Positions 1-64,000 of a stretch of DNA of 64,000 bases are shown one piece after another. Below the pieces are notes generated by a model. The model worked only from the letters and a program-made list of their open reading frames with translations, was not told the DNA's origin and did not search any database. Made by a program: the position numbers and the translations under genes. This DNA is from a virus: positions 1-64,000 of the IMG/VR virus record IMGVR_UViG_3300034072_001395; one strand, given 5' to 3'. Numbering within the stretch: position 1 is the stretch's first letter; every line of letters begins with the position of its first letter.

Positions 1-653
1 AGCAGGTCCTCTGCGGAGACGGAGAGCAGCGCGTCGAGGTCGATGGCGGCGGTGACCCGGCCCGTTGCGTTCGGGCCGATGAGGACAACCCCGGTCCCGT
101 TCGTGACGCCGACCGTGTGTACCGCGCTGCTGTCGGGGTCCACCACGATGGAGCACAGCGCCGTCGCGCCCGAGCCCGTCGTGACGGCCAGCGTGCCACT
201 GTTGATGCCGGACAAGGTGTCGGCGGTCGTGAAGTCGATGTCGACCGCGCCCACGGTCCACTGCGCGCCAGTCGACGGAGATGCGATGTCCACGCCATGA
301 ACGGCCGTCGCCAGGGTGTTCCCTTCCGCGTCCTTGGCAAGCAGCATGTGGACGAAGGCTTCGCCGTCCGCCGCGCCCGAGTAGGTGTAGGGGCCGAGCC
401 CCGTCCCGGTCGCGCTCACAGTTCCGGTCACTTGCTCGATCACGGACTGGTACGACGCGATCAGGCCGTCGGCGTCGGTGAACGCGCCGAAGGTCTTGGC
501 CGATGGCGAGCCTCCCGCGGCGACGCTCTGCGACGTGGAGGACGGCGCGACCACCTGCGCGGGCGGATCGACCGACGCCACCGGCGGGGTGAACGGAGAC
601 GCGCCGAGCGCCCCGTTGCGAGGGCGGATCGAGTTCCAGCCCTGGTTCGCCAT
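1..653 (-). CDS. virion structural protein, C-terminus beyond window
   Basis: Reads leftward from an ATG at 651-653 and stays open to the window edge, so only the first 217 codons are present. It begins MANQGWNSIRPRNGALG and is rich in Ser, Thr, Ala, Gly and Val with few charges, in the alternating pattern of a beta-sheet-rich tail or fibre protein. No enzymatic motif is visible. Its start overlaps the stop of the upstream gene as TGATG, so the two are probably translationally coupled. Family not recognised; the structural role is inferred from composition and position next to virion genes. Confidence 0.7.
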   Translation of the reverse strand, partial: MANQGWNSIRPRNGALGASPFTPPVASVDPPAQVVAPSSTSQSVAAGGSPSAKTFGAFTDADGLIASYQSVIEQVTGTVSATGTGLGPYTYSGAADGEAFVHMLLAKDAEGNTLATAVHGVDIASPSTGAQWTVGAVDIDFTTADTLSGINSGTLAVTTGSGATALCSIVVDPDSSAVHTVGVTNGTGVVLIGPNATGRVTAAIDLDALLSVSAEDL

Positions 654-1078
654 CAGCCGCGCCCGGCGTGCATGTAGACGGCGCGCGCGGTCACGTTCGC
701 CGTGCCTGCGTCCAGCTTGAGCTGGAGGTACAGCGTCCGGTGGATCCGCGAGGCCGTCTCCTCGCCGGCGATGTGCGCGTGCGCAGTCTCGCAGTCCACC
801 GCCGCGGTGTATTGCGTGCTGCCGTCCGCAAGGGTCTGCCACGCGGCCGCCTCGACGACGGCGGTGATCGGGTAGCCGCCGGCCTCGTCGGCGGACAGAT
901 ACCAGTCGAAGCTCACGGCCGTGACAATGTTCGAGAACACGATAGTGATCTGCCCGACCTTCGTGTAGCTCGGCTTCGTGCCGGCCTCGAAGTCGGTGAA
1001 CTGGTACTCCGCCCAGGAACTCGACGCTGCCGCTTCGGTGGTCGAGCACCCGCTGGGTACGAGCTGCCAGGTCGCCAT
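653..1078 (-). CDS. small beta-rich structural protein
   Basis: 141 residues starting MATWQLVPSGCSTTEAAAS. The frame stays open further upstream, but the ATG at 1078 has a GGAGGG ribosome site 5 nt before it and lies downstream of a promoter-like site at 1098-1126, so it is preferred. Composition (many Thr, Ala, Val, Tyr and alternating hydrophobic residues) suggests a small beta-sandwich virion protein; there are no catalytic motifs. It is the first gene of a leftward pair and overlaps the next start by TGATG. Family not recognised. Confidence 0.75.
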   Translation of the reverse strand: MATWQLVPSGCSTTEAAASSSWAEYQFTDFEAGTKPSYTKVGQITIVFSNIVTAVSFDWYLSADEAGGYPITAVVEAAAWQTLADGSTQYTAAVDCETAHAHIAGEETASRIHRTLYLQLKLDAGTANVTARAVYMHAGRG

Positions 1079-1097
1079 CGCGCCCTCCGTCCCCGCC

Positions 1098-1126
1098 AGT
1101 CTAACACGATCGGGGGCGATCGGCCA
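1098..1126 (-). promoter_or_regulatory. promoter-like site for the leftward pair at 1078
   Basis: On the minus strand TGGCCG, then 17 nt, then TAGACT. The -35 is poor but the -10 is good. The same TAGACT/TAGCAT/TAGGAT boxes with 17-nt spacing recur in front of other leftward virion genes. Confidence 0.4.
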
Positions 1127-1127
1127 C

Positions 1128-1156
1128 TTGCGCGTGCGCGCGAGACAGGCTATGCG
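1128..1156 (+). promoter_or_regulatory. sigma-70-like promoter
   Basis: TTGCGC, exactly 17 nt, TATGCG, ending 26 nt before the ATG at 1182. The same pair of hexamers with the same spacing occurs on the other strand at 52317-52345. Confidence 0.6.
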
Positions 1157-1181
1157 TGTGTGATAGAAGAAGGCGCTCCCA

Positions 1182-2783
1182 ATGAGCCTGATGGATCGGC
1201 ACTTCGCCGACATGGTCAGTCGGCTGACCACCTCGACGCGCTACGACGGCATGGCGTCTGTGCCCGGCTACGGTCTGGCGAACACCAAGCCGCCGAACGT
1301 CACCACGTCGAACATCACGGTGCAGCCGTTCAATATCACGGACCTTGACAGGAAGGAGGCGCCTGTGGCGACCGTCCCCGCGACTTTCAAGCTGGAGCCT
1401 GGCGCCTTCTACGCGGCCGTGATCGTGCCGCGTGGTGCGGGCAAGCTCACGATGGACAGCGAGTTCCTCGGCTACGCCTACGCCGCGGGCAACTCCGCGC
1501 AGATCCGCGAAGAACTGCGCAAGCAGGGTACGCTCTCCCGTCTCAAGGAGGACAGCGCGTGCGTCCTGATCGGCGCGTGGATCACGGTGACCGGGGACAT
1601 CGCATCGCTCAATGCCCCGAAGTACGTCTCCGCGGTCCTTGTCGAGGAGTGCGGCTACGATCTGGAGCGCAGCGCGTGGCTTTACGCACAAGCCCGCCAG
1701 GGCAATCGAGACTTCGCCCACGTCAAGCCGATGGCGCAGCCGGCGAAGGCGCAGGAGGCGCCCGCTCCTGTCCCGGTGGGGAAGGAAGCGCCCGCCCCGG
1801 CGAAGAAGGCGCCCACGAAGAAGGTTTCCAAGAAGAAGGAGCCCGGCGTGATCATCGAGCCGAACACGTTCTACGCGGCTGCTCTGGTGCGTGATGGCGA
1901 AGGCCCGCTGCGCGACGAGGACATCGTGGCGGTCACGCCTGCGGGTGAGCACTTCTACGAAACCCCGCAGGAGATCGCAGAGGCGCTCGGGCTCGCGGGA
2001 TCCGATCACATCCCTGACGGGCGCAGCGTTGTCATCGGCCTTTGGCGTGAGTTCACGGTGCGGCGTGACATTGGGCTCTACGACTACATGGACTCGGGCA
2101 CAACGGCGGAGTGGTTGGTGCGCATGATCGACGACGCGATCGCATCCTTCGAGGAGGAGCAGCGCACCGCTTCGCCAACTTCTTCCTTGAAGTCCTTGCG
2201 CGCCTCCGAGCCCGCTGTTACCCCTGTTGAGGCGGTCGCCCCCGCGATCGTCGCCACCCCCGCCGCGGCTGCCGCCGCGATCGTCACCACCCCCGAGCCG
2301 GTCGTCGAGCCGGTGATCACCAAGCAGGAGCCCCCGATGGCCGCCACTCCCTCCACGCCCGCCAGCACCAACCCCACCGACGCCAGCACCGCGCTGACCA
2401 CGCACGCGGACTGGAACCGCAAGTTCCTCTCCTCCGGCATGGAGGGCGCGAAGGACGGCGTCGCGGCCGCCGCCGCGGAGCTGGTCACCGACGCCACGCT
2501 CAAGGCCCTGTGCGCCGCCTTCCCGTCCGCGAAGATGTGGGTCAGCATCATCAACGACACCGACATCGGCCGCGCGACGCTGCTCCTCCTGACGCCCTTC
2601 CTGATCGGGCACCTCACGCTCGTGATGCCCGGCGTCGTCCCCGGCGACCCCGAGAACGTGCGCGCCATCTGCGGCCGCGCGTCCCGCGCCATCGTCAGCG
2701 GCCGGTTCGCGTCCTTCCTGACGAACCTCCGCAGCGGGCTCGTCGGCGCCTTCAAGGGCATCGACGAACTCAGCGCCGACTAA
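1182..2783 (+). CDS. modular protein with a duplicated domain, unknown function
   Basis: 533 residues. Residues about 66-150 and 222-300 are two diverged copies of one domain: both carry an EP-x2-FYAA start, a central SAQIREEL / TPQEIAEAL helix and a (V)LIGAW / VIGLWREFTV strand. Lys/Pro/Ala-rich linkers follow each copy. The C-terminal part (about 385-533) is a separate, more hydrophobic domain (TLLLLTPFLIGHLTLVMPG). Each of the three modules is preceded in frame by an SD-like GGAG and a start codon (GTG 1365, GTG 1848, ATG 2337), so shorter products from internal starts are possible. Own promoter at 1128-1156. It converges on the giant virion gene with a 4-bp overlap. Function not recognised; a structural or assembly role is only a guess. 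Confidence 0.8.
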   Translation: MSLMDRHFADMVSRLTTSTRYDGMASVPGYGLANTKPPNVTTSNITVQPFNITDLDRKEAPVATVPATFKLEPGAFYAAVIVPRGAGKLTMDSEFLGYAYAAGNSAQIREELRKQGTLSRLKEDSACVLIGAWITVTGDIASLNAPKYVSAVLVEECGYDLERSAWLYAQARQGNRDFAHVKPMAQPAKAQEAPAPVPVGKEAPAPAKKAPTKKVSKKKEPGVIIEPNTFYAAALVRDGEGPLRDEDIVAVTPAGEHFYETPQEIAEALGLAGSDHIPDGRSVVIGLWREFTVRRDIGLYDYMDSGTTAEWLVRMIDDAIASFEEEQRTASPTSSLKSLRASEPAVTPVEAVAPAIVATPAAAAAAIVTTPEPVVEPVITKQEPPMAATPSTPASTNPTDASTALTTHADWNRKFLSSGMEGAKDGVAAAAAELVTDATLKALCAAFPSAKMWVSIINDTDIGRATLLLLTPFLIGHLTLVMPGVVPGDPENVRAICGRASRAIVSGRFASFLTNLRSGLVGAFKGIDELSAD

Positions 2784-5700
2784 CGGCCGCCAACCCGCGG
2801 CGGCCTCTCCTTCATCGCCGCCGGGTCGAATGGCAGCGTCGGGTCCGGGTCCGCGATGATCGTCGCGGGCCGCCCGAGCGCCGCCGCCCAGAGCTTGAAC
2901 ACCGTAGCCGCCGGGTCGGTGGTGTCGGCCTCCTCGATGACCTTCTTGACCGCCTCGATGTCCTTGACGGTCTTGAGCGCATCCGAGGGCATGTAGTTCG
3001 TAAACAGGTTCACGGCGGCGATGACCGTCGCGCTGGTCCGGTACTCGGTCACATGTGTGACCGTCTCGCCGTTGGCGCTCTCAAAGGGCAGCGGGAGCGC
3101 CGTGCGCTTCACCTGCACGAAGTCGGGGTTGGCGCGGATCAGCAGGCTCGCCAGCGTCTCGGGGATCCGCACCGTCGCGCCCGTCGGGGTCTGCGCGCTC
3201 GCCCCCTCAAGGACCGTGCGCACCTCTTGGAAGAAGGGCACGTCCATCGCGGTGTCGGCCGAGAGGAGCGGATCCGTCGCCGGCAGGTAGTCGATCGGCT
3301 CGCCCATCGCGGTCGTGATGCCGCTGGCGGACGCTCCGAGGACGTAGCCGGCGAGGTTGCCGAGGGACGCGAAGTGCGAGATCGCCGACGCCAACTCGGG
3401 CTCCTGCATGATGAACAGGGCCGTCTCGTGAGGCGACGCCGTGCGGGGGTTGTAGTAGCGCAGGCCGACGACGCCGCGGTCGCGCGCGTACTGCGGCAGC
3501 GTCGTCTCCGACCCGCGCCCAGGGGCGATCCGCCGCGGGACGCTCTGCTCATCGTCACGGCTGGCGAAGGCGCGCGCCCCGATGGCGGCCCGGCTGGCCT
3601 GCGCCGCCGGGAGCGTGGTGTACGCCTGCCCCTTCACGAACACGCGGGCGCCAACGCTACCGCGGACGATGCCGCGGAGGGACGCCACACGCTCGGGCGG
3701 GAGCGGGTAGCCGTACTCGTCCTCCAGGGCGCCAACCATCGACCAGTAGAAGTCCCGCTGGGTCGGGGTCATGGCCCGCGCGTCGATGCCGTACTCGTCG
3801 GTGCCGTAGGCGTCGACGACGTTCTGCATCAGGGAGAAGGTGCCCTGGTAGTAGCGGCGCATCCGCTTGAGCGCCACGAGCCCCTGCGCGGTCGCGCCGA
3901 GGTCGAGCATCCGGCGGTTGTTGTTCTTTGACCAGGCCCAGAATGGCAGGAAGAACCGGAGGATCAGGCTCCGGTCGACGCCGTGGACGGTGCGGCCGTA
4001 GTTGAGGAGCACGGCGGCAGTCGACCGCGCGGCGCTCACGGGGTCGAGCCCGTCGCGCATCATGGTGACGTACAGGGACAGCCGCTCGATCTGGCCGACC
4101 GCCTCGATCGTGTTGGTGGTGGTGTCCGCCATGAAGTTGACGAACTTCCAGGGGGCGCGCAGGATCTCGCGGGCGACGCTCGGCGGCGTGTCCGGGTTCG
4201 CGGCCAGGAAGGCGCGCGCAGCCTTGGCCGGGTTCTTGCGCGCGTCCTCGATGGACATGCCGACGAGGAGGGCGAAGTTGGCGTTCGAGCGCACCGCGGT
4301 GTCGAACGAGGACAGGACGCCGTAGGTCTGCGCGACCGCTCGGAGTTCCTGCGCCGTCATGGCGCCCGCCGGCGTGCGGACCGTCACCGGCTCGCCGAGC
4401 CAGATCGCCCGGACCGATGGGTCGAACATGCCGCGCGCCGCCGCATCCGCAGCCGCATCGGCCGCCTTCTGGCGAGCTGCCGGGTCGGCGGTGCGGAAGA
4501 ACTCGATGATCCGCTCGGCCGCCGCCGCGCCCTGCTCGCCCACGTCGAGGAGCGTGCCGCGCAGGGAGGCCGCGTCTGCGCCGCTCTTGATGCTCTGCAT
4601 CACGGGGGCCAGCCCGGGGATCATGCCGTACAGCGTGCTCGGAGCCGAGCGCACCAGCGACAGGATGCCGGCCTTGACGCCGATGTCCGTGATCACCCGC
4701 ATGAAGCTGTCCACGGTGTCCGTGACGATCTTGCCCTGGCGGAGCGCGAACACGCCCCGGATGGCCGCCACGTTGGCGAGGCGCACGAGCCGGTCGGCGG
4801 TCGCCTGCGCCATCGCGCCCGCGCCCCGCGCCCGGAAGGCGGAGAGCGACGGGTCGCGGGCCTTCATCAAGGACTGCCCGAGGGCCTGCGCCGCCGAGGA
4901 CGGCAGGTACTCGCGCCGGCCGGCGATGTCGACCTCGACCAGCGTGTCCGCGGGACCGAACACCCGGAGGAGCCGGTCGGCCTCGGCGCGCTCGCTGGGC
5001 TCGATGTATTCGCCGTTGAGCGCCCGGCTGAGGAGCGCGCGCTGGTCGGGCGAGACGGCGACGCCGGCCTGCATCTGGCGCCAGGCCGCGTGCCGGGCCT
5101 GCGCGTAGGCCGCGAACATGACGGCGAGGTTGATCGCGCGGGTGTTCTGCGCCTGCGCCGCGTCCGTCGTGTTGAGGCCGACGATGCTGGTGATGTCGTC
5201 GAACAGGCGCTTGATCGCCATCGGGTCGGCGTAGTCGGGCGCCGGGTCGAGCAGCCGCTCCAGCAGCGGGAGGTCGCTCGGGGTATACACGTTGGGGTCG
5301 GTGTCACCCTGCATGAACAGCGTCCGGCGGAGGTCGCCCAGGAACTCGGGGGCGATCTTGCCCTGCTCGACGCTGATGGTCTGGCGCACGGGCGCCCGGT
5401 CGACCTGGGCGCGCATGATGACGCCGAGGGCGGCCTCGACCTTCGGGGACACCTTCGAGGCGGCGCTGGCGCCGTCCGTCGTGGTGACGATGTAGTGCTC
5501 GTTGATCCACGCCGGCACGTCGATGCGCTCGCCGCGCTTGCGGGCCTCGCGGGTGGCCTCGATCAGCTCGGAGAGCAGCATCTCCGCGGTGACCTTCACG
5601 TCGGGCACGGGCTGGTCGGTGAACTCGCCGCCAACCACCTGCCGGGGGGCGATGTTCGGCAGGACCGCCTTGCCCTCGTCGGACGCGCGCCACGCCTCAA

Positions 5701-8700
5701 AGACCTCCTGCATGCCGCCCCGGATGACCTCGGCGGCGTTCACGTTGCCGCTCGACGTGATCGGGGCACCGTAGGGGTCCACGAGGCCCGGCTCCCCGGA
5801 CAGGTAGCGGTACATCAGGTCGCTGCTCGGCGACTTCTGGATGATGTTGATCGCGTCGCCGATCCCCTGCTCGACCTCGTTGGCGAGCGTGGCGAGGAAG
5901 GACCGGATGGGCGCCGGGGCGCGCAGGTACGGCGCCTGGGCGGCCGCCCCGATGAAGGGGATGGAGAGGATCTGCGCGATCTGCCGGATGAGGGGCGGGC
6001 CCTTGCCGTCGTCGTAGAACGGCGCGCTCAGGGCCTTGTCGATGGCCTCGGTCAGCGACCGGGCAACGACCCGCTCGCCCGCACGGCGGACACCGATGGG
6101 CGGCGTGACGGCCTCCACGTCGATCGCCTTCTGCGCCGACCGCCCCGACCGGATGGCGGGGATGTCCGCGGGCGACACGGGGGCGAACCCGCGCGCCGTG
6201 AACAGCGGGACCGGGTGGTAGTTCACGGACAGGTGGGGTTGATCGTCGATGAACGCCTGCAAGTCGTCGGGCGGCGTGACGCTCTTGTCGGCGGCCTTCT
6301 GCCACGGGGTCGCAGGCACCGGGACGTGGAGATCTCCAGTAGCAAGGTTGCTGCCCGCCATGAACTCGACCAGCTCGTCTTCCGTCATGCTCGACTTGAT
6401 GATCCGCTCGTAGATCGCCACGCCGAGCGCCTTGCGGGTCTCACGGTCCGCCCGGTTGAACTCGGCGCCCGTGATGCCGGCCGCCTGGAGCGCCTTGCGC
6501 TTGGCGGTGTAGCGGATGAGCGCGTCGTCGAGCGCCTTCTCGTAGGCCGCCGCCGAGTACGGGATGTCCTCGCCAGCGAACCGGATGACGATCTGGTAGT
6601 CGTCCGTCTCCTCGGCGGGCGGCTTGAGGTGCTTGGCGATGACGGCCTCGGCCTCGTCGGACATCGGCTTGACGAGCGCCTTGGCGGGGACGCCGCCCGG
6701 CGGGTCGATCATCAGCGGCACGGTGGAAGCGCCGTAGGACACGCGCGTCTGGATGCCGCCGGTCGCCGGCGGGGAGCGCACGCCCTCCAGGGCGGTCAGG
6801 GCGCTCTTGAGCGCGCGGGCCATGCTCGGATCCTCCAGCGCCGCCTGCGTGGCCTCCGCCGCCTCTGGGACCGCCCCGAAGAACGGCGCCGCCGTCTGGC
6901 CGCGGAGCATGGCCGCCGTGCGCTTGGCCGCGAGGCCGCGGATCTCGGCGTTGATGCGCAGCGCGCTCTCGATGGCGTCGAGTTCCGCCGACTGCGCCAC
7001 GAGGCCGTTGGCCGTCCGGTACTGCTGCGCGTCCGCCTGGATCTGCTCCAGGCGCGCGGCCAGCGCGGCCAGGCCACTCTCGGCGCGCTCGACGGCCTTC
7101 TCGTCGGGGGAGAGGGCCGCGCGGGCCCGCTCGTTGACGACCTTGAACACGATCGCCGCACCGGCCTCGTCGGCCTGCACGTCGTCGGCGAAGGTCAGCG
7201 GCACGTCGATGTAGTCGGCCCCGGCCAGGTCCTTGTTGCCCTGGCGGACGCGGGACGCGACGTTGAACAGCGCCTGCACGTCGGAGGCCGACCGCCCCTC
7301 GATGGCCTTGATGTCGCCCTTGTCGTCGACGACGATCCGGGCGATCACATCGAACACCGGCTCGCCGCCCTTGGCCTTCGGCGGTACGGCGGCCGGAGGG
7401 GGCGCGGGAGGTGGCGGCGGAGCGGCCTGGACGGGCGCAGGAGGCGACGCGGGCTCGGGGGCGGGTGCCTGGGTGGGCGCGGGCGCAGGCGCGGCGGAAG
7501 GGGCCTCCACGGGCGCCGCCGGGGGCGGGGCCTCAACCGGCGCCTTCGCCTTGGCCGCCTCCTTGGCCGCCTTCTCCGCCGCCTTGGCCTCGGCCTTGAT
7601 GCGCTTGGCCTCCGCGCCGAACGTCCCGGTGAACGCCTGCGGGATGCTGATGGTGCCCTTGGACCCCTTGGCGAGTGCCTCGATCTGCGCCTTGATCGCG
7701 TTGCCGTGCGCGACGATCTCGTCCGGGGTGAGCAGCGTGTTGCGCGCCACGAAGTCGAGGAAGTCGCCGTCGCCCTTGGCCGCCAGGAACGCCGCCCGGT
7801 CGAGGTCAGAGGCGAAGTCCACGTTGCGCGTGCCGACCTTGAGCGTCGGGGTGCCGCGGAGGTTCGCGGGGAGGCGCGGGTGCTTCTCCGGCTTCGCCTT
7901 CGGCGTGGCGTCCTTCGGCTTGTCCGCCTTCGCGGCGGCCTCGATGGCGCCGGGCACCTCGACCTTCTTGATGTTGTAGACGGTGTTGCTGCGGTTGCTG
8001 AAGGCCACCTCCAGGCGGAGACCCACGGCGCGGATCCGCTCGTCAACCGCCGCAGCCAGGGCGTCGCCGTACTCGCCCGTGGCATCCACGATGAGCGTCG
8101 GGAAGCCCTTCGCCGCAGACCGCTGGATGGCGGTGCGGTGGAGGCGATCGACCTCGGCCAGAGCGGCGTCGGCGTCGTCCGCCTTGTCGATGAACTCGCG
8201 GACCTTGGGGCCCTCCTCCGGGCGGCCGATGTCGTCGGTCTGCCACTTGCCGAACTTGACACCCTCGGGAGCGGGCACCGCAGCCGGCACGCGGAGGATG
8301 GTCGGCTTGTCGGGGTCGGCGCTCCCCTTGGTGGTCTTGCCGACGGCCTCGCTCAGCGCCTTGGAGACGGCCTGGATGTTCGGCATATCGGCGTTGAGCA
8401 TGTCGAACGGGCGCCCGAGCACGGAGGACAGGAAGCCTTCGATGGAGCGACGCGCATCGTCGGTGAGATCCGTACTGGCAAGCGTGTAGATTGCCGCGTC
8501 GATGGGAGACGCGAACCGCACCGCGTAGTGGCCCGTGCGGTTGCCGACCGTGGCGCGGATCGGGGCGCGGGGCAGGGCGTCGGGCAGCGGGGTCGCGCTG
8601 GCAGCCTTGCTGAACAGCGGCACGTCGCCGATCTGCTTGTTGTCGAACAGGATGGTCTTGACGGCCCGGCCGTAGTCGGGGACGTAGACCATCGCGGTGC

Positions 8701-11700
8701 GCAGGCCGAGGTCGCGGGCCACGCGATCGAACAGGCGGGGGACTTGATCGTTGTAGAAGGCCACGACGCCGTTGTACGCCTTGGGGTCACTCTCGGGCGT
8801 CGCTCCAACGGCGCGGGCTGCGAGGTCGCCCTCGGGTGCCGCGATGCCCTTGACGCCCCGGCGAGCGGCCTCGATGACGGCGGCGCGGATGCCCGCGAAC
8901 TTCCACAGGTCGCCGTCGAGGGGGCCGTCGCCCTTCACGCCGTCCTTGTTCTTCTGGTAGTGATCGCTCTGGAGTTCGTCCATACCGAACACTTCGCCCA
9001 CTTCGGAGTCGCGGGTCTTGCCGCGGACGTGAACGGCCGTCTGCTCCGTGAAGTGGTAGCGGTACTTGCCCGGCGCGGGGACCTGCGCTGCGTCCTCCAG
9101 CACAATCTCGGCCGTGTCGCGGCCGCCGGGGATCGTGTAAGTCTCGTAGCGGACACCTTCGATGTCGCGCGCCATCTCCCCGGGGCGCGAGGGGTCGATG
9201 CTCGCGCCAGCCAGTGCCTTCTGCCGCTCTTGCAGATTGGCAGCCTTCCGCCGCGCCTGCGTGTAGTCGTCCACTACGGGCTGCTTCATCTGCTCGACAA
9301 GCGCCTTGCGACTCTGCTGCGGCGCCTTTGCCAGCTCAGTCACGCCGAAGCGACGGAAGAAGCCGAGATTTGCGTCGACATGAGCAAACAAGCGCACCCA
9401 CGGGGCCATCTCCGGAGATGCCTGGCGCGCAAGGCGGTCAAGCACCGCCGCGCGGTGGCGATTGGGCACATCAAGCAGCGCATAGGGCAGTCCTGCAAGG
9501 GACACAGAAGCAACCCCATCATCAGTTGCGCCGCTCAGAAGGGAGTGCGCCTTGTATTCCCGCACGAAGTCAGCCGCGTCCTCGAAGTGTATCACGGCGA
9601 TTGGCGCGTTCACGTCAACGACAGGGAACGCCTGTTGCGCAAGCAGGGACTCCAACTCGTGCGCTTCCCCTTCCGCGCGCCTGACGAGGTCCGTCGCCGC
9701 GTCTGCCTCCGCAAGTGCGGCCTCCAGTGCCTCCTCCACCTGACGGCGCCCGACAAGCGCAACGCCGCTTCCGCGCACCGTGAACCGCTCCAGCGTCCCG
9801 CGCAGGGCCTCGCTCGCCTCCTCCTTGGTCACGAACTTGTCGCCGCGACCCTTGACGCCGTCGATGAACGCGGCGTAGCCGAGCACGTCCTTCTCGGCGT
9901 CCTTCACGCCGCGCGTCTTGAGGTGCGCCTCGAACTGGTCGACGGGCATCCGCCGGCCGGGCATGGCCTCGATGGCCTTCTCCATCCGCGAGACGAAGCC
10001 CGGGGTGACGAAGGCGGCCTCCTCGGCGACCTTGCTGAACATGGCACCAGCATCGACGCCCTCCTCGATGGCGCCCGCCGTGTCGTCGAACTTGTCCGCA
10101 GGCACCCAGGCGAGGCTCTCAAGGAACTTGCGCGTGCGGAGGTCGAAGGCACCCTGCGCGACCACGGGGGGCACGCCGTTGGCGAGGTCCTCCAAGAACG
10201 CGGTCCACCGCTCCTTCAGTGCGCGTTCGGCGGCGGCCACTTCGGTGATGTCCGAGAGCGCGCCGCTGCGCAGGCGCGCCATGAACAGGTCCTCTTGGAA
10301 GCCGCGGAACGTCTCGGCCACCGCATCGTGCCCGTGCGCCGCCGCCACCTGCGTATACATGCTGCGCGCCACGTCGGCCAGCGCGTTGAGCGCCTGCTCA
10401 GCGGGAGAGCCGACGCGCAGCGTGCCCTTGGCAACGCCCTTCTCGACGACGGCCTTGGCGCTCTGGATCAGCACGAGGTCGGTCATCTTCTCGACGACGT
10501 ACTCGTCGAAGTTGGCGTAGCGATACGCGCCTTCCGGGTGGAAGTCGGACAGTCCGCCCGCGACCGCATCGAACGCGCCGGGGGTGCGCGCTGCGAAGGC
10601 TGCGCGCTCGATGATGAACTGCTTGTAGAGCGCCGCGAGCGTGTCCTTCGGCAAGAACTGGCTCATGGTGTGCCAGACCTCGTGAATGACCGTGCGTGTG
10701 AACGCCCCCGAGTCGATCGTGTGCCGCGCGATCCCGACGACCTGGCTCGCCATGTAGTTGACGCCGCTCACCAGAGACGCCGCCGACGAGTTGATCGCAC
10801 TGGAGGGGACAACGGCAAGGGCGAGCCCCTTGAGGCGTTCGGTTCCGAGCATCGAGACGAAGTGCTTGATCACATCGTACTCGTAGTCAGTGACAGTCCG
10901 CGTCCCAGCCCCCGCGCGACCCGCCCGAGCGCGCTCACGCCGGATCACGTCGAGGATGCTCTTGCGACCCTTCCGCCTCCGAAGGGCTGCCCGCTCGAAC
11001 CACGTCAAGGTGCTCCGCTTGAAGCGCGACGCGGACGCATTGGTGAGGATCGTCGCTGCGTCATCCGTCAGCGCCTCCCCGGCCTCTGCAAGTTCGCTCC
11101 GCGCCGCTGCGCGCACGCTCTCCAGGGCCCCGCGCAGTCCGTCCGTCGTCGTGCGGCTGTCGTAGAAGCGCCCGAGCGCGGCATACACCGCAGCAGACGT
11201 CTTCGGCGGCAGCGGGATGGCCGCTTCAAGGACAGCCCGCATCGCATCCAGCGCGGGGTAGGGGACGTACTCAAGGCCGCTGAAAGTCTCGATCGTCCGC
11301 AGCATGCCCGAAGCCACCGCGTCCGCGGCACGCAGGGCGCCGCCGGCAGAGCGATCTGCGCCCCAGGGCAGAGAGCCGGCGCTGCGCTGTGCGAACACGG
11401 CGCGCATGTCGTCCACTTCCTTGATCGGGAAGGCATCGACAATCTGCGCCAGAAGGTCCGCTTCCTGCGGATCGTGGAGAAGTGCGGCGCGCAAACGTGC
11501 GGGAGATGCCTCCGGGAACGCTGCCATCAGTCGCGCCTGCGCTGCGTCGTGCGCTGCGGCCAAGAGGCGAGAGCCGCGAGACGTGCCTGCGTAGACCTCT
11601 CCCGCCTCCTGGCGCACGGCTGCGATGATGTCCTCATAAGCGCGCGGGGCTGCCGACTCCAGAACCACGTCCTCGATCGTCTCCCGCGCCACCTCGCGCG

Positions 11701-14248
11701 AGATGACGCCGGGCGGCAGCGACGCCAGCACCGTCTCCGGGTCGTCGCTCGCCTGGAGGGCGCGCTCGACGGCTGCACGGTCAATCTTCTCCGTGACCTC
11801 CTCGGCCTCGTCCACGGTCAGGAACTCGCCGTCGCCGCGCACGAGGACGTACCCGTCGTCGCCGTGGCGGGCGAGGGTGACGCCCGCGGGGAGGGCGATC
11901 TTCTCCAGATCGTTCACGTCCAGCGCGACGGGGCGGAGGTCGCGCAAGGGGATCGGCTGGCCGTTGCGCAGGTCGGGCCCCTGGCCTGCCACCTGCTCCA
12001 CGAACTCCTTGCTCTTGCGGCCGCGCAAGATCAGCGCAGCACGCGCCCGCGTCTCCGCCCGCGACTTGGCGTTGGCGACGCGGGCCTGGTCGCGCAGGAC
12101 CTCGAAGGCATCGAGGCTGTCGCGGGCCTTGGTGACGACCTGCTCGGTCGCCACGTCGCCCTTGCGGGCCATGTCCATGACCAGCGACGTGACCTCGCTC
12201 TGGATGTCGTCGAGGTCGAGCATGTTGAGCGGATCCGAACGGTCCTGCTTCTTCGCCTCCGCGAGCATCTTGCGCCAGCCCGCCGGGTTGACCGGCAGCT
12301 TGCCGGCCCTCGCCAGATCGCGCAGGCGCTCGCGGGCCTCGGCCACGAGGCGGAGGCGCTTGGCGTAGTCGTACATGTCCGCGTACCGCTCGACATCGCC
12401 CGTGGCGTCGGCCGCGCGGCGCACCGACGGGTGCATCCCCGGGTTGTCGAGGAGCAGGGCGCGCGCCACGTCCGACCCCTCGGGGTCGATGGACGACGGG
12501 CGCCACGCCGGGTCGGTCAGGACCACGCGGAGCGGCGAGGAGCCGAGCGCGTCCTCCACGTCGGCGAGCACGGCACGGTCCTGATTGTCGAGTTCCGACA
12601 TCGCCTGTGGCGCGTTGCTCCGGGCGCTGCCGCCCTCGGCGTTGCGCGCGGAGGCCAGGTCACCGCGAAGGTAACTGTCGCCGATCGTGTCAAGAACCTG
12701 CGCGGCGGCAGCCCGCTCGCTGCGACCGGCGGCCGCCTCAAGGGCTCCCACGAGGGCGGCGCCCTCACCGCGGGGGGCCTCCTGGGCGCTCGCCACGGTC
12801 GGAGCGGCGGCCACGGTGGAGGGCTTGACGCCGGCGAAGCGGGCCACGGCGCGCTTCGCCTTGACGGCGGCACTCACGCCGAAGTCGGTGAGGACGCCAG
12901 GGGAGAACAGCGATGTGCCGAGGCCGGCGACGCCGCCACCGATGGCGCCCGCGATGCGACCGGCCTGCGAGGCGGCCAGCACGTCCTCCGGGCTGGCGCC
13001 CTGCCGCCGGGCCAGGGCGCGGGCCGTCCGCTCGCCGAGGGTGCCGTAGGTCGTGCTCAGGGCGGTGACCGGCTCCTCACCAAGCGCCATCGACGACCCG
13101 ACGGACTGGATGAACCGGGAGACGTTGGCGCCGATGTCCGCCGCGCTACCCGGGTCCTTGGACGCCGCGCGGATGTTCTGCGCGGTGCCGCGCCCGGCGC
13201 CGATGGCGGCCGACATCACCTTGTCGTCGAGGTAGAACACCTGGTCCGCGACGGTCGGCGACTGGAACACCGCGTTGCCATTCACGTCGATGCCCATGTA
13301 CTGCACGGGCGCGTCGAACGCGGCGACCTTGGCGGCGGTCGCGTAGTCGCCCTCGCCGTACAGCTCGTTGAAGGACTTGCCCGTCAGGACGCTCTGCGGG
13401 ATCATGAAGCCCGCGGTGTCCGTGGCGAGGGCACCGACCTGGCGCCCCTGGAGCGAGAGCCCGGCGGCGAGCCGGACGGCGCGCGCGCGGATCCGCTGGT
13501 ACTCCAGCATGTCGGGCTCGGGGTTGCCCGTCTGCGCGATGAGCTTCTCCGTGATGGTGTCGATCAACTGCCCGAACATCTGCTCGGGCGGCAGACCGCT
13601 CCGCGTCTCCACCACGTCGGGGTTGGCCTTCTTGAACGCCTCCACGTCCTCGCGCAGACGCCGCTGCGCCGCGGACCCTGCGGCCGCGATGCCGCCGAAG
13701 GTGGTGCTCGGATCAGCGAAGAACGTCGGTGCCGGCACCACGCGCACGCCGTCGGAGCCGGCGCGGTGCGCCCGGTCGAGGTCGTCGACGAGGGCGTCGT
13801 AGGTCTGCGAGCCGGTGCGACCGGCCTCGAACCAGGGCTTGAGGTCCACGTCCGCGGCACGCTTGATCGCGTCGGGCGTGGTGCCCTTCTCGGCGGCGAC
13901 GTTGCCCAGCACGTCGTCGAAGGTCAGCGGCGACTCGGCGGCCTTGGCGCGGACACCGGCCTCGTACACCGACTTGCGCGCGTCTGCGGAGGAGACGGGC
14001 TTCGTGGTCCGCGTGGTGACGGAGGGAGGGGCGAAGGACGGCAGCGAGGGAGGCGCGTCAACCGCGCCCTTGACGGGCGGTGCGACTGGCGGCGCGGCAG
14101 TCTCATTGGCCGACGGATCGGCGGCTGGCCGCGCGACGGGAGGGGCGGAAGGCGCCAGGGAAGGGGGCGCATCCTCCGTGGCAGGCGCCGGGTCTGCGAC
14201 TCTCCGAACGACGGGAGGGCTGAACGACGGAAGGGACGGAGATGCCAC
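2780..14248 (-). CDS. giant polyvalent internal virion protein (3822 aa)
   Basis: Begins at a GTG with an AGGAG site. Order: Pro/Ser-rich N-terminus (about 1-90); helical region; HEVWH at about 1187-1191, a zinc-metalloprotease HExxH signature inside TRTVIHEVWHTMSQF, with an acidic FDEYVVEKM stretch further on; MDELQSDHYQ at about 1756-1765, which matches the EIQSDWHQ motif seen in many phage large polyvalent proteins; a Pro/Ala-rich linker at about 2229-2289; then a mainly helical C-terminal third with FFLPFWAWSKNN near 3433, also typical of polyvalent proteins. Such proteins are carried in the capsid and delivered with the DNA; the protease and other activities are inferred from motifs only. 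It ends the leftward late operon. Antisense to it lies a 10-kb open frame, judged a GC-skew shadow. Confidence 0.9.
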   Translation of the reverse strand: MASPSLPSFSPPVVRRVADPAPATEDAPPSLAPSAPPVARPAADPSANETAAPPVAPPVKGAVDAPPSLPSFAPPSVTTRTTKPVSSADARKSVYEAGVRAKAAESPLTFDDVLGNVAAEKGTTPDAIKRAADVDLKPWFEAGRTGSQTYDALVDDLDRAHRAGSDGVRVVPAPTFFADPSTTFGGIAAAGSAAQRRLREDVEAFKKANPDVVETRSGLPPEQMFGQLIDTITEKLIAQTGNPEPDMLEYQRIRARAVRLAAGLSLQGRQVGALATDTAGFMIPQSVLTGKSFNELYGEGDYATAAKVAAFDAPVQYMGIDVNGNAVFQSPTVADQVFYLDDKVMSAAIGAGRGTAQNIRAASKDPGSAADIGANVSRFIQSVGSSMALGEEPVTALSTTYGTLGERTARALARRQGASPEDVLAASQAGRIAGAIGGGVAGLGTSLFSPGVLTDFGVSAAVKAKRAVARFAGVKPSTVAAAPTVASAQEAPRGEGAALVGALEAAAGRSERAAAAQVLDTIGDSYLRGDLASARNAEGGSARSNAPQAMSELDNQDRAVLADVEDALGSSPLRVVLTDPAWRPSSIDPEGSDVARALLLDNPGMHPSVRRAADATGDVERYADMYDYAKRLRLVAEARERLRDLARAGKLPVNPAGWRKMLAEAKKQDRSDPLNMLDLDDIQSEVTSLVMDMARKGDVATEQVVTKARDSLDAFEVLRDQARVANAKSRAETRARAALILRGRKSKEFVEQVAGQGPDLRNGQPIPLRDLRPVALDVNDLEKIALPAGVTLARHGDDGYVLVRGDGEFLTVDEAEEVTEKIDRAAVERALQASDDPETVLASLPPGVISREVARETIEDVVLESAAPRAYEDIIAAVRQEAGEVYAGTSRGSRLLAAAHDAAQARLMAAFPEASPARLRAALLHDPQEADLLAQIVDAFPIKEVDDMRAVFAQRSAGSLPWGADRSAGGALRAADAVASGMLRTIETFSGLEYVPYPALDAMRAVLEAAIPLPPKTSAAVYAALGRFYDSRTTTDGLRGALESVRAAARSELAEAGEALTDDAATILTNASASRFKRSTLTWFERAALRRRKGRKSILDVIRRERARAGRAGAGTRTVTDYEYDVIKHFVSMLGTERLKGLALAVVPSSAINSSAASLVSGVNYMASQVVGIARHTIDSGAFTRTVIHEVWHTMSQFLPKDTLAALYKQFIIERAAFAARTPGAFDAVAGGLSDFHPEGAYRYANFDEYVVEKMTDLVLIQSAKAVVEKGVAKGTLRVGSPAEQALNALADVARSMYTQVAAAHGHDAVAETFRGFQEDLFMARLRSGALSDITEVAAAERALKERWTAFLEDLANGVPPVVAQGAFDLRTRKFLESLAWVPADKFDDTAGAIEEGVDAGAMFSKVAEEAAFVTPGFVSRMEKAIEAMPGRRMPVDQFEAHLKTRGVKDAEKDVLGYAAFIDGVKGRGDKFVTKEEASEALRGTLERFTVRGSGVALVGRRQVEEALEAALAEADAATDLVRRAEGEAHELESLLAQQAFPVVDVNAPIAVIHFEDAADFVREYKAHSLLSGATDDGVASVSLAGLPYALLDVPNRHRAAVLDRLARQASPEMAPWVRLFAHVDANLGFFRRFGVTELAKAPQQSRKALVEQMKQPVVDDYTQARRKAANLQERQKALAGASIDPSRPGEMARDIEGVRYETYTIPGGRDTAEIVLEDAAQVPAPGKYRYHFTEQTAVHVRGKTRDSEVGEVFGMDELQSDHYQKNKDGVKGDGPLDGDLWKFAGIRAAVIEAARRGVKGIAAPEGDLAARAVGATPESDPKAYNGVVAFYNDQVPRLFDRVARDLGLRTAMVYVPDYGRAVKTILFDNKQIGDVPLFSKAASATPLPDALPRAPIRATVGNRTGHYAVRFASPIDAAIYTLASTDLTDDARRSIEGFLSSVLGRPFDMLNADMPNIQAVSKALSEAVGKTTKGSADPDKPTILRVPAAVPAPEGVKFGKWQTDDIGRPEEGPKVREFIDKADDADAALAEVDRLHRTAIQRSAAKGFPTLIVDATGEYGDALAAAVDERIRAVGLRLEVAFSNRSNTVYNIKKVEVPGAIEAAAKADKPKDATPKAKPEKHPRLPANLRGTPTLKVGTRNVDFASDLDRAAFLAAKGDGDFLDFVARNTLLTPDEIVAHGNAIKAQIEALAKGSKGTISIPQAFTGTFGAEAKRIKAEAKAAEKAAKEAAKAKAPVEAPPPAAPVEAPSAAPAPAPTQAPAPEPASPPAPVQAAPPPPPAPPPAAVPPKAKGGEPVFDVIARIVVDDKGDIKAIEGRSASDVQALFNVASRVRQGNKDLAGADYIDVPLTFADDVQADEAGAAIVFKVVNERARAALSPDEKAVERAESGLAALAARLEQIQADAQQYRTANGLVAQSAELDAIESALRINAEIRGLAAKRTAAMLRGQTAAPFFGAVPEAAEATQAALEDPSMARALKSALTALEGVRSPPATGGIQTRVSYGASTVPLMIDPPGGVPAKALVKPMSDEAEAVIAKHLKPPAEETDDYQIVIRFAGEDIPYSAAAYEKALDDALIRYTAKRKALQAAGITGAEFNRADRETRKALGVAIYERIIKSSMTEDELVEFMAGSNLATGDLHVPVPATPWQKAADKSVTPPDDLQAFIDDQPHLSVNYHPVPLFTARGFAPVSPADIPAIRSGRSAQKAIDVEAVTPPIGVRRAGERVVARSLTEAIDKALSAPFYDDGKGPPLIRQIAQILSIPFIGAAAQAPYLRAPAPIRSFLATLANEVEQGIGDAINIIQKSPSSDLMYRYLSGEPGLVDPYGAPITSSGNVNAAEVIRGGMQEVFEAWRASDEGKAVLPNIAPRQVVGGEFTDQPVPDVKVTAEMLLSELIEATREARKRGERIDVPAWINEHYIVTTTDGASAASKVSPKVEAALGVIMRAQVDRAPVRQTISVEQGKIAPEFLGDLRRTLFMQGDTDPNVYTPSDLPLLERLLDPAPDYADPMAIKRLFDDITSIVGLNTTDAAQAQNTRAINLAVMFAAYAQARHAAWRQMQAGVAVSPDQRALLSRALNGEYIEPSERAEADRLLRVFGPADTLVEVDIAGRREYLPSSAAQALGQSLMKARDPSLSAFRARGAGAMAQATADRLVRLANVAAIRGVFALRQGKIVTDTVDSFMRVITDIGVKAGILSLVRSAPSTLYGMIPGLAPVMQSIKSGADAASLRGTLLDVGEQGAAAAERIIEFFRTADPAARQKAADAAADAAARGMFDPSVRAIWLGEPVTVRTPAGAMTAQELRAVAQTYGVLSSFDTAVRSNANFALLVGMSIEDARKNPAKAARAFLAANPDTPPSVAREILRAPWKFVNFMADTTTNTIEAVGQIERLSLYVTMMRDGLDPVSAARSTAAVLLNYGRTVHGVDRSLILRFFLPFWAWSKNNNRRMLDLGATAQGLVALKRMRRYYQGTFSLMQNVVDAYGTDEYGIDARAMTPTQRDFYWSMVGALEDEYGYPLPPERVASLRGIVRGSVGARVFVKGQAYTTLPAAQASRAAIGARAFASRDDEQSVPRRIAPGRGSETTLPQYARDRGVVGLRYYNPRTASPHETALFIMQEPELASAISHFASLGNLAGYVLGASASGITTAMGEPIDYLPATDPLLSADTAMDVPFFQEVRTVLEGASAQTPTGATVRIPETLASLLIRANPDFVQVKRTALPLPFESANGETVTHVTEYRTSATVIAAVNLFTNYMPSDALKTVKDIEAVKKVIEEADTTDPAATVFKLWAAALGRPATIIADPDPTLPFDPAAMKERPPRVGGR

Positions 14249-14268
14249 GGGCGCTCCTGTGCGCCCCT

Positions 14269-14297
14269 ATGCTAACCCGTTTGGCCGCGCCGGTCTA
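14269..14297 (-). promoter_or_regulatory. promoter-like site for the giant virion gene
   Basis: Minus strand TAGACC, 17 nt, TAGCAT, just before the AGGAG site and GTG start at 14248. It overlaps the last codon of the upstream gene. The match is moderate. Confidence 0.4.
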
Positions 14298-15434
14298 CCT
14301 CGCCGATGGCGGTCCCACAAGGCGCGCCAGTTCGCTGAGCCAGGCGTACTGCGCGATCGCGGCGACCTGTTCGTCCTCGTCCTCGCTGAGCGCGGCGGCT
14401 CGCGCCTTGTTGATGAGCGCGTTCAACTCAGCACGCTTGGCGTCATCACTCCGGGTGGCCTCGATGTCAGCCTGGATCTGCGGCGCGTCCGGGCGCGGGA
14501 GAACAAGGGGGATGTCCTGACGGTCAGCCAGCGCGGCGAGGATCTCGTCCGTGCTCTTGGCGAACTCGCGCCGCTTCAGGAGCAGGGCGCCCGCTTCACG
14601 CATGGCCGAGTCGGGCACGTCCTCCTGGGCGTCGATCAGGTCCTTCTCGCGCTGGAGCTGCTGCGCGATGGTCGCCACTTGGATCGCGTCGGAGGCACCA
14701 GCGGCTCGGACGCGAGCATCAGCGGCCCTGTCGGACAGATCCGCTGCGGCGCTCACGTTCGTCTCCAGCGCGCGGTTGACGCGCGACAAGGCGGCGTCGG
14801 CCTCCTTCACACGCGCTACTGCGATGTCATGCATCTCCGCTGGGGCTCGATCGAGACGCGGCAGGCCGCTCAGGGCTTCTCGCCCCGCCCCTCCCCGAAC
14901 GGCTGCGGTGCGCTCGGCGGCAGCCCGCTGCTCGGGCGTATGCCGCGACAGAGAACGAACGGCGCGCGCGTAGGTTTCAAGGGCGGGCGTCACGCGCTGC
15001 GCGATCGTTGCAGGAGGCGTGGGCGCGCCATACGTCCGAAGGAACCGTTCGGAAGCGGACATCACTGGCGCGTAGGCGTCAAGGGTGGCCCGCGTCGCTG
15101 GCGCAGGCCTGAGTGCCCCTTGCGCCTGCGCGTCCGCCACGGAGATCATGCCGCTCTTCTTGATGTCGAAGTCGATCTCATCGGCGGGCGCCGGAGCGGG
15201 CGTCGGAGCCGGGGCAGGCGGTGGCGCTGAAGGCGGAGCGGGCGCAGGCGCGCGGGGCGGGGCCTGCGCCTCGACCTTCGGCGCGACCCGCGGCGCAGGC
15301 GTCGGCTTCGGCGGGGGCTTGGGCCTTGGCGCAGGCGCAGGCGCGGCCTTCGGCTCCTCCTTTGCCGCAGCGGCCGCAGCGGCCGCGGCCTTCTGCTTCG
15401 CCCGCATCTCCATGATCTCGGCGGCGGTCGCCAT
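14295..15434 (-). CDS. Ala/Pro-rich internal virion protein
   Basis: 379 residues. The first 85 are almost entirely Ala, Pro and Lys (a flexible arm), followed at 88-113 by DFDIKKSGMISVADAQAQGA and then by helical, coiled-coil-like sequence. A close relative of the 88-113 segment occurs at the C-terminus of the upstream 1070-residue protein, suggesting a shared docking or cleavage signal. The gene starts 3 nt after that upstream gene and precedes the giant protein gene, as expected for a member of the ejected internal-protein set. Family not recognised. Confidence 0.8.
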   Translation of the reverse strand: MATAAEIMEMRAKQKAAAAAAAAAKEEPKAAPAPAPRPKPPPKPTPAPRVAPKVEAQAPPRAPAPAPPSAPPPAPAPTPAPAPADEIDFDIKKSGMISVADAQAQGALRPAPATRATLDAYAPVMSASERFLRTYGAPTPPATIAQRVTPALETYARAVRSLSRHTPEQRAAAERTAAVRGGAGREALSGLPRLDRAPAEMHDIAVARVKEADAALSRVNRALETNVSAAADLSDRAADARVRAAGASDAIQVATIAQQLQREKDLIDAQEDVPDSAMREAGALLLKRREFAKSTDEILAALADRQDIPLVLPRPDAPQIQADIEATRSDDAKRAELNALINKARAAALSEDEDEQVAAIAQYAWLSELARLVGPPSAR

Positions 15435-15437
15435 GTG

Positions 15438-18400
15438 TTACGCCTTCCTCATGCGGTTGGCACTGGCGAGCGGAATGGCATCCATGTCGGACGTGGCGCG
15501 GAGCGACTGCAAGAGCATCCGTGCGCCCATCGGCTTCGGCGCGGACTTGAACGCTCCCTGGCGCTCTGCTTCCTCCACGGAGATCACACCGCTGGGCTTG
15601 AACTCGAAGGTGGGCTCCTCCGCTTCCGCCGGCTTCGCGGGGGCGATACCGCCCTTGCGCAGCTCCCTGTCGAGCCCCTCGTTGTCGGACTGCTCAAGCG
15701 TCATCTCCACAGGAGGCATGCTCTCGGGCGCTGGCGCGACGCGCTCCAGGCGTTGCATCCGCGGATCGAGGCGCCTATCGGCGCCGACCGCCTGCTCGGC
15801 GCGAGGACCTTCGCCCGCCTGGACGGCGGGAGCGCCAGCCGGCCGGCCGACACGCTCACGACCAGGCGGCAGCGCCTCGCCTGCGTCGGAGGGGACCGCA
15901 GGCACGCGGCGGCGCATGGCGGCGTCGTCGCGCTCGGCGGCGCTGCCCCGGAGCAGGAGGCCCAGGCGCCCGGAGAGCGGTGCGCGCTTGGCGTCCGTAC
16001 CGCCCGCCTCCTCGAACTTGTTGCGCGCCGCGTTGGTGAGGATCTTGCCGAGGACGGACTGCGCCGCCTGCTGCTTGGTCTTGGAAGCCGGAGAGGCCAG
16101 GTCCACGGGGGTCTTCTGTCGCGGCAGCGGGTCCGGCGTGCTCTCCTCGATCGCCTCCTTCACGGCCTCCAGGCGGCCCTCGATCCGTGCTTCGCGTCCG
16201 CTGGAAGCGTCATCGGGCAGCGCGTCCAGTCGACGGCCGAGGCGGTCTGCGCGCCGTCCGAGCCGGGCCTCCTGGGGCGACGTGTTCGCCGCAGCGAGGA
16301 GGAAGGCTGCCCGCTGAGCGGCGCGCTGGACGACAGGATCGGGCGCGCCCGTCATGCCCAGGGTCACGGCACGATCCACCTGCTCACGAGCGCGGTCCTC
16401 GCGGCGCGCGGCCACGTCGGGCATCGGCGGGGACTTCTCCGGGGGCGGACCCTTGGCAACACGACGGAGTTCCTCGATCTCGGCCGCCGTGAAGGGCTTG
16501 TTAGTTGTGGGGTTGATGTCGGTGGACATCGCCGCCAAGTTCTCGGCGGGCGCCCGCTCCAGGCGGCGCTCCATGCGCTCCCTCTGCGCCTCGGCCCGCT
16601 CCGCCTTGATCTGCGCCTTGCGCGCGTCCGACCGACCGGACAGGAGAATGTCGCGGTTCGGCGTCGTGCTCTCACCGAACGCCTCCATCGCGTCGCCCTG
16701 CGAGATCCGCCGACCGATCTGCGGGACTTCCCGCCGCTCGATGTTCTGGTCGTCGCCGATGACGATGTGATCGCCGTCCGCCGTGCGGACCACGATGTCG
16801 CCGCGCTGCGTCTCCAGGGCGAAGCTCGCCGCCAGGGGCACCTCCACGGCCGTCCGCCGGACGGATCGAGGCGCCTTGTCGACGACCTCGTAGGTGTCCC
16901 GGTTGCGGTCGAGGAAGTCGGTCAGCGGATCCTTGCCCTTGGGGATCGCCTTGGGGTCGGCGTCTTCCTGCTTGTCGACCTCGCTGTAGTCGAGGCGGAG
17001 TTCCTGATCGGCCCACATCGGCGGGATCTCGGACGACTCCTCTCCGGTGGTGGTCTTGATACCCATCTGCGTGGTGAGGACCGCCACGCCCTCCGCGTCC
17101 GTCACGCCCCGTTCGCTGAGCGACTTCGCCAGGGCACTGTCGACGTTGCCGCGGATGCTGCGCACCTGCGCCGGATCGTCCTCGCTCCCGAACGCCACGT
17201 CGAGTGCGTCCTTGGCCGCGTTGGCCTTGGTGCCGAGTTCCGCCATCGACACTTCGGTGACCTTGCCGTCGATGACAGTGTACGCGGTGTCGGCGCCTTC
17301 GTTGAACAGGTAGGTGGTCGCGCCCTTCGCGTCCTGGGCAGCCACGCGCCCCTCAGCGTCCAGCATCAGGATCTTGACATGGGGCGCCGCGGCCTTCTCC
17401 AGTTCGGCGCGCGTCATGTACCGCTCGAAGCCCTTGATCTTGACGTAGCCGTCAGCGACCCTGTGCTCCGCGTCGAACTTCCTGCGCGCCTCCGGGCTGT
17501 CGAGCGGCTCATCGTACTGGATGGCGATCTCGCGCCCGGCGTGGCGGCCGATGGTCGGCGGGCGCTTCTTCTGGAACTGCCGCAGGAACTCCGCGTAGGC
17601 GTCGTAGTCGTCCGCCCCGGGCGAGTAGGTCCCGTCGTCGAGGATCTTGCCGGTGCGCTCGAAGCCGTGCTGCTTGGCCCAGGCGTGAAACCCGGGCTTC
17701 ATCAGCACGCTGCGCTTCTGGTCCACCTTGGGGTCGCCCTGCTGGAGCAACCCGCGGAACATGGCGAGGTCCTCAGTCGCCTCCGTGTAGCCGCGGAGCA
17801 CGTCGAGGGCCTGCTGCTGCAAGAGTGCTGCGCTCTCCGGGCTGTTCGCCGGGAGGCGCGACTCGAACCAGTCGGCGTTCTCCCTCTGGAGCTTCTGCGC
17901 GTCCGCCGCGATGGCGTCGGAGGACTTGCCCTTGGAGAACACCTGATCGGCGATCTTGATGTCCTCGTCGATCTTCTTGACAACCGCCGTGCCGTACTCG
18001 TGGGCCGACTTCGCTCCGACGAACAGGCCAGTGACCGCCTGTAGGGCGGCCTCAGTGCTGATCCCTGCCTCCCGCGCGCGGTCACGGAACTGCTCGGCCG
18101 TCAGGTCGTAGAGCCCATCAACGTTGATGTTGAGGCCCTCGCCCGCCGCCGCCATGAACGTCGCGGCGTACCCAGGACTGCGGTAATCCGTGTCCGTCAG
18201 GTATCCGCTGTCGCGGAGCGTCTGCGTGAACGCGCCCACCGCCGCGTCGGCGCCTTGCATCCCATTGACCGCTTTGACCTTGGAGACAGTGGCGGGGTCG
18301 CCGCGCGACATGCTGGTCTGCACGGCCGTCTGCGCGGCGAGCAGTGCCGCCTTGTGCCGCTGGGCGGCAGCGACCTGCGCCGCCGTGACGCCACCCTGCA

Positions 18401-18650
18401 TGCTGGCGATGGACGCGATCAGCTTCGCCCGGCTGTCGTGAGCGTCCGACAGCGCCTTGATCTCGGCGACGGTCCGCTGCGCGTGGGTCTTGGCGCCGGT
18501 CTGGTGGTATCGCTCGACCACCTTGGAGAGTTCCGTGAAGCCCCGCACAACGGCCGGATCGCGGGTCGCCTGGCTCGAAAGACGGTCGTAGCCGTCGAGC
18601 GCCGCGGGGGCGTTCTCTCGGAGCCAGTATTGCCACCATGCCGTCGTCAT
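15438..18650 (-). CDS. large internal virion protein (1070 aa)
   Basis: Begins MTTAWWQYWLRENAPAAL at an ATG preceded by AGGGATC. It is mostly helical and highly charged, with no transmembrane segment and no catalytic motif that I recognise. The last 60 residues hold FEFKPSGVISVEEAERQGAF (about 1015-1034), a near copy of a segment in the next protein. Size, helical composition and position between the small Gly-rich protein and the giant protein resemble the internal-core genes of short-tailed phages (the T7 gp14-gp15-gp16 order). That analogy comes from layout, not sequence identity. Confidence 0.8.
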   Translation of the reverse strand: MTTAWWQYWLRENAPAALDGYDRLSSQATRDPAVVRGFTELSKVVERYHQTGAKTHAQRTVAEIKALSDAHDSRAKLIASIASMQGGVTAAQVAAAQRHKAALLAAQTAVQTSMSRGDPATVSKVKAVNGMQGADAAVGAFTQTLRDSGYLTDTDYRSPGYAATFMAAAGEGLNINVDGLYDLTAEQFRDRAREAGISTEAALQAVTGLFVGAKSAHEYGTAVVKKIDEDIKIADQVFSKGKSSDAIAADAQKLQRENADWFESRLPANSPESAALLQQQALDVLRGYTEATEDLAMFRGLLQQGDPKVDQKRSVLMKPGFHAWAKQHGFERTGKILDDGTYSPGADDYDAYAEFLRQFQKKRPPTIGRHAGREIAIQYDEPLDSPEARRKFDAEHRVADGYVKIKGFERYMTRAELEKAAAPHVKILMLDAEGRVAAQDAKGATTYLFNEGADTAYTVIDGKVTEVSMAELGTKANAAKDALDVAFGSEDDPAQVRSIRGNVDSALAKSLSERGVTDAEGVAVLTTQMGIKTTTGEESSEIPPMWADQELRLDYSEVDKQEDADPKAIPKGKDPLTDFLDRNRDTYEVVDKAPRSVRRTAVEVPLAASFALETQRGDIVVRTADGDHIVIGDDQNIERREVPQIGRRISQGDAMEAFGESTTPNRDILLSGRSDARKAQIKAERAEAQRERMERRLERAPAENLAAMSTDINPTTNKPFTAAEIEELRRVAKGPPPEKSPPMPDVAARREDRAREQVDRAVTLGMTGAPDPVVQRAAQRAAFLLAAANTSPQEARLGRRADRLGRRLDALPDDASSGREARIEGRLEAVKEAIEESTPDPLPRQKTPVDLASPASKTKQQAAQSVLGKILTNAARNKFEEAGGTDAKRAPLSGRLGLLLRGSAAERDDAAMRRRVPAVPSDAGEALPPGRERVGRPAGAPAVQAGEGPRAEQAVGADRRLDPRMQRLERVAPAPESMPPVEMTLEQSDNEGLDRELRKGGIAPAKPAEAEEPTFEFKPSGVISVEEAERQGAFKSAPKPMGARMLLQSLRATSDMDAIPLASANRMRKA

Positions 18651-18670
18651 GTGGAGATCCCTGTTGCGCC

Positions 18671-19300
18671 TCAGTAGTAGCGACTGACATCGGCCCCGCG
18701 GAGGTTCTGCATCGCCTGTGCCGCCGTGCTCGCCATCGCGGCCTCGTGCTCCTGCTGCTTGCCCGCCGCATAAGTGGCGAGGCCCGCATCCGTGCCCTTC
18801 TCGAACACCTGCGACAGTCCGGCGGCCGCACGATCGTAGGCGGCGACGTTCATGCCCTGCGCCTGCATGTAGAGGTTCCGCGCGTCCGCCTTGCGCTGCT
18901 GCCCCGCCGCTTGGCTCTCGGCGGCCACCCGCGCGCCAACCTGCGCAGCCATCTCGCCACGCGCCTGCGACACCGCGGCGCGATTGGCGTCGATCTGGCC
19001 TCCGCGACCGACGCCCTGCATGGCGACTTGCCGCATCTGCTCGGTGCGATCCGCCTGGGATGCCTGATCGTAGGCGCGCATCTCCGAGGCGATCAGGTTG
19101 CGCTTCTTGGCGCCCGAGTAGCCCCAGCCCTCACGCTGGCCGCGGGCCATCGCGGCCTCGGCCTGCCGGGTCATCTCCTTGCGCATCCGCCGCTGTGCGC
19201 GCGCGGCTGGCGTCAGCGCGGCGATGCCCTTGCCGAGACCGACGCCGCCAGCGGCGACGGCCCCCGCGATGATGGCCCCGCCGATGAGACCGATGGGCAT
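18671..19300 (-). CDS. small Gly-rich internal virion protein, membrane-active type
   Basis: 209 residues. The N-terminus MPIGLIGGAIIAGAVAAGG is a Gly/Ala hydrophobic segment of about 20 residues; the rest is a long amphipathic helical region rich in Ala, Gln, Arg and Met. This is the usual build of small internal virion proteins that enter the host envelope first (T7 gp14-like position and composition). It is first of the internal-protein trio. A promoter-like site lies 18-46 nt upstream. Confidence 0.7.
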   Translation of the reverse strand: MPIGLIGGAIIAGAVAAGGVGLGKGIAALTPAARAQRRMRKEMTRQAEAAMARGQREGWGYSGAKKRNLIASEMRAYDQASQADRTEQMRQVAMQGVGRGGQIDANRAAVSQARGEMAAQVGARVAAESQAAGQQRKADARNLYMQAQGMNVAAYDRAAAGLSQVFEKGTDAGLATYAAGKQQEHEAAMASTAAQAMQNLRGADVSRYY

Positions 19301-19322
19301 ACTTCCTCCGCGTGCTCTCCCA

Positions 19323-19352
19323 TCCTATCACGCTGGAGGCGATCGTGCCACC
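19323..19352 (-). promoter_or_regulatory. promoter-like site upstream of the internal-protein trio
   Basis: Minus strand GTGGCA, 18 nt, TAGGAT in the 51-nt gap between 19300 and 19352. The -10 is better than the -35. It also carries a cGATCGcc block found at other late promoters. Confidence 0.35.
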
Positions 19353-20221
19353 TACGCCGGCGGTGACCCGAACGCAAGGGCTGTGACCGTCCGATGACCG
19401 AACGTGATCCGTGGGTAGAACTTCACCTTGCACGACTGCTCGACCGCGCCCTGACGGACCTTCATCGGGTACTGATCCGGGTAGAGGTCGCCCTTCCACG
19501 AGGACCCGCGAGGCGAGTCGATCCAGGCGCGGAACTCAACGGTGTTCATGCCCTTCTTGGCCGTGGCGCCCGACGTGCCGCCCGGCACGATGAAGGTGCC
19601 CGCGTGCGTGTGTGCCCGCACATCCTCGTAGCTCGACAAGATGCCGCCGTTGCCCTCCACCGTGCGAGACAGGGCGCTGCCTGCGGACAGGTCCTCGACG
19701 TGGATGGTCGACGGCATCTTGATGCGGTGCCCGTCCATGCGGACACCATTGAAGTAGAGGTCGAGGTACATGTTGGCCGCGTCCTGCCGCTGCCAGTCGA
19801 TCGCGCCCTCCGGCGGCGAACCCGCGGCGTATGCCTGCTCCATCGCAACGACGCGCCAGGCGGCGGCGTGGAAGGCGTAGGACACGCGGAGGCAGGAGGG
19901 CTGCCACGCGAGCCGGATGCGCATGCCGAAGCCGATGCTGGACGGCTCGTTGGCGTCGTTGCCGGTGATCGTCGCAGAGAGGCAGCGCAGGGTGCGACGC
20001 TGGATCTCGCCGCCCAGGAACACCATCTCGCCAGGGGCGACGTGCTCAGGGCCGTGCTCGAAGCCGGCGGCGAAGTTGCCCGTGCCGACACCCGACAGTC
20101 CGCCGTTGAGCAGGCTGTAGAAGCCCTCCTCGGGCGTCTCCGAGTAGAGGTTGTCCGCGTGCCCCGTCGCGTCAAGCGCGCTGCCGTTGGGGTAGTCGTG
20201 CGTGAGCGCGAGCGTCGGCAT
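19352..20221 (-). CDS. virion structural protein
   Basis: 289 residues beginning MPTLALTHDYPNGSALDATG. It has the beta-rich, Gly/Thr/Asn-rich composition of tail or head-fibre proteins (for example GGLSGVGTGNFAAGFEHGP) and no signal peptide or enzymatic motif. It ends 51 nt before the internal-protein trio and lies 2 nt after the 546-residue gene. Family not recognised; structural role inferred from the operon. Confidence 0.75.
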   Translation of the reverse strand: MPTLALTHDYPNGSALDATGHADNLYSETPEEGFYSLLNGGLSGVGTGNFAAGFEHGPEHVAPGEMVFLGGEIQRRTLRCLSATITGNDANEPSSIGFGMRIRLAWQPSCLRVSYAFHAAAWRVVAMEQAYAAGSPPEGAIDWQRQDAANMYLDLYFNGVRMDGHRIKMPSTIHVEDLSAGSALSRTVEGNGGILSSYEDVRAHTHAGTFIVPGGTSGATAKKGMNTVEFRAWIDSPRGSSWKGDLYPDQYPMKVRQGAVEQSCKVKFYPRITFGHRTVTALAFGSPPA

Positions 20222-20223
20222 GG

Positions 20224-21864
20224 TCAGCCTCCCCGAGCGAAGGTGACGGCGATCGTCACGTCGGTGTATTGCAGATCCACGCTGGCGCTGTCGACGTAGT
20301 TCAGCGTCGCGCCGACCACGAAGAACTTCGTGATGCCCGACGCCAGAGGGACCGTGCGGAGGTCGAGGACGGCGAACAGGCTCACGTCCAGCTCGTCGTC
20401 GACGAGGCCGCCCACGGCCTCGTAGGGGTACGTCTGCACACCCGTGGGCTCGTTGACGTGCGTGGCCGCCCGCGAGAAGAAGCGCGCCGAGTTCTGGATG
20501 ACGGTGCTCGTGCCGCTGAACAGCGTGTAGCCGATGGCGAGCCCCGCCATGTGGTGAAGGGCGCCAGGGGTCTCCTCGTCAACCGTGGTGCTGCGCAGCT
20601 TGTCGACGTGGACCCGCGCGCGGATCTCCAGCACCCCGGCGTAGGTCGCCGCAGGGAAGAACACACCGACGCTGGGCGTGCAGTAGATCACCGACCCGGC
20701 GCCATCTTGGAGCGCCGTCCAGCCCGTCGAGCCCGTCAAGTTGACGAGTTCCACCGTGGTCGATGTCTCCGAGATCAGCGGGTTCTGGATCGTGACCGCG
20801 GAGCCCGACCACGCCTCGTACCCGTACATCGGCGTGCTGGACGACTTCGGGACCGGCGGGCTCAGGTGGTGGCGCACCAGGGCGAAGTCGGCGAGCGAGT
20901 CGGCCGTGATCGAGTTGAGGGCCGTTTCCAGGGCCTCGGCGTTGTCGTCGAACAGGTCGTCCTGCGCCATGCGATCGCCGGGCGCCAGGCCCGCGAGGGG
21001 GACGCTCACGAGCGCCGACCGCTCGCGGATCGACTCGATGTAAAGCCGGGTGAGCAGAGCCGTGCGCGACATGATCCCGATGCAGTCGTCATCGTCGAAG
21101 GCGCGCTGCTCCACACGGGGGATCCGGCGCGCCACGATGTCGACCGTGTGGCGACCGGGGGCGATCCCCACCTGCGCCTCCAGCGCAACGGTCATCAGCG
21201 GATGCCCCGGCGACATGCTCGCCTGCGACTTGCGCGCGATGAACCCCGGGTAGCGGGAGCCCGCCGCCTGCACCGACGGTTCGGCACGGATGCCGTCGAA
21301 GTCGCGCCACGTCGCGTCGAACACGCCGGAAACGCAGATGATCTCACCGTCCACACGGATGCCGAGCTGAAAGCTCGGCGGCTGGTTCATGCGGTAGTAG
21401 TCATTCACGCCATCCGACCACGCCTTGAACGCGCAGGCGAAGTCGTGCCGCGGCTCGTTGCCGGCGGGATCGAAGCCAGCCCACACATACTGGCAGTTGG
21501 CCGTGACGATGATCTGCTCGAACGCGGAGTCGAAGTCCTCAAACGCCTCGACGACCTCCCACTGGTAGGTGTTCGACACAACGACAACGCCGGTCAGCGC
21601 CTCCAGCTCGGCGCGCGTCTCCGGCGGCGGGTTGTGCGGCGGCGCGCCGACCGCGTAGAAGTCGAACTCCACCGTCGTGTTGATCACGTCAAACGACAGG
21701 AAGGCGTCGTCGGTGGCGTCAAAGCCGCCCGTGACCTTGGCGATGTTGGTCTCGTTGATGCCGCCAGCGAGCAGCTCGGCGGGGCGCGACACGTCCTGCA
21801 CGAAGTCGTCGGCGTCGAACGTGTCGCCCGTGCGAGGGTAGCGGCGCGGGAAGACGTAGGGCAT
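20224..21864 (-). CDS. virion structural protein (546 aa)
   Basis: Begins MPYVFPRRYPRTGDTFDADD. The first 60 residues (DTFDADDFVQDVSRPAELLAGGINETN) look like an anchoring segment often found at the N-terminus of virion-attached phage proteins, followed by long beta-rich sequence. The ATG overlaps the stop of the upstream nozzle-like gene, so it is translationally coupled to it. Possibly a tail appendage or fibre component; no family recognised. Confidence 0.75.
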   Translation of the reverse strand: MPYVFPRRYPRTGDTFDADDFVQDVSRPAELLAGGINETNIAKVTGGFDATDDAFLSFDVINTTVEFDFYAVGAPPHNPPPETRAELEALTGVVVVSNTYQWEVVEAFEDFDSAFEQIIVTANCQYVWAGFDPAGNEPRHDFACAFKAWSDGVNDYYRMNQPPSFQLGIRVDGEIICVSGVFDATWRDFDGIRAEPSVQAAGSRYPGFIARKSQASMSPGHPLMTVALEAQVGIAPGRHTVDIVARRIPRVEQRAFDDDDCIGIMSRTALLTRLYIESIRERSALVSVPLAGLAPGDRMAQDDLFDDNAEALETALNSITADSLADFALVRHHLSPPVPKSSSTPMYGYEAWSGSAVTIQNPLISETSTTVELVNLTGSTGWTALQDGAGSVIYCTPSVGVFFPAATYAGVLEIRARVHVDKLRSTTVDEETPGALHHMAGLAIGYTLFSGTSTVIQNSARFFSRAATHVNEPTGVQTYPYEAVGGLVDDELDVSLFAVLDLRTVPLASGITKFFVVGATLNYVDSASVDLQYTDVTIAVTFARGG

Positions 21865-23969
21865 CAGGTCTCCGTGGCCGTGGCGAGCCGGCGGCCCTGC
21901 TCCACGTCGAGGTCGGTGACTTCCATCTCCATCGAGATCAGCGCCATGCGGACGGGCGCCGTGACCTCGATCTCGAACTGGAGCCTGTGAACGTCGGACA
22001 GGTCGATGGTGAGCGCGCGGGCGACCGAGCGCCGGCGGGGTACCACCTTGTTGAGGCCCACCGATGCCGAGCCCCAGGCGCCTGCGCGCGCCGTCTGCGT
22101 GGTGTCCGTGCTGTCCACGCCGGGCACGTCGTCGAGCCGAAGCGTCTGCGTCTGCGTGAAGCCGTTCTCGAAGTTGCGGCGGAGGCGCACGGTTGCGGCG
22201 GCCCCCTCGTAGGTCTCGACGAACAAGATCCGCAGTTCAAGCACGCGGGACACTTCGCTCACGAAGGAGCCGAACGAGATCAGGTTCGACCGGAACCGCG
22301 ACACACGCGCCGGCGGCGTGTAGATGGGGATCTCCCGGTCGAGGACGTAGATGTCGTGCGAGCTGTAGGGGCCGGGCGAACCAGAGGGCGTCATCCGGGT
22401 CTGGAAGTCGGTGCCTGCCACCAGTTGCAGCGGGTCGGCGCCCGAGGTGATCGTCACCCCGGCGACGTGGATGCCGAGGTCCAGCTCCCGCCAGCCGAGC
22501 GCCGGCGAGTACGTCAAGATCAGGCGGTTGTAGGGAGAGCCGATCCGCGGCACCGCAAACCGGGCCTCGCCGTGCTCGGGCGAGTACCACGCCACGGCGC
22601 GGGAGAGCAGCGCCTTGTTGAGCCCCACGCGGAACTGACGCTCGATCGTCGCGGAGAGCCGATCGATCGTCTCGCCGTTGAACAGGTAGACGCCCGTGTC
22701 GTGGACGAAGACGAGCCCGGATCCTGGGATCAGCGTGACCGCCGAGGGGCCGACGCAGCCAACGCCGCCAGGAACCGGCTGCGGAGCGGCCAGGTCGGTC
22801 ACGTCCGTCATGCTGTTGCGCGTGAAGGCGTACATGCGGCCGTTCAGGGCAGCGAGCGCCGTGACCTGCGCGCCGTCCCGCGTGACGGTAACGTAGTCCA
22901 TCTCGGGCCACGTCCCCGGGATGCCGGGCTGCGAGCGGAACACCATGCTGCCCTCGGCAACGTAGAGGTGCCCGTGCAGCTCGGCCATGCAGTGAAAGAT
23001 GGGCGTCGGACGCAGGAAGGGCATCGGCCCCTGCGTCGCCGAAACATCGCCCGCCTCGTGGTATGCGAACTGCGCGCAGGGTACACGCGCGAGCAACTGC
23101 GGGATCGTGCTCTCGTTGAGCGTGTCCGGCGTCTGGTAGACGCGGACGTAGCGGGTGTGGTCGGGCGGGTCACAGGCCGAGCGGAGAGCGACGCCACGGG
23201 TCAGGTCGTTGATCTCGACGCCGAGCCCGGTCGTGCCATCCTTCTGGATGTTCGCGCGCAGAGGCCCGAACGTGATCGTCTGGCTCTCGGCAGACGCGAC
23301 CGAGAGGTTCCCGAGGAAGTCCTCGTACATCAACCGCCAGCGCCAGGCGCCCCTGAGCGTGCCGCTGTCCGCGTTGTTGAGCCGGTCACCGGGAGTTCCG
23401 AGGGCGCCGGGGAACGAGTAACCCAGGGATCCCGTCACGTCGGTGTTCTGGCCTTCCGGCCCAGGGTTCTCGGGGCCGAGCACATCAGGCGCCCCAGGGC
23501 GTGTCGTGAAGCCGAGCGGCATCACGTCGAGGTTCTCCGTGATGACCAGGGGCTCCGTCACGCCGTCGCAGTAGATGACGACCGAGCCGAACGTCAAGAA
23601 CTGCGGAGGGAACGGGCGCGCCACGTCGGTCGAGACGCCGGCCTTGATCAACGACCACGACCGGGTGGCCGGGACGTGCGCGTGGATCCCCGTGCTGGTC
23701 ACCGCCAGGAGCACCTCGCGCCGGCCGCCCCGCAGGTAGGCGTGGTGGACGGCGAACACGACGCCCGTGATGTTGCACAGCGAGGCCGACACGCCGCCAT
23801 CGCGGATCGTGATCGGCTCGTAGAGCGCGGGCCCCGAGACGCTGCACAGAACGCCGTCGGGGTCCATCGTCATGTTGAGGATCTGCTCTGCGCCGAGTTC
23901 CTCAGACGCGGCAAACCGCGAGGCCACCTGCCCGTAGGGGATGATCAGGGGGATCGCGCGGCTGCCCAT
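21864..23969 (-). CDS. tail nozzle / stabilisation-like beta-propeller protein
   Basis: 701 residues beginning MGSRAIPLIIPYGQVASRFA. Repeated blade-like segments are visible: GGRREVLLAVTSTGIHAHVP, GRMYAFTRNSMTDVTD, GLVFVHDTGVYLFNGETIDRLS and RLILTYSPALGWRELDLG. This pattern, and a C-terminal beta domain, are characteristic of phage tail nozzle / head-completion proteins that sit below the adaptor ring (P22 gp10 and T7 gp12 play this role). It follows the adaptor gene after one small gene, the expected place. Assignment is from pattern, not alignment. Confidence 0.65.
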   Translation of the reverse strand: MGSRAIPLIIPYGQVASRFAASEELGAEQILNMTMDPDGVLCSVSGPALYEPITIRDGGVSASLCNITGVVFAVHHAYLRGGRREVLLAVTSTGIHAHVPATRSWSLIKAGVSTDVARPFPPQFLTFGSVVIYCDGVTEPLVITENLDVMPLGFTTRPGAPDVLGPENPGPEGQNTDVTGSLGYSFPGALGTPGDRLNNADSGTLRGAWRWRLMYEDFLGNLSVASAESQTITFGPLRANIQKDGTTGLGVEINDLTRGVALRSACDPPDHTRYVRVYQTPDTLNESTIPQLLARVPCAQFAYHEAGDVSATQGPMPFLRPTPIFHCMAELHGHLYVAEGSMVFRSQPGIPGTWPEMDYVTVTRDGAQVTALAALNGRMYAFTRNSMTDVTDLAAPQPVPGGVGCVGPSAVTLIPGSGLVFVHDTGVYLFNGETIDRLSATIERQFRVGLNKALLSRAVAWYSPEHGEARFAVPRIGSPYNRLILTYSPALGWRELDLGIHVAGVTITSGADPLQLVAGTDFQTRMTPSGSPGPYSSHDIYVLDREIPIYTPPARVSRFRSNLISFGSFVSEVSRVLELRILFVETYEGAAATVRLRRNFENGFTQTQTLRLDDVPGVDSTDTTQTARAGAWGSASVGLNKVVPRRRSVARALTIDLSDVHRLQFEIEVTAPVRMALISMEMEVTDLDVEQGRRLATATET

Positions 23970-23981
23970 CCGAGGCTCCTA

Positions 23982-24521
23982 CTACGCGCGCGGGCTGTGC
24001 GCCCGCCCGATCTGCTTCAGGCGGGTCGCCTCGATGGCGGCGGCCATCTTGCGCTTGGCCTCGGCCTCGGCGTCCTGGCGTGCCTTGCGGTCCGTCTCCT
24101 TGGCGGCCCACACGGCCTTCCACTCGTCGGTGGTCAGCTTGTCGAGCCCGGGGAGCGCCGAGGCGTAGACGGTCTTGACGCGCGCGGCCCACGCCTTCGC
24201 GTCGTCGCTGTCCTCGGCGGGCGGGAAGCGGGCCGGCTCGGCGATCGGCGACCACCACAGGCCGAAGTTCAGCACCCAGCCCCGCGGGTGCCAGCCGGCG
24301 GCGGGCCACGTCGAGGTGTTGGCGGCGATCACCTGATTGTCCGGCATGACGACCTCGCGGATGGTGAGGTCGCCAGTGAGCCCGACGGTGTGGCGCACGA
24401 GGAGCGGGCGGGCCGTCTCGACCTGGCCGCGGGTGTAGTTGCGCTCGAAGATGGTGTCCTGGGACATGCCAGCGCAGACGATGGGGCCAACGACGTAGCC
24501 CGGAGGGACGTGAAGGGTCAT
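23982..24521 (-). CDS. small virion-operon protein
   Basis: 179 residues beginning MTLHVPPGYVVGPIVCAGMS. The N-terminal two thirds is beta-rich, the C-terminus a charged Ala/Lys/Arg helix (TDRKARQDAEAEAKRKMAAA). Start and upstream stop overlap by 4 bp (ATGA). It sits between adaptor and nozzle-like genes, so a tail-assembly role is likely, but no family is recognised. Confidence 0.7.
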   Translation of the reverse strand: MTLHVPPGYVVGPIVCAGMSQDTIFERNYTRGQVETARPLLVRHTVGLTGDLTIREVVMPDNQVIAANTSTWPAAGWHPRGWVLNFGLWWSPIAEPARFPPAEDSDDAKAWAARVKTVYASALPGLDKLTTDEWKAVWAAKETDRKARQDAEAEAKRKMAAAIEATRLKQIGRAHSPRA

Positions 24522-26074
24522 AGGATCGGGGTCCTCTCGATTGTCTGGATGACGCCGCGGCCGGCGGTCAAGATGGTGGCGGGGTCGATGACGCCGCCCG
24601 GCTGCCCGTGGCGCGCACGGAACTCCTCGATGAACGCCTGATACCGGCCGCGGTAGACCTCGGCCATCTGCATGTCGCCGTCGTTCTGCTTGACGGCGCC
24701 GCAGATCAGGTTGAGGAGTGCATGGATGCCGTCGCGGTGCATCGGGATCACCGCGTAGTCGTCCTCCAGCGAGGCAGGCACCCGGCGGGCGTCGCCCACG
24801 AGGCTCATGGCGCGGTTGGGCGCCGGGTACAGCTCGAAGCCGTGGTAGCCAGGGGACGCGAACAGGGGGCGCTCGAAGTCGGGGATCGCCTCGCCAGTCC
24901 AGGTGTACGAGGCCGTGGTCGTCCCCACGGTGTCGGTCGGCTCGATCTCCGTCAACAGGTAGAACACGTCGGACGTGCCCACGTTGTTGTAGATGCTGCC
25001 CGACGACGTGATCACGTCGCGCACCCGGACGTAGATGCGGATCCGCAGGCCACTCCGACCGCGGAACGTGGAGCCGGTCAGCGTGCCGTGGTCGAAGCCG
25101 AGGCGCGCGTCAACGTTCTCGGCCGTGATGATGATGGACTTCGGGGCGTCCGAGACGACGTGCTCGCGGGTCACGAGCGCCGACGGGGCGCTCTCGTAGA
25201 AGGGGTCCAGTACGCCGCGGGGCGCCTCGCCCAGCACGCGCCCGGTGCGAGTGCCCCACACGAAGGTGTAGCAGAAGTCGAACGTGCCGCGCGGGAACGG
25301 CCCGATCCAAGTGTTGTCACTCCCGACCGACGTGTTCGGGACGAAGCGCGGCGTCTCCAGGGCGATCTTCGGGCCGCGCATGATGCTGTGGGGCTCGCCC
25401 GACAAGAGGGGCGCCGATCCGCTCTGGTACAGGTGCCGGTGCGTGTCGGGCGAGACGAGCATAACCTCGTTGCGGCGCACGTCCTGGGTGTAGAAGGACC
25501 GCCCCATCGCCACGAAGTCGGCGGGCAGGATGACGTACTTCTGGAAGATCTCAACGCCAGTCTGGACGCTGCCGGCGGGGATCGAGAAGGGGAGCGGGTT
25601 GACAAGGGAGACGTAGTAGCGGTAAACGGAGGGCGACACCTGTGTGTCCTCGAACACCCACCACTCGCGGGTCTGGAGTTCGTACACGTCGTCGCCGACC
25701 TTGATGCGGAGCCAGTAGCGCCCGTCCCAGGTCTTGTTGGTCGTAGGCACCCAGGCCGTCGTGAGCGTCGAGAGCAGACCGTCGGAGGCCGAGCGGAACT
25801 CCAGCACGCGGTCGTTGTAGATCGCCGGGGCCGCGGGGGAGGACGGGAGGCGCACGCCGGCGCCATAGGCGTCGAGCGAGATCACCGGGAGCACGTCGGC
25901 GCTCACGTTCGACGCCTCGAACGCCTCGACGGCATCCGCCGAGAACTGCGAGAAGGCGAGGTTGATCTCCCGGTTGATGGCCGCGAGCTGCGAGGCCGAC
26001 GCGAACGTCTTGCCCGTGCGGGCAGCGACAAGCTCGCGGATCTCCTTCCGGCTGGTCGGGGTATGCGTGCTCAA
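24518..26074 (-). CDS. head-tail adaptor-like protein
   Basis: 518 residues. The start is a TTG at 26072-26074, chosen because GGAGG lies 5 nt upstream and the next in-frame starts would lose the conserved helix. Residues 1-60 (RKEIRELVAARTGKTFASASQLAAINREIN) and the last 75 (HRDGIHALLNLICGAVKQND) are the helical parts typical of phage adaptor proteins that bind under the portal; between them lies a large beta-rich insertion, so it is longer than usual adaptors. It follows capsid and decoration genes and precedes the nozzle-like gene. Confidence 0.65.
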   Translation of the reverse strand: MSTHTPTSRKEIRELVAARTGKTFASASQLAAINREINLAFSQFSADAVEAFEASNVSADVLPVISLDAYGAGVRLPSSPAAPAIYNDRVLEFRSASDGLLSTLTTAWVPTTNKTWDGRYWLRIKVGDDVYELQTREWWVFEDTQVSPSVYRYYVSLVNPLPFSIPAGSVQTGVEIFQKYVILPADFVAMGRSFYTQDVRRNEVMLVSPDTHRHLYQSGSAPLLSGEPHSIMRGPKIALETPRFVPNTSVGSDNTWIGPFPRGTFDFCYTFVWGTRTGRVLGEAPRGVLDPFYESAPSALVTREHVVSDAPKSIIITAENVDARLGFDHGTLTGSTFRGRSGLRIRIYVRVRDVITSSGSIYNNVGTSDVFYLLTEIEPTDTVGTTTASYTWTGEAIPDFERPLFASPGYHGFELYPAPNRAMSLVGDARRVPASLEDDYAVIPMHRDGIHALLNLICGAVKQNDGDMQMAEVYRGRYQAFIEEFRARHGQPGGVIDPATILTAGRGVIQTIERTPIL

Positions 26075-26105
26075 CGCGGCCTCCGGTGGCAGGACGCCCC
26101 CGCGC

Positions 26106-26134
26106 AGTCTAACCCGCGCGAGGGCGTTTGGCGA
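26106..26134 (-). promoter_or_regulatory. promoter-like site before the adaptor gene
   Basis: Minus strand TCGCCA, 17 nt, TAGACT in the 75-nt gap upstream of the TTG start at 26074. Same TAGACT box as at 1098-1126. Confidence 0.4.
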
Positions 26135-26149
26135 ACCGACCGGAGAGGG

Positions 26150-26665
26150 TCAGTCGGGGAGGGTCAGGGCGATGACGGCCGGGTCGCCCGCCGAGACGTT
26201 GGCGGACCCGAGAGCGAGGCCCACGGCCGCGGCCGTGACCGCGGCGACGGCCTGCACGGTGCCGCTGGTGACGGCGCCGACGCGAACCCCGATGGCCTTG
26301 GTCACGCCCGTCGAGGCATCCGCGGTGACGGTGGCGATGCCGTTGTAGATGACCCACCCGCCGTAGTTCGCGGCGAGGGCCGCCATGGTGGCGCCCCGCA
26401 CCCGGAAGGGCGAGGAGTCGTTCGGGGCGATCGACACGTAGTTGAGGTTGTTCTGGTCGGCGGTGACGGAGACCAGCTTGTTCGCCGCGATGGACGACCC
26501 GCTGGTGTTCTTCACGAAGCGGTACTTGGTCACCTGACCGGACGAGTTGGTCTCGACGCGGACAGTGCCAGGCGCGGGGGCGTTGGCGTTGAAGGAGGAC
26601 AGGTCGTAGGTGTCGGTGATCAGGCCGTCGCTGAACACCGCGGGAAGGCCAGGGGAGCTGCTCAT
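26150..26665 (-). CDS. capsid decoration- or fibre-like protein
   Basis: 171 residues beginning MSSSPGLPAVFSDGLITDTY. Composed of short strands with many Val, Thr, Ala and Ser (GSSIAANKLVSVTADQNN, TKAIGVRVGAVTSGTVQ), with the repetitive look of phage head-decoration proteins of the DUF2190 kind. It lies directly behind the major capsid gene with a 24-nt gap containing GGAGG, which supports a capsid accessory role. No diagnostic motif. Confidence 0.6.
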   Translation of the reverse strand: MSSSPGLPAVFSDGLITDTYDLSSFNANAPAPGTVRVETNSSGQVTKYRFVKNTSGSSIAANKLVSVTADQNNLNYVSIAPNDSSPFRVRGATMAALAANYGGWVIYNGIATVTADASTGVTKAIGVRVGAVTSGTVQAVAAVTAAAVGLALGSANVSAGDPAVIALTLPD

Positions 26666-26689
26666 GGGAACCTCCGTGGTTGTCCGCGA

Positions 26690-27859
26690 TCAGGCCGCGG
26701 TGTTGGTGACGACGCCGTGCGCCGGGAGCTGGGACAGGTTGAAGTTGCCGAACCCGGTGAGGGGGACGACGATGTACCGCGTGCCGGTCGCCACGGAGTC
26801 CGTGGGCTTGCGGACGTTGAACATCTTGAGGATCGGGTCCGCGGAGGAGGACTCGGCGCCGGGGATGGCGTCCTCCTTCAGGGTGGTGATCCAGTGGAGG
26901 TAGTTGGTGTTGAGCAGGTAGATCAGCCCGCTCGCCGAGGTCGCGGCGTCCAGCGCGGTCGAGCCGAGCATGGACGAGTAGTGGACCTTGAGGCCGCCGA
27001 GGTCGGTCGTGATCAGGCCCTCGTTGGTCACCTCGCCGTTGTCGTTGGCGTCGGCCACGCGGACGTTCGCCTTCGACGAGTCGAGGATGTTGGCGAAGGT
27101 GATCGGGTCGGCGATGCCCACGTCGGGGAAGGACCCGGGGCTCACCAGGGCGCGGTTGTGGGTCGCGCAGCGGGCGCGGATCTGCCGGATGGCGGACATG
27201 CCATCGGTGTCCCAGTTCGTGGCCTGCTTGAACTGGTTGTAGTGGTGATTGCTCACCGACTTGACCAGGTCCTTGACCCGGTCGGTCTGCGAGGCCGGGG
27301 CCGCGAAGTCGAGCAGGCCGTTGGTGTTGCCGGTCAGGCTGCCGCCGGAGTAGGCGCCGTTCAGGGTGAGGATGTCCGCGTAGGTCGCGGTGGTCCCGGC
27401 CTTGAAGGGGTGGTCGGTGGCGACGTTGGCGCCGACCAGGAACCAGTTGACGAGGTCCTCGACGAGCCCGTGGACCGCGGCGTCGGTCTTGAGCTTGATG
27501 AGGTTCGAGGCGGAGCCGATGAACACGTCACCGCCGCCGGACGCGGTGCGCTCCTGCACGGAGAGCAGCTCGCGCTCGCTCAGGACCACGTTGGCCGCGA
27601 ACATGTGCGGCGTCACCTTGGTCTGGACGAGCCCGTTGGTCGAGGTCATGGCGATGGACTCGGTGCCCGAGTAGATCGCCTGGGCGGTGATGCCCGCCGA
27701 CGGGAGGTGGGCCTCCTCGAAGGGCGAGGACCCGCTGTGCAGGACCATGTTGCCGCGGCGCAGGATGTCGCGGACGAGGAGCTGCTGGGTGAGGATCTGA
27801 ACGCTGGCGGGCGCCAGCGCGTTCTTGACCTGTCCGAAGACGGCGTCGACCATGCCCAT
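26690..27859 (-). CDS. major capsid protein
   Basis: 389 residues beginning MGMVDAVFGQVKNALAPASV. It has the order expected of an HK97-fold capsid protein without a long scaffold arm: N-terminal helix, GITAQAIYSGTESIAMTSTN strand region, long spine-like helix (ASNLIKLKTDAAVHGLVEDL), a central domain and a C-terminal IVVPLTGFGNFNLSQLPA strand region. First gene of the leftward late block, behind a near-consensus promoter and next to packaging genes on the other strand. Assignment rests on fold pattern, size and context. Confidence 0.75.
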   Translation of the reverse strand: MGMVDAVFGQVKNALAPASVQILTQQLLVRDILRRGNMVLHSGSSPFEEAHLPSAGITAQAIYSGTESIAMTSTNGLVQTKVTPHMFAANVVLSERELLSVQERTASGGGDVFIGSASNLIKLKTDAAVHGLVEDLVNWFLVGANVATDHPFKAGTTATYADILTLNGAYSGGSLTGNTNGLLDFAAPASQTDRVKDLVKSVSNHHYNQFKQATNWDTDGMSAIRQIRARCATHNRALVSPGSFPDVGIADPITFANILDSSKANVRVADANDNGEVTNEGLITTDLGGLKVHYSSMLGSTALDAATSASGLIYLLNTNYLHWITTLKEDAIPGAESSSADPILKMFNVRKPTDSVATGTRYIVVPLTGFGNFNLSQLPAHGVVTNTAA

Positions 27860-27974
27860 GAGGGCCTCCAGAGACGGGAGAGAAGGGAGGTGCTGTGGCG
27901 CCTCGCGTCTCCCCGGACTCGGAGGACCCTTTCAGTTAGGGCTGCCCTCTCGTAGCCGGAACGCTTGCATGGAC

Positions 27975-28003
27975 AACGTACCCCGATCGCGCTCAGGTGT
28001 CAA
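27975..28003 (-). promoter_or_regulatory. strong sigma-70-like promoter for the capsid/late block
   Basis: Minus strand TTGACA, exactly 17 nt, TACGTT. Initiation would lie just left of 27970, giving a leader of about 110 nt before the capsid ATG. This is the best match to consensus near the late genes. Confidence 0.7.
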
Positions 28004-28038
28004 GGGCGCGATCGCTCGAAACGTGATAGGAGGGGGCG

Positions 28039-29802
28039 ATGCCCTCTATCCCGCCGTCCATCGAGCGCAAGTTCCTGCCCGCCCTCCCGGCGAACAGCGA
28101 TCTGTGGGTGCCCGAAGGATCGTCCGTCGAGCTGATCCAGGCGATGTTCGCCAACTCGACGGCGTTCGTGTCGCTCTGCCACATTCAGACGATGGACAGC
28201 ACGCCGAGCGCGATGGGCCCGCACATCACGCCGATGCAGCGCAGGGTCGCCGAGGAGTACGACGCCCGGCAGTACCTCTGGATCAACAAGTACCGGCAGG
28301 CCATGATCTCGACGCTCATGGTCATGCTCCTCCTGCGCGACTGCATGCTGCTCCCCGGCATGCGCGGCGCGATCGTGGCGCAGAAGGAGGACCTGCACAA
28401 GGACCTGATGCGCCGCGTGGTGCTCGCCTACGAGAACCTCCCCAAGCACCTGCGGGTGCCCGTCAAGGACGGCACGCGGCCGACGGCCACGGGGATCGAG
28501 TTCGAGCACGGCGGCTACATCATCCCGATCACCGCCGGGTCGGACAGCCCGGGTGTCGGTTCGTCCCCCGATCGCGCGATCGTCTCCGAGGCGTGCGAGA
28601 TGGACGACGAGGCGTTCGCGCGCCTCACGCAGAAGTTCTTCCCGGCCGTCACCAGCAAGACGAACGGCAAGCTCGTGATGGAGAGCACGCCAGGTCGCGC
28701 CGGGACGCCGATGCACCGCCTCTGGCGCATGAGCCTGGAGCGCCGGAGCCGCTTCCACCCGATCCACCTGCGCTGGTATCAGGACCCTCGGCGGCACAGC
28801 ACCGACCCGGGGATCGTGCTCGACGACACCGACTTCGCCTACCGCGAGCGTGTGCGCCTCACGCCCGAACAGATGCCGGACGCGGCCCTGCGCTTCCGCC
28901 GCCTCGTGCTCCCCGAGTTCGACAACTCCGACGACGACTTCGAGAACAAGTACCCGCCGGACGCGCGTGCCGGGTGGGTCACGAAGCAGGCCCAGGTGTT
29001 CGACCGCGGGCCGCTCAACAAGTTGAAAGAGACGGCGGTTGCCGATCCGCCCGTGGACCCCGAGGCCAAGTGCCGGATCATCAAGCCGTACATCCCCGGG
29101 CGGACGTACCTGATCACGGCCGACCCCGCCAACTTCGGGGCGACCGGCGACGACAGCGCCTTGACCGTGTGGGACACGAGCACCTGGGAGGAGGTCGCCT
29201 TCTGGGAGGGGCGCGAGCAACCCGACGCCTTCTACCGGCGCCTGGTCGCCGTCGCGCTCGCCTACGGCCACGAGGACCAGTTGCTCGACGACACCACCAA
29301 CGGCGTCTACGTCGCCATCGAGAGCAACGCGGGCGCCGTGCTGGGCGCCGCCGTGCTGGAGAACCGGCTGCTCCTCTACCGCGACGAGGACGACAAGCCC
29401 GGGTGGGCCGCCACCACCAAGTCGATCCAAGAGGCCGAGGCCGACACGAACACGATGCTGGGTGACGGGAGCATCAAGATCCACACGCTCTCGCTGATTG
29501 ACCAGCTCATCATGTTCGACGGCAAGAAGCGCGACCGGCGCCTCGTCCGCGCAGACGGCACGCAGAGCCACTACGATCGCGCTCGGACGGCGATCATGGC
29601 CTGCCACATCCTGCGCCGGCGGCAGTTCCGCCCGCCCCTCACCTCGGAGGAAGTCGCCCGGGTCGAGGCCCGCAAGGCCCGCAAGGAGGCTGACGCCAAG
29701 TTCCGCAAGATGATGAAGCTCGCCACGGGCGGGGAGCCCGGCGTCATCGGGCTCGACCCGCTGGAAACGTGGGCTCCGCCTGCGTATGTTCACGCCTACT
29801 GA
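28039..29802 (+). CDS. terL: terminase large subunit
   Basis: 587 residues. ATPase half: NKYRQAMIST at 83-92 stands where other large terminases have K-x-RQ-x-G-x-ST, then RAIVSEACEMDD at 179-190 (Walker B plus acidic residues) and LVMESTPGRAG at 212-222 (coupling motif). RNase-H-type nuclease half: ITADPANFGATGDDSAL from 359 (Asp362, Asp371/372), YVAIESNAGAV from 424 (Glu428) and HYDRARTAIMACHI from 511 (Asp513). It pumps DNA into the prohead and cuts concatemers. RBS GGAGGG precedes the ATG. The Walker A Gly position is Met here, which is odd. First gene of the rightward packaging block; no small terminase was recognised beside it. Confidence 0.92.
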   Translation: MPSIPPSIERKFLPALPANSDLWVPEGSSVELIQAMFANSTAFVSLCHIQTMDSTPSAMGPHITPMQRRVAEEYDARQYLWINKYRQAMISTLMVMLLLRDCMLLPGMRGAIVAQKEDLHKDLMRRVVLAYENLPKHLRVPVKDGTRPTATGIEFEHGGYIIPITAGSDSPGVGSSPDRAIVSEACEMDDEAFARLTQKFFPAVTSKTNGKLVMESTPGRAGTPMHRLWRMSLERRSRFHPIHLRWYQDPRRHSTDPGIVLDDTDFAYRERVRLTPEQMPDAALRFRRLVLPEFDNSDDDFENKYPPDARAGWVTKQAQVFDRGPLNKLKETAVADPPVDPEAKCRIIKPYIPGRTYLITADPANFGATGDDSALTVWDTSTWEEVAFWEGREQPDAFYRRLVAVALAYGHEDQLLDDTTNGVYVAIESNAGAVLGAAVLENRLLLYRDEDDKPGWAATTKSIQEAEADTNTMLGDGSIKIHTLSLIDQLIMFDGKKRDRRLVRADGTQSHYDRARTAIMACHILRRRQFRPPLTSEEVARVEARKARKEADAKFRKMMKLATGGEPGVIGLDPLETWAPPAYVHAY

Positions 29803-29816
29803 TCAGGGGTTTGCCT

Positions 29817-31508
29817 ATGGACCGGAAGCAGATCAAGGACCTCGCCGCCGCACACCGCTCGCGGTTCGAGTCGGACGAGGCCAACCTGTTCCGCAAGAGC
29901 GCGAACTTCTACAATGGCCGCTTCGGCAGCATCGTCGCCCACCCGAACAGCCTGGCGCGCAACATGCACGCCGAGCGTCAGCCCCCGACGATCAACCTCG
30001 CGTTCGCCGTCATCGAGAGCGTGCTCAACGCGCTGTCGCCCGCCACCCAGGCCGTCTACGCCCGAGGGCTGTCGGAGGAGGGTGAGGCCATTCAGGAGAG
30101 CGTCGCCCACGTCATCAACACCGAGTTGCGGCGCAACGAGTTCGTGAGCGTCTGCCGCCTCACGCTCCTCGACGCCGCGCTGCGCCGCCGCGGGATCTTC
30201 AAGACCGTCCTCCAGCCCGACCCCGAGAACCCGGGCAAGTACGCCGGCGTGAGCATCCGCGACGTGCAGCCGGCCACGCTGTTCTATGACCGCGACGCCC
30301 GCATGGTTCAGGACGTGTCCTATTGGGGGCAGCACGTCCAGATGCCCTGGCGCGTGTTCCGCCAGCGGGTCGAGAGCGGCGTGTACGCGCGCCCGAAGAC
30401 GGACGTGCGCAAGGAGGGGCAAGCGTCCTGGCTCGGGATGGGCCTCGACAACGATCGTCTGTCGAGCAGCAACGCGACCGCCGAGGTGTTCGGGTACGCG
30501 AACGTGTGGGAAGTCTACGACCTGTTTGACGGGAAGGTCTACCACTGGCACGAGGCCAGCGACACCCTCCTGCTCGAAGGCGAGATCGCCTCGCACCCGT
30601 TCGCCATGTTCTCGCCGAACCACAACGGCGAGAACCTCGACGGCATCAGCGAGGTCGAGTTGATCCTCCCGCAGCAGGAGCAGATCAACGACATCCGCCG
30701 GCTGTTCTCGCAGGTGGCCTACCGGATGGTCCCGCGGGTCCTGTTTGACAGCGGCGTCATTGACCAGCAGGAACTCGACAAGGCGCTCAAGGACGGTGCG
30801 GGCACGTTCCGCGGCGTGCGCCGCCTGCCGACCGCCCAGGGCAAGACGTTCCAAGACGCCTTCTACGCCCTGCCGATGGCGCAGATCCCCGACGGCCTCA
30901 TCCAAATCGCGCAGATGATGGAGGCGGACACCCAGGTCGCCAGCGGGATGCTCATGCAGCAGCGCGGCATGGCGCAGAACGTCCGCACCGCGCAGGAGAT
31001 GGCCGTCATGGCGTCGGCCAGCCGCGACCGCCTCAACACCCGGACGGCGAGCTTCAACGCGGCGATCTCCCAGGTCGCCAAGCGTACGCTGCGCCTGATG
31101 ATCGAGCACGTCGAGGGCCCGTTCAGCGTCAAGGACCGGGACAAGTGGACGCAGGTGACCAACACCGACCTGCGCCGGTTCGATGGCGTGCTCGAACTCA
31201 CGCCGTTCAGCCCGATCTCCTCGAACCCCCAGGCGCTCGCCGAGGCCCTGTCGGGCATGGCGAACTGGCTCACGCAGAACCCCGAGATCGACCAGCGGGC
31301 GCTCACCGAGATGGTGATGACGGGGCTCGGCGTTCCCCTCACCCGTGCCCTCGTCCCGAAGGAGGAGAGCATGCGGAAGCAGGAGGCCATGATCGCGCAG
31401 GCCGGGGGCGCACCTCCGGGCGCGGCGATGATGTCCCCCGAGGCGATGGAACAGGCCGCTGCTGCGCAGGATGCGCAGGCGCAGGTGGACCCGACGCTCG
31501 GAACGTGA
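29817..31508 (+). CDS. portal protein
   Basis: 563 residues from MDRKQIKDLAAAHRSRFESD. An upstream in-frame ATG inside the terminase end is rejected because CAGGGG precedes 29817. It shows portal features: N-terminal helices, the RQPPTINLAFAVIESVLNAL segment, a beta wing with FNPH-like MFSPNHNGENLDGISEVELI, a long stem helix (QQEQINDIRRLFSQVAYRMV) and a Met/Ala/Gln-rich crown tail. It lies 14 nt after terL and before zinc-ribbon, acidic and scaffold genes. The dodecameric portal forms the DNA channel and the adaptor docking site. Confidence 0.85.
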   Translation: MDRKQIKDLAAAHRSRFESDEANLFRKSANFYNGRFGSIVAHPNSLARNMHAERQPPTINLAFAVIESVLNALSPATQAVYARGLSEEGEAIQESVAHVINTELRRNEFVSVCRLTLLDAALRRRGIFKTVLQPDPENPGKYAGVSIRDVQPATLFYDRDARMVQDVSYWGQHVQMPWRVFRQRVESGVYARPKTDVRKEGQASWLGMGLDNDRLSSSNATAEVFGYANVWEVYDLFDGKVYHWHEASDTLLLEGEIASHPFAMFSPNHNGENLDGISEVELILPQQEQINDIRRLFSQVAYRMVPRVLFDSGVIDQQELDKALKDGAGTFRGVRRLPTAQGKTFQDAFYALPMAQIPDGLIQIAQMMEADTQVASGMLMQQRGMAQNVRTAQEMAVMASASRDRLNTRTASFNAAISQVAKRTLRLMIEHVEGPFSVKDRDKWTQVTNTDLRRFDGVLELTPFSPISSNPQALAEALSGMANWLTQNPEIDQRALTEMVMTGLGVPLTRALVPKEESMRKQEAMIAQAGGAPPGAAMMSPEAMEQAAAAQDAQAQVDPTLGT

Positions 31509-31538
31509 TACGCTACCTCGCAAGCGGAGGACGCGCAA

Positions 31539-31931
31539 GTGCAGATCGTTGATTGCAAGTGTCAAGACTGCGGGCACAAGGTCCTCGATGTCTACGCGGA
31601 CTCGATGCCGAAGGTGTGCCCGTGGTGTGGCACCGAGGGCAAGATGAAGCGGTGCCTCGCCACCGGCAACTACGCGACCACCGAAGTCGACGGCGTGCCC
31701 CTCAACCTCGGCGACGGCAACGTCCTCCGCGGCAAGGGCGAGCGCGAAGCCTACGCCAAGAGCCTCAACAAGCTGCACGGCACCAGCGGCCTCACGCTGG
31801 AGCCGCGTGACGGCTACAAGGACAAGGTGCGCGCGGCCGAAGCCGCCCACGTCGCCGACGGCCTCCTGCGGCGGAACGGCAACGAGGACAAGCGCCGCGC
31901 GCTCAACAACCGCCGGTGGAGGTCGATGTGA
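31539..31931 (+). CDS. FmdB-type zinc-ribbon protein
   Basis: 130 residues from a GTG at 31539 with GCGGAGG 8 nt before it. Residues 6-37 carry CKCQDCGHKVLDVYADSMPK then CPWCG and a further Cys: a Cys4 zinc ribbon of the small FmdB-like type common in phage packaging blocks. The C-terminal half is a charged Arg/Lys helix suited to nucleic-acid binding. Stands between portal and the acidic/scaffold pair. Precise role unknown. Confidence 0.75.
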   Translation: MQIVDCKCQDCGHKVLDVYADSMPKVCPWCGTEGKMKRCLATGNYATTEVDGVPLNLGDGNVLRGKGEREAYAKSLNKLHGTSGLTLEPRDGYKDKVRAAEAAHVADGLLRRNGNEDKRRALNNRRWRSM

Positions 31932-32377
31932 GCGCGGCCTTCACGGGCGCCCGTGTTCCTGCCGAGGAGCCGATCGAGATCGTGCCCTCGCGGGACTTCC
32001 CCCCTCTGTTCGCGGCCATCGACGAGATCGGCGGTGCCGTCGTCGGGCAGGGGTCCGATACCAACAACACCGGCGATGACCGGGGAGGTGCCATGATGGA
32101 CGAGGAGAAGACCGACCCCGGCATGATGCCGGCGGAGAAGCCGATGGGCGGCGAGGGCGGCGCGCCCTCCGAGGGCGGCGGTGACGCCAAGGCCGAGCTG
32201 GCCTCGATGCTGGGGGCGAGCCCCGAGCAGATCGACATGATGCTCAAGGAGGCGAAGATCGACGCCGCCACCCTGCTCGACGCCCTGAAGCAGAACCCCA
32301 AGATGGTCGACGAGCTGAAGCAGGCGATGGCCGGCTCGCCGATGATGGCGAAGAAGCCGAAGGCCGCCATCTACTGA
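31928..32377 (+). CDS. acidic Met/Gly-rich protein of the packaging block
   Basis: 149 residues from the GTG at 31928, which overlaps the previous stop (GTGA) and has GGAGG 5 nt upstream; GTG 31916 is an alternative. A second strong site, GGGGAGG, precedes in-frame ATGs at 32093 and 32096, so a short form of about 94 residues may also be made. The C-terminal half is a small helical domain (LASMLGASPEQIDMMLKEAK). It lies directly before the scaffold-like gene. Family not recognised. Confidence 0.65.
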   Translation: MSAAFTGARVPAEEPIEIVPSRDFPPLFAAIDEIGGAVVGQGSDTNNTGDDRGGAMMDEEKTDPGMMPAEKPMGGEGGAPSEGGGDAKAELASMLGASPEQIDMMLKEAKIDAATLLDALKQNPKMVDELKQAMAGSPMMAKKPKAAIY

Positions 32378-32407
32378 GCGCCTGCGACATCGAGTAGCGC
32401 ACACCAC

Positions 32408-32439
32408 GAGGGGCCGGGGTCGAAAGCCTCCGGCCTCTC
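32408..32439 (+). terminator. hairpin between acidic gene and scaffold gene
   Basis: A 13-bp stem closed by a small loop, GAGGGGCCGGGG pairing with CCTCCGGCCTCTC apart from two G-U positions. No clear U run follows, so it may be a partial terminator or RNA-processing site. Confidence 0.4.
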
Positions 32440-32462
32440 TACCAACATAGGAGATGCTCCCC

Positions 32463-33497
32463 ATGTCTGCCGAAGCCACCCCGACCACGCCTGCCGTGGC
32501 CCCCGAGACGCCCCCCGCCGTGCCACCCGTCGAGGCCCAGGAGGCCGCTGCCGCGCCGGCCACGCCTGCCGCACCGGCGCCCCTGCCGCCCGAGGTCGCC
32601 CCCTGGAACGGCGAGCTGCCGGGCCTGGACAACGTGCTCTCCGTCGCCCCCGAGAACGTGCGCGACGCGCTGCGCAAGGGCATCGCGTCCGTGCGCTCGA
32701 ACATGGACCGCGCGCTCAGCGAGCGGATGCAGAAGATCGCCGAGGAGCGGCGCGAGGCCGCCCAGCAGCGCCAGCTCGCCGAGACGGAGTACCGGGCCGC
32801 CAAGGACGCCGCGCGCAAGTGGGCGATGGCCGTCGACAACGGCGACGTGCAGAGCGTTCTTGAGGCGCTCCAGGCCGACGCCGAAGGGCAGATCGCCGAG
32901 TTCCGCTCGCGCGCCGAGGTCGCCGAGGCCCAGGCCGAGGCCCTGGAGGCCCGCCAGCGGTCCATCGTCGCCAGCGTGACCGAGGCCCTCCGCAGCGAGT
33001 ACGACGCCAAGTACGCGCCCATCCTCGCCGAGCGGGACGCCGAGCGTGCCGAGCTGGAGGCCGCCCGGAAGCGCCAGCGGGAGGCCGAGGCGGCCCAGGA
33101 GGCCCTGTGGGCCCAGCAGATCGCCGAGGAGCAGGCCGCCCTCGCCAAGCGGATCGTGGCTGCCGCCGACGCCAAGGGCGCCGCCGTGCCTGCCCACATG
33201 CAGAAGTTCGATGGCCTGGCCCCGCTGTTCAACGCCATCGTGCAGACGCTCCAGGCCGAGAGCGGGATCACGGTCACCGACGACACCCCCGACGAGATCA
33301 CGAAGCCGCTGATCGAGAAGGCCGAGCAGCGTGTGGCCGCCGCGATCGCGGCCCTCCACCCGAAGCCCGCCACGGCCGCGAGCCCGAACACCGTGTCGGC
33401 GCCGCCCGTCGGTGAGGCCGTGGCGACGCAGGGGCGGTCGGGCACCAGCGTCCCGACCACCCCGCAGACCCCGAAGAAGCAGATCCGCCTCTACTGA
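32463..33497 (+). CDS. scaffolding-type protein
   Basis: 344 residues from the ATG at 32463, 9 nt after AGGAG (an ATG at 32454 sits too close). The first 45 residues are Ala/Pro/Thr-rich; residues about 70-235 form an almost unbroken charged coiled coil (ERREAAQQRQLAETEYRAAK, RAELEAARKRQREAEAAQEA); the C-terminus ends in PTTPQTPKKQIRLY. Such long acidic/basic coiled coils between portal and capsid are typical of capsid scaffolds. Here the capsid gene is on the opposite strand, so this is position-supported inference. Confidence 0.7.
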   Translation: MSAEATPTTPAVAPETPPAVPPVEAQEAAAAPATPAAPAPLPPEVAPWNGELPGLDNVLSVAPENVRDALRKGIASVRSNMDRALSERMQKIAEERREAAQQRQLAETEYRAAKDAARKWAMAVDNGDVQSVLEALQADAEGQIAEFRSRAEVAEAQAEALEARQRSIVASVTEALRSEYDAKYAPILAERDAERAELEAARKRQREAEAAQEALWAQQIAEEQAALAKRIVAAADAKGAAVPAHMQKFDGLAPLFNAIVQTLQAESGITVTDDTPDEITKPLIEKAEQRVAAAIAALHPKPATAASPNTVSAPPVGEAVATQGRSGTSVPTTPQTPKKQIRLY

Positions 33498-34450
33498 GGC
33501 GGGCGCGAGTTGGAGAGCATGGCGATCAGCGCCTCGTAGGAGAGGGCGCCACCCTCGACGAGGGGCGCGAGCCGGGCGGCCGCAGCCTCGCGCTTGGCGG
33601 CGGCGCGGGCCATCTCCTTCGAGGTGCGCACGTCCTCCTCGTAGACGGAGATCGCGGCGTACTCCCCGGGGCACGTCGGCGACGTGAAGATCGGGGTCGT
33701 GTCGAAGTCGCCGAGGAAGTGGACGGCGTACTCAACCCCGTCGTCGGGGAAGTACGCGCCGATCTTCGTCGGAGCCGACGTGTCGCCGGTGGTGAAGGGC
33801 GGGACGGCCGCGTCCTTCGGGGTGACGACGGCCAGGAACACCATCGGGAGCCCCGCGAGCGGGTTGTCGCCGCGGCCACGGTTCGGCGGGCGCTCGTCCC
33901 GCAGGGCGTGGGCCGTGAGGCTGTAGGCGCCGTACTGCGAGTAGTGCTCGTTGAGCGCCGACATCACGGCGGGCGAGAAGGGGACCTCGTGGGCCAGCGG
34001 CGCACCCTGCCACACGGGGACCTGGCCCACGCTGGAGGCCACCGGCACCTCGATGTCGAAGGTGTCGGCCTCCTCGACGGGTGCGGGGGGCTGCATGGGC
34101 GCCGGAGCGGGCGCCGGGGGCGGCGCGGGGGGCGCCTTCGGGCGCACGGGGAGCGGCGGAGGGGCCGGGACGGGCGCCTGGACGGGGCGCGCGGGCGGCA
34201 GGACGGCCTCGGGGGCGCCATCGAGGGCGTGAGCGAGCAGCGCGGCGCGGGATCGCTGGAACTTGCCCGGCAGGATGGTCTCCCGGCCCGGCGGCGGCTC
34301 CTTGGTGGCGCCGAACTGGAACAGGATCTCCCCGATCAGCCAGTCCTCGACGTACTCGCGCGGCGGAGGAGGCGCCCAGGGCGCCATCCGGCCCATCTCG
34401 GCGTGCATGGCGGACACGATCGTGTCGAACATCGGCTTTCCGCGGCTCAT
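33491..34450 (-). CDS. protein with long Pro/Ala linker, unknown
   Basis: 319 residues from MSRGKPMFDTIVSAMHAEMG, start fixed by AGGAGG and an ATGA overlap with the upstream stop. N-terminal helical domain (1-90), a Pro-rich linker (about 100-150), then a mixed alpha/beta domain containing GQVPVWQGAPLAHEVPFSP and a charged C-terminal helix. The stop overlaps the scaffold gene tail by 7 bp on the other strand. Last gene of the small leftward operon. Not recognised. Confidence 0.7.
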   Translation of the reverse strand: MSRGKPMFDTIVSAMHAEMGRMAPWAPPPPREYVEDWLIGEILFQFGATKEPPPGRETILPGKFQRSRAALLAHALDGAPEAVLPPARPVQAPVPAPPPLPVRPKAPPAPPPAPAPAPMQPPAPVEEADTFDIEVPVASSVGQVPVWQGAPLAHEVPFSPAVMSALNEHYSQYGAYSLTAHALRDERPPNRGRGDNPLAGLPMVFLAVVTPKDAAVPPFTTGDTSAPTKIGAYFPDDGVEYAVHFLGDFDTTPIFTSPTCPGEYAAISVYEEDVRTSKEMARAAAKREAAAARLAPLVEGGALSYEALIAMLSNSRPPQ

Positions 34451-34662
34451 GGAGCCTCCTTGTCGGGCATCAGCTCGAAGCGGACGCCGTCGAACGCCTC
34501 TGGCGGGCGGGTGAAGTAGTGGTGGCGCACGATGTCTTGGTAGACAGCGAGCAAAGGGAACTTCTGGCGGTCGTCTGCGACCTCGTTGGCGATCGCCACG
34601 ATGACGTAGTACCCGCCGGTGCGCTTGTGGCGCCACACCTGGCCGACTTTGACGCTCACCAC
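34447..34662 (-). CDS. DUF1653-like small protein
   Basis: 71 residues. VKVGQVWRHKRTGGYYVIV then LLAVYQDIVRHHYFTRP and FDGVRFELM follow the KxGxYRHYKG...VVYxALY...R..xxF pattern of the DUF1653 fold (a small SH3-like domain of unknown role, common in phages). GTG start (tandem GTGs at 34660 and 34657) after AGG. Overlaps both neighbours by a few bases, so co-translated. Confidence 0.7.
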   Translation of the reverse strand: MVSVKVGQVWRHKRTGGYYVIVAIANEVADDRQKFPLLAVYQDIVRHHYFTRPPEAFDGVRFELMPDKEAP

Positions 34663-34991
34663 AGCCCTCCTGGCTCCAGATCGGCGTATCCAGGCAGCGT
34701 CGTGGGGTCAACTGGCGTGCGATCGACGCCAGAAGCCTCCCGATCGCCGCAGAAGGCGTGCTGATCGTACCACGCGCCGAGCTTCACGACCCTCCAGGCC
34801 CACAGAACAGGCCCGCGAGAGCGGAAACCGCCTCCTCCGTCGAAGCCGCCGTTGGCCTGGCGCACGAAACCGACCGCTTCTTGCCACGATCCGTGGCGGA
34901 AGTGGGCGTATTCGGCTCCGCAGACGCACTTACGGGCGTCGACGTGCGCCCCTGGAGGCTCCGGCGGCCTGATCTTGACGTTGACGGGCAT
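34656..34991 (-). CDS. hypothetical protein
   Basis: 111 residues, MPVNVKIRPPEPPGAHVDAR. Contains CVCGAEYAHFRHGSWQEA, a short Cys/His-bearing segment, and a Trp/Gly-rich middle. Only one close Cys pair is present, so a zinc site is unproven. It overlaps the DUF1653-like start by 7 bp. Not recognised. Confidence 0.6.
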   Translation of the reverse strand: MPVNVKIRPPEPPGAHVDARKCVCGAEYAHFRHGSWQEAVGFVRQANGGFDGGGGFRSRGPVLWAWRVVKLGAWYDQHAFCGDREASGVDRTPVDPTTLPGYADLEPGGLW

Positions 34992-35001
34992 GGATCACCC
35001 G

Positions 35002-35343
35002 TCAATCGGGGTAGACGTAGGGCTTGTAGTCCGCGCGACGGCTCCGCGGGTCGGGCGATCCGGTCCGCGCGTGCTCCGCCATCGCCCGCCACCACGCCAT
35101 CTTCTCGATGTCGCCCTCTGGATCGCCCTTCCGGCCGCCTCGGACGGCGTACTTGAGGGCGTGCGTGTCGCAGGCGTGCGCGAACAGCTTGTCCGCGACC
35201 ACCCGGATGTGCCCGTCGGGCGTGCCGGGAGGACAGAGAGCCTCCTTGGCGGTGACGAAGGCCATGTCGCGCATCATGTCGACGGCCTCGCGGGCGCCGA
35301 CGAGGTAGCGCGCGGGCGCCTTGGTGTTGCCGTTGTCGCTCAT
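35002..35343 (-). CDS. hypothetical protein
   Basis: 113 residues from MSDNGNTKAPARYLVGAREA; start chosen because ATG 35343 overlaps the upstream stop as ATGA. It is helical, with two Cys and several His (ALCPPGTPDGHIRVVADKLF, HACDTHALKYAV) and a basic, Tyr-rich C-terminus. The frame extends upstream but that part is low-complexity and shadows the membrane-protein gene. Not recognised. Confidence 0.6.
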   Translation of the reverse strand: MSDNGNTKAPARYLVGAREAVDMMRDMAFVTAKEALCPPGTPDGHIRVVADKLFAHACDTHALKYAVRGGRKGDPEGDIEKMAWWRAMAEHARTGSPDPRSRRADYKPYVYPD

Positions 35344-35489
35344 GCGCGCCACGCGAAGGCCGCGAAGGCCAGGAAGGGCAGGCCCGCCAGCGAGAGCATC
35401 GGGTTGTGCCCCTGGCTGTGGAGGGCCAGGGTGTTCCCGAGGACGATGGCGGCGCCGACGATGAGCGTGGGCCAGGGTGCGCGCAGCAT
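35340..35489 (-). CDS. 49-residue membrane protein
   Basis: MLRAPWPTLIVGAAIVLGNT opens the protein; two hydrophobic segments (about 8-24 and 31-46) separated by a short HSQGHN turn make a two-pass membrane hairpin. RBS GAGGAG lies 8 nt before the ATG, and the stop overlaps the next ATG (ATGA). Size and topology would suit a holin or a small envelope effector; there is no other evidence for lysis function here. Confidence 0.6.
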   Translation of the reverse strand: MLRAPWPTLIVGAAIVLGNTLALHSQGHNPMLSLAGLPFLAFAAFAWRA

Positions 35490-35500
35490 GTTGGGGCTCC

Positions 35501-35896
35501 TCAGTTGTAGTCGCTGGCGTCGGCGGCGTCTCCGCCGGCGTCAGGAGCCCCGTACTCCGCTTCCAGCTCCAGCGCAAGGCCCTGCATGCGCAGCCGAGCG
35601 ATCCCAGCGTCGCCGCCCGCCTCGGCGAAGCACGCCTGATAGGCGATCTCCGCGAGCGTGCGGGCGGTCCCGAATGTCATCGGGCCCTTGTCACGGGCCG
35701 TCCGCTTGATGTAGTCGGCCAGCACGTCGCTGTCGTCGAGCAGGGTGGCGCTGGGCGCACTGAACACAGCGAACACCAGCACCTCCTCGTCGCCGTCGAA
35801 CCGCTCGCGCCCGATGGGCAGCGCGCAGTCGGCCATCTCGACGGGCACGGGCCCGTCCTTGCGAGTGGCGCGCTGAAGTCGGACGCGATCGGCCAT
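35501..35896 (-). CDS. hypothetical protein
   Basis: 131 residues, MADRVRLQRATRKDGPVPVE. Mixed alpha/beta with EEVLVFAVFSAPSATLLDDS and a helical C-terminus ending in an Asp/Ala-rich tail. A GGAG site precedes the ATG; it starts 9 nt after the Tad1-like gene, so the two are expressed together. Not recognised. Confidence 0.65.
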   Translation of the reverse strand: MADRVRLQRATRKDGPVPVEMADCALPIGRERFDGDEEVLVFAVFSAPSATLLDDSDVLADYIKRTARDKGPMTFGTARTLAEIAYQACFAEAGGDAGIARLRMQGLALELEAEYGAPDAGGDAADASDYN

Positions 35897-35905
35897 GACG
35901 GCTCC

Positions 35906-36337
35906 CTACTGCGCGTTGACGCCGAGGACACCGCGCGCCTTGCGCTCGGTCCCCCGGCTGCGGATGATGTCCAGGGCGTCGCGGATGTGCGCCAGCGCGC
36001 GGGCGTTGCTCTCGTGCGCGAAGGGGCCGGCCTGGAACGCCTCCAGGCGGTCGACCAGCACGGCGGCCAGGGCGGCGTCGACGCAGCCGGTGAGCTTGCC
36101 GTCGGGGCCGCGGGGGCCGTGCTGGAAGTCCACGGCCGCGACGATCTTGCCGCCGACGTTGACCTCGTAGTGGTGCGAGGCGCCGCCCGCGGCGGGGTCG
36201 CGCTCATCGCAGGTGATCACGAGGTCGGCGGCGCCGAAGGGGTCGATGTGTGCGAGGACCTTGCGCGGGAGCGGGTAGGGCAGGGAGCCCGTGAAGCCGG
36301 GGCAGGATGGGTTCAGGTCGATGATCTCGTCAGACAC
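35906..36337 (-). CDS. Tad1/Acb2-like cyclic-nucleotide sponge (candidate anti-defence)
   Basis: 143 residues from a GTG. N-terminal beta part: ADLVITCDERDPAAGGASHH then YEV and VAAVDFQHGP; C-terminal helical hairpin: AAVLVDRLEAFQAGPFAHES, NARALAHIRDALDIIR and TERKARGVLG. This order and the FQNGP / DRL-x2-FQxGPF-x4-N / R-x3-R-x2-RGVxG pattern are those of the phage Tad1 and Acb2 hairpin proteins, which sequester gcADPR or cyclic dinucleotides made by Thoeris and CBASS immunity. Phe101, Asn111, Arg128 and Arg132 have the F-x9-N-x16-R-x3-R spacing I recall for ligand-binding residues of Tad1. Several family positions differ (HES for CRE). Third gene of an operon with small membrane proteins. 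Function inferred. Confidence 0.7.
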   Translation of the reverse strand: MSDEIIDLNPSCPGFTGSLPYPLPRKVLAHIDPFGAADLVITCDERDPAAGGASHHYEVNVGGKIVAAVDFQHGPRGPDGKLTGCVDAALAAVLVDRLEAFQAGPFAHESNARALAHIRDALDIIRSRGTERKARGVLGVNAQ

Positions 36338-36563
36338 CGGACACCTCGGTGGACGCGGGGGCGTCCTCGGTCTCGGAGGGCGGCAGCTCGATGATCTCGG
36401 GCGCGGCCTCGACGGGCTCGCCGACCTCGGCCTCGACCTCGACGACGGGCGGGGCCTCCTCGACGGTCAGGATGATGGCGCCGTCGGTGAGCTTGAACAC
36501 CAGCAGGCCGAGCAGGGTGAGAAGCAGGGCGAAGATGCCGTGCTTGCGGTTCAGAGACGACAT
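36330..36563 (-). CDS. single-pass membrane protein with acidic Pro-rich tail
   Basis: 77 residues from MSSLNRKHGIFALLLTLLGL; one transmembrane segment at about 9-26 with a basic N-terminus inside, then a Glu/Pro/Val-rich tail (VEEAPPVVEVEAEVGEPVEA). Looks like a signal-anchored envelope protein; spanin-like in outline but without a coiled coil. Overlaps the Tad1-like start by 8 bp. Confidence 0.6.
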   Translation of the reverse strand: MSSLNRKHGIFALLLTLLGLLVFKLTDGAIILTVEEAPPVVEVEAEVGEPVEAAPEIIELPPSETEDAPASTEVSGV

Positions 36564-36568
36564 GACGG

Positions 36569-36793
36569 TCAGACCCCCGGGTGGGTGAGCAGGTAGAGCA
36601 TGAAGTTGAAGGCGACGAAGAAGGCTCCGCCGTCGCGGTCGAAGAACTCGGTCAGGATGCGCCAGTACGTCTTGGCGTCGAGCGTCCAGGGCGGGAACTC
36701 CTGGCGGACGCGGATGAGCGTCAGAGCGCCCACGATCAGGTAGACGCAGCACATCAGGAAGTTCAGCAGCCAGAGGACCACGGGCGGCTCCAT
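36569..36793 (-). CDS. two-pass membrane protein
   Basis: 74 residues from MEPPVVLWLLNFLMCCVYLI. Hydrophobic segments at about 5-25 and 54-70 flank a polar stretch (RVRQEFPPWTLDAKTYWRIL). The frame continues upstream but the ATG at 36793 is preferred because a near-consensus promoter lies immediately upstream. First gene of the nine-gene leftward operon. Role unknown; holin-like topology. Confidence 0.6.
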   Translation of the reverse strand: MEPPVVLWLLNFLMCCVYLIVGALTLIRVRQEFPPWTLDAKTYWRILTEFFDRDGGAFFVAFNFMLYLLTHPGV

Positions 36794-36803
36794 TGTCCTG
36801 CCG

Positions 36804-36832
36804 AGCGTAGCCCGGCGAGGCGCACCTGTCAA
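36804..36832 (-). promoter_or_regulatory. near-consensus promoter of the small leftward operon
   Basis: Minus strand TTGACA, exactly 17 nt, TACGCT. The -10 ends only 10 nt before the ATG at 36793, so the transcript would be almost leaderless. It overlaps the stop codon of the replication gene. Confidence 0.7.
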
Positions 36833-39800
36833 CTCGACCGGATGGCGTCGTCGGGGGCGTCCTTCCGGGCGACGTACATGCCGTCCGCGTCGTCGCCAGT
36901 TGCGGCGGCCCGGCGCTCGCGGTAGTCGTCGTCCTCGACGATCCGCTCCTGCCAGCGGCGGGAGAGCGCGTCCACCAGCTCCAGGCGGTCGGTGTCGACG
37001 TGGTAGACGCGCACGATCGCGCCGTCCAGGCCGCGGGACCGACGGGACTTCAACCGGAGGCCGACGCTGCGGAGCACCTGGGCGAGATACTGCGCGTGCG
37101 AGAGCGTCGGGCCCTCGGGGATCCCGAGCGCGGCCTGCTCGCGCCGGGTGGCCGAGAGGATCTCGGCGAGCCACTCGAAGGGGATCGCGCGACCATCGAG
37201 CAAGTTGCGGCGGGCCAGCTCACGCATCGTGAAGGCCGCGAGGCGAGCCGCGGGCAAGACCGTGCGGTACGTCATCGCCGTCTCACCGCGGGAGCGGTTG
37301 ACCTCGTAGCGGGCCACGGCGTCCCGCTTGCCCGTGCGCAGGAGCGACTGCTGCGCGTAGGCGAGCACCTGCTTCGGCAGCTTCCCGCGCAGAGCCTCGG
37401 AGCAGATGTCGACCTTCTGCTCGAAGTCCGCGGAGGACAGCGCGCCGCCGAACATGTGCAGGTAGCGGGTGGCCGTGTGCCGGATCTGCTCGTCGCGGGA
37501 CCGGGGGCCCGACCGGGCGATCCGCGTCATGTCCGCTTCGGGGAGCGGCTCGGCCTCGGCGATCTTCGTGGCGCGCTCCAAGTGGATCGCCTTGGCGATC
37601 TCGCGCACGGCCTCGGCGGCGCCGCTGTCGAGCACGTCCTCGACGTACTCCTCGAAGTTGTGCGTCTCCCGCAGCTTCGGGAGCGTCCAGCCGCGGCCCG
37701 AGAGGTAGCTGGCGGCGATGGAGGCCGCCTGCGCCGAGCCGAGGCGCTGGAGGTTGAGGTCCTGGCGGTACTCGGAGAGCAGGTAGGCCGTGGACTTGGC
37801 CTCGACGCCGAGCGCCCGGCGGGCCGTCTCCACGTCGCGGAGGAAGTGCTGCTCGATGGCCGTCGGCGAGAAGCGCCAGGAGTCGGCCGCGGGCGGCTTG
37901 CGGCTGGTGCCCGAGATGAACACCCGCGGGTCGTTGGGATGGCGGACGCGGTGGAGCATCTGCTCGACGACCGACGCGCTGCCGATGAAGTCGCGCCCGA
38001 CGAGGACGTGGCGGTGGTCGTACCAGCCCACCCGGTCGAACGAGACGCCGGTGGACATCGCCGTGTTGTAGACCAGAACGTCGTGGGAGAGCGCGTCCTG
38101 GGAGAAGTCCTCGGGGTCCGCCTCGCCGTCGCTGCCGACGATCACGCGCACCGTGCGGCCGGTGCCGGCGACCCGCCCCTCCAGCAACTTGCCGATGGCC
38201 TGCGCCATCTTGCGCTCGTAGCAGGCGATCGCCACCCGCTTGCCGGCCTCGACCTGCGACACGATCAGCTCGATGTGCTTGTCGGAGGACGACGGACCCT
38301 CGCCGGGCGCGCCATCGTACACCTCGTCCTCCTCGTCGGACGGCGGGGTGCCCAGGTGGACGAAGGGCCAGCAGTGGCCGATGGTCGTCATCTCGACGAA
38401 GTTGCAAGCGCCCTGCGCGAGCGCCGACCGGGCGTGCTCGATGTCGCGGATCAGGTTGAGGGTGCCGAGGCTCGCGTGCGCGTCGGCCAGGATGATCCGC
38501 GAGGCCAGGGAGCAGCAGTAGACCAGCCGGGAGTACGTCTGCTGGGCGTCCTTCGACTTCAACATCGAGTAGATCTGCGTGAGCATCTGCTCGATCTCGT
38601 CGATGAGGATCACGCTGCCGTCGGGCTTCCACTTCTCCGTGACGTTCCGCAGGGCGGCGAAGGACGAGGACGTGTCCGCGTCGGCCACCTTGCTCCCCGA
38701 GCCAGCGGCCGCGTGGACCAGGTCGAGCCGGGCGGCGAGGTTCTTGGCGAGGGAGACGAAGGGGCTGATCGCCAGGACGCGCCGACGCTCGGCCCGCGCC
38801 TGCTTGACGGCGGCCTCCATCAAGTGCGTCTTGCCGCTGCCGGTGCGGGCCGTCAGGAGCACGAAGTCGGGCAGGTTCTCGGGGAACTGCGCGTAGCCGC
38901 GCTCGTCGAGGGGCAGCTCGACGGACGCGCGCAGGATGCCCTCGCAGTCCTGCATGGACAGCGCGTGGCGGGGCATCGCCGTGGGCACGATCTCGGACGG
39001 CAGCGCGTCGACCGTCGAGGCCACACGCGCGGACAACCGCGGCGACGTGCCCTGCTTGAACCGGGCGTAGTCGTAGCGGAACACCGTATGGCACTTCCAG
39101 CAGGTGAAGTCATCCTTGTCCTCGACGGCCCGCAGCGAGGTGTTGCTGCCGCACGACGGGCAGCCCGTCCGGTCCTCGGGACGCTCGGCGCGCGGCCAGA
39201 CCGCGAAGGTCCACGGCACCTTCTCTCGCTCGGCGCGCGGCTTCAGCGTGCGGCCCTCCTTCTTGGCCTTGCGCTGCTCGGCGCGCAGCGCACGCAGCTC
39301 GTCGCGCGACATGCGCGAAGGGGCCGGGAGCCAGTCGCTCTCGTGCTTGATGCGGTCGAACCAGGGGTCGAACGAGGGCGTGTCGTTGTGGAACAGGTCC
39401 GGCCGGTACAGCCGGGCGGTCTTGTCCGAGGCGCGGTGGCCGCCGCCAGGGACCGGGAAGATGCGGGTGCCGATGTCCTTGGCGCTGGCGTCCCACCACC
39501 AGAGCGACTCGCCCTTGAAGTTGTGCCACGCCTTGATCACGTCCTTCATACGGGAAGGCGACCAGGGGGACGAGGGGTAGCCCTCGCCATCGGGCATCCA
39601 GTAGATCAGGCAGAGGCCGTGGCCGGTGTAGATGATCCGGTTGGGACGGCCGAGTCCCGCCTCGCCGGTGGCTTCGAGGACGTGCTCGACGAACTGCACG
39701 CCGTCCATCCAGGCCAGCACGGCGTCCTCGGACATCGCGTAGAGAGCGGCCTTCCGGGCGCTGCGGTCCTCGCCGAGCGAGACAGCCAGCGGGCTATCGC

Positions 39801-39996
39801 AGATGTCAACGTCGATGGTGAGCGCCGCGACCTTCGCCAGGTCGCAGGCCCGCATCTTGTTGCCGTCGGCGTCCTTGCGGAAGAAGCCGCCGGCGGTGAA
39901 CCACTGAGCCCGGATGTCGCCGGCGCGCTTGACGGAGCGTGCCCGGAGTTCCATGCCCGCCGGAGGGCGCGGGAGGTAGTCGGCCTGGATCGCCAT
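36829..39996 (-). CDS. primase-helicase replication protein
   Basis: 1055 residues from MAIQADYLPRPPAGMELRA (start has AGGACA upstream; the longer frame does not). Order: archaeo-eukaryotic primase-like part (ALTIDVDICDSP with a DxD pair near 66, RIIYTGHGLCLIYWM with its sGhG motif); zinc ribbon CPSCG...CWKC at about 277-303; superfamily-2-type helicase with Walker A TARTGSGKTH at about 382, VILIDEIEQM at about 464, RIILADAHASLGTLN, and YNTAMSTGVSFD near 647; helical C-terminus. The helicase motifs resemble the herpes-type origin-binding / CyRepA1 replication proteins. It probably opens and primes the phage origin. The upstream gap holds repeats shared with the 52-53 kb noncoding region. Confidence 0.8.
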   Translation of the reverse strand: MAIQADYLPRPPAGMELRARSVKRAGDIRAQWFTAGGFFRKDADGNKMRACDLAKVAALTIDVDICDSPLAVSLGEDRSARKAALYAMSEDAVLAWMDGVQFVEHVLEATGEAGLGRPNRIIYTGHGLCLIYWMPDGEGYPSSPWSPSRMKDVIKAWHNFKGESLWWWDASAKDIGTRIFPVPGGGHRASDKTARLYRPDLFHNDTPSFDPWFDRIKHESDWLPAPSRMSRDELRALRAEQRKAKKEGRTLKPRAEREKVPWTFAVWPRAERPEDRTGCPSCGSNTSLRAVEDKDDFTCWKCHTVFRYDYARFKQGTSPRLSARVASTVDALPSEIVPTAMPRHALSMQDCEGILRASVELPLDERGYAQFPENLPDFVLLTARTGSGKTHLMEAAVKQARAERRRVLAISPFVSLAKNLAARLDLVHAAAGSGSKVADADTSSSFAALRNVTEKWKPDGSVILIDEIEQMLTQIYSMLKSKDAQQTYSRLVYCCSLASRIILADAHASLGTLNLIRDIEHARSALAQGACNFVEMTTIGHCWPFVHLGTPPSDEEDEVYDGAPGEGPSSSDKHIELIVSQVEAGKRVAIACYERKMAQAIGKLLEGRVAGTGRTVRVIVGSDGEADPEDFSQDALSHDVLVYNTAMSTGVSFDRVGWYDHRHVLVGRDFIGSASVVEQMLHRVRHPNDPRVFISGTSRKPPAADSWRFSPTAIEQHFLRDVETARRALGVEAKSTAYLLSEYRQDLNLQRLGSAQAASIAASYLSGRGWTLPKLRETHNFEEYVEDVLDSGAAEAVREIAKAIHLERATKIAEAEPLPEADMTRIARSGPRSRDEQIRHTATRYLHMFGGALSSADFEQKVDICSEALRGKLPKQVLAYAQQSLLRTGKRDAVARYEVNRSRGETAMTYRTVLPAARLAAFTMRELARRNLLDGRAIPFEWLAEILSATRREQAALGIPEGPTLSHAQYLAQVLRSVGLRLKSRRSRGLDGAIVRVYHVDTDRLELVDALSRRWQERIVEDDDYRERRAAATGDDADGMYVARKDAPDDAIRSS

Positions 39997-40112
39997 GCGG
40001 TGTCCTCGAAGGTGCCGGCCGCGTAGCGCGTGCATCGGCGGCACGCCAGCCACTTAGCACGGCGGAGCGCAACGCGCACTTGACGGTGTGTGGGCGCCTC
40101 GGCCACGATCGC

Positions 40113-40136
40113 GTATCGGTCAACGATCTCACCACT
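40113..40136 (+). repeat. dispersed 24-bp repeat, copy 1
   Basis: Core ATCGGTCAACGATCTC; the full 24 bp is identical to 52720-52743, and the 16-bp core is also at 52615-52630. All three copies have the same orientation. Within the core, ATCG and CGAT form a short inverted pair. Confidence 0.75.
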
Positions 40137-40247
40137 GGCGGGCTGATCCACGCTGCACACGGCGCGGCATTAGATCCCTTCTGGCTTGCCGCCGCTTGGT
40201 GCGATCGTCGATGGACACGGCGTTCTCGGCGTGTTACAGCATACGCG

Positions 40248-40264
40248 CCTACGGCGCCCGTAGG
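40248..40264. repeat. palindrome CCTACGG-cgc-CCGTAGG
   Basis: Perfect 7-bp arms with a 3-nt centre. A related palindrome, CCGTAG-ac-CTACGG, lies at 52676-52689 in the other noncoding region. Could be an operator or replication-protein site. Confidence 0.6.
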
Positions 40265-40303
40265 TCCGTCGGGTTCTACTGATCTCACCACTGGAGGCAT
40301 CGC

Positions 40304-40723
40304 ATGACGCCCTTTATCACGCACGTCCTCGCGTCCCCGGACGGCTACCGCACCCGCGGCCTGCTCCTCCGCGCGTCGCCGAAGCGCGTCAGCGACCTGG
40401 CGCGGCACATCCGCCTGCTGGCCGGCGTCCCGCCGGAGGGTCTGACCGAGTCGCCGCCGACGGGCTCGCTGATCAACGGGGGCTTCCTGCACACCGAAGA
40501 TCCGCACCACCTGACGCCTGGTGGTGTGATGCTCCTCCACTACCGCAAGTACGGCTTCCTGGCCGACCATGCGGTGCGTGCCCTGGCCCTGCACGTCCGC
40601 GGCGTGGAGTTCGACGCCGAGCTGGCCGAGGACGCCATCCAGGCGATCCGCGACAACTTCACGCCGGCGAGCGATGCGATCGTCGACCTGTCGGGCGTTG
40701 AGGATGTGATTGTCGAAGTGTGA
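40304..40723 (+). CDS. hypothetical protein
   Basis: 139 residues, MTPFITHVLASPDGYRTRGL. GGAGG lies 6 nt before the ATG. Alpha/beta composition with LLLRASPKRVSDLARHIRLL and a C-terminal acidic stretch (LSGVEDVIVEV). First gene of the rightward accessory block. Not recognised. Confidence 0.65.
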   Translation: MTPFITHVLASPDGYRTRGLLLRASPKRVSDLARHIRLLAGVPPEGLTESPPTGSLINGGFLHTEDPHHLTPGGVMLLHYRKYGFLADHAVRALALHVRGVEFDAELAEDAIQAIRDNFTPASDAIVDLSGVEDVIVEV

Positions 40724-40733
40724 CGCGGGAGGG

Positions 40734-40761
40734 TTGACAGCGGCGGCCGGGCGGGTGACCT
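40734..40761 (+). promoter_or_regulatory. promoter-like site for the DUF262 gene
   Basis: TTGACA at 40734-40739, 16 nt, TGACCT; perfect -35 but weak -10. Followed by a GGAGG ribosome site and the ATG at 40790. Confidence 0.45.
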
Positions 40762-40789
40762 GAATGGCACCCAGCACCGGAGGCCATTC

Positions 40790-41611
40790 ATGCCGCCCCG
40801 CCGCAAGTCCGTCGCACAGATCACGCACTCCCGTCCGCCGCCGACGCCCGAGGAGATCGCTGCCGCCGAGCAGGGCGAGGCGTTCGCCCGAGCCTTGTTC
40901 CCGAAGGCGAAGGAGCGCGGCCTCAACGTCCAGTTCAGCTCGACGCCCGCGGAGCAGACCCGCAACGGCTACATGCGCCTGCCCGGCTTCCAGCGCCCGG
41001 CCGTGTGGTCGCCCGAGATGGCGCTCGGCTACGTCCGCAGTGTGCTGTGTGAGCGGAAGTTCCCGGGGCTGTTCATCGCGCGGGCGCGGTACGCGGACGG
41101 CGGGCGCGACGTGCTCGACATCCTCGACGGTCAGCAGCGCATCCTGGCGCTCGGCGGCGTGCTCCAGCGGGGCTCCGTCGCCGACGTGGCCGCCATGCGC
41201 GGTGAGCGGATCGTGGGCGCGGCGCCACACCTAAACCTCCTGGCGAGGTCCGCGGACGACGTGCTCGTGGCCCGGGGCGCTGACGAGCAGCCGCCACCAG
41301 TGTTCGGCGACCCGGAGGAGGGCGCGCTGGACTGCTCGCGCATCCCGGTCGCGTGCATGCGACGGGTCGCGTACTTCACCCACCGGCGTTTCTCGGACTA
41401 CATCTGCGAGAACACCGGATGCTCCCGCGAGCAGGGCTTCTCCGTTTCCGCCTGGGCCTACGCCGCCTGCGGCAACATCTACCTGCCGTTCCTGATCGTC
41501 TACCAGAGCGCCAGCTTGCAGGATGTCAAGGACATGTTCCGGTCGATCAACACGCCCGGCGTGCAGATCACGGAGGCGGAACTGGAGGCGCTGCTCGCCG
41601 CCGACGATTGA
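40790..41611 (+). CDS. DUF262 (ParB/GmrS-like) domain protein
   Basis: 273 residues. Diagnostic motifs: LPGFQRPAVWSPEMALGYVR at 64-83 (the YQR-x2-VW helix), LDILDGQQRILAL at 109-121 (the conserved DGQQR), and MFRSINTPGVQITEAEL at about 249-265 (the F-x2-IN-x2-G-x2-LT motif). DUF262 proteins hydrolyse nucleotides or act as nuclease regulators in GmrSD-type defence; stand-alone phage versions have unknown roles. No C-terminal HNH (DUF1524) domain is present, so it is a GmrS-like half only. Own promoter; next to a DNA methyltransferase. Confidence 0.8.
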   Translation: MPPRRKSVAQITHSRPPPTPEEIAAAEQGEAFARALFPKAKERGLNVQFSSTPAEQTRNGYMRLPGFQRPAVWSPEMALGYVRSVLCERKFPGLFIARARYADGGRDVLDILDGQQRILALGGVLQRGSVADVAAMRGERIVGAAPHLNLLARSADDVLVARGADEQPPPVFGDPEEGALDCSRIPVACMRRVAYFTHRRFSDYICENTGCSREQGFSVSAWAYAACGNIYLPFLIVYQSASLQDVKDMFRSINTPGVQITEAELEALLAADD

Positions 41612-41636
41612 CGCTCGCCTTGCGCCAAGTTATGCC
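41608..41636 (+). promoter_or_regulatory. sigma-70-like promoter for the methyltransferase
   Basis: TTGACG, exactly 17 nt, TATGCC, beginning inside the DUF262 stop codon and ending 26 nt before the ATG at 41662. Confidence 0.6.
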
Positions 41637-41661
41637 CCGTTTGCCCGCAAAGGAGCCCCCA

Positions 41662-42516
41662 ATGTCCGTCGATACGATCCTCCTCCGCGCCGACTACCGC
41701 GACACCCTCGCCCACGTCGCTGCGTTGGGCGGCGCTGACCTCATCGCTTTCTCGCCGCCATACTGCGACGCCCGGAGCTACGGCATGGGCGCGTCATGGG
41801 GCGACGCTGACTATGCTGCGCTCGGAGACGCGGTGTTCGCCGCGCTCAAGCCGGGCGGGCACGCGCTGGTGAACGTCGACGCGCCGGTGCGCAACTGGCG
41901 CCCTGGCTTCGGCACCGAACGCGGCTTCCATCCGTGGCGCCTGATGCTGGACTGGGCCGAGCGTGTCGGTTTCCGGGTGCCGGACAGGCTCGCCTTCGGG
42001 CGGCTCGGCACGCCGGGCGCCTATAGCGGCCGCTTCCGCAACGACTGGGAGCCGCTGCTGTGGTTCCAGCGGCCTGGCGGTACGCCCTGGATGGACCGCT
42101 GGGCTATCGCGGAGCGGTGCGCGCCGTCCGCCGGAAAGTCTGGCGCTCGCCGAGTGGACGGCCAATTGGCTGTGCGGAAGCGGACGGGCCGTGCGGCTGA
42201 GGAGGGCTGGCGCCACCGCGGTACATTGTGGCATTACGGCGCCGTGGGTGGTGGCAACTCCGGCTCGCGTGATCTTGAGGCCGTCAACCACCCTGCCCGC
42301 TGGCCTTTGCGCCTCGCCCGCGACATCGTGCTCTGCTTCTGCCCCCCCGACGGGCTCGTGTGCGACCCGTTCGTGGGCGCGGGCACTACCGCGGTCGCAG
42401 CAGCCACCCAGGGCCGGCGCTTCGTCGGCGGGGACCTCGGCGCTCGGCAGGAGGACGGCGTACCGTGGGTGGACGTTGCGCGGGACGTGGTGCGGCGGGC
42501 GACGGCGCAACCGTGA
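41662..42516 (+). CDS. DNA methyltransferase, beta class (N4-cytosine or N6-adenine)
   Basis: 284 residues from the ATG after AGGAG. Catalytic motif IV SPPYCDARSYG at 31-41 comes before the AdoMet motif I DPFVGAGTTAVAA at 235-247, the order of the beta class. SPPY rather than DPPY favours N4-cytosine but does not prove it. The substrate motif cannot be read from sequence. Its N-terminal extension in the longer frame is discarded because it shadows the DUF262 gene. No cognate endonuclease is visible, so it likely protects phage DNA from host restriction. Confidence 0.85.
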   Translation: MSVDTILLRADYRDTLAHVAALGGADLIAFSPPYCDARSYGMGASWGDADYAALGDAVFAALKPGGHALVNVDAPVRNWRPGFGTERGFHPWRLMLDWAERVGFRVPDRLAFGRLGTPGAYSGRFRNDWEPLLWFQRPGGTPWMDRWAIAERCAPSAGKSGARRVDGQLAVRKRTGRAAEEGWRHRGTLWHYGAVGGGNSGSRDLEAVNHPARWPLRLARDIVLCFCPPDGLVCDPFVGAGTTAVAAATQGRRFVGGDLGARQEDGVPWVDVARDVVRRATAQP

Positions 42517-42520
42517 CGTG

Positions 42521-42549
42521 TTGACGCTCGAAGCCATTCGCGTTACGCA
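42521..42549 (+). promoter_or_regulatory. sigma-70-like promoter
   Basis: TTGACG, exactly 17 nt, TACGCA, 4 nt after the methyltransferase stop. Drives the leader ORF at 42573 and the genes at 42599-43907. Confidence 0.6.
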
Positions 42550-42572
42550 AGGGGCAAGTGAGGTAGACGCCG

Positions 42573-42602
42573 ATGGTGCCGCAGTCCACGAGCACACAAT
42601 GA
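42573..42602 (+). CDS. possible 9-residue leader peptide
   Basis: ATG after GTGAGG with 9-nt spacing, encoding MVPQSTSTQ, its TGA overlapping the ATG of the next gene (ATGA). The main gene has no good ribosome site of its own, so re-initiation from this leader would explain its translation. Confidence 0.4.
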   Translation: MVPQSTSTQ

Positions 42603-43012
42603 CCTTCCGTGGCAAGCGCCTCCCCGAGGACGCATGGTGGCGTCCAGACGAGTTCACGCCCGACGGGCGTGAGCCGAAGACGGCACTGCCGTCGATCCCG
42701 CACCTGCTCACGCAGAAGCACCTGAAGCGCCCGGCAGAACTGCCTCCAGACGTCCGGCAAGCCCTGAGCGCGGTACGCGAGTTCTCGCACCCGGAGCGCC
42801 AGTTGCTCCGTGAGAGTCCGCTGGGCCGGCCGAGCTGGGCGCCGACGCTCGCGCGCCGAGGCTACCTGACCATCGGCCCGATGGGCGTCCGCACGCTCAC
42901 GCCGACCGGGCGCTGGATGAAGTGGTGCCTGGAGGTCCTGTTCGACTACCAGATGGGCGTTCCGCTGCGCCCAGCGCCGGCCGACGTGGTCGCCTTCCTG
43001 GCGGACGAATGA
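42599..43012 (+). CDS. hypothetical protein
   Basis: 137 residues from MTFRGKRLPEDAWWRPDEFT. The C-terminal half, from RQLLRESPLGRPSWAPTLAR to VRTLTPTGRWMKW, looks like a small winged-helix or restriction-associated domain (TPTG near a GxxxLTP pattern). An earlier start at GTG 42518 is possible but would overlap the promoter. Ends ATGA into the next gene. Not recognised. Confidence 0.65.
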   Translation: MTFRGKRLPEDAWWRPDEFTPDGREPKTALPSIPHLLTQKHLKRPAELPPDVRQALSAVREFSHPERQLLRESPLGRPSWAPTLARRGYLTIGPMGVRTLTPTGRWMKWCLEVLFDYQMGVPLRPAPADVVAFLADE

Positions 43013-43416
43013 CGCCCTGGAGCATCCGCCGCGCGCTGCGCCTGCGGGCCGCCGACGCCATCGTCGGCGTCGTCGACCGGGTGGACGACCTGGCCGACGC
43101 GCTCAACGGTCTCGCCGACCGCGTGCGCGGCGAAGACGCTGAGCATGGAGAGGCCGCCCCCACCGACGGCGAGCCGACTGGCGACATCGTGGCGAAGGCG
43201 ATGGCCGGCTGCATCGAGATCCCCGAGGGCCTCCCGAAGATCATGCGGATGATCGACCGCGACTACAAGGGGATGAAGATCGCAGATTTCGTCGTGGCGT
43301 ACCTTGACGCTGATGGGCAACTGGCGATAGGTCTTGCGGGCCACCACCCCGACCTCTTCGCGCTCCTGTTGTGGGAACTGCAAGAGCAAGTCAGGGGAAC
43401 CCGCCAGGAGGAATGA
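43009..43416 (+). CDS. hypothetical protein
   Basis: 135 residues from MTPWSIRRALRLRAADAIVG. N-terminal amphipathic helices, an acidic linker (RGEDAEHGEAAPTDGEP), then an alpha/beta domain ending DGQLAIGLAGHHPDLFALLL. ATG overlaps the upstream stop. It ends in the Nudix gene's ribosome site. Not recognised. Confidence 0.65.
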   Translation: MTPWSIRRALRLRAADAIVGVVDRVDDLADALNGLADRVRGEDAEHGEAAPTDGEPTGDIVAKAMAGCIEIPEGLPKIMRMIDRDYKGMKIADFVVAYLDADGQLAIGLAGHHPDLFALLLWELQEQVRGTRQEE

Positions 43417-43421
43417 CCCGC

Positions 43422-43907
43422 ATGGACACCGCCCCCGTCAAGCTCGCCTACGCCGTCCTCGTGTTCCGCTACAAGCACCGGAAGGACACCGACTTCCAGT
43501 GGGGCGTGCTGTGCAACGGCAAGCGCCTGATGCCGTCGAAGCTCGCGCAGTTCGAGGGCACGACCGCCTTCTTCGGCGGCAAGATCGAGGACGGAGAGAC
43601 GCCGGAGGACGCGATGGAGCGCGAGCTGCGCGAGGAGCTGGCCTGGAACGACGAGGACTTCGACACGATGGGCCACCTCATCCGCCTCGACAGCATGGGT
43701 GGCGCGGCCTTCTTCGCCATCGACATCGGCGTCCTCGACGAGGACCGCCTGAGCAGCTTCGCGTCTGGCTGCGCCGAGGGCATCGTGGACCCGGTGCTGG
43801 AGAGCGCCTTCGCCGACACCCGCTGGGTGTCCTGGCCCGGCGGCCCGGACATCGGCGCCATCGCGCAGAAGGCCGTCGACAGCATCAAGGCCGCTGCGGC
43901 CGGGTGA
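43422..43907 (+). CDS. Nudix hydrolase
   Basis: 161 residues. Nudix box from Gly53: GKIEDGETPEDAMERELREE then LAW, matching GX5EX7REUXEEXGU except that the conserved Gly near the end is Ala74. The catalytic Glu residues (68, 71, 72) are present. Nudix enzymes cleave nucleoside diphosphates linked to another group (for example oxidised or modified dNTPs, NAD or ADP-ribose species); the substrate cannot be told. Start 43422 has AGGAGG at 10 nt; ATG 43413 is an alternative with no spacing. Part of the methyltransferase-led accessory block. Confidence 0.85.
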   Translation: MDTAPVKLAYAVLVFRYKHRKDTDFQWGVLCNGKRLMPSKLAQFEGTTAFFGGKIEDGETPEDAMERELREELAWNDEDFDTMGHLIRLDSMGGAAFFAIDIGVLDEDRLSSFASGCAEGIVDPVLESAFADTRWVSWPGGPDIGAIAQKAVDSIKAAAAG

Positions 43908-43932
43908 CACGCGCGCCTCGGCGTGTTAGGAT
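43904..43932 (+). promoter_or_regulatory. sigma-70-like promoter with very short leader
   Basis: GTGACA, exactly 17 nt, TAGGAT, ending 12 nt before the ATG at 43945, which has no visible ribosome site. Confidence 0.55.
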
Positions 43933-43944
43933 GCCTGCACGCCG

Positions 43945-44259
43945 ATGTCCGACTTCACTCGCGCCATACAACGGGCCGTCAAGGCGCTTGAGGGCCCCGA
44001 CGGATGGTGCGACGAAGAACCGTCGGCCATCGCGGCCCGCGTGGCCGAGTTGCTCGGGCAGGACGTAACGCCCGAGCTGGAGCGCATGGTGCCGGTCGTC
44101 ATGCGCCGGATGGCCGGCTACCGTGCGCTCCTCCACCGCCAAGACCCGCCCCCTCCTGCCTGGTCGAAGTCGCTCGCCGAGAAGCAAGCGGCCGGCAGGC
44201 AAGAGGGGGTCGAGGTCATCCGGCTGAGGGCACCTCGGCGGAGGGGAACGCCCGATTGA
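43945..44259 (+). CDS. hypothetical protein
   Basis: 104 residues, MSDFTRAIQRAVKALEGPDG. Helical with a basic C-terminus (RLRAPRRRGTPD). No Shine-Dalgarno; the promoter position implies a nearly leaderless message. Its last 44 bp overlap the convergent gene ending at 44216. Not recognised. Confidence 0.6.
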   Translation: MSDFTRAIQRAVKALEGPDGWCDEEPSAIAARVAELLGQDVTPELERMVPVVMRRMAGYRALLHRQDPPPPAWSKSLAEKQAAGRQEGVEVIRLRAPRRRGTPD

Positions 44260-44731
44260 GGCGCGCCTCGATGCTGCTGCGGATCTCGCCTCGGAAGGTG
44301 TCGAAGAACTCGGGCGTGAACCAGACCGTGATGCCCGTCACGCTCTCCTGCGGCTGCACGTCGTCGCGCCCGAACAGGAAGGACGACACCTTCTTCGGCG
44401 GAACGTCGAACACGAACTCACGCCCTTCGAAGGGGATTCGCGCCAGCGCGTTGTCGACCGTGATGTCGTAGGCGAAGAACTCCGCCGGGTAGCGCGGCCA
44501 CCTGCACGTCATCTGCTCCAGCACCATCTCCTGCGCACGTACGACGCCGCACATGGCAAGCTCCGTCTCGGTCAGCGCGTGCGAGGCCAGATGCGGATGG
44601 TTGTGCCACAGGTTGTGGCCCCTTGCGGGCGTCAGCAACCACCAGCCGGCGTCACTGTCGCCGACGCGGCGGACCCTCGCTGCCCCGTTGGCGTCCTTGT
44701 AGATCACGAACCGGCGCTTGTTTTCAGGCAT
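44216..44731 (-). CDS. hypothetical protein
   Basis: 171 residues from MPENKRRFVIYKDANGAARV after AGG. Alpha/beta, with Trp/His-rich GWWLLTPARGHNLWHNHPHL and TGITVWFTPEFFDTFRGEI. The clustered His residues could bind metal but no known motif fits. Last gene of the leftward operon that begins at 46640. Not recognised. Confidence 0.65.
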   Translation of the reverse strand: MPENKRRFVIYKDANGAARVRRVGDSDAGWWLLTPARGHNLWHNHPHLASHALTETELAMCGVVRAQEMVLEQMTCRWPRYPAEFFAYDITVDNALARIPFEGREFVFDVPPKKVSSFLFGRDDVQPQESVTGITVWFTPEFFDTFRGEIRSSIEARLNRAFPSAEVPSAG

Positions 44732-45311
44732 GCTGCACCTCCAGAACGCAGCGGAGGCTCTCGCAGACCTGCTCGGTGAGGCACTCCTGCATGTTGGTGT
44801 TGAAGTGTTCGAGGAAGGCGCGCGCCTGCACGTCGTACAGGTCAACGGCGCAGGCGGCGACGGTGCCGCCCTCCGGCGTGCCCGTCAGCCAGGCGTGGAG
44901 CTTCCGCATCATGATCTGCCCGAGGAACGCGATGGCGTTGTCGAAGCAGAGGTAGACGTGGACGACGTTGCTCGCAGGCTCAAGGACGGTGCGAAGCCGC
45001 GCCACGCCCGGTGCTCCGGCGTCGGCGGACGGGGCAGAGGACGTGTGGATGCCCACCAACAGCCGTCGCGCGATGCTAAGGTAGAGGGCGGCGGCCTCGC
45101 GGGGGCTGAGGCGCGCGTCGCCCTCGGCCGTCGCTTGCAGCACGTTCCACACCGGAGACGTGATCTGCTCCGGCAGCGGCAGGTCGCTGAAGAGCTGCTC
45201 ACCGTAGTCCTTCTGCTCGTAGAACGTGCGGAAGTGCCACGTCACGTTGCCGAGGGCGTCGGGGCCGTGGCACAGGGAGATCATCTTCTCGTCGGGGTCA
45301 ATCTTCAGCAC
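44724..45311 (-). CDS. hypothetical protein
   Basis: 195 residues from a GTG at 45311 (MLKIDPDEKMISLCHGPDAL) with AGGAG 8 nt before it and a 7-bp overlap with the upstream gene. Helical, with aromatic-rich WHFRTFYEQKDYGEQLF and a C-terminal helix containing several Cys. The longer reading frame is a shadow of the upstream gene. Not recognised. Confidence 0.6.
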   Translation of the reverse strand: MLKIDPDEKMISLCHGPDALGNVTWHFRTFYEQKDYGEQLFSDLPLPEQITSPVWNVLQATAEGDARLSPREAAALYLSIARRLLVGIHTSSAPSADAGAPGVARLRTVLEPASNVVHVYLCFDNAIAFLGQIMMRKLHAWLTGTPEGGTVAACAVDLYDVQARAFLEHFNTNMQECLTEQVCESLRCVLEVQHA

Positions 45312-45844
45312 TTGCCACGCTCCTTGGCGTACTTGATGTTGCTCACGTCGTTCTTGAAGCCTCGCAGCGCGGCGGCGACGAACGCCTGGCGCACGCTGGT
45401 CAGGACGCGCGCGAAGGCGCTCCTGCGAGGGTACATGCGCCCGGCCATCGACAGCGCCGCGAGATCCGCGTCGCGCCGCCCCGTGAAGATGGCGATCAGG
45501 TCCTCGGACGGGACTTCCACTTCGAGCACACACCGAGGCGCCGCGAAGGTGACGAAGCCGACCTCGGTGCGCCCCTCGTCGTCGAAGAACTCGATGTGCA
45601 GGTCGTCGCACAGCCCCCGCTGCCGCTTCGCGCGTTCCAGCATGTACGCGACCTGGGCCTCCGCGGCCTGCTCCAGCGTCACCGTCGCGGGCAGTCCCTC
45701 CGGAGGAAGGAAGCGCGCGTCCATCTCGGCGTGCGCCCGGGAGCACACGCTCCCATCCTCGAACTCCACGACCACGCGAAGCTCGCGGATCCCGGGCTGG
45801 TGTGGCATCTCGACGACAGCCACATGCGCACTTCGCACTTCCAT
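45305..45844 (-). CDS. hypothetical protein
   Basis: 179 residues from MEVRSAHVAVVEMPHQPGIR; AAGGAGG lies 5 nt before this ATG, which favours it over the ATG six codons upstream. Beta-rich first half, acidic LHIEFFDDEGRTEVGFV, and a basic helical end (LRGFKNDVSNIKYAKERGKC). Not recognised. Confidence 0.65.
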   Translation of the reverse strand: MEVRSAHVAVVEMPHQPGIRELRVVVEFEDGSVCSRAHAEMDARFLPPEGLPATVTLEQAAEAQVAYMLERAKRQRGLCDDLHIEFFDDEGRTEVGFVTFAAPRCVLEVEVPSEDLIAIFTGRRDADLAALSMAGRMYPRRSAFARVLTSVRQAFVAAALRGFKNDVSNIKYAKERGKC

Positions 45845-45867
45845 CGAAGCCTCCTTGCCCACAGGGC

Positions 45868-46227
45868 CTATCGCTGCTGGGCGAAGTCGTCAAGCAGGCA
45901 GTCGAGGTGCCAGAGCAGGTCGATCCGCTCGCCGTCATCCGGCGTCGGGCAGAAGGCCAGGACCTCGGGCGGCAGGCGCGCCCACGCACGGAGCGCCTGG
46001 GCCTCGATGACGCGGGCACGAGCGCGCTTGCGGGCGGCGTTGCTCATGTGGTAGTCGCGCCAAGCAGGGTCACCGTCCGCGCGGGCCTCCCGATCTGCGC
46101 ACTCATCCGCGTCCTCCGCGGCCATGCTCCAGGCGCCCGCTGTACCCATCAGCAAGCGCGCACGCGCCACCCGTTTGCGGCAGAGGGTGACGTAGGTGTA
46201 GGAGCCGAGGGGCGGCTTGATGGTCAT
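45868..46227 (-). CDS. hypothetical protein
   Basis: 119 residues, MTIKPPLGSYTYVTLCRKRV. Mostly helical and Arg/Ala-rich, with WSMAAEDADECADREARADG and LLWHLDCLLDDFAQQR. Overlaps the helix-turn-helix gene by 4 bp. Not recognised. Confidence 0.6.
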   Translation of the reverse strand: MTIKPPLGSYTYVTLCRKRVARARLLMGTAGAWSMAAEDADECADREARADGDPAWRDYHMSNAARKRARARVIEAQALRAWARLPPEVLAFCPTPDDGERIDLLWHLDCLLDDFAQQR

Positions 46228-46640
46228 GCCATCTCCGCGCCACCCAGGGCGGCGATGCTGTCGCGGATGCCCGCCGCTGCGAAGGCGAGGGCAAGCATGG
46301 CGTCGGTGTCGAGGACACCCTTGGTCTCCAGGGCGTGCGCGAGCGCCTTGGTGGCGTTCTCATCCGCACGGATGAGCATGTCCAGGGTGTTCTGCGCGTT
46401 GTCCGGCGCCCTGCTGACGGTCGGCGTACTCGCAGCGTGGCGCCGGTGCCCCGTGCGACCGCCCGGCTTCCGTCGCATGATCTTGTAGCCCTGCTCTCCG
46501 AGGCGAAGGGTCGCGGTGTGGACCCAGGCGTAGGAGCGGTTGAAGGCATACGCGATCTCCACGACCGAGTCGCCGCGCTCCCACATGTGCAGGAACCGCT
46601 CGGCATCTTGCGGGGAGAACAACCACTTCTTACGGCTCAT
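46224..46640 (-). CDS. helix-turn-helix DNA-binding protein
   Basis: 138 residues. SPQDAERFLHMWERGDSVVE, then IAYAFNRSYAWVHTATLRLG: a homeodomain-like HTH (helix-loop with xxVxEIAxxFxRSxxWV) at about 9-50 followed by a basic stretch (KIMRRKPGGRTGHRRH) and a helical tail. First gene of the 46640-44216 operon. A perfect hairpin at 46652-46668 overlies its ribosome-site region, suggesting self-regulation. Likely a phage regulator; targets unknown. Confidence 0.7.
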   Translation of the reverse strand: MSRKKWLFSPQDAERFLHMWERGDSVVEIAYAFNRSYAWVHTATLRLGEQGYKIMRRKPGGRTGHRRHAASTPTVSRAPDNAQNTLDMLIRADENATKALAHALETKGVLDTDAMLALAFAAAGIRDSIAALGGAEMA

Positions 46641-46651
46641 CGGTCACTCCA

Positions 46652-46668
46652 ATCGCCTTGTTGGCGAT
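46652..46668 (-). promoter_or_regulatory. inverted repeat in the leader of the HTH gene
   Basis: ATCGCC, 5-nt loop, GGCGAT, lying just upstream of the GGAG ribosome site of the gene at 46640. Could be an operator for the encoded HTH protein or an RNA hairpin limiting translation. Confidence 0.5.
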
Positions 46669-46671
46669 CCA

Positions 46672-46700
46672 CAGGTAGCCCACGCCGGCGGGAGGCGCCA
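46672..46700 (-). promoter_or_regulatory. promoter-like site for the HTH-led operon
   Basis: Minus strand TGGCGC, 17 nt, TACCTG. Moderate match, but spacing and position (start of transcription just before the hairpin) fit. Confidence 0.4.
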
Positions 46701-46711
46701 GCCCCCGTCAC

Positions 46712-47023
46712 CTATCGATCGGCAACGTCGATCAGGGCATCGCGGATCTTGCCGCCGATCGTGAGCCTGACGGTCCGGCGGGGGACCGTCATGCGCTCCG
46801 CGCCGGTGATCTTGTCGACCATCATGCGCTCGCTCGTGCGCATGGCCGTCAGGGTGCCGAAGCCGCCGAGCGACACCTCGGCCGCGTCGATGTCCGGGTC
46901 GGTGAGCGCCGTGATGAGCGCGCCGTTCCGGGGGTTGAAGATCGCGTCGACGACCACGGAGGCCACTTCGACATCGACGCCGGCGTTCTGCGCGACGTGC
47001 GCCACGAGCTGCTTGTAGTTCAC
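46712..47023 (-). CDS. HU/IHF-family DNA-binding protein
   Basis: 103 residues from a GTG at 47023 with AAGGAGG upstream. MNYKQLVAHVAQNAGVDVEV and VVVDAIF form the helical base; VSLGGFGTLTAMRTSERMMV is the HU signature GFGxF plus the start of the beta arm; ITGAERMTVPRRTVRLTIGG then KIRDAL completes it. Binds and bends DNA without strong sequence preference; phage copies help genome folding, replication or packaging. Some arm residues differ from bacterial HU (the R-NP-T tip reads MVDKITG). Overlaps the upstream stop (GTGA). Confidence 0.8.
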   Translation of the reverse strand: MNYKQLVAHVAQNAGVDVEVASVVVDAIFNPRNGALITALTDPDIDAAEVSLGGFGTLTAMRTSERMMVDKITGAERMTVPRRTVRLTIGGKIRDALIDVADR

Positions 47024-47499
47024 GGGGCCTCCTTGCGGCGGATGACATCGGCGAAGTTGCGGATGTGCAGGGTGTCGATCATCATCGGGGCGGCCAGGCC
47101 GCGCGCCGTCGTGCTCAGCGTGAGGATGAACGCGGTGCCCTGGTGGTCGACGCACCAGACGTGCCGGTTGGAGCGGTGCCAGGCCACCTCGGCGCGGCGC
47201 AGGTACATGGTCGAGCAGATCGGCGTGCCGTCCGAGGCGGGCGACGTGATGACCTCCCGCAGTCCGGCGTCCCGGTGCCACAGGTCGGCGTTCTCGCCGG
47301 GGCCGCCAGGGAGGATCCAGCCGTAGTGCGTGATCGCCGAGGACGCTTCACGCAGGGTGGCGGGACCGTAGCGGGCCAGGAGTTCGTCCACCTGAGCATC
47401 GGCGCAGGGCGCCAGGCAGGCGACGATCTCGGGCAGCGAGCGGAGGCGCCCGTCGAGGAGCGCCTCGTGGACGGCGTTGAGCCGTGGGTCGATGGTCAC
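47020..47499 (-). CDS. hypothetical protein
   Basis: 159 residues from a GTG at 47499 that overlaps the upstream stop (GTGA). Starts MTIDPRLNAVHEALLDGRLR; contains GWILPGGPGENADLWHRDAG and RHVWCVDHQGTAFILTL, suggesting an alpha/beta fold. The longer frame is discarded as shadow. Upstream of HU in the same unit. Not recognised. Confidence 0.6.
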   Translation of the reverse strand: MTIDPRLNAVHEALLDGRLRSLPEIVACLAPCADAQVDELLARYGPATLREASSAITHYGWILPGGPGENADLWHRDAGLREVITSPASDGTPICSTMYLRRAEVAWHRSNRHVWCVDHQGTAFILTLSTTARGLAAPMMIDTLHIRNFADVIRRKEAP

Positions 47500-47900
47500 G
47501 ACGGCACCGAGATCGCGTCGTCGATCATCTCCGCCATGAAGTCGGCGTCGATGTTGCGGATGGCGTCGTCGATGTCGTCGGGCAGATCGGCGCGAGCCTC
47601 GTCGGCCAGGTCCCACCACGCATCGAGGAGCTGGTTGGCGGCGGCATCCCGTTCACTGCGGGATGCCGCAACAGCCTTGTCGGCACGCAGGGCCGCGACT
47701 ACGGCCATGACGACGGCCAGGTCGTCCTCGCGCGCGCTCTCGCCGGCGAACTGCTCCCAGGACTGGAGGACCACGCTCCCGGTCGAGCGGACGGCCGCCC
47801 AGGCGGCGCGGCGCGCGTCACGCGCCTCGCTGTGGCGCAGCTCGGCGGCCTGCGCCGCGCTGAGCAGGCTGCGGAGGTTGTTGGCGATCTCGCTGTCCAT
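47496..47900 (-). CDS. hypothetical helical protein
   Basis: 134 residues, MDSEIANNLRSLLSAAQAAE; nearly all helix, Ala/Asp-rich, ending IDADFMAEMIDDAISVPS. Net acidic. Start overlaps the upstream stop by one base (TGATG). Not recognised; resembles its neighbours in length and helical build. Confidence 0.6.
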   Translation of the reverse strand: MDSEIANNLRSLLSAAQAAELRHSEARDARRAAWAAVRSTGSVVLQSWEQFAGESAREDDLAVVMAVVAALRADKAVAASRSERDAAANQLLDAWWDLADEARADLPDDIDDAIRNIDADFMAEMIDDAISVPS

Positions 47901-48280
47901 CAGTCCTCCGAGCCGCCGAACCGGCGATCGTCGAGGGCGCAGACGTAGTCGCAGAACTTGTCGCCGAAGCGTTCGCGCCCGGCGCTGTAGGCGAAGATCC
48001 TGTCAACGGCACACATGCCGTACCAGGCGTTGTCGAACGCCGTCGTGGTGTCGCGCGCAGACCAGTCGTGGCGGGGGCGGTTCTCGTAGCTGCGCCAGGC
48101 GTCGACGAAGGCACGCGCGTCCTCGTCCGTGTACGAGGGGCCGCTGACGCGAGAGGACGCCGCGTTGAGGGCGTTGTTGCGCCGCAAGAACTCGCGCTGG
48201 ATCTCGTCCGCGCGCTTCGACGCGGCGATCATCGCCTCGTAGAGCCCCAGCACCTTCTCGGTCACGTCATGCTCGCCCAT
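47900..48280 (-). CDS. hypothetical helical protein
   Basis: 126 residues from MGEHDVTEKVLGLYEAMIAA, chosen for GGAG upstream. Helical with a Trp/Tyr-rich centre (ARAFVDAWRSYENRPRHDW) and two Cys near the end. Overlaps the upstream gene by 19 bp. Not recognised. Confidence 0.6.
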   Translation of the reverse strand: MGEHDVTEKVLGLYEAMIAASKRADEIQREFLRRNNALNAASSRVSGPSYTDEDARAFVDAWRSYENRPRHDWSARDTTTAFDNAWYGMCAVDRIFAYSAGRERFGDKFCDYVCALDDRRFGGSED

Positions 48281-48669
48281 CGCGGCTCCTTGCTGTATTC
48301 GGTGATCCAGACGGCACGGATGCGGCGCAGGATGGCGTCGTCCGCGTCGGCCGGCACGGGGCGGGCCATCATGTAGGCCGCCTCCGAGACGATCACGTCG
48401 TATTCCGACGCGAGCCAGCGCGCAAGCTCGGAAGCGCGCGTGAACTCGAACCACGCCTCCGCGTGTGCCTTGCCGAGCGCGTGCCAGGGCGTGTCGAGCG
48501 GCGGGCGGTCGTTGACGTAGGAGACGCGCAGGTTGGCGAGCGTGCGCTGCACGGCGGCGTCCGCCGAGGCGACGGCCTGGCGCGCGTCGAGGAGGCGCTG
48601 ACGCACAGCCTCGGCGTCCTCAAGCCACGCCTCGACGACGGGCTTGTCCATGTAGTCGATGCAGCGCAT
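48262..48669 (-). CDS. hypothetical helical protein
   Basis: 135 residues, MRCIDYMDKPVVEAWLEDAE. Long amphipathic helices with a Trp-rich middle (WHALGKAHAEAWFEFTRASE). Its start is part of an 18-bp junction repeat (48667-48684) shared with two other gene junctions. Not recognised. Confidence 0.6.
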   Translation of the reverse strand: MRCIDYMDKPVVEAWLEDAEAVRQRLLDARQAVASADAAVQRTLANLRVSYVNDRPPLDTPWHALGKAHAEAWFEFTRASELARWLASEYDVIVSEAAYMMARPVPADADDAILRRIRAVWITEYSKEPRWASMT

Positions 48670-48980
48670 CAGGTGTTCTCCTTCGTGGCTTCCGCGCGTC
48701 CCGCGTAGTAGCCGTTCGCGTAGGCGATGCTGACCGCCTCGAAGATGTCGGTGGGCCGATTGGTCCCGAGCGCGAGCATGGCGCGGCGCTCCTCTCCGGA
48801 GCGCCTGTCGATGTCGCCGGAGAACTCCAGGCGCATGGTGGCGCGCATCTTCTCGATGTCGTCGCCCTCGACCATCGACTTCACGGCCGCCTTCAGGCGC
48901 TCGACTTCAGCCCTCAGCGCCGAGGTCTGCGCGCGGAGGTCGTCGTAGTCGGCGAGGGCCATCGTCACGGTCGAGGGCAT
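48669..48980 (-). CDS. hypothetical coiled-coil protein
   Basis: 103 residues, MPSTVTMALADYDDLRAQTS. ALRAEVERLKAAVKSMVEGD is a short coiled coil. Ends in KENT, whose codons also supply the ribosome site of the next gene. Start overlaps the upstream stop (TGATG); ATG six codons later is possible. Not recognised. Confidence 0.6.
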   Translation of the reverse strand: MPSTVTMALADYDDLRAQTSALRAEVERLKAAVKSMVEGDDIEKMRATMRLEFSGDIDRRSGEERRAMLALGTNRPTDIFEAVSIAYANGYYAGRAEATKENT

Positions 48981-49228
48981 CACCGCACAACGCGGGCCAC
49001 GCGGCGCACGATCATCAGCGGCGTCACGAGGATGGCGTACACGACGACGAGCAGGTAGCCGAGGATCCGCTGCGAGAGCGACAGGACCATGTACCGCTGG
49101 GTCGCGTTGGCCGCGTCGACGTGGAGGTACACGCTGGCCGCGGTGAGCAGCAGATAGACGGCCGCGAGGGCCGCCAGGACAGGGTGCTGGTGCGCGAAGG
49201 TCAGGGCGTCCGAGAAGAAGGGCATCAT
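48980..49228 (-). CDS. two-pass membrane protein
   Basis: 82 residues, MMPFFSDALTFAHQHPVLAA. Hydrophobic segments at about 17-35 and 52-73, basic C-terminus (RRVARVVR). Holin-like topology but no lysis partner is visible nearby. GGAG precedes the first ATG. First gene behind the promoter at 49251-49279. Confidence 0.6.
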   Translation of the reverse strand: MMPFFSDALTFAHQHPVLAALAAVYLLLTAASVYLHVDAANATQRYMVLSLSQRILGYLLVVVYAILVTPLMIVRRVARVVR

Positions 49229-49250
49229 GGCGAAGCTCCGTTGTACCAGT

Positions 49251-49279
49251 CAAGTACCCCGGCAGTCGGCGTGCGTCAA
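49251..49279 (-). promoter_or_regulatory. sigma-70-like promoter within the small-gene block
   Basis: Minus strand TTGACG, exactly 17 nt, TACTTG in the 47-nt gap between 49228 and 49276; serves the genes from 49228 down to 46712. Confidence 0.6.
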
Positions 49280-49614
49280 GGCTCTTGAGGCTCGTTTGCG
49301 ATGTGCTTCTCCAGCGCGAGGATGTCCGCCTGGCGCGCTCCGAACGGCCACCGCTTCAAGCGCTCGGCCAGCTCTCGGGCCGCGGAGGCCACGTCGAACG
49401 CCTCCTCCGTGCCGGCCATCAGGTCGCAGATCACGGCGCCCGCGTAGGGATGCGCGCCCCTGCCGTGCCAGCACTCCGTCACGAGGCTGATGTGCTGCTT
49501 CAGCGCCCCGCGCGACCCCCACACCTTCCCGTTGCGGCTGGACTTGAGGTACGACCCTCCGCAGGCGAACCGGCCGTTGGGGAGGCGGATCTTGAAGGCT
49601 TCGTTGCGCTGCAT
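49276..49614 (-). CDS. hypothetical protein
   Basis: 112 residues. ATG 49614 is preferred over GTG 49617 because GGAGG lies 6 nt before it; the stop of the upstream gene overlaps (TGATG). Starts MQRNEAFKIRLPNGRFACGG; basic N-terminal half (KSSRNGKVWGSRGALKQHIS) and helical C-terminus. Not recognised. Confidence 0.6.
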   Translation of the reverse strand: MQRNEAFKIRLPNGRFACGGSYLKSSRNGKVWGSRGALKQHISLVTECWHGRGAHPYAGAVICDLMAGTEEAFDVASAARELAERLKRWPFGARQADILALEKHIANEPQEP

Positions 49615-50057
49615 CACGCGCCTCCGATGAGCGACACGCCCGTGCGCGCGAAGGTCGACACGTCCGCGATCACGTTCTGGTCGACGAGCACCCAGGAGCC
49701 GTGGTAGCCGCGCCCAGCGGGGTCCTGCCAGTTCCGCTTCCAGACGCAGAAGTCGCCGTCGGCGCCGACCATGATGGCCGCGTAGCGGAGGGAGCCGCCG
49801 TTCTCGCGCAACTCCGCGCTCATGTAGTAGATCGCCAGACCGCGGTTGCCCTCGTCACCGACGATCATGGTCGGCGGCGCGCCGAGTTCCGCGGCGAGCG
49901 TGACGATGCGCACGGCCTCGGCGATGACCGCATCCGGCACATCGTACCCGGCCGTCGTGACGCGCATGCCTCCGCGCCCTTGGATGGGACGCAGCGCGTC
50001 GGCGAGGCGCCGGGTGGCCGGGTCGTCAAAGATGGCGAGGTCGTCGGTGTCAGACAT
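49614..50057 (-). CDS. hypothetical protein
   Basis: 147 residues, MSDTDDLAIFDDPATRRLAD. Alpha/beta, with GMRVTTAGYDVPDAVIAEAV and SLRYAAIMVGADGDFCVWKR. Overlaps the upstream gene by 8 bp. Not recognised. Confidence 0.6.
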   Translation of the reverse strand: MSDTDDLAIFDDPATRRLADALRPIQGRGGMRVTTAGYDVPDAVIAEAVRIVTLAAELGAPPTMIVGDEGNRGLAIYYMSAELRENGGSLRYAAIMVGADGDFCVWKRNWQDPAGRGYHGSWVLVDQNVIADVSTFARTGVSLIGGA

Positions 50058-50484
50058 CGGGGTGTTCCGAGACGTACTTGAGGGTGGCCCACAGAGCGTT
50101 GAAGCTGGCGGCCATGCAGGCGCGCTTGGCGCTGTCGCACTGCCGGATCGTCGCCCTGCGCCAGTCGGCCAAGGAGTCCCCGGGCGAACTGCGCCAAGCG
50201 CGCTCGGCCTCCGTCATCCGCGCCTCCGCCTCAGCGCGCGCCTTCCGCGCGTCGGCCCACGAGCGGGCGTGCTCGTCCAGAGAGCCGTCGGGCGCGATGA
50301 CGTTCAGCGCCGGAGGGAGAAGGCCCGCGAGCCCGGTGGACCCGACCTCGACGTAGCCCTGGCGTTTGAGGCTATCGAGCAGAGTCGCCTCGAAGTAGTT
50401 CGCCGCAGTAGCGCCACGCGCCAGGATGAGCAGCGCCGCTCGGATGTCGGCGCGGGAGGGCTCGGGGGTCTTGCGGGGTGTCAT
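50050..50484 (-). CDS. member of the tandem paralogue family
   Basis: 144 residues, MTPRKTPEPSRADIRAALLI. Has a helix-helix-TP-type segment (LLDSLKRQGYVEVGSTGLAG, PPALNVIAPDGS) followed by long helices, loosely like the three genes upstream and the most diverged of them. Start overlaps the upstream stop (TGATG). Function unknown. Confidence 0.6.
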   Translation of the reverse strand: MTPRKTPEPSRADIRAALLILARGATAANYFEATLLDSLKRQGYVEVGSTGLAGLLPPALNVIAPDGSLDEHARSWADARKARAEAEARMTEAERAWRSSPGDSLADWRRATIRQCDSAKRACMAASFNALWATLKYVSEHPDV

Positions 50485-50936
50485 CAGGTGCTCTCCAGCA
50501 ATGCACGGAGTTCGCGGACGGCGGCCTGGCGGGCATCGCGGGCGACCATCGCCGCCTGCCCTCCGCGGTCCTGCGCTTCGTCGAGGCGGAGCTGCGCCAT
50601 CGCGCGCTCGGAGTTCGTCACGGTGCGCCCCCAGGCGCGGTTGGCTTCGCGGACATCGTGCGCGGCGTCCAGAAGGGCGATGTGCGCAACCGCGTAGGCG
50701 CGCAGCACGGGGGACACCGCGTTGCCCGGCGTGAGATACCGGATGCCACGGGGCGTGACCTGGCGCTGCGTGAAGTCGTCGACGCAGGCGAGCCCCCGCA
50801 AGCAGGAGAGCATGTCGGGCGTGTAGCGCCGAGCGACGCCGTTGGCGAGGTCGAGGAGCGCCTTGCGCTGGCCCGGCGTCAGCTTGAGGCCGGCGAGGTC
50901 GAGGTGGCGGTCTGGCCGGTTGTCGTTGTGCGTCAC
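50484..50936 (-). CDS. tandem paralogue, winged-helix-like
   Basis: 150 residues from a GTG at 50936 (GTGA overlap); GTG 50942 is an alternative. LKLTPGQRKALLDLANGVAR, then RQVTPRGIRYLTPGNAVSPV and LRAYAVAHIALL. The pattern (LTxGQ, LL, VTPxGIRxLTP, AYA helix) repeats in the next upstream gene. The TPxG turn after helices resembles a winged helix, but no known family is recognised. Confidence 0.65.
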   Translation of the reverse strand: MTHNDNRPDRHLDLAGLKLTPGQRKALLDLANGVARRYTPDMLSCLRGLACVDDFTQRQVTPRGIRYLTPGNAVSPVLRAYAVAHIALLDAAHDVREANRAWGRTVTNSERAMAQLRLDEAQDRGGQAAMVARDARQAAVRELRALLEST

Positions 50937-51397
50937 TTCCACTGTACCTCCAGAATGGAACGGAGTTCTTCGCCCGCCGCGGCGCAGGGCTCTTGACACG
51001 CAACCCACGCATCTCCACGGCGGCCAAGTGCTTCGTCGTGCGCGGAGATCGTAGCAACGACATACGGGGTCATCTGGAAGTGGTCGCGCAGGTAAGCGTC
51101 AGTCATCACCCGCTCAAGGGAGCCCACTGCTCGATCCAGAGCGAGGTACACCGCGAAAGCATCAGCGTAAGCCCTGAGCGCCTCGGAGATGACGTGCCCT
51201 GGCGTGACAAGGCGGATGCCCTTCGGTGTCGCGCGCTGCTGGCAGTACGGATCGAGGAGGCCGGCGTTGAGCAGCGCGATCCGTGTGCCCACCGCCATGC
51301 GAGGGCAGGTGCCGAGGGCGCGGAACAGCAAGGCGCGCTTCTGGCCGCGGGTCAGCGTTATGCCGTCGATGTCGAGGACTTCTTCGATGGTCGGCAT
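50933..51397 (-). CDS. tandem paralogue, winged-helix-like
   Basis: 154 residues, MPTIEEVLDIDGITLTRGQK. Shares with its downstream neighbour the order ITLTRGQKRALLFRALG, RATPKGIRLVTPGHVISEAL and RAYADAFAVYLALD. Ends in EELRSILEVQWK, close to the LREIL and LRALLEST ends of the neighbours. Start overlaps the upstream stop. Confidence 0.65.
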   Translation of the reverse strand: MPTIEEVLDIDGITLTRGQKRALLFRALGTCPRMAVGTRIALLNAGLLDPYCQQRATPKGIRLVTPGHVISEALRAYADAFAVYLALDRAVGSLERVMTDAYLRDHFQMTPYVVATISAHDEALGRRGDAWVACQEPCAAAGEELRSILEVQWK

Positions 51398-51852
51398 TAG
51401 AGGATCTCCCGAAGTTCTGCGAGAGCCACATCACGCGCGCTGCGGCACTTGTCAAGGGCCGCCTCGTACTTCGCGTGCTCGGCGGTCACAAGCGCGGAGA
51501 GCTGCGCGCTCGTGAGGTCGGGGAGGAGCCAGATCCGTCCTGCTTTGCTCCACTCGTGTGCGGCGGCGACGTATGCGTCGTGCGCGATGGACCACTGGAT
51601 GAGCGACCACGGTAAGGCAGCGTCAGGCTGCAAGCAGCGAGCGCCGAGGGGTGAGACCGTCAAGCAGCAGCTCTCGTAGTAGCACAGGAGGCCCTTGCGC
51701 AGAAGCGCGTCGACCACCTGCTGTTTGTAGCGCACAGGCGCGCCAGTTGCAAGGTCGCGCAGGAGCGTCACCTGCGCCGCCGACAGTTTGATGCCCGTGG
51801 TGTCGAGGTGCTCGCGGGCGCGCTCCTTCAAGTCGTTGGCGATCTTGTCCAT
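51397..51852 (-). CDS. tandem paralogue, winged-helix-like
   Basis: 151 residues, MDKIANDLKERAREHLDTTG. Same order as the two genes downstream: IKLSAAQVTLLRDLATGAPV, LTVSPLGARCLQP, AHDAYVAAAHEWSK, and an end in VALAELREIL. Its start lies in an 18-bp junction repeat (51850-51867). Confidence 0.65.
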   Translation of the reverse strand: MDKIANDLKERAREHLDTTGIKLSAAQVTLLRDLATGAPVRYKQQVVDALLRKGLLCYYESCCLTVSPLGARCLQPDAALPWSLIQWSIAHDAYVAAAHEWSKAGRIWLLPDLTSAQLSALVTAEHAKYEAALDKCRSARDVALAELREIL

Positions 51853-52286
51853 CAGGTGTTCTCCTTCAGAAGGTGCGCCCGCAGAGCCTCGACCATGCGC
51901 GCCTCGGCCTCGGCGGCGAGAACGCGCATCGCTTCGTGCGCTGCGGCAGCCGCTTCGATCGCGTCGAGCAGCGTCGGAGTGAAGTTCTCCCGGTCGTTGG
52001 CGTAGTCGTTCACGCCCGTGAGCGTGTGGCCCGTCTCCCAGTGAAGCGATGCGGCATCGAACCACGCCTTGTAGGCGCGTGTGCCCGTGAAGTCGCGGGC
52101 CACCATGCCCAGGCCGAGCGATGTGAGCATCCAGGGCGGTGACTTGTCGTAGCGCCCGCGCTGGATCAGGCCGGCGTCGATCAGCTTGTGGCGCACGGCC
52201 CGCGGGATGCCGACCAGCATGCCGGTGAGGGCCACTTTGCGCAGATCCTCGATGAGGTGCCCGTGGGCGGCGGTGTTCTTGTTCAT
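51852..52286 (-). CDS. diverged tandem paralogue
   Basis: 144 residues from MNKNTAAHGHLIEDLRKVAL, GGAG upstream. IPRAVRHKLIDAGLIQRGRY then MLTSLGLGMVARDF gives a helix-wing order like its neighbours; the remainder is helical and ends KENT. First gene of the operon behind the promoter at 52317-52345. Function unknown. Confidence 0.65.
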   Translation of the reverse strand: MNKNTAAHGHLIEDLRKVALTGMLVGIPRAVRHKLIDAGLIQRGRYDKSPPWMLTSLGLGMVARDFTGTRAYKAWFDAASLHWETGHTLTGVNDYANDRENFTPTLLDAIEAAAAAHEAMRVLAAEAEARMVEALRAHLLKENT

Positions 52287-52316
52287 GGCGGCTGCATCTC
52301 CAGTGATGACACACAT

Positions 52317-52345
52317 CGCATAGCCGGCCGAGCGTCCGAGCGCAA
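52317..52345 (-). promoter_or_regulatory. sigma-70-like promoter of the paralogue operon
   Basis: Minus strand TTGCGC, exactly 17 nt, TATGCG; hexamers identical to the promoter at 1128-1156. Leader of about 25 nt to the ATG at 52286. Confidence 0.65.
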
Positions 52346-52612
52346 GGGGGCGCCCCAGCGAAACAGGTTGAACGAACCATCCAGCCCTATGGCAGCCCCC
52401 CATGCGCAAACACTCGAACCACCTGGCAACTCCTACCCTCACCGGCTCGAACGGGTCATGCAAGGGCCAGATAGCCAGGCGAGACTCGGTGCGAGAACAT
52501 TCAGCATCCAACCGCCATCAGGCGCAACAAGACCACCGCACACCCCCGCAACATCACACGCCTGGGGACGTTCCATAACGGACAACTTCGCCCGTCAGTC
52601 GTCGAGAACGTA

Positions 52613-52630
52613 GCATCGGTCAACGATCTC
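52613..52630 (+). repeat. dispersed repeat, copy 2 (partial)
   Basis: GCATCGGTCAACGATCTC: carries the 16-bp core ATCGGTCAACGATCTC. Preceded by GAGAACGT, as is copy 3. Confidence 0.7.
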
Positions 52631-52675
52631 GTCACCGGAAGGCGCCAAACGGCCGTTCGGGCGCGGAAAGTGGGT

Positions 52676-52689
52676 CCGTAGACCTACGG
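52676..52689. repeat. palindrome CCGTAG-ac-CTACGG
   Basis: Perfect 6-bp arms with a 2-nt centre between repeat copies 2 and 3; counterpart of the palindrome at 40248-40264. Confidence 0.6.
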
Positions 52690-52719
52690 ATGACAAGAAG
52701 TACGTTCGGCGAGAACGTC

Positions 52720-52743
52720 GTATCGGTCAACGATCTCACCACT
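52720..52743 (+). repeat. dispersed 24-bp repeat, copy 3
   Basis: Identical over 24 bp to 40113-40136, 12.6 kb away. Preceded by GAGAACGT, as is copy 2. Confidence 0.75.
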
Positions 52744-52986
52744 CGGCTGTGTCGCGGTGCTCGCAAAAAGCCCCTTGGAGGAAGGAGGCACATGGTGACC
52801 GCGATGCGCGGTACTTGTGGCTGTAGAGTATGAGCCGGATACCGCACACCGGCCGTCAGGTGCGTAGGTGGTTCGCCCGATGTGGGTGGGCTATCGGCAG
52901 GTAGGCGGGTGGGCGGGTGGTCGGTGGGACATATGTAACTGGAGTTGGCTGGAGAATGACACATAGCAAACGGAAGGGGTCGTGTA

Positions 52987-53011
52987 CCCCCCGCGCGTGT
53001 GTCGCGGGGGG
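52987..53011. repeat. strong GC hairpin
   Basis: CCCCCCGCG, 7-nt loop, CGCGGGGGG: perfect 9-bp arms. No T run on either strand, so not a standard terminator. Confidence 0.6.
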
Positions 53012-53130
53012 ACCGCCCCGGGGGCCCTTGAGCTGGCGCATCGTCGATGCCCCCATCGGTGTCATCGCTGGGGGAGGTGGGGGGTGTCCCTCTCACCCGG
53101 GGGGTGGGCGGACATCCCCTCTCCCCGCGC

Positions 53131-53146
53131 ATGACCGGACGGTCAT
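53131..53146. repeat. palindrome ATGACCG-ga-CGGTCAT
   Basis: Perfect 7-bp arms with a 2-nt centre; operator-like symmetry. Confidence 0.5.
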
Positions 53147-53184
53147 CATGCAACGGGCGCGCGGGGCGGCCCCTCCCTTGAGGG

Positions 53185-53261
53185 GGGCAGACTCACCCGA
53201 TGACACCGGGCGCGGCGCGGCGGGAGCTCCGGTGTTCGGGAGGCCCGGGCAGACTCACCCG
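53185..53261 (+). repeat. 15-bp direct repeat pair
   Basis: GGGCAGACTCACCCG at 53185-53199 and again at 53247-53261, 62 bp apart start to start. Confidence 0.7.
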
Positions 53262-53363
53262 TGGTCGACGGTTCGGGGCGCCTGTCAGGGGACAGGGAGG
53301 GGAGGCAGGGAGGGGGGCGCTTGTGGTAGCTGCCCCGGCGGCGGGCGCCTTGCCCCGAACGCG

Positions 53364-53396
53364 AAAAGCCCCCCGGCGCGTGAGCACCGAGGGGCC
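53364..53396 (-). terminator. rho-independent terminator of the 53959 gene
   Basis: Read leftward: GGCCCCTCGG, loop, CCGGGGGGC then TTTT. A stem of about 9 bp followed by a U run, 69 nt beyond the stop at 53465. Confidence 0.7.
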
Positions 53397-53464
53397 TACA
53401 GGGCGGGCGGCTATGTCGGGCGGGCGAGGGTACCGGCTACCAGGGAGGCGCGCTCCTTGCCCCC

Positions 53465-53959
53465 TTAGCGCCCGATGCGCGGCCCGTCCGTCCGGCGCAC
53501 CAGCTCCGCCACCGACGGGCGAGCGGCCCGAATCCAGGCGCCCCCGATGGCGAGGGCTGCCACGTAGCCCGCCACGGTGAAGCCCGTACCAGCGGCAAGC
53601 TCCAGCATCGTCCACGGGGCGAGCCAAACGGCCAGCGTCAACGCGAGGGCGCCCGCCCGATCCGTCTGACGGTCCGCGGCGAGGGCGGCCCGGCGGGCGG
53701 AGCGGGTGACAGTCTCCCCGATGGCGCGGGTGAGGGTCAGCGCGGCGCGCCCGGCGCGGGTGAGGCTGCCCCGGTTGATGCGGATCGACCCGATGACCCG
53801 CTGACCCTTCGCGCCCACCTTCGACCGGCGCGAGACAACAACGGCAATCTCAAGCCCGTCACAAGCGCGGGTGAGGATCGATGCGACAATCGCCAGCGCG
53901 GCGATCGGGAAGGCGAGCAGGTACGCGAGGGACAGAGCGAAGAGGGCGGGGAGGAACAT
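53465..53959 (-). CDS. multi-pass membrane protein, unknown
   Basis: 164 residues from MFLPALFALSLAYLLAFPIA (AGGATC upstream); the longer frame has no ribosome site and crosses the promoter. Hydrophobic segments at about 2-28, 103-125 and 128-146, with a basic cytoplasmic middle (RRSKVGAKGQRVIGSIRINR). Single-gene unit with its own promoter and terminator, at the left side of the control region, so perhaps expressed independently of lytic modules. Not recognised. Confidence 0.65.
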   Translation of the reverse strand: MFLPALFALSLAYLLAFPIAALAIVASILTRACDGLEIAVVVSRRSKVGAKGQRVIGSIRINRGSLTRAGRAALTLTRAIGETVTRSARRAALAADRQTDRAGALALTLAVWLAPWTMLELAAGTGFTVAGYVAALAIGGAWIRAARPSVAELVRRTDGPRIGR

Positions 53960-53994
53960 CGGCGGGATCCTGTGTCGGTTCGGGGTGCCCACAC

Positions 53995-54022
53995 TGTCTA
54001 TCGAGCTTCCATGGATTGTCCA
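53995..54022 (-). promoter_or_regulatory. promoter-like site for the membrane-protein gene
   Basis: Minus strand TGGACA, 16 nt, TAGACA. Confidence 0.45.
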
Positions 54023-54071
54023 GCCTGTTTTATAGATAGCTGCACTATCCGTAGGAGGGTGTTTCATGCAA

Positions 54072-54098
54072 TGTTTCACCGTGTTTCACCGTGAAACA
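54072..54098. repeat. parS-like palindrome with an extra half-site
   Basis: TGTTTCAC-C-GTGAAACA at 54082-54098 is the bacterial parS consensus TGTTTCACGTGAAACA with one extra central C. An additional half-site, TGTTTCACCG, lies directly before it (54072-54081). No parA or parB gene is in the window. Confidence 0.6.
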
Positions 54099-54308
54099 TG
54101 CAAGTAGATCCCCGTACAGTCTACGATCCGATCCGCAAGGCGGACAGATTCTGTCCGGGCCCGTCCATCGGGCGGGCGGGCTCGAGCTTCGCCCGGAGTG
54201 ACAGATATAGCGGTGTCGGTGGCGGCCTGGTCGATCGGCTACGATCCGCATGAATAGCGCACCTTAGAAGTTTTTTCGGAAAGTTAGAGGTTTCGGGGTC
54301 GATTCTAC

Positions 54309-54337
54309 TTGGCACGGGGCGTAGCGTTGACTATGCT
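54309..54337 (+). promoter_or_regulatory. sigma-70-like promoter of the right small-gene block
   Basis: TTGGCA, exactly 17 nt, TATGCT. Leader of about 60 nt to the ATG at 54407. Confidence 0.7.
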
Positions 54338-54406
54338 TTGTGTGTCGGCGGGCGGCGCCCCCGACAGATTGACCGGCTCCCCTCCCCCTCCCTACAGGAT
54401 GCCCCG

Positions 54407-54682
54407 ATGACCTTCGCGCCCGATACCGTCGAATACTGCCTCATCACCGCCCGCGGCTTCACCGCCTCCCCCGCGGGCGACGCCCTGACCGCCCCGAACG
54501 GCTGCCACGTCTCCTGCCCCGTCTCCATCGTTGACGGGCACGTCAACGTCACCGGCCCCGATGGGAACGATGTGGAAGACGTGCGCGTTCCCGTCTTTCC
54601 CGAAACTGCCCCGGGCGCGGTCGCGGTCTTCGTCGCCATGGCGACCCGCAAGGCCGCTGACATCATGCGCGCCCGGCGCTGA
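54407..54682 (+). CDS. hypothetical protein
   Basis: 91 residues, MTFAPDTVEYCLITARGFTA, after ACAGGAT. Beta-rich first half (HVSCPVSIVDGHVNVTGPDG), helical end (AVFVAMATRKAADIMRARR). First gene under the promoter at 54309. Not recognised. Confidence 0.65.
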   Translation: MTFAPDTVEYCLITARGFTASPAGDALTAPNGCHVSCPVSIVDGHVNVTGPDGNDVEDVRVPVFPETAPGAVAVFVAMATRKAADIMRARR

Positions 54683-54814
54683 CCTGCCCCTCTGCCCGGC
54701 CGGCCCCTGCCCCGGTCCGGTCGGGCTCCCCCTCCCACGTTTGGGCCCGCCCGCCGGACCGCCGGGTAGCTTATCGAGCTATTCGACGGTCCGCCCGGCC
54801 CGCCCGGCCGACAC

Positions 54815-54836
54815 GGGTGCGCAATACCGCGCACCC
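54815..54836. repeat. intergenic hairpin
   Basis: GGGTGCGC, 6-nt loop, GCGCACCC; perfect 8-bp arms, 26 nt before the ATG at 54863. The rest of the 180-nt gap is GC-rich with no ORF. Confidence 0.6.
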
Positions 54837-54862
54837 TCCCCTGTAGATACTGGAGTGTCGCC

Positions 54863-55072
54863 ATGTCCGGTAAGGCTTTCAAGCGCGCGATCCGCGCGGC
54901 GGTCAACGTCACCCGCGAGAACATCGCCTATGAGGCGGAGCAGGCCGAACACGCGGCCCGTTGCGCGCAGTCTCGCGCGGACATGGACGAGGCCCGGCGG
55001 GCTGCGGCCTTCGACGCTTCGGCCGAATGGCGCGCGGAGAACGCCGTGCGAGACTTCTACTACTTCGCCTGA
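54863..55072 (+). CDS. small charged helical protein
   Basis: 69 residues, MSGKAFKRAIRAAVNVTREN; one long charged helix with acidic and Ala-rich stretches, ending AVRDFYYFA. Preceded by GGAGTGTCG, a leader shared with other genes in this block. Not recognised. Confidence 0.65.
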   Translation: MSGKAFKRAIRAAVNVTRENIAYEAEQAEHAARCAQSRADMDEARRAAAFDASAEWRAENAVRDFYYFA

Positions 55073-55099
55073 CCCTTGCGCCCCTGGTGCGGGCGCCCC

Positions 55100-55133
55100 T
55101 TGACCGGCCGGTCTGTTCCGGTCGGCCGGTCAA
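55100..55133. repeat. intergenic hairpin TTGACCGGCCG / CGGCCGGTCAA
   Basis: Perfect 11-bp arms with a 12-nt loop. A second perfect hairpin, AGGCCAG-accgac-CTGGCCT, follows at 55166-55185 just before the ribosome site of the next gene. Confidence 0.65.
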
Positions 55134-55198
55134 CGGGCTATCGCGCCCATGCTGAACACTCGTTCAGGCCAGACCGACCTGGCCTAAAGGATGCTGCT

Positions 55199-55522
55199 AT
55201 GTCTCGCTTCGGCCGCAAGCCCTCCCCCCTGCTCACGCTCCCCCGCCCGCCGACGCCCTACCCGGAGCAGTCTTTCATCACGCTGGACGGTCGCGCCGTC
55301 TGGCACACGACGGTCGAGGCGCCGTGGTCCGGCCGCACGGCCAGCGGCTACGGCGCCCGGATCCCCACGTCTCGCGCCGTCTTCGACGGGCACCGCTGGC
55401 GGCGCGTCAAGGTCGCTGTGTGGTCGAATAGCGGATCGCCCTATGTCGGGCGAGACCTCCGCTCCGGGCGCAGCGTCGGCGGCTTCTTTGTCGCCGGTGA
55501 TCCCGGCTACCTCGCCCCGTAG
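55199..55522 (+). CDS. hypothetical basic protein
   Basis: 107 residues, MSRFGRKPSPLLTLPRPPTP; ATG after AAGGAT. Beta-rich and basic (HRWRRVKVAVWSNSGSPYVG, RDLRSGRSVGGFFVAG). Start fixed by the ribosome site downstream of the hairpins. Not recognised. Confidence 0.6.
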   Translation: MSRFGRKPSPLLTLPRPPTPYPEQSFITLDGRAVWHTTVEAPWSGRTASGYGARIPTSRAVFDGHRWRRVKVAVWSNSGSPYVGRDLRSGRSVGGFFVAGDPGYLAP

Positions 55523-55535
55523 GGGCGTCCCCGCT

Positions 55536-55550
55536 CCCCCCTTCGGGGGG
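55536..55550 (+). terminator. C(UUCG)G-capped hairpin
   Basis: A run of C, the stable UUCG loop and a run of G, 14 nt after the stop at 55522. No U run, so termination is uncertain. Confidence 0.4.
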
Positions 55551-55558
55551 CCCCGCGC

Positions 55559-55638
55559 TTGACGTAGCGGCCGGGTTTGTGCGCTCGCCTGCTACGTCAA
55601 CCCCGGCGCCCGCCGGCTGCAAGGGCCGTCGCCCTTGC
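55559..55638. repeat. two perfect inverted repeats before 55665
   Basis: TTGACGTAGC (55559-55568) pairs with GCTACGTCAA (55591-55600); then GCAAGGGC (55619-55626) pairs with GCCCTTGC (55631-55638) over a 4-nt loop. Confidence 0.65.
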
Positions 55639-55664
55639 CCCTCACACTGTATGGAGTGTCCACA

Positions 55665-56090
55665 ATGCGCGGATCTGTCGCTTCCCTCCTCGTTACCTTC
55701 AATCGCATGACCGCCAGCCGGCCGGATCTCCGCGCCGCGGACGTGGTCAAGACCCTCGTCGACCGCCTGCCCCACGGGTCCGGCTTCGACGCCCCGCCGA
55801 CGGTCGAGATCCGCCCCGCCCGCCGCAAGGGCGCCCCGCCTGAGCTGCGGATCGCGGTCCCCTTTCACCGGATGAACGATGCCGGGTTCTACGTGGGATG
55901 GGTCGAGTACCGGATCGCCGTCTACCCCGCGTGGGACGGCGGGATCGACCTGACGATCCGGGGGCCCGACGCTGACGGGTTGCGGGAGTATGTCGAGACC
56001 ACGTACTTCAACACTTTGAGCGAACCCGCTGACGCTGACTACATCCCGGGCGAGGGCTGGCGCCTGCTGCCCCTCCCCGCCGACGGGTAG
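55665..56090 (+). CDS. hypothetical protein
   Basis: 141 residues, MRGSVASLLVTFNRMTASRP, with the GGAGTGTCCACA leader. Alpha/beta: DVVKTLVDRLPHGSGF, ELRIAVPFHRMNDAGFYVGW, VEYRIAVYPAWDGGIDLTI. Not recognised. Confidence 0.65.
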   Translation: MRGSVASLLVTFNRMTASRPDLRAADVVKTLVDRLPHGSGFDAPPTVEIRPARRKGAPPELRIAVPFHRMNDAGFYVGWVEYRIAVYPAWDGGIDLTIRGPDADGLREYVETTYFNTLSEPADADYIPGEGWRLLPLPADG

Positions 56091-56136
56091 CCCGCCCGCC
56101 GGCTGCCCCGCCCTGCCCCTCCCGGGGGCCCCGAGC

Positions 56137-56171
56137 TTACCCGCCGGTCCGACCTTCGGATCGACGGGTAA
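56137..56171. repeat. intergenic imperfect hairpin
   Basis: Outer arms TTACCCG (56137-56143) and CGGGTAA (56165-56171), with a further TCCG/CGGA pair inside. Confidence 0.55.
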
Positions 56172-56213
56172 CCCCGGCGCCCCGCCGGACCCGCCCACCT
56201 ATGGAGATATCCC

Positions 56214-56438
56214 ATGCCCTCCCCGATCCGCTTTGACGTGTACCGCTCCGATCGCCACGGGCCCGCCCTCGCCGCTGACGGTTGGCCCGATGTCACCCGC
56301 GCCCGCGCCGCCCGCGCCCGCCGGCTGAGCTACGCGCGCGCCGTCAAGGTCGACCGTGCGATCGCCGCGGCCGCCGGCGCCGTGGCCGTCGGGGCTGAGC
56401 TTCCCCGCCGGGCCGGCCGCCGGGGCGATCGGATCTGA
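56214..56438 (+). CDS. small basic protein
   Basis: 74 residues, MPSPIRFDVYRSDRHGPALA. Arg/Ala-rich helical C-terminus (RARAARARRLSYARAVKVDR). GGAG lies 9 nt before the ATG. Not recognised. Confidence 0.6.
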   Translation: MPSPIRFDVYRSDRHGPALAADGWPDVTRARAARARRLSYARAVKVDRAIAAAAGAVAVGAELPRRAGRRGDRI

Positions 56439-56457
56439 GGATCTTTCGGCCGGACGC

Positions 56458-56486
56458 TTGACGGTATCCGGCCGATAGAGTAAGAT
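56458..56486 (+). promoter_or_regulatory. sigma-70-like promoter, copy A
   Basis: TTGACG, exactly 17 nt, TAAGAT. The first 15 nt (TTGACGGTATCCGGC) are identical to the promoter at 58603. Confidence 0.7.
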
Positions 56487-56569
56487 AGCAACGTAACCCG
56501 GGCGCTCCGCCGCCCCCCTCCCCTCCCCGCCGCCGGCCGGTCTGCCGGCACCCCGTAGGAGTGTCCACA

Positions 56570-56941
56570 ATGCCCCGCAAGCCCGACCCCCGCGCCGCCG
56601 TCGCGCGGATCCTCAACGCCCCCCGCCGCCACACCGATCACATCATGGGCGTGGTCGACGGGAAGATCGCCGTCATCGCCCGCCTGACGTGGTCGCTCCC
56701 GAAGGACGGCATGGGCCCGCTCCGGGTCGCCGTCTGGAGCTGGGGCCCCGACGGGGGCGCCGCGTGCGACGGGCCTCAGGTCGGCAGCGCCTCCGGGTGC
56801 GGCTACGATAAGGAGACCGCCGCCCTCACCGGCTTGACGATCGGGGGCGTGGAGCTGGGCGATCACTGCGACCACCGCGGCCGCCCCCGGCTGGAGACCG
56901 TCTGCAACGAGCGCGGGTGGTGCTGGGTCCGCGGCCGATAG
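56570..56941 (+). CDS. hypothetical protein
   Basis: 123 residues, MPRKPDPRAAVARILNAPRR, with the AGGAGTGTCCACA leader. Beta-rich with several Cys and His toward the C-terminus (GDHCDHRGRPRLETVCNERG then WCW), which could form a metal site but match no known motif. Not recognised. Confidence 0.6.
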   Translation: MPRKPDPRAAVARILNAPRRHTDHIMGVVDGKIAVIARLTWSLPKDGMGPLRVAVWSWGPDGGAACDGPQVGSASGCGYDKETAALTGLTIGGVELGDHCDHRGRPRLETVCNERGWCWVRGR

Positions 56942-57093
56942 CAGTTACCCACGGCGAACGGCGCCCGCCGACAAACGGCGCCGGCACGGTCTGTATCGGA
57001 GGTCTGCCGCGTGGTGCGGCGACCGCCGGTGTAGTCCGCCCCGCGGCTGTACGATGCCGCATAGGTCCGGGGTATGGGCCGGGAGAGAGATTG

Positions 57094-57498
57094 ATGGATG
57101 ACCGCCGCCCTGTTTGGGGCCTGTACGCGCACCACGTCGCCGCCCACCCGCGCGGATACTGGCCGGAACACGTCGAGGTCCTGCTCGTGGACCGCGCCTT
57201 CAACGGCGGCGGCGTCATGGACGCATGCGCCGCGTTCTACGCCGACCCGACGACGGGCAAGGCTCAGGGGGACCCGACGGATCCGGGGGAGTGTTCCGCC
57301 GCCGAACGTCCCTACACCGTCCATGACGGCACGATCGATGACGCCGGCATCCTGACCCCCGGCCCCGCCTTCCGCCCGCTCCCCCTCCCCCCGTCCGTCC
57401 GCCGGGCGCGCGACTGGCCCACCGCCATGCGCGCCGCGACCGGGAAGCGGACCCTGCCCCGCCTGCTCCGCGCCGCGCGGGAGGTGACCCGTGCCTGA
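57094..57498 (+). CDS. hypothetical protein
   Basis: 134 residues, MDDRRPVWGLYAHHVAAHPR, after GGGAGAGAG. Contains EVLLVDRAFNGGGVMDACAA and a basic helical tail (RRARDWPTAMRAATGKRTLP). The 152-nt gap before it holds a GC hairpin and no clear promoter. Ends in an 8-bp overlap with the next gene. Confidence 0.6.
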   Translation: MDDRRPVWGLYAHHVAAHPRGYWPEHVEVLLVDRAFNGGGVMDACAAFYADPTTGKAQGDPTDPGECSAAERPYTVHDGTIDDAGILTPGPAFRPLPLPPSVRRARDWPTAMRAATGKRTLPRLLRAAREVTRA

Positions 57499-57862
57499 GT
57501 TCTACGTCATCCGCTACACTGAGCGATACCCCGCTCCCCCCGATGACGCCGACGACGCCGACGACGGGTGCCCGGATCCCGAGGTCGACGGGCCGGAAGA
57601 GATCCCGATCGACCTCGACGAGCTGGACCTCGACGATGCCGACGGCTTCCGCGACGCCGTGCGCGAGGTCGGCCGCGCCGTCGACGTGTGCGGCGAGCCG
57701 TCCTGCCTGCCGCTCCCGGCCGGGGATCTGGACCACGTCTGGGTCACGGGTGAGGGGAGCATGGACCCCCGCACGGGCGAGACTGAGCGCCCCAGCTTCC
57801 ACCGCGGCACCGTCCCCGGCCCTTTGTGGGCCGCCTTCCTCCGCCACCGCTTTGTCAAGTGA
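57491..57862 (+). CDS. acidic hypothetical protein
   Basis: 123 residues from a GTG after GGGAGG. Very acidic segments (PPDDADDADDGCPDPEVDGP, IPIDLDELDLDDADGF) suggest a DNA-mimic-like or intrinsically charged protein, but nothing more specific can be said. Overlaps the upstream gene by 8 bp. Confidence 0.6.
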   Translation: MPEFYVIRYTERYPAPPDDADDADDGCPDPEVDGPEEIPIDLDELDLDDADGFRDAVREVGRAVDVCGEPSCLPLPAGDLDHVWVTGEGSMDPRTGETERPSFHRGTVPGPLWAAFLRHRFVK

Positions 57863-57873
57863 GGACATTCACC

Positions 57874-58107
57874 ATGCTGAACCCCGATGATCTGACCTTG
57901 CGCAAGGGCGCCGTCAGCGTTGACCTCTACTGCGGCGATCGCGTGATCGCGCGTGACCTGCTCGACACGGCGGCCGCGGAAGACGCCGTGTTTGACGCCC
58001 TCGTCTCGGCCGGCATGACGCGCGGGCCAGCAAGCACCGCCGCCCGTCGGCGGGTGCGAGACGAGGAGGCGCGCCTGACCGCGCTGTACCCGCCGCCCGC
58101 CGAGTAG
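57874..58107 (+). CDS. hypothetical protein
   Basis: 77 residues, MLNPDDLTLRKGAVSVDLYC, after GAGG. Short beta part then a helix (AEDAVFDALVSAGMTRG) and a charged tail. Not recognised. Confidence 0.6.
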   Translation: MLNPDDLTLRKGAVSVDLYCGDRVIARDLLDTAAAEDAVFDALVSAGMTRGPASTAARRRVRDEEARLTALYPPPAE

Positions 58108-58129
58108 CCCCCACCGCGCCCGCCTCGCC

Positions 58130-58152
58130 CCCTCCCCCACGCCGGGGGAGGG
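58130..58152. repeat. intergenic hairpin CCCTCCCCC / GGGGGAGGG
   Basis: Perfect 9-bp arms with a 5-nt loop, 22 nt after the stop at 58107. A second imperfect hairpin (GGCCCCTC with GAGGGGGGCC) follows before the next gene. Confidence 0.65.
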
Positions 58153-58232
58153 CGTGACACCGGCCCCTCTCCCCTCCCTCTCCCCGTGCGAGGGGGGCCG
58201 CTTTCACGCCCTCGCCTATCTGGAGTGCCCCT

Positions 58233-58583
58233 ATGCCCTCGCCTGGCTTTACCTGCCCCTCCCCCGTCGCCCGCGCCGCGCTTCGGCGCTGGCTCGCCGC
58301 CCTCCCCGCCGGCCGCCGCGCCCGGCTCGACGCCGACGATCTGCCGGGCTGGTACGATGCCGATCTTGGGGAGCTGCTCGCCGGCTGGCCGGACGGCGGC
58401 GCCCTTCGGACCTGCCCCGCGTGCCGGGGCACGGGCTGGGCCGTGGCGGGCGCCGTGGCGGGCGAGGTCGGCGGTGAGGTCTGCCCGATCTGCGACGGTG
58501 AGCGGGTGCAGGTCTACACCGGGTCTGACGCCGTGATCTTGGGGATCACTGAGGCCGATCGGGCCGCCGCGCTGGCCGACTGA
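58233..58583 (+). CDS. small zinc-finger protein (DnaJ-type CxxCxGxG)
   Basis: 116 residues, MPSPGFTCPSPVARAALRRW. CPACRGTGWA at about 61-70 and CPICDGERVQVYTG further on form a CxxCxGxG ... CxxCxG pair, the zinc-binding arrangement of DnaJ-like central domains, here as a single finger. GGAG precedes the ATG. Function unknown. Confidence 0.65.
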   Translation: MPSPGFTCPSPVARAALRRWLAALPAGRRARLDADDLPGWYDADLGELLAGWPDGGALRTCPACRGTGWAVAGAVAGEVGGEVCPICDGERVQVYTGSDAVILGITEADRAAALAD

Positions 58584-58602
58584 GATTGTTTGCGGGTATC
58601 GC

Positions 58603-58631
58603 TTGACGGTATCCGGCTGGAATGATAAGTA
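58603..58631 (+). promoter_or_regulatory. sigma-70-like promoter, copy B
   Basis: TTGACG, exactly 17 nt, TAAGTA; first 15 nt identical to copy A at 56458. Drives 58684-60278. Confidence 0.7.
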
Positions 58632-58683
58632 AACAGTGTCCCCCGCCGGCCGCAACGCCGGCCACCTGAGAGGAGAGACCGCC

Positions 58684-58956
58684 ATGACGTATGCGATGAT
58701 CCATATCCCCGGCGACTGCCGCACCCCCACGGGGCGCCTCGCGCCGGCCGCCCGGAAGCGCATCGTGCGCGCCCTCGCCCGCCGCTGGGGCGCGAACCCC
58801 ACCACCGGCGCGCACCTCGTCGGGGTGCGCAACGGGACCGTGACCGTGGCGTGCTCGGACTTCCACGCCGGGCAGGGATACAACCTGCGCGACGCGCTGG
58901 AGGCCGTCACGGTCGCCGCCCTCGCCGGCGGCCGGCGGGAGGTGTCCGATGTCTGA
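58684..58956 (+). CDS. hypothetical protein
   Basis: 90 residues, MTYAMIHIPGDCRTPTGRLA, after GAGAGGAGAG. Helix of basic residues (ARKRIVRALARRWGANPTTG) then beta hairpin (HLVGVRNGTVTVACSDF). Overlaps the next gene by 8 bp. Confidence 0.65.
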   Translation: MTYAMIHIPGDCRTPTGRLAPAARKRIVRALARRWGANPTTGAHLVGVRNGTVTVACSDFHAGQGYNLRDALEAVTVAALAGGRREVSDV

Positions 58957-59278
58957 GGTCACCCTGACGGTTTACGACGCGGGCCGCCCCTGGATCTTGC
59001 GGGTTGTCCCGCAGGGCGGCCGCTACGGCCTCGACGACTGCCTGACGTGGGATGATCCGTCGCCCCTCGTGGAGTTCTACGATGCGCGCGGCATCGACCG
59101 CTTCGGCCCGCGCGGTCAGTTCGCCAGCCGCTACCGGCTGGCGGAGCTGGCCGGCCACGAGGGCGGCCTGCTCCTGCACGGCGGCGTGCCGGAATGGTCC
59201 GTGTCCGCCGAGACCGTGAGCATCGCCGTGGGCCTCGCCCGCAACGTGGCTGAGGGCCTGGAGGTGGCCGATGTCTGA
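58949..59278 (+). CDS. hypothetical protein
   Basis: 109 residues, MSEVTLTVYDAGRPWILRVV. Beta-rich; DDCLTWDDPSPLVEFYDARG is acidic. Its start GGAGGTGTCCGATGTCTGAG is nearly identical to that of the next gene. It looks like a DNA- or protein-binding small fold but is not recognised. Confidence 0.65.
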   Translation: MSEVTLTVYDAGRPWILRVVPQGGRYGLDDCLTWDDPSPLVEFYDARGIDRFGPRGQFASRYRLAELAGHEGGLLLHGGVPEWSVSAETVSIAVGLARNVAEGLEVADV

Positions 59279-59516
59279 GCCGTACAACCGCCCGTGTGAC
59301 CCGGGCTTCAACCCCCGCCTGCCCCACGTCGTCCGGGTCGACGCCCGCTGCTACGTCGTCGCGCGGCAGGATCCTACCGACCCCCGCGTCTGGTGCGCGA
59401 ACGCGGGGAAGTACGGCACGGCGTACGGCCGACTGCCCGACCTCCCCACGCTGGCCGGCGTGCGCGTCTTCCGGTGCGCGCCGCCCGCGCAACGCTACCT
59501 CGACGGGGGCTTGTGA
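59271..59516 (+). CDS. hypothetical protein
   Basis: 81 residues, MSEPYNRPCDPGFNPRLPHV. Beta-rich with three Cys. GGAGG precedes the ATG inside the upstream gene; stop overlaps the next start (TGATG). Confidence 0.6.
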   Translation: MSEPYNRPCDPGFNPRLPHVVRVDARCYVVARQDPTDPRVWCANAGKYGTAYGRLPDLPTLAGVRVFRCAPPAQRYLDGGL

Positions 59517-59929
59517 TGCCTGCGACCCTGCCTGACCGACTGCGCTTCACGCGCTACGCCGACGCCCGGCACGCCGTCGACACCGCCGCCGACGTGCGGG
59601 ATGTCGCGGATGGCCTGGCCGAAGACTTCGGCCTGCTCGTCGAGGCCCTCGACGACTTGGCCGACGAGGTCGAGGCCGTCCGCAAGGAGGGTGACGACGC
59701 CGTCGCCGCCGTCGAGGCGAAGTACGCCGACGCGGCGGCCGCCGTCAAGGCTGCCGAGGAGCCGCTTCAGCGGCAGATCGCGGACCTCGAACACGAGCTG
59801 CGCCGGACGCTGACCCGTCGTAACGATCTCCTGCGCCGTCTGGCGAAGGAGGTCAAGGCCGCCCGAAAGGACCCGACGCTCTGCCTCGATCGCATCGACG
59901 CGATCCTGGCAACCCACCTCGCCGGCTGA
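59516..59929 (+). CDS. coiled-coil protein
   Basis: 137 residues, MPATLPDRLRFTRYADARHA. A long coiled coil from about 45 to 110 (EAVRKEGDDAVAAVEAKYAD, EPLQRQIADLEHELRRTLTR), acidic then basic. Possibly an oligomerising partner of its neighbours. Not recognised. Confidence 0.65.
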   Translation: MPATLPDRLRFTRYADARHAVDTAADVRDVADGLAEDFGLLVEALDDLADEVEAVRKEGDDAVAAVEAKYADAAAAVKAAEEPLQRQIADLEHELRRTLTRRNDLLRRLAKEVKAARKDPTLCLDRIDAILATHLAG

Positions 59930-59942
59930 GAGGCCCCCCGCC

Positions 59943-60278
59943 ATGACCACCGTGCCACCCACCGCGCCCCTCGTCCTCCCCTTCGCCGCCGTCGACGCTG
60001 ACGGGGTGCCGCACTTCGGCACGGTCACGGTCACGGGGCTGCGCCGCCTCCCGATGATCGCCCTGGTCGGGGTGCCCGACCCTCGGACTGCCCGCGACCT
60101 CATCGATCTGGCTTTCGCTGGGGCGCGCCTGAGCCGCCCGCGGTGGCGCCTCGTGGTCGAAGTCGACGTGCCGGGCGCTGACGAGCGCACCGTGGCGCGC
60201 ATGGGCCCCGGCATCCATGCGGCCGTGACGATGAGCTTGATGGTTTACGCCGCCCGGTGCGGTCTGGTTGTTGAGTAA
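59943..60278 (+). CDS. ChlI/ComM N-terminal-like single-domain protein
   Basis: 111 residues. The stretch PMIALVGVPDPRTARDLIDL, AFAGARLSRPRWRLVVEVDV and GADERTVARMGPGIHAAVTM follows the order GLPxxxLVGLPD...AF...P...ItVNLaPAdxrkxGxxxDLaxA of the N-terminal domain of ComM and Mg-chelatase-like proteins (a ribosomal S5/Lon-like fold). No ATPase domain follows, and the Asp/Leu of the DLPIA motif are replaced. Similarity is by eye; function unknown. Ends the operon from 58603. Confidence 0.5.
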   Translation: MTTVPPTAPLVLPFAAVDADGVPHFGTVTVTGLRRLPMIALVGVPDPRTARDLIDLAFAGARLSRPRWRLVVEVDVPGADERTVARMGPGIHAAVTMSLMVYAARCGLVVE

Positions 60279-60281
60279 CCC

Positions 60282-60310
60282 TTGCGCCTGTCGTATGGCC
60301 GAGATACTGT
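60282..60310 (+). promoter_or_regulatory. sigma-70-like promoter of the right-end operon
   Basis: TTGCGC, exactly 17 nt, TACTGT, 3 nt after the stop at 60278. Confidence 0.65.
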
Positions 60311-60399
60311 ATAGAGAGACATCGAGCCCGCCGGTCGGCCACGTCGACCCGCGCGCCCGGTGCCTCTGCCGGACCTGACCGCCTGAACTTGGAGCCCAC

Positions 60400-60693
60400 A
60401 TGCCCACCACCCGTCACGACTTCTTCCCCCCTCCGGCCATCGACCAGGACGTGCGGGCCATCCGCAGCGCCCTCGCCATCGCATACGGCGGGGCATCGCA
60501 GTACGGGCCCGCGGTGTTCGGGGCCTGCATCTTTGGCCACCAGAACAACGGCGGCATCCTGAGCGCGTACCCGCCGGCCGAGGTGGCCGCGGAGTTCGGC
60601 CGACAGGAGGCCGAGCAGTTTGAGGCGCTCGACGCTGCCGTCGAGGCCGCCGTCGTGCTGCAGGCCGTGCAGGCCCTTTGGGGGCAGGTGTGA
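60400..60693 (+). CDS. hypothetical protein
   Basis: 97 residues, MPTTRHDFFPPPAIDQDVRA; GGAG 5 nt before the ATG. Ala-rich helices with YGGASQYGPAVFGACIFGHQ in the middle. First gene of the right-end operon. Confidence 0.65.
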   Translation: MPTTRHDFFPPPAIDQDVRAIRSALAIAYGGASQYGPAVFGACIFGHQNNGGILSAYPPAEVAAEFGRQEAEQFEALDAAVEAAVVLQAVQALWGQV

Positions 60694-60767
60694 GCGCCTG
60701 GACCTTCGCCGCCGACGCGGCCCTCACCACCGCCCACGCCTCCTCTCACCTCTGGAGCCTGCAATGA
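60690..60767 (+). CDS. possible 25-residue coupled peptide
   Basis: GTG at 60690 overlaps the upstream stop (GTGTGA), and its own stop overlaps the next start (ATGA). Encodes MSAWTFAADAALTTAHASSH ending LWSLQ. The double overlap is the junction style used by real genes here, but at this size it could be a spacer. Confidence 0.35.
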   Translation: MSAWTFAADAALTTAHASSHLWSLQ

Positions 60768-61375
60768 ATGACCCGACCTTCCTGCACTGGAACATTCACC
60801 TTGCCGTCGCGGGCGCGCTTTCCGTCGCCAGCCTCAACCTCGCGGGCCCCGCTCGTGACGGCGAGAAGCCCACGCATGCTTTCGTTCGCCGCATGCTCCC
60901 GCAACTCCGCCGGGCCTACGGAAGCCTGGTCAACATCAGCGGCGTGGAGGCCCTCATCGAGCCGTGGAACGTCCTCGGCTGCGAGATCGCAACCCGCATG
61001 GGCTGGATCGATGCCAGCGCGTTTGTGAACTTCCGGTCGGTGCGGCACACCCAGGAGGGCCACGACATCTCGCGTGCGACGGAGATCCTCTACAAGTGGG
61101 CGCTTCGCGGCTACCCTGCTGGCTGGGTGGTGCCTCCGGCCAAGGAGCCCTTCTACTGGATCCGCATCGCCGATGTCCGGTTCGCGCTCAAGTTCACCCT
61201 CGGGCAGCACGACCCGCGGCCCATCACCTGCGCCATCCTCCCCGAGGAGGCCATGGTTCCGTGGCCGGTGGCCGGCCAGCCCGCGCCCGCCGAGGCAGCC
61301 TACGCCGTCCGCTACCACGCGCGCCCCGAGGACACGCGGCAGGCCGTCAAGGATCTTTCCGGGGAGGACTGGTAG
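60764..61375 (+). CDS. hypothetical protein
   Basis: 203 residues, MNDPTFLHWNIHLAVAGALS; GGAG upstream. Helical N-terminal half, then EILYKWALRGYPAGWVVPPA and a beta-rich end. Largest protein of the right block. Not recognised. Confidence 0.65.
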   Translation: MNDPTFLHWNIHLAVAGALSVASLNLAGPARDGEKPTHAFVRRMLPQLRRAYGSLVNISGVEALIEPWNVLGCEIATRMGWIDASAFVNFRSVRHTQEGHDISRATEILYKWALRGYPAGWVVPPAKEPFYWIRIADVRFALKFTLGQHDPRPITCAILPEEAMVPWPVAGQPAPAEAAYAVRYHARPEDTRQAVKDLSGEDW

Positions 61376-61648
61376 ATGCCCGTCTACAACGTCTCACGCT
61401 ACCGCCCCGGCCCCAACGCCACGCCGCAGCCCGGCCTCATCGAGCGCGCAGTCATCGTCTCGGAGCGCGGCCTGCCCCCCGAAACGCCCGGCACGCTGTT
61501 CTTCTGCGACACGGCGGTCGCCGTTCGGGCCGCTGGCCTCGGCCGGAAGGACGTGGCGGGCGAGCAACTCGGCTGGGTCCTGCGCGACGACGCCCCTGCG
61601 TTTGCGCCCCCGCCGCCGACCTGGGCGGACCTCACCCGCATCCCGTGA
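61376..61648 (+). CDS. hypothetical protein
   Basis: 90 residues, MPVYNVSRYRPGPNATPQPG; starts directly after the upstream stop. Beta-rich with a Pro-rich tail (APAFAPPPPTWADLTRIP). Not recognised. Confidence 0.6.
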   Translation: MPVYNVSRYRPGPNATPQPGLIERAVIVSERGLPPETPGTLFFCDTAVAVRAAGLGRKDVAGEQLGWVLRDDAPAFAPPPPTWADLTRIP

Positions 61649-61658
61649 TGGAGCACCC

Positions 61659-61910
61659 GTGACTTCCCCTGGGACCCTCTCCACCCTCACCCTCCGCCGC
61701 TCCGCCCTCCGAGGCGCCCGTGGCGTTGGCCGCCTGGCCCGGCTGCGCCCCCTCGACCTGGGCCGCTGGCTCCTCGTGGTGCCGGCCACCGCCCGCGTCG
61801 GGCGCATCCACCGGCTCCGCCTGATCGCCGAGGACTACATGCCCGGCGACCTGTCGGACACCTTCACCCTGGTCCCGGGCCATCGCCGGCCCGACCTCCT
61901 CCCCTTCTGA
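61659..61910 (+). CDS. small Arg/Leu-rich protein
   Basis: 83 residues from a GTG at 61659 with GGAG 5 nt upstream; starts MTSPGTLSTLTLRRSALRGA. Beta/basic composition (LGRWLLVVPATARVGRIHRL). Not recognised. Confidence 0.55.
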   Translation: MTSPGTLSTLTLRRSALRGARGVGRLARLRPLDLGRWLLVVPATARVGRIHRLRLIAEDYMPGDLSDTFTLVPGHRRPDLLPF

Positions 61911-61918
61911 GGCCCCGC

Positions 61919-62254
61919 ATGACTGACCCCTCCCCTCCGCCGATGTCCGCCCGCCCGTGGGGGCTGGATGACGACCGGCTCCGCGAGCTGGTCGCCACCA
62001 GCACGGCCGCGACGTTCGATGTCGAGGCCATCGCCGCTGACCTCGGCCGCACGGTGTCCGCCGTGCGGATGCGGATGTCCTCCCTCGGCATCCCCTCACC
62101 CCGCCCGCAGGGCAAGCCGCGGAGCGTGGTGTCCTTCTCGGACCCCACCCTGTACGCGAAGCTCCAGGCGCATGGCGATCCGGGCGAGGTTGCCAAGTCC
62201 ATCATCACCGACTACTTCGCTGCGCAGGAGGCCGCCCGTGTCCACGATCGCTGA
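61919..62254 (+). CDS. helix-turn-helix protein
   Basis: 111 residues. WGLDDDRLRELVATSTAATF, then VEAIAADLGRTVSAVRMRMS and SLGI: a GcrA/SANT-like HTH with the xxIAxxLGRTxxAVRxRxxxLG pattern at about 18-60. Helical tail (GDPGEVAKSIITDYFAAQEA). Likely a DNA-binding regulator or origin accessory protein. Confidence 0.7.
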   Translation: MTDPSPPPMSARPWGLDDDRLRELVATSTAATFDVEAIAADLGRTVSAVRMRMSSLGIPSPRPQGKPRSVVSFSDPTLYAKLQAHGDPGEVAKSIITDYFAAQEAARVHDR

Positions 62255-62411
62255 CCAGTCCGCCACAGCGGCGGCGCTGCTGATGCTCGCCGCCGCCATC
62301 AACCTCCTCCTCGGCGTGACGCTTCACGTCGACCACCTGCTCGCCGCCCTGGCGTGCAGCACCATCTCCGCCCTGGCTCTCACCGTCCACGTCCTCACCC
62401 GGAGCGTCTGA
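62238..62411 (+). CDS. 57-residue membrane protein
   Basis: GTG at 62238 after AGGAGG, overlapping the HTH gene by 17 bp. Starts MSTIADQSATAAALLMLAAA; hydrophobic at about 11-28 and 33-53, so a two-pass hairpin. Fourth small two-pass membrane protein in the window. Confidence 0.6.
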   Translation: MSTIADQSATAAALLMLAAAINLLLGVTLHVDHLLAALACSTISALALTVHVLTRSV

Positions 62412-62413
62412 CT

Positions 62414-62704
62414 ATGCCCATCACCGCAAACGGAACGCCCACGTTCAACGTCGGCCGCCTGCCCTTCACCCCGAGCCTGCGCGTCGAGCCCGACACCGAC
62501 GGCGACAAGTGCGCCCTGGTGGTCGGCAACTGCATCGACCCCATGGGCGCCTGGGGGGAGTGGTACGTCACGGACACGCCCGCCTACTCCTACAAGGAGC
62601 TGGAGGGCCTGCTCGCCGAGGCCGTCGTGCGCGGCGACCTCGACACCGCCCAGCGCGACGCGCTGCTGACCCAGGCGCATGGCGTCTGGAAGGTGGTCGC
62701 ATGA
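62414..62704 (+). CDS. hypothetical protein
   Basis: 96 residues, MPITANGTPTFNVGRLPFTP. Beta-rich first half (GAWGEWYVTDTPAYSYKELE), helical end. Ends ATGA into the next gene. Not recognised. Confidence 0.65.
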   Translation: MPITANGTPTFNVGRLPFTPSLRVEPDTDGDKCALVVGNCIDPMGAWGEWYVTDTPAYSYKELEGLLAEAVVRGDLDTAQRDALLTQAHGVWKVVA

Positions 62705-63093
62705 GCGCGCGTGTGATGGGTATTCTGAATGCCCGGCCGGCGACGGCCTTCGAGAAGAGCCAGATCGACAAGCTGATCGTCCTCGTCCGTGAGGAGGAGG
62801 GCATCAAGGTCGAGCTGTTCGAGGACCGTATCGCCCTTCTCACTGAGGACGACGACACCCTGGCGTGCGCTGCGGATCGCCTCTCACTCTGCATCGAGTT
62901 CACCGGCAGCGCCCTGTCGTGGCCGAACATCACGGGGGAGTGGCGCTATCGGGAGGACGACACGCGCTGCCGCGTTGACGAGATGGTCCGCTACGCCTAC
63001 GGCAAAGAGGCCCAGGCCATCGCCAACCTCACCGGCGTCGCCATCACGGACGACTGCACCGGCGCCGTCTACCGCCCCGAGGAGATCAACTGA
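62701..63093 (+). CDS. hypothetical protein
   Basis: 130 residues, MSARVMGILNARPATAFEKS. Alpha/beta with acidic KVELFEDRIALLTEDDDTLA and SWPNITGEWRYREDDTRCRV. Stop overlaps the next ATG. Not recognised. Confidence 0.65.
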   Translation: MSARVMGILNARPATAFEKSQIDKLIVLVREEEGIKVELFEDRIALLTEDDDTLACAADRLSLCIEFTGSALSWPNITGEWRYREDDTRCRVDEMVRYAYGKEAQAIANLTGVAITDDCTGAVYRPEEIN

Positions 63094-63506
63094 TGGATCC
63101 GATCATCAAGCTGCCCGCCCCCATCGAGACGCCCGCCACCGACCGCCTGCGCGCCCTGATCGCGGCCTGCGCTGAGGCTGACGCGAAGTACCGCGCGGCG
63201 TCCACCGCGCATGACGCCGAGGTCCTGGCGGCGGCCTACGCGGGCGACACGGAGAGGGTCCAGGCCCTCGCGCAGTCGGCGCCGAAACCCAACACCGATC
63301 CGGAGCAGGCCCTTCGGCGCGAGGCAAGCGGCTTGCGCACGGCGGCGTGGCAGGAATACAGCGCCCTCCAAGTGCGGGCGCACACGCTGGAGGTGCTGAT
63401 CGCGTGCGCGGATGAGGCGCTGTACGAGTGCCGTCGCCGCCAGGATGACATCCACGCCGCGATCGAGTACGCCGAGAACCTGCCCGCAGAGAAGGAGAAC
63501 ACCTGA
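63093..63506 (+). CDS. hypothetical helical protein
   Basis: 137 residues, MDPIIKLPAPIETPATDRLR. Helical throughout, with RTAAWQEYSALQVRAHTLEV, and ends KENT. Its last codons form the 18-bp junction repeat at 63491-63508 that also ends two genes of the 48-52 kb block, hinting at common descent of these blocks. Confidence 0.65.
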   Translation: MDPIIKLPAPIETPATDRLRALIAACAEADAKYRAASTAHDAEVLAAAYAGDTERVQALAQSAPKPNTDPEQALRREASGLRTAAWQEYSALQVRAHTLEVLIACADEALYECRRRQDDIHAAIEYAENLPAEKENT

Positions 63507-63730
63507 TGGGCGTCATCGGTACGCCGGCCACCTACCGCTGCGATGCGTGTGGTGCGCTCGGCCAGGGCTTCACCCGCGAGATCCCCGACGGCTGGCTGGC
63601 GATCGTGTGGGTGCCCGGCTACCTTCGCCCGCCCGGCTTCGTGCCGCCACCCACCCGCGTCGTGTGCTCGAAGGCTTGCGCCGACGCGCTCGCCCCCCTC
63701 TGCAAGCCCCCGGAGATCGATCTGCCATGA
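63506..63730 (+). CDS. small zinc-binding protein
   Basis: 74 residues, MGVIGTPATYRCDACGALGQ. CDAC at 12-15 and CSKAC at about 54-58 give a Cys4 site like that of small phage treble-clef/zinc-ribbon proteins; the region between is Trp/Pro-rich. Start in the junction repeat. Confidence 0.65.
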   Translation: MGVIGTPATYRCDACGALGQGFTREIPDGWLAIVWVPGYLRPPGFVPPPTRVVCSKACADALAPLCKPPEIDLP

Positions 63731-63993
63731 GCACCATCGCCCTCGACCACCCGCACCTGACGCTGCCCCGCCTCGACGGGAAGTTCCCGCCCGAGATGCT
63801 GGACGAGTTCTACTTCTACTGCCTCCACTTCGACGGGGAGCGCGACGCGGACGGGAAGCTCACATACCTCGTCATGGCGTCCTCCCTCGTCACCAACCGG
63901 GAGATGGCCGTCGGGTTCCTGCGCTCGACCGAGCGGGCCTCCAAGGCGCAGGTCGCCGCGCATGTCGGCATCCCCCTGGAGATGCTGCGTTGA
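63727..63993 (+). CDS. hypothetical protein
   Basis: 88 residues, MSTIALDHPHLTLPRLDGKF; ATGA overlap with the upstream gene. Contains EMLDEFYFYCLHFDGERDAD and a basic helical end. Only 7 bases follow its stop in the window, so the next gene is not visible. Confidence 0.6.
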   Translation: MSTIALDHPHLTLPRLDGKFPPEMLDEFYFYCLHFDGERDADGKLTYLVMASSLVTNREMAVGFLRSTERASKAQVAAHVGIPLEMLR

Positions 63994-64000
63994 TCCCGCT

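What the first reader, a model, noticed from the sequence alone, without database searches (positions are those of the whole stretch)
35906..36337. Tad1/Acb2-like immune-signal sponge in a small membrane-protein operon
Seen: beta part, FQHGP element, then a helical hairpin DRLEAFQAGPFAHES-N...R-x3-R...RGVLG; Phe101, Asn111, Arg128 and Arg132 keep F-x9-N-x16-R-x3-R spacing. Established: Tad1 and Acb2 phage proteins bind gcADPR and/or cyclic di-/trinucleotides and block Thoeris/CBASS. Inferred: this gene is an early anti-defence factor. Its sequence departs from common members (HES for CRE, short N-terminus), so its ligand may differ. The operon also encodes three small membrane proteins and two unknowns, which may be further counter-defence factors.
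Basis: partly seen in the sequence, partly recalled or inferred. Interest (0 to 1): 0.75.

Follow-up and report, generated by a model that had tools for sequence, protein, structure and literature searches.

The report
Phage Tad1-type immune-signal sponge
This phage gene encodes a distant but clear relative of Tad1, a known viral protein that soaks up the small signal molecules bacteria use to trigger anti-phage defence; the find is real, but it is a new member of a known family rather than something new.

Summary
The minus-strand gene at 35906-36337 (143 aa) encodes a Tad1-family protein. Sequence search finds solved Tad1 structures at E 2.8e-12. A profile of the gene plus 57 relatives finds Clostridium botulinum prophage Tad1 (CbTad1) at E 1.5e-51. 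The AlphaFold model (pLDDT 82) has four strands and two helices and matches only Tad1 structures significantly, best to gcADPR-bound CbTad1 (TM 0.84 by target length). Phe101, Arg128 and Arg132 are invariant in 58 proteins and Asn111 is kept in 56.

Corrections: it is a Tad1, with the beta domain, not an Acb2. The N-terminus is not short; it carries about 25 extra, probably disordered residues. "HES for CRE" lies in a stretch that varies across the family. The Pfam Acb2/Tad1 hairpin model misses it, but also scores one clear relative below threshold.

The gene lies behind a replication helicase with three small hydrophobic proteins and several unknowns; nothing found supports a counter-defence role for these. 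The window belongs to an unclassified 96.6-kb virus record. Ligand and host are untested. Verdict: new, divergent member of a known kind.

The parts
35906..36337 (-). tad1-like gene, 143 aa, GTG start
   Evidence: Tad1 by sequence, profile and fold
36263..36337 (-). N-terminal extension (about residues 1-25) absent from most relatives
   Evidence: alignment and low pLDDT
36125..36262 (-). beta domain, residues 26-71 (strands 26-30, 38-42, 56-61, 64-71), with the conserved GGASHHY element and start of FQHGPR
35936..36079 (-). helical hairpin, residues 87-134, with F101, N111, R128, R132
36330..36563 (-). preceding gene, 77 aa, one predicted membrane segment; stop overlaps the tad1 start
   Evidence: no relatives in phage records
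36569..36793 (-). 74-aa small membrane protein
   Evidence: no relatives in phage records
35501..35896 (-). following gene, 131 aa, unknown
   Evidence: no family, no relatives
35340..35489 (-). 49-aa hydrophobic protein
36829..40053 (-). helicase/replication protein at the head of the same-strand block
   Evidence: PHROG 4913 E 3.9e-18; AAA domains

Best explanation
The gene encodes a phage Tad1 protein. By analogy with solved Tad1, it should form a hexamer of three interlocked dimers that tightly binds, without cutting, signal nucleotides made by the host during infection: glycocyclic ADP-ribose isomers from Thoeris TIR proteins in the dimer pockets, and probably cyclic trinucleotides and some dinucleotides from CBASS. 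This keeps the defence effectors inactive. Shown here: homology, predicted fold, conserved pocket residues, gene context. Inferred: oligomer, ligands, time of expression, and which defence is blocked.
For: phmmer to CbTad1 E 2.8e-12 and CmTad1 E 5.1e-5; family profile to CbTad1 E 1.5e-51; all 20 Foldseek matches with E at most 0.001 are Tad1 chains, best is the gcADPR-bound form, TM 0.74/0.84; F101, R128, R132 invariant in 58 and N111 in 56 of 58; R76 of the FQHGPR element shared with CbTad1; co-directional with a replication helicase. Tad1 mechanism as reviewed in PMC12043709.
Against: Only 30-40% identity to characterised Tad1; long branch in the tree; no Pfam hit; the 25-aa N-terminal extension is unexplained; no binding, host or expression data. 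That the four residues contact gcADPR in CbTad1 is recalled, not checked in the library held.
Confidence: 0.85

Rival explanations
1. A Tad1-family sponge with a shifted ligand range: it holds a cyclic nucleotide or ADP-ribose isomer other than those bound by CbTad1, made by the unknown host's defence.
For: Divergent branch with a long N-terminal extension and changed residues around 107-110; published Tad1 homologues differ in the cyclic dinucleotides they bind (PMC12043709).
Against: The core pocket residues are unchanged and the 107-110 stretch is variable in the whole family.
Confidence: 0.1
2. A structural or virion-associated protein that reuses the Tad1 fold.
For: Two relatives are annotated as structural proteins in Bacillus phage P59 and Lactococcus phage 1706, and a Tad1-like domain occurs in a larger solved phage protein, gp184.
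Against: The gene lies in the replication block, apart from the head and tail genes; the ligand-pocket residues are conserved; the annotations may be loose.
Confidence: 0.03
3. An Acb2 protein (hairpin only) rather than Tad1.
For: Acb2 and Tad1 share the helical hairpin and one Pfam model, PF24729.
Against: The query has the four-stranded N-terminal domain that Acb2 lacks; sequence, profile and fold searches return Tad1 chains and none named Acb2.
Confidence: 0.02

Closest known systems
CbTad1, Clostridium botulinum prophage Thoeris anti-defence 1 (PDB 7uav, 7uaw, 8smd, 8kbe, 8kbf)
   Same: Four-stranded domain plus two-helix hairpin, aligned pocket residues F/N/R/R, FQ-x-G-x-R element, C-terminal VLG-x-N tail
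   Different: About 31-39% identity; 25-aa N-terminal extension; AHES in place of SSRE before the pocket Asn
CmTad1 (PDB 8kbb, 8kbc, 8kbd)
   Same: Same fold, E 1.5e-6 by Foldseek
   Different: About 25% identity
Acb2 (anti-CBASS 2)
   Same: Helical hairpin and sponge principle
   Different: Acb2 has a short N-terminal helix instead of the beta domain and is 94 aa (PMC12043709); not returned by any search here
Tad1-like proteins of IMG/VR contigs L001 and L014
   Same: Nearest relatives, 46-54% identity over the matched part; share the GGASH element
   Different: No extension of the same length; the terminase and, for L001, the helicase of this phage are not found in their contigs

Membership tests
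Tad1 | Significant sequence similarity to characterised Tad1 | tested here: met
   E 2.8e-12 single sequence, 1.5e-51 with the family profile
Tad1 | Four-stranded N-terminal domain plus two long C-terminal helices | tested here: met
   AlphaFold model and Foldseek
Tad1 | Ligand-pocket residues (CbTad1 F, N, R, R) at the right spacing | tested here: met
   F101, N111, R128, R132; that these contact gcADPR is recalled, not checked here
Tad1 | Hexamer of three dimers | not testable with these tools
   only the monomer was predicted
Tad1 | Binds gcADPR and blocks Thoeris | not testable with these tools
   needs a binding assay and a phage plaque assay
Acb2 | Short hairpin protein without the beta domain | tested here: not met
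   143 aa with four predicted strands; no chain named Acb2 in the PDB hit lists
Pfam PF24729 Acb2_Tad1_hairpin | Score above the curated threshold | tested here: not met
   no hit at E up to 1; the relative L109 also scores below threshold (23.3 against 27) while L105 passes

The most novel reading that the evidence does not exclude
The divergent branch that holds this protein (with L014, L024, L091, L019, L001, L016) sequesters a signal other than the known gcADPR isomers and CBASS nucleotides, pointing to an undescribed nucleotide signal in its hosts.
Probability: 0.07. Interest if true: 0.65.

Novelty: new member of a known kind. Interest (0 to 1): 0.27.

Why it matters
It places a Tad1 sponge in an unclassified GC-rich phage with no close named relative, adds to the evidence of how widely this counter-defence fold is spread, and shows that the current Pfam hairpin model misses divergent Tad1 proteins. 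It suggests that the unknown host carries Thoeris or CBASS defence. It changes no concept.

Tried and rejected
Acb2 membership: rejected on predicted fold and search results. 'Short N-terminus': rejected, the protein has about 25 extra residues; no ATG, GTG or TTG codon lies near the start position of the relatives, and the GTG start has a GAGG motif. 'HES for CRE implies another ligand': weak, since positions 107-110 vary across the family. Counter-defence role of neighbours: the 131-aa protein and the two larger small membrane proteins have no match in phage records, the 131-aa protein none in viral contigs, and none of the neighbours tested occurs in the DNA fetched around other Tad1 genes. 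Plasmid-borne relatives: none found. Promoter and terminator scan: no more than chance. Relatives of the helicase in viral contigs: none found. The primary Tad1 structure papers are not in the library held.

Full report
Observation. The ORF at 35906-36337 (minus strand, 143 aa) is real: coding-type base composition, GTG start with a GAGG motif, and overlap with the stop of the gene before it. F101, N111, R128 and R132 align exactly with the corresponding residues of CbTad1 in the HMMER alignment.

Identity. A single-sequence search of the PDB finds CbTad1 at E 2.8e-12, CmTad1 at E 5.1e-5 and a protein called gp184 at E 0.0017. Pfam, NCBIfam and PADLOC give nothing for the query; PHROG 2428, without assigned function, matches at E 6.4e-19. 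Because a hairpin-profile miss was named as refuting, the Pfam model was checked on relatives: it hits a Clostridium homologue (L105, E 8.2e-9) but scores a Cupriavidus homologue below threshold (L109, E 7.5e-5). Its silence on the query is therefore best read as lack of sensitivity.

Family. A viral-contig scan with a four-sequence alignment confirmed 98 related stretches, of which 80 loci were kept; a bacterial-genome scan gave 17. An alignment of 58 proteins gives a profile that finds CbTad1 at E 1.5e-51 and CmTad1 at E 3.2e-28. Invariant in all 58: A53, Y57, Q72, G74, G84, F101, G104, R128, R132, G139; N111 is kept in 56. R76 of the FQHGPR element is shared with CbTad1 and occurs in 33 of the 58, whereas 22 have Ile there. 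From memory, this element lies at the cyclic-trinucleotide site of CbTad1; this was not checked here. In a tree the query falls with L014, L024, L091, L019, L001 and L016 beside the Clostridium-type clade, but on a long branch with weak support.

Fold. AlphaFold with this alignment gives mean pLDDT 82 and pTM 0.71: strands 26-30, 38-42, 56-61 and 64-71, helices 87-103 and 109-134, and low confidence for the first 20 or so residues. Foldseek against the PDB returns 20 matches with E at most 0.001, all Tad1 chains; the best is CbTad1 bound to 1''-2' gcADPR (E 1.1e-9, TM 0.74 by query length and 0.84 by target length, rmsd 2.3).

Context. The window is part of a 96,570-base virus record whose terminase and portal are only distantly related to known phages; the terminase matches named phages at about 23% identity over three quarters of its length. 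tad1 lies in a minus-strand block that begins with a helicase/replication protein (36829-40053), followed by two small membrane proteins, tad1, a 131-aa unknown, a 49-aa hydrophobic protein and a DUF3310-like protein. Early expression is plausible from this position but not shown. The neighbours have no detected relatives near other tad1 genes, so nothing supports a multi-gene counter-defence cassette.

Mechanism. As reviewed in PMC12043709, Tad1 is a hexamer of three dimers that holds gcADPR and cyclic dinucleotides in dimer pockets and cyclic trinucleotides at trimer interfaces, so blocking Thoeris and CBASS. The Panoptes paper reports that expressing CbTad1 triggers that defence, probably by sequestering 2',3'-c-di-AMP (PMC12657218). 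With fold and pocket residues kept, the same action is the best explanation here; ligand range and host remain open.

Verdict. A well-supported, divergent new member of the Tad1 family.

Noticed in passing
window 40790-41611 (+) and 41353-42516 (+): A GmrSD N-terminal (DUF262-like) domain protein (Pfam E 2.2e-12) directly followed by an N6/N4 DNA methylase ORF (E 4.5e-20): possibly a phage modification or restriction-related pair.
   Followed up: partly
window 43371-43907 (+): NUDIX hydrolase domain protein (Pfam E 1.5e-9); could act on nucleotides.
   Followed up: no
window 2780-14248 (-): A 3822-aa ORF with no PHROG match at E 0.001 and only a sub-threshold Pfam match: a giant phage protein of unknown function among the presumed structural genes.
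   Followed up: no
L006 2347-3363 (Burkholderia phage FLC9 gp131): The Tad1-like domain is the C-terminal part of a 338-aa protein whose N-terminal part reads like a cyclophilin-type peptidyl-prolyl isomerase (by eye): an unusual fusion.
   Followed up: no
PDB 8y6v chain I (gp184, 230 aa); L010 2914-3276; L012 2890-3243: Tad1-like domains in a larger solved phage protein and in two proteins annotated as structural; whether some family members travel in virions is unclear.
   Followed up: partly
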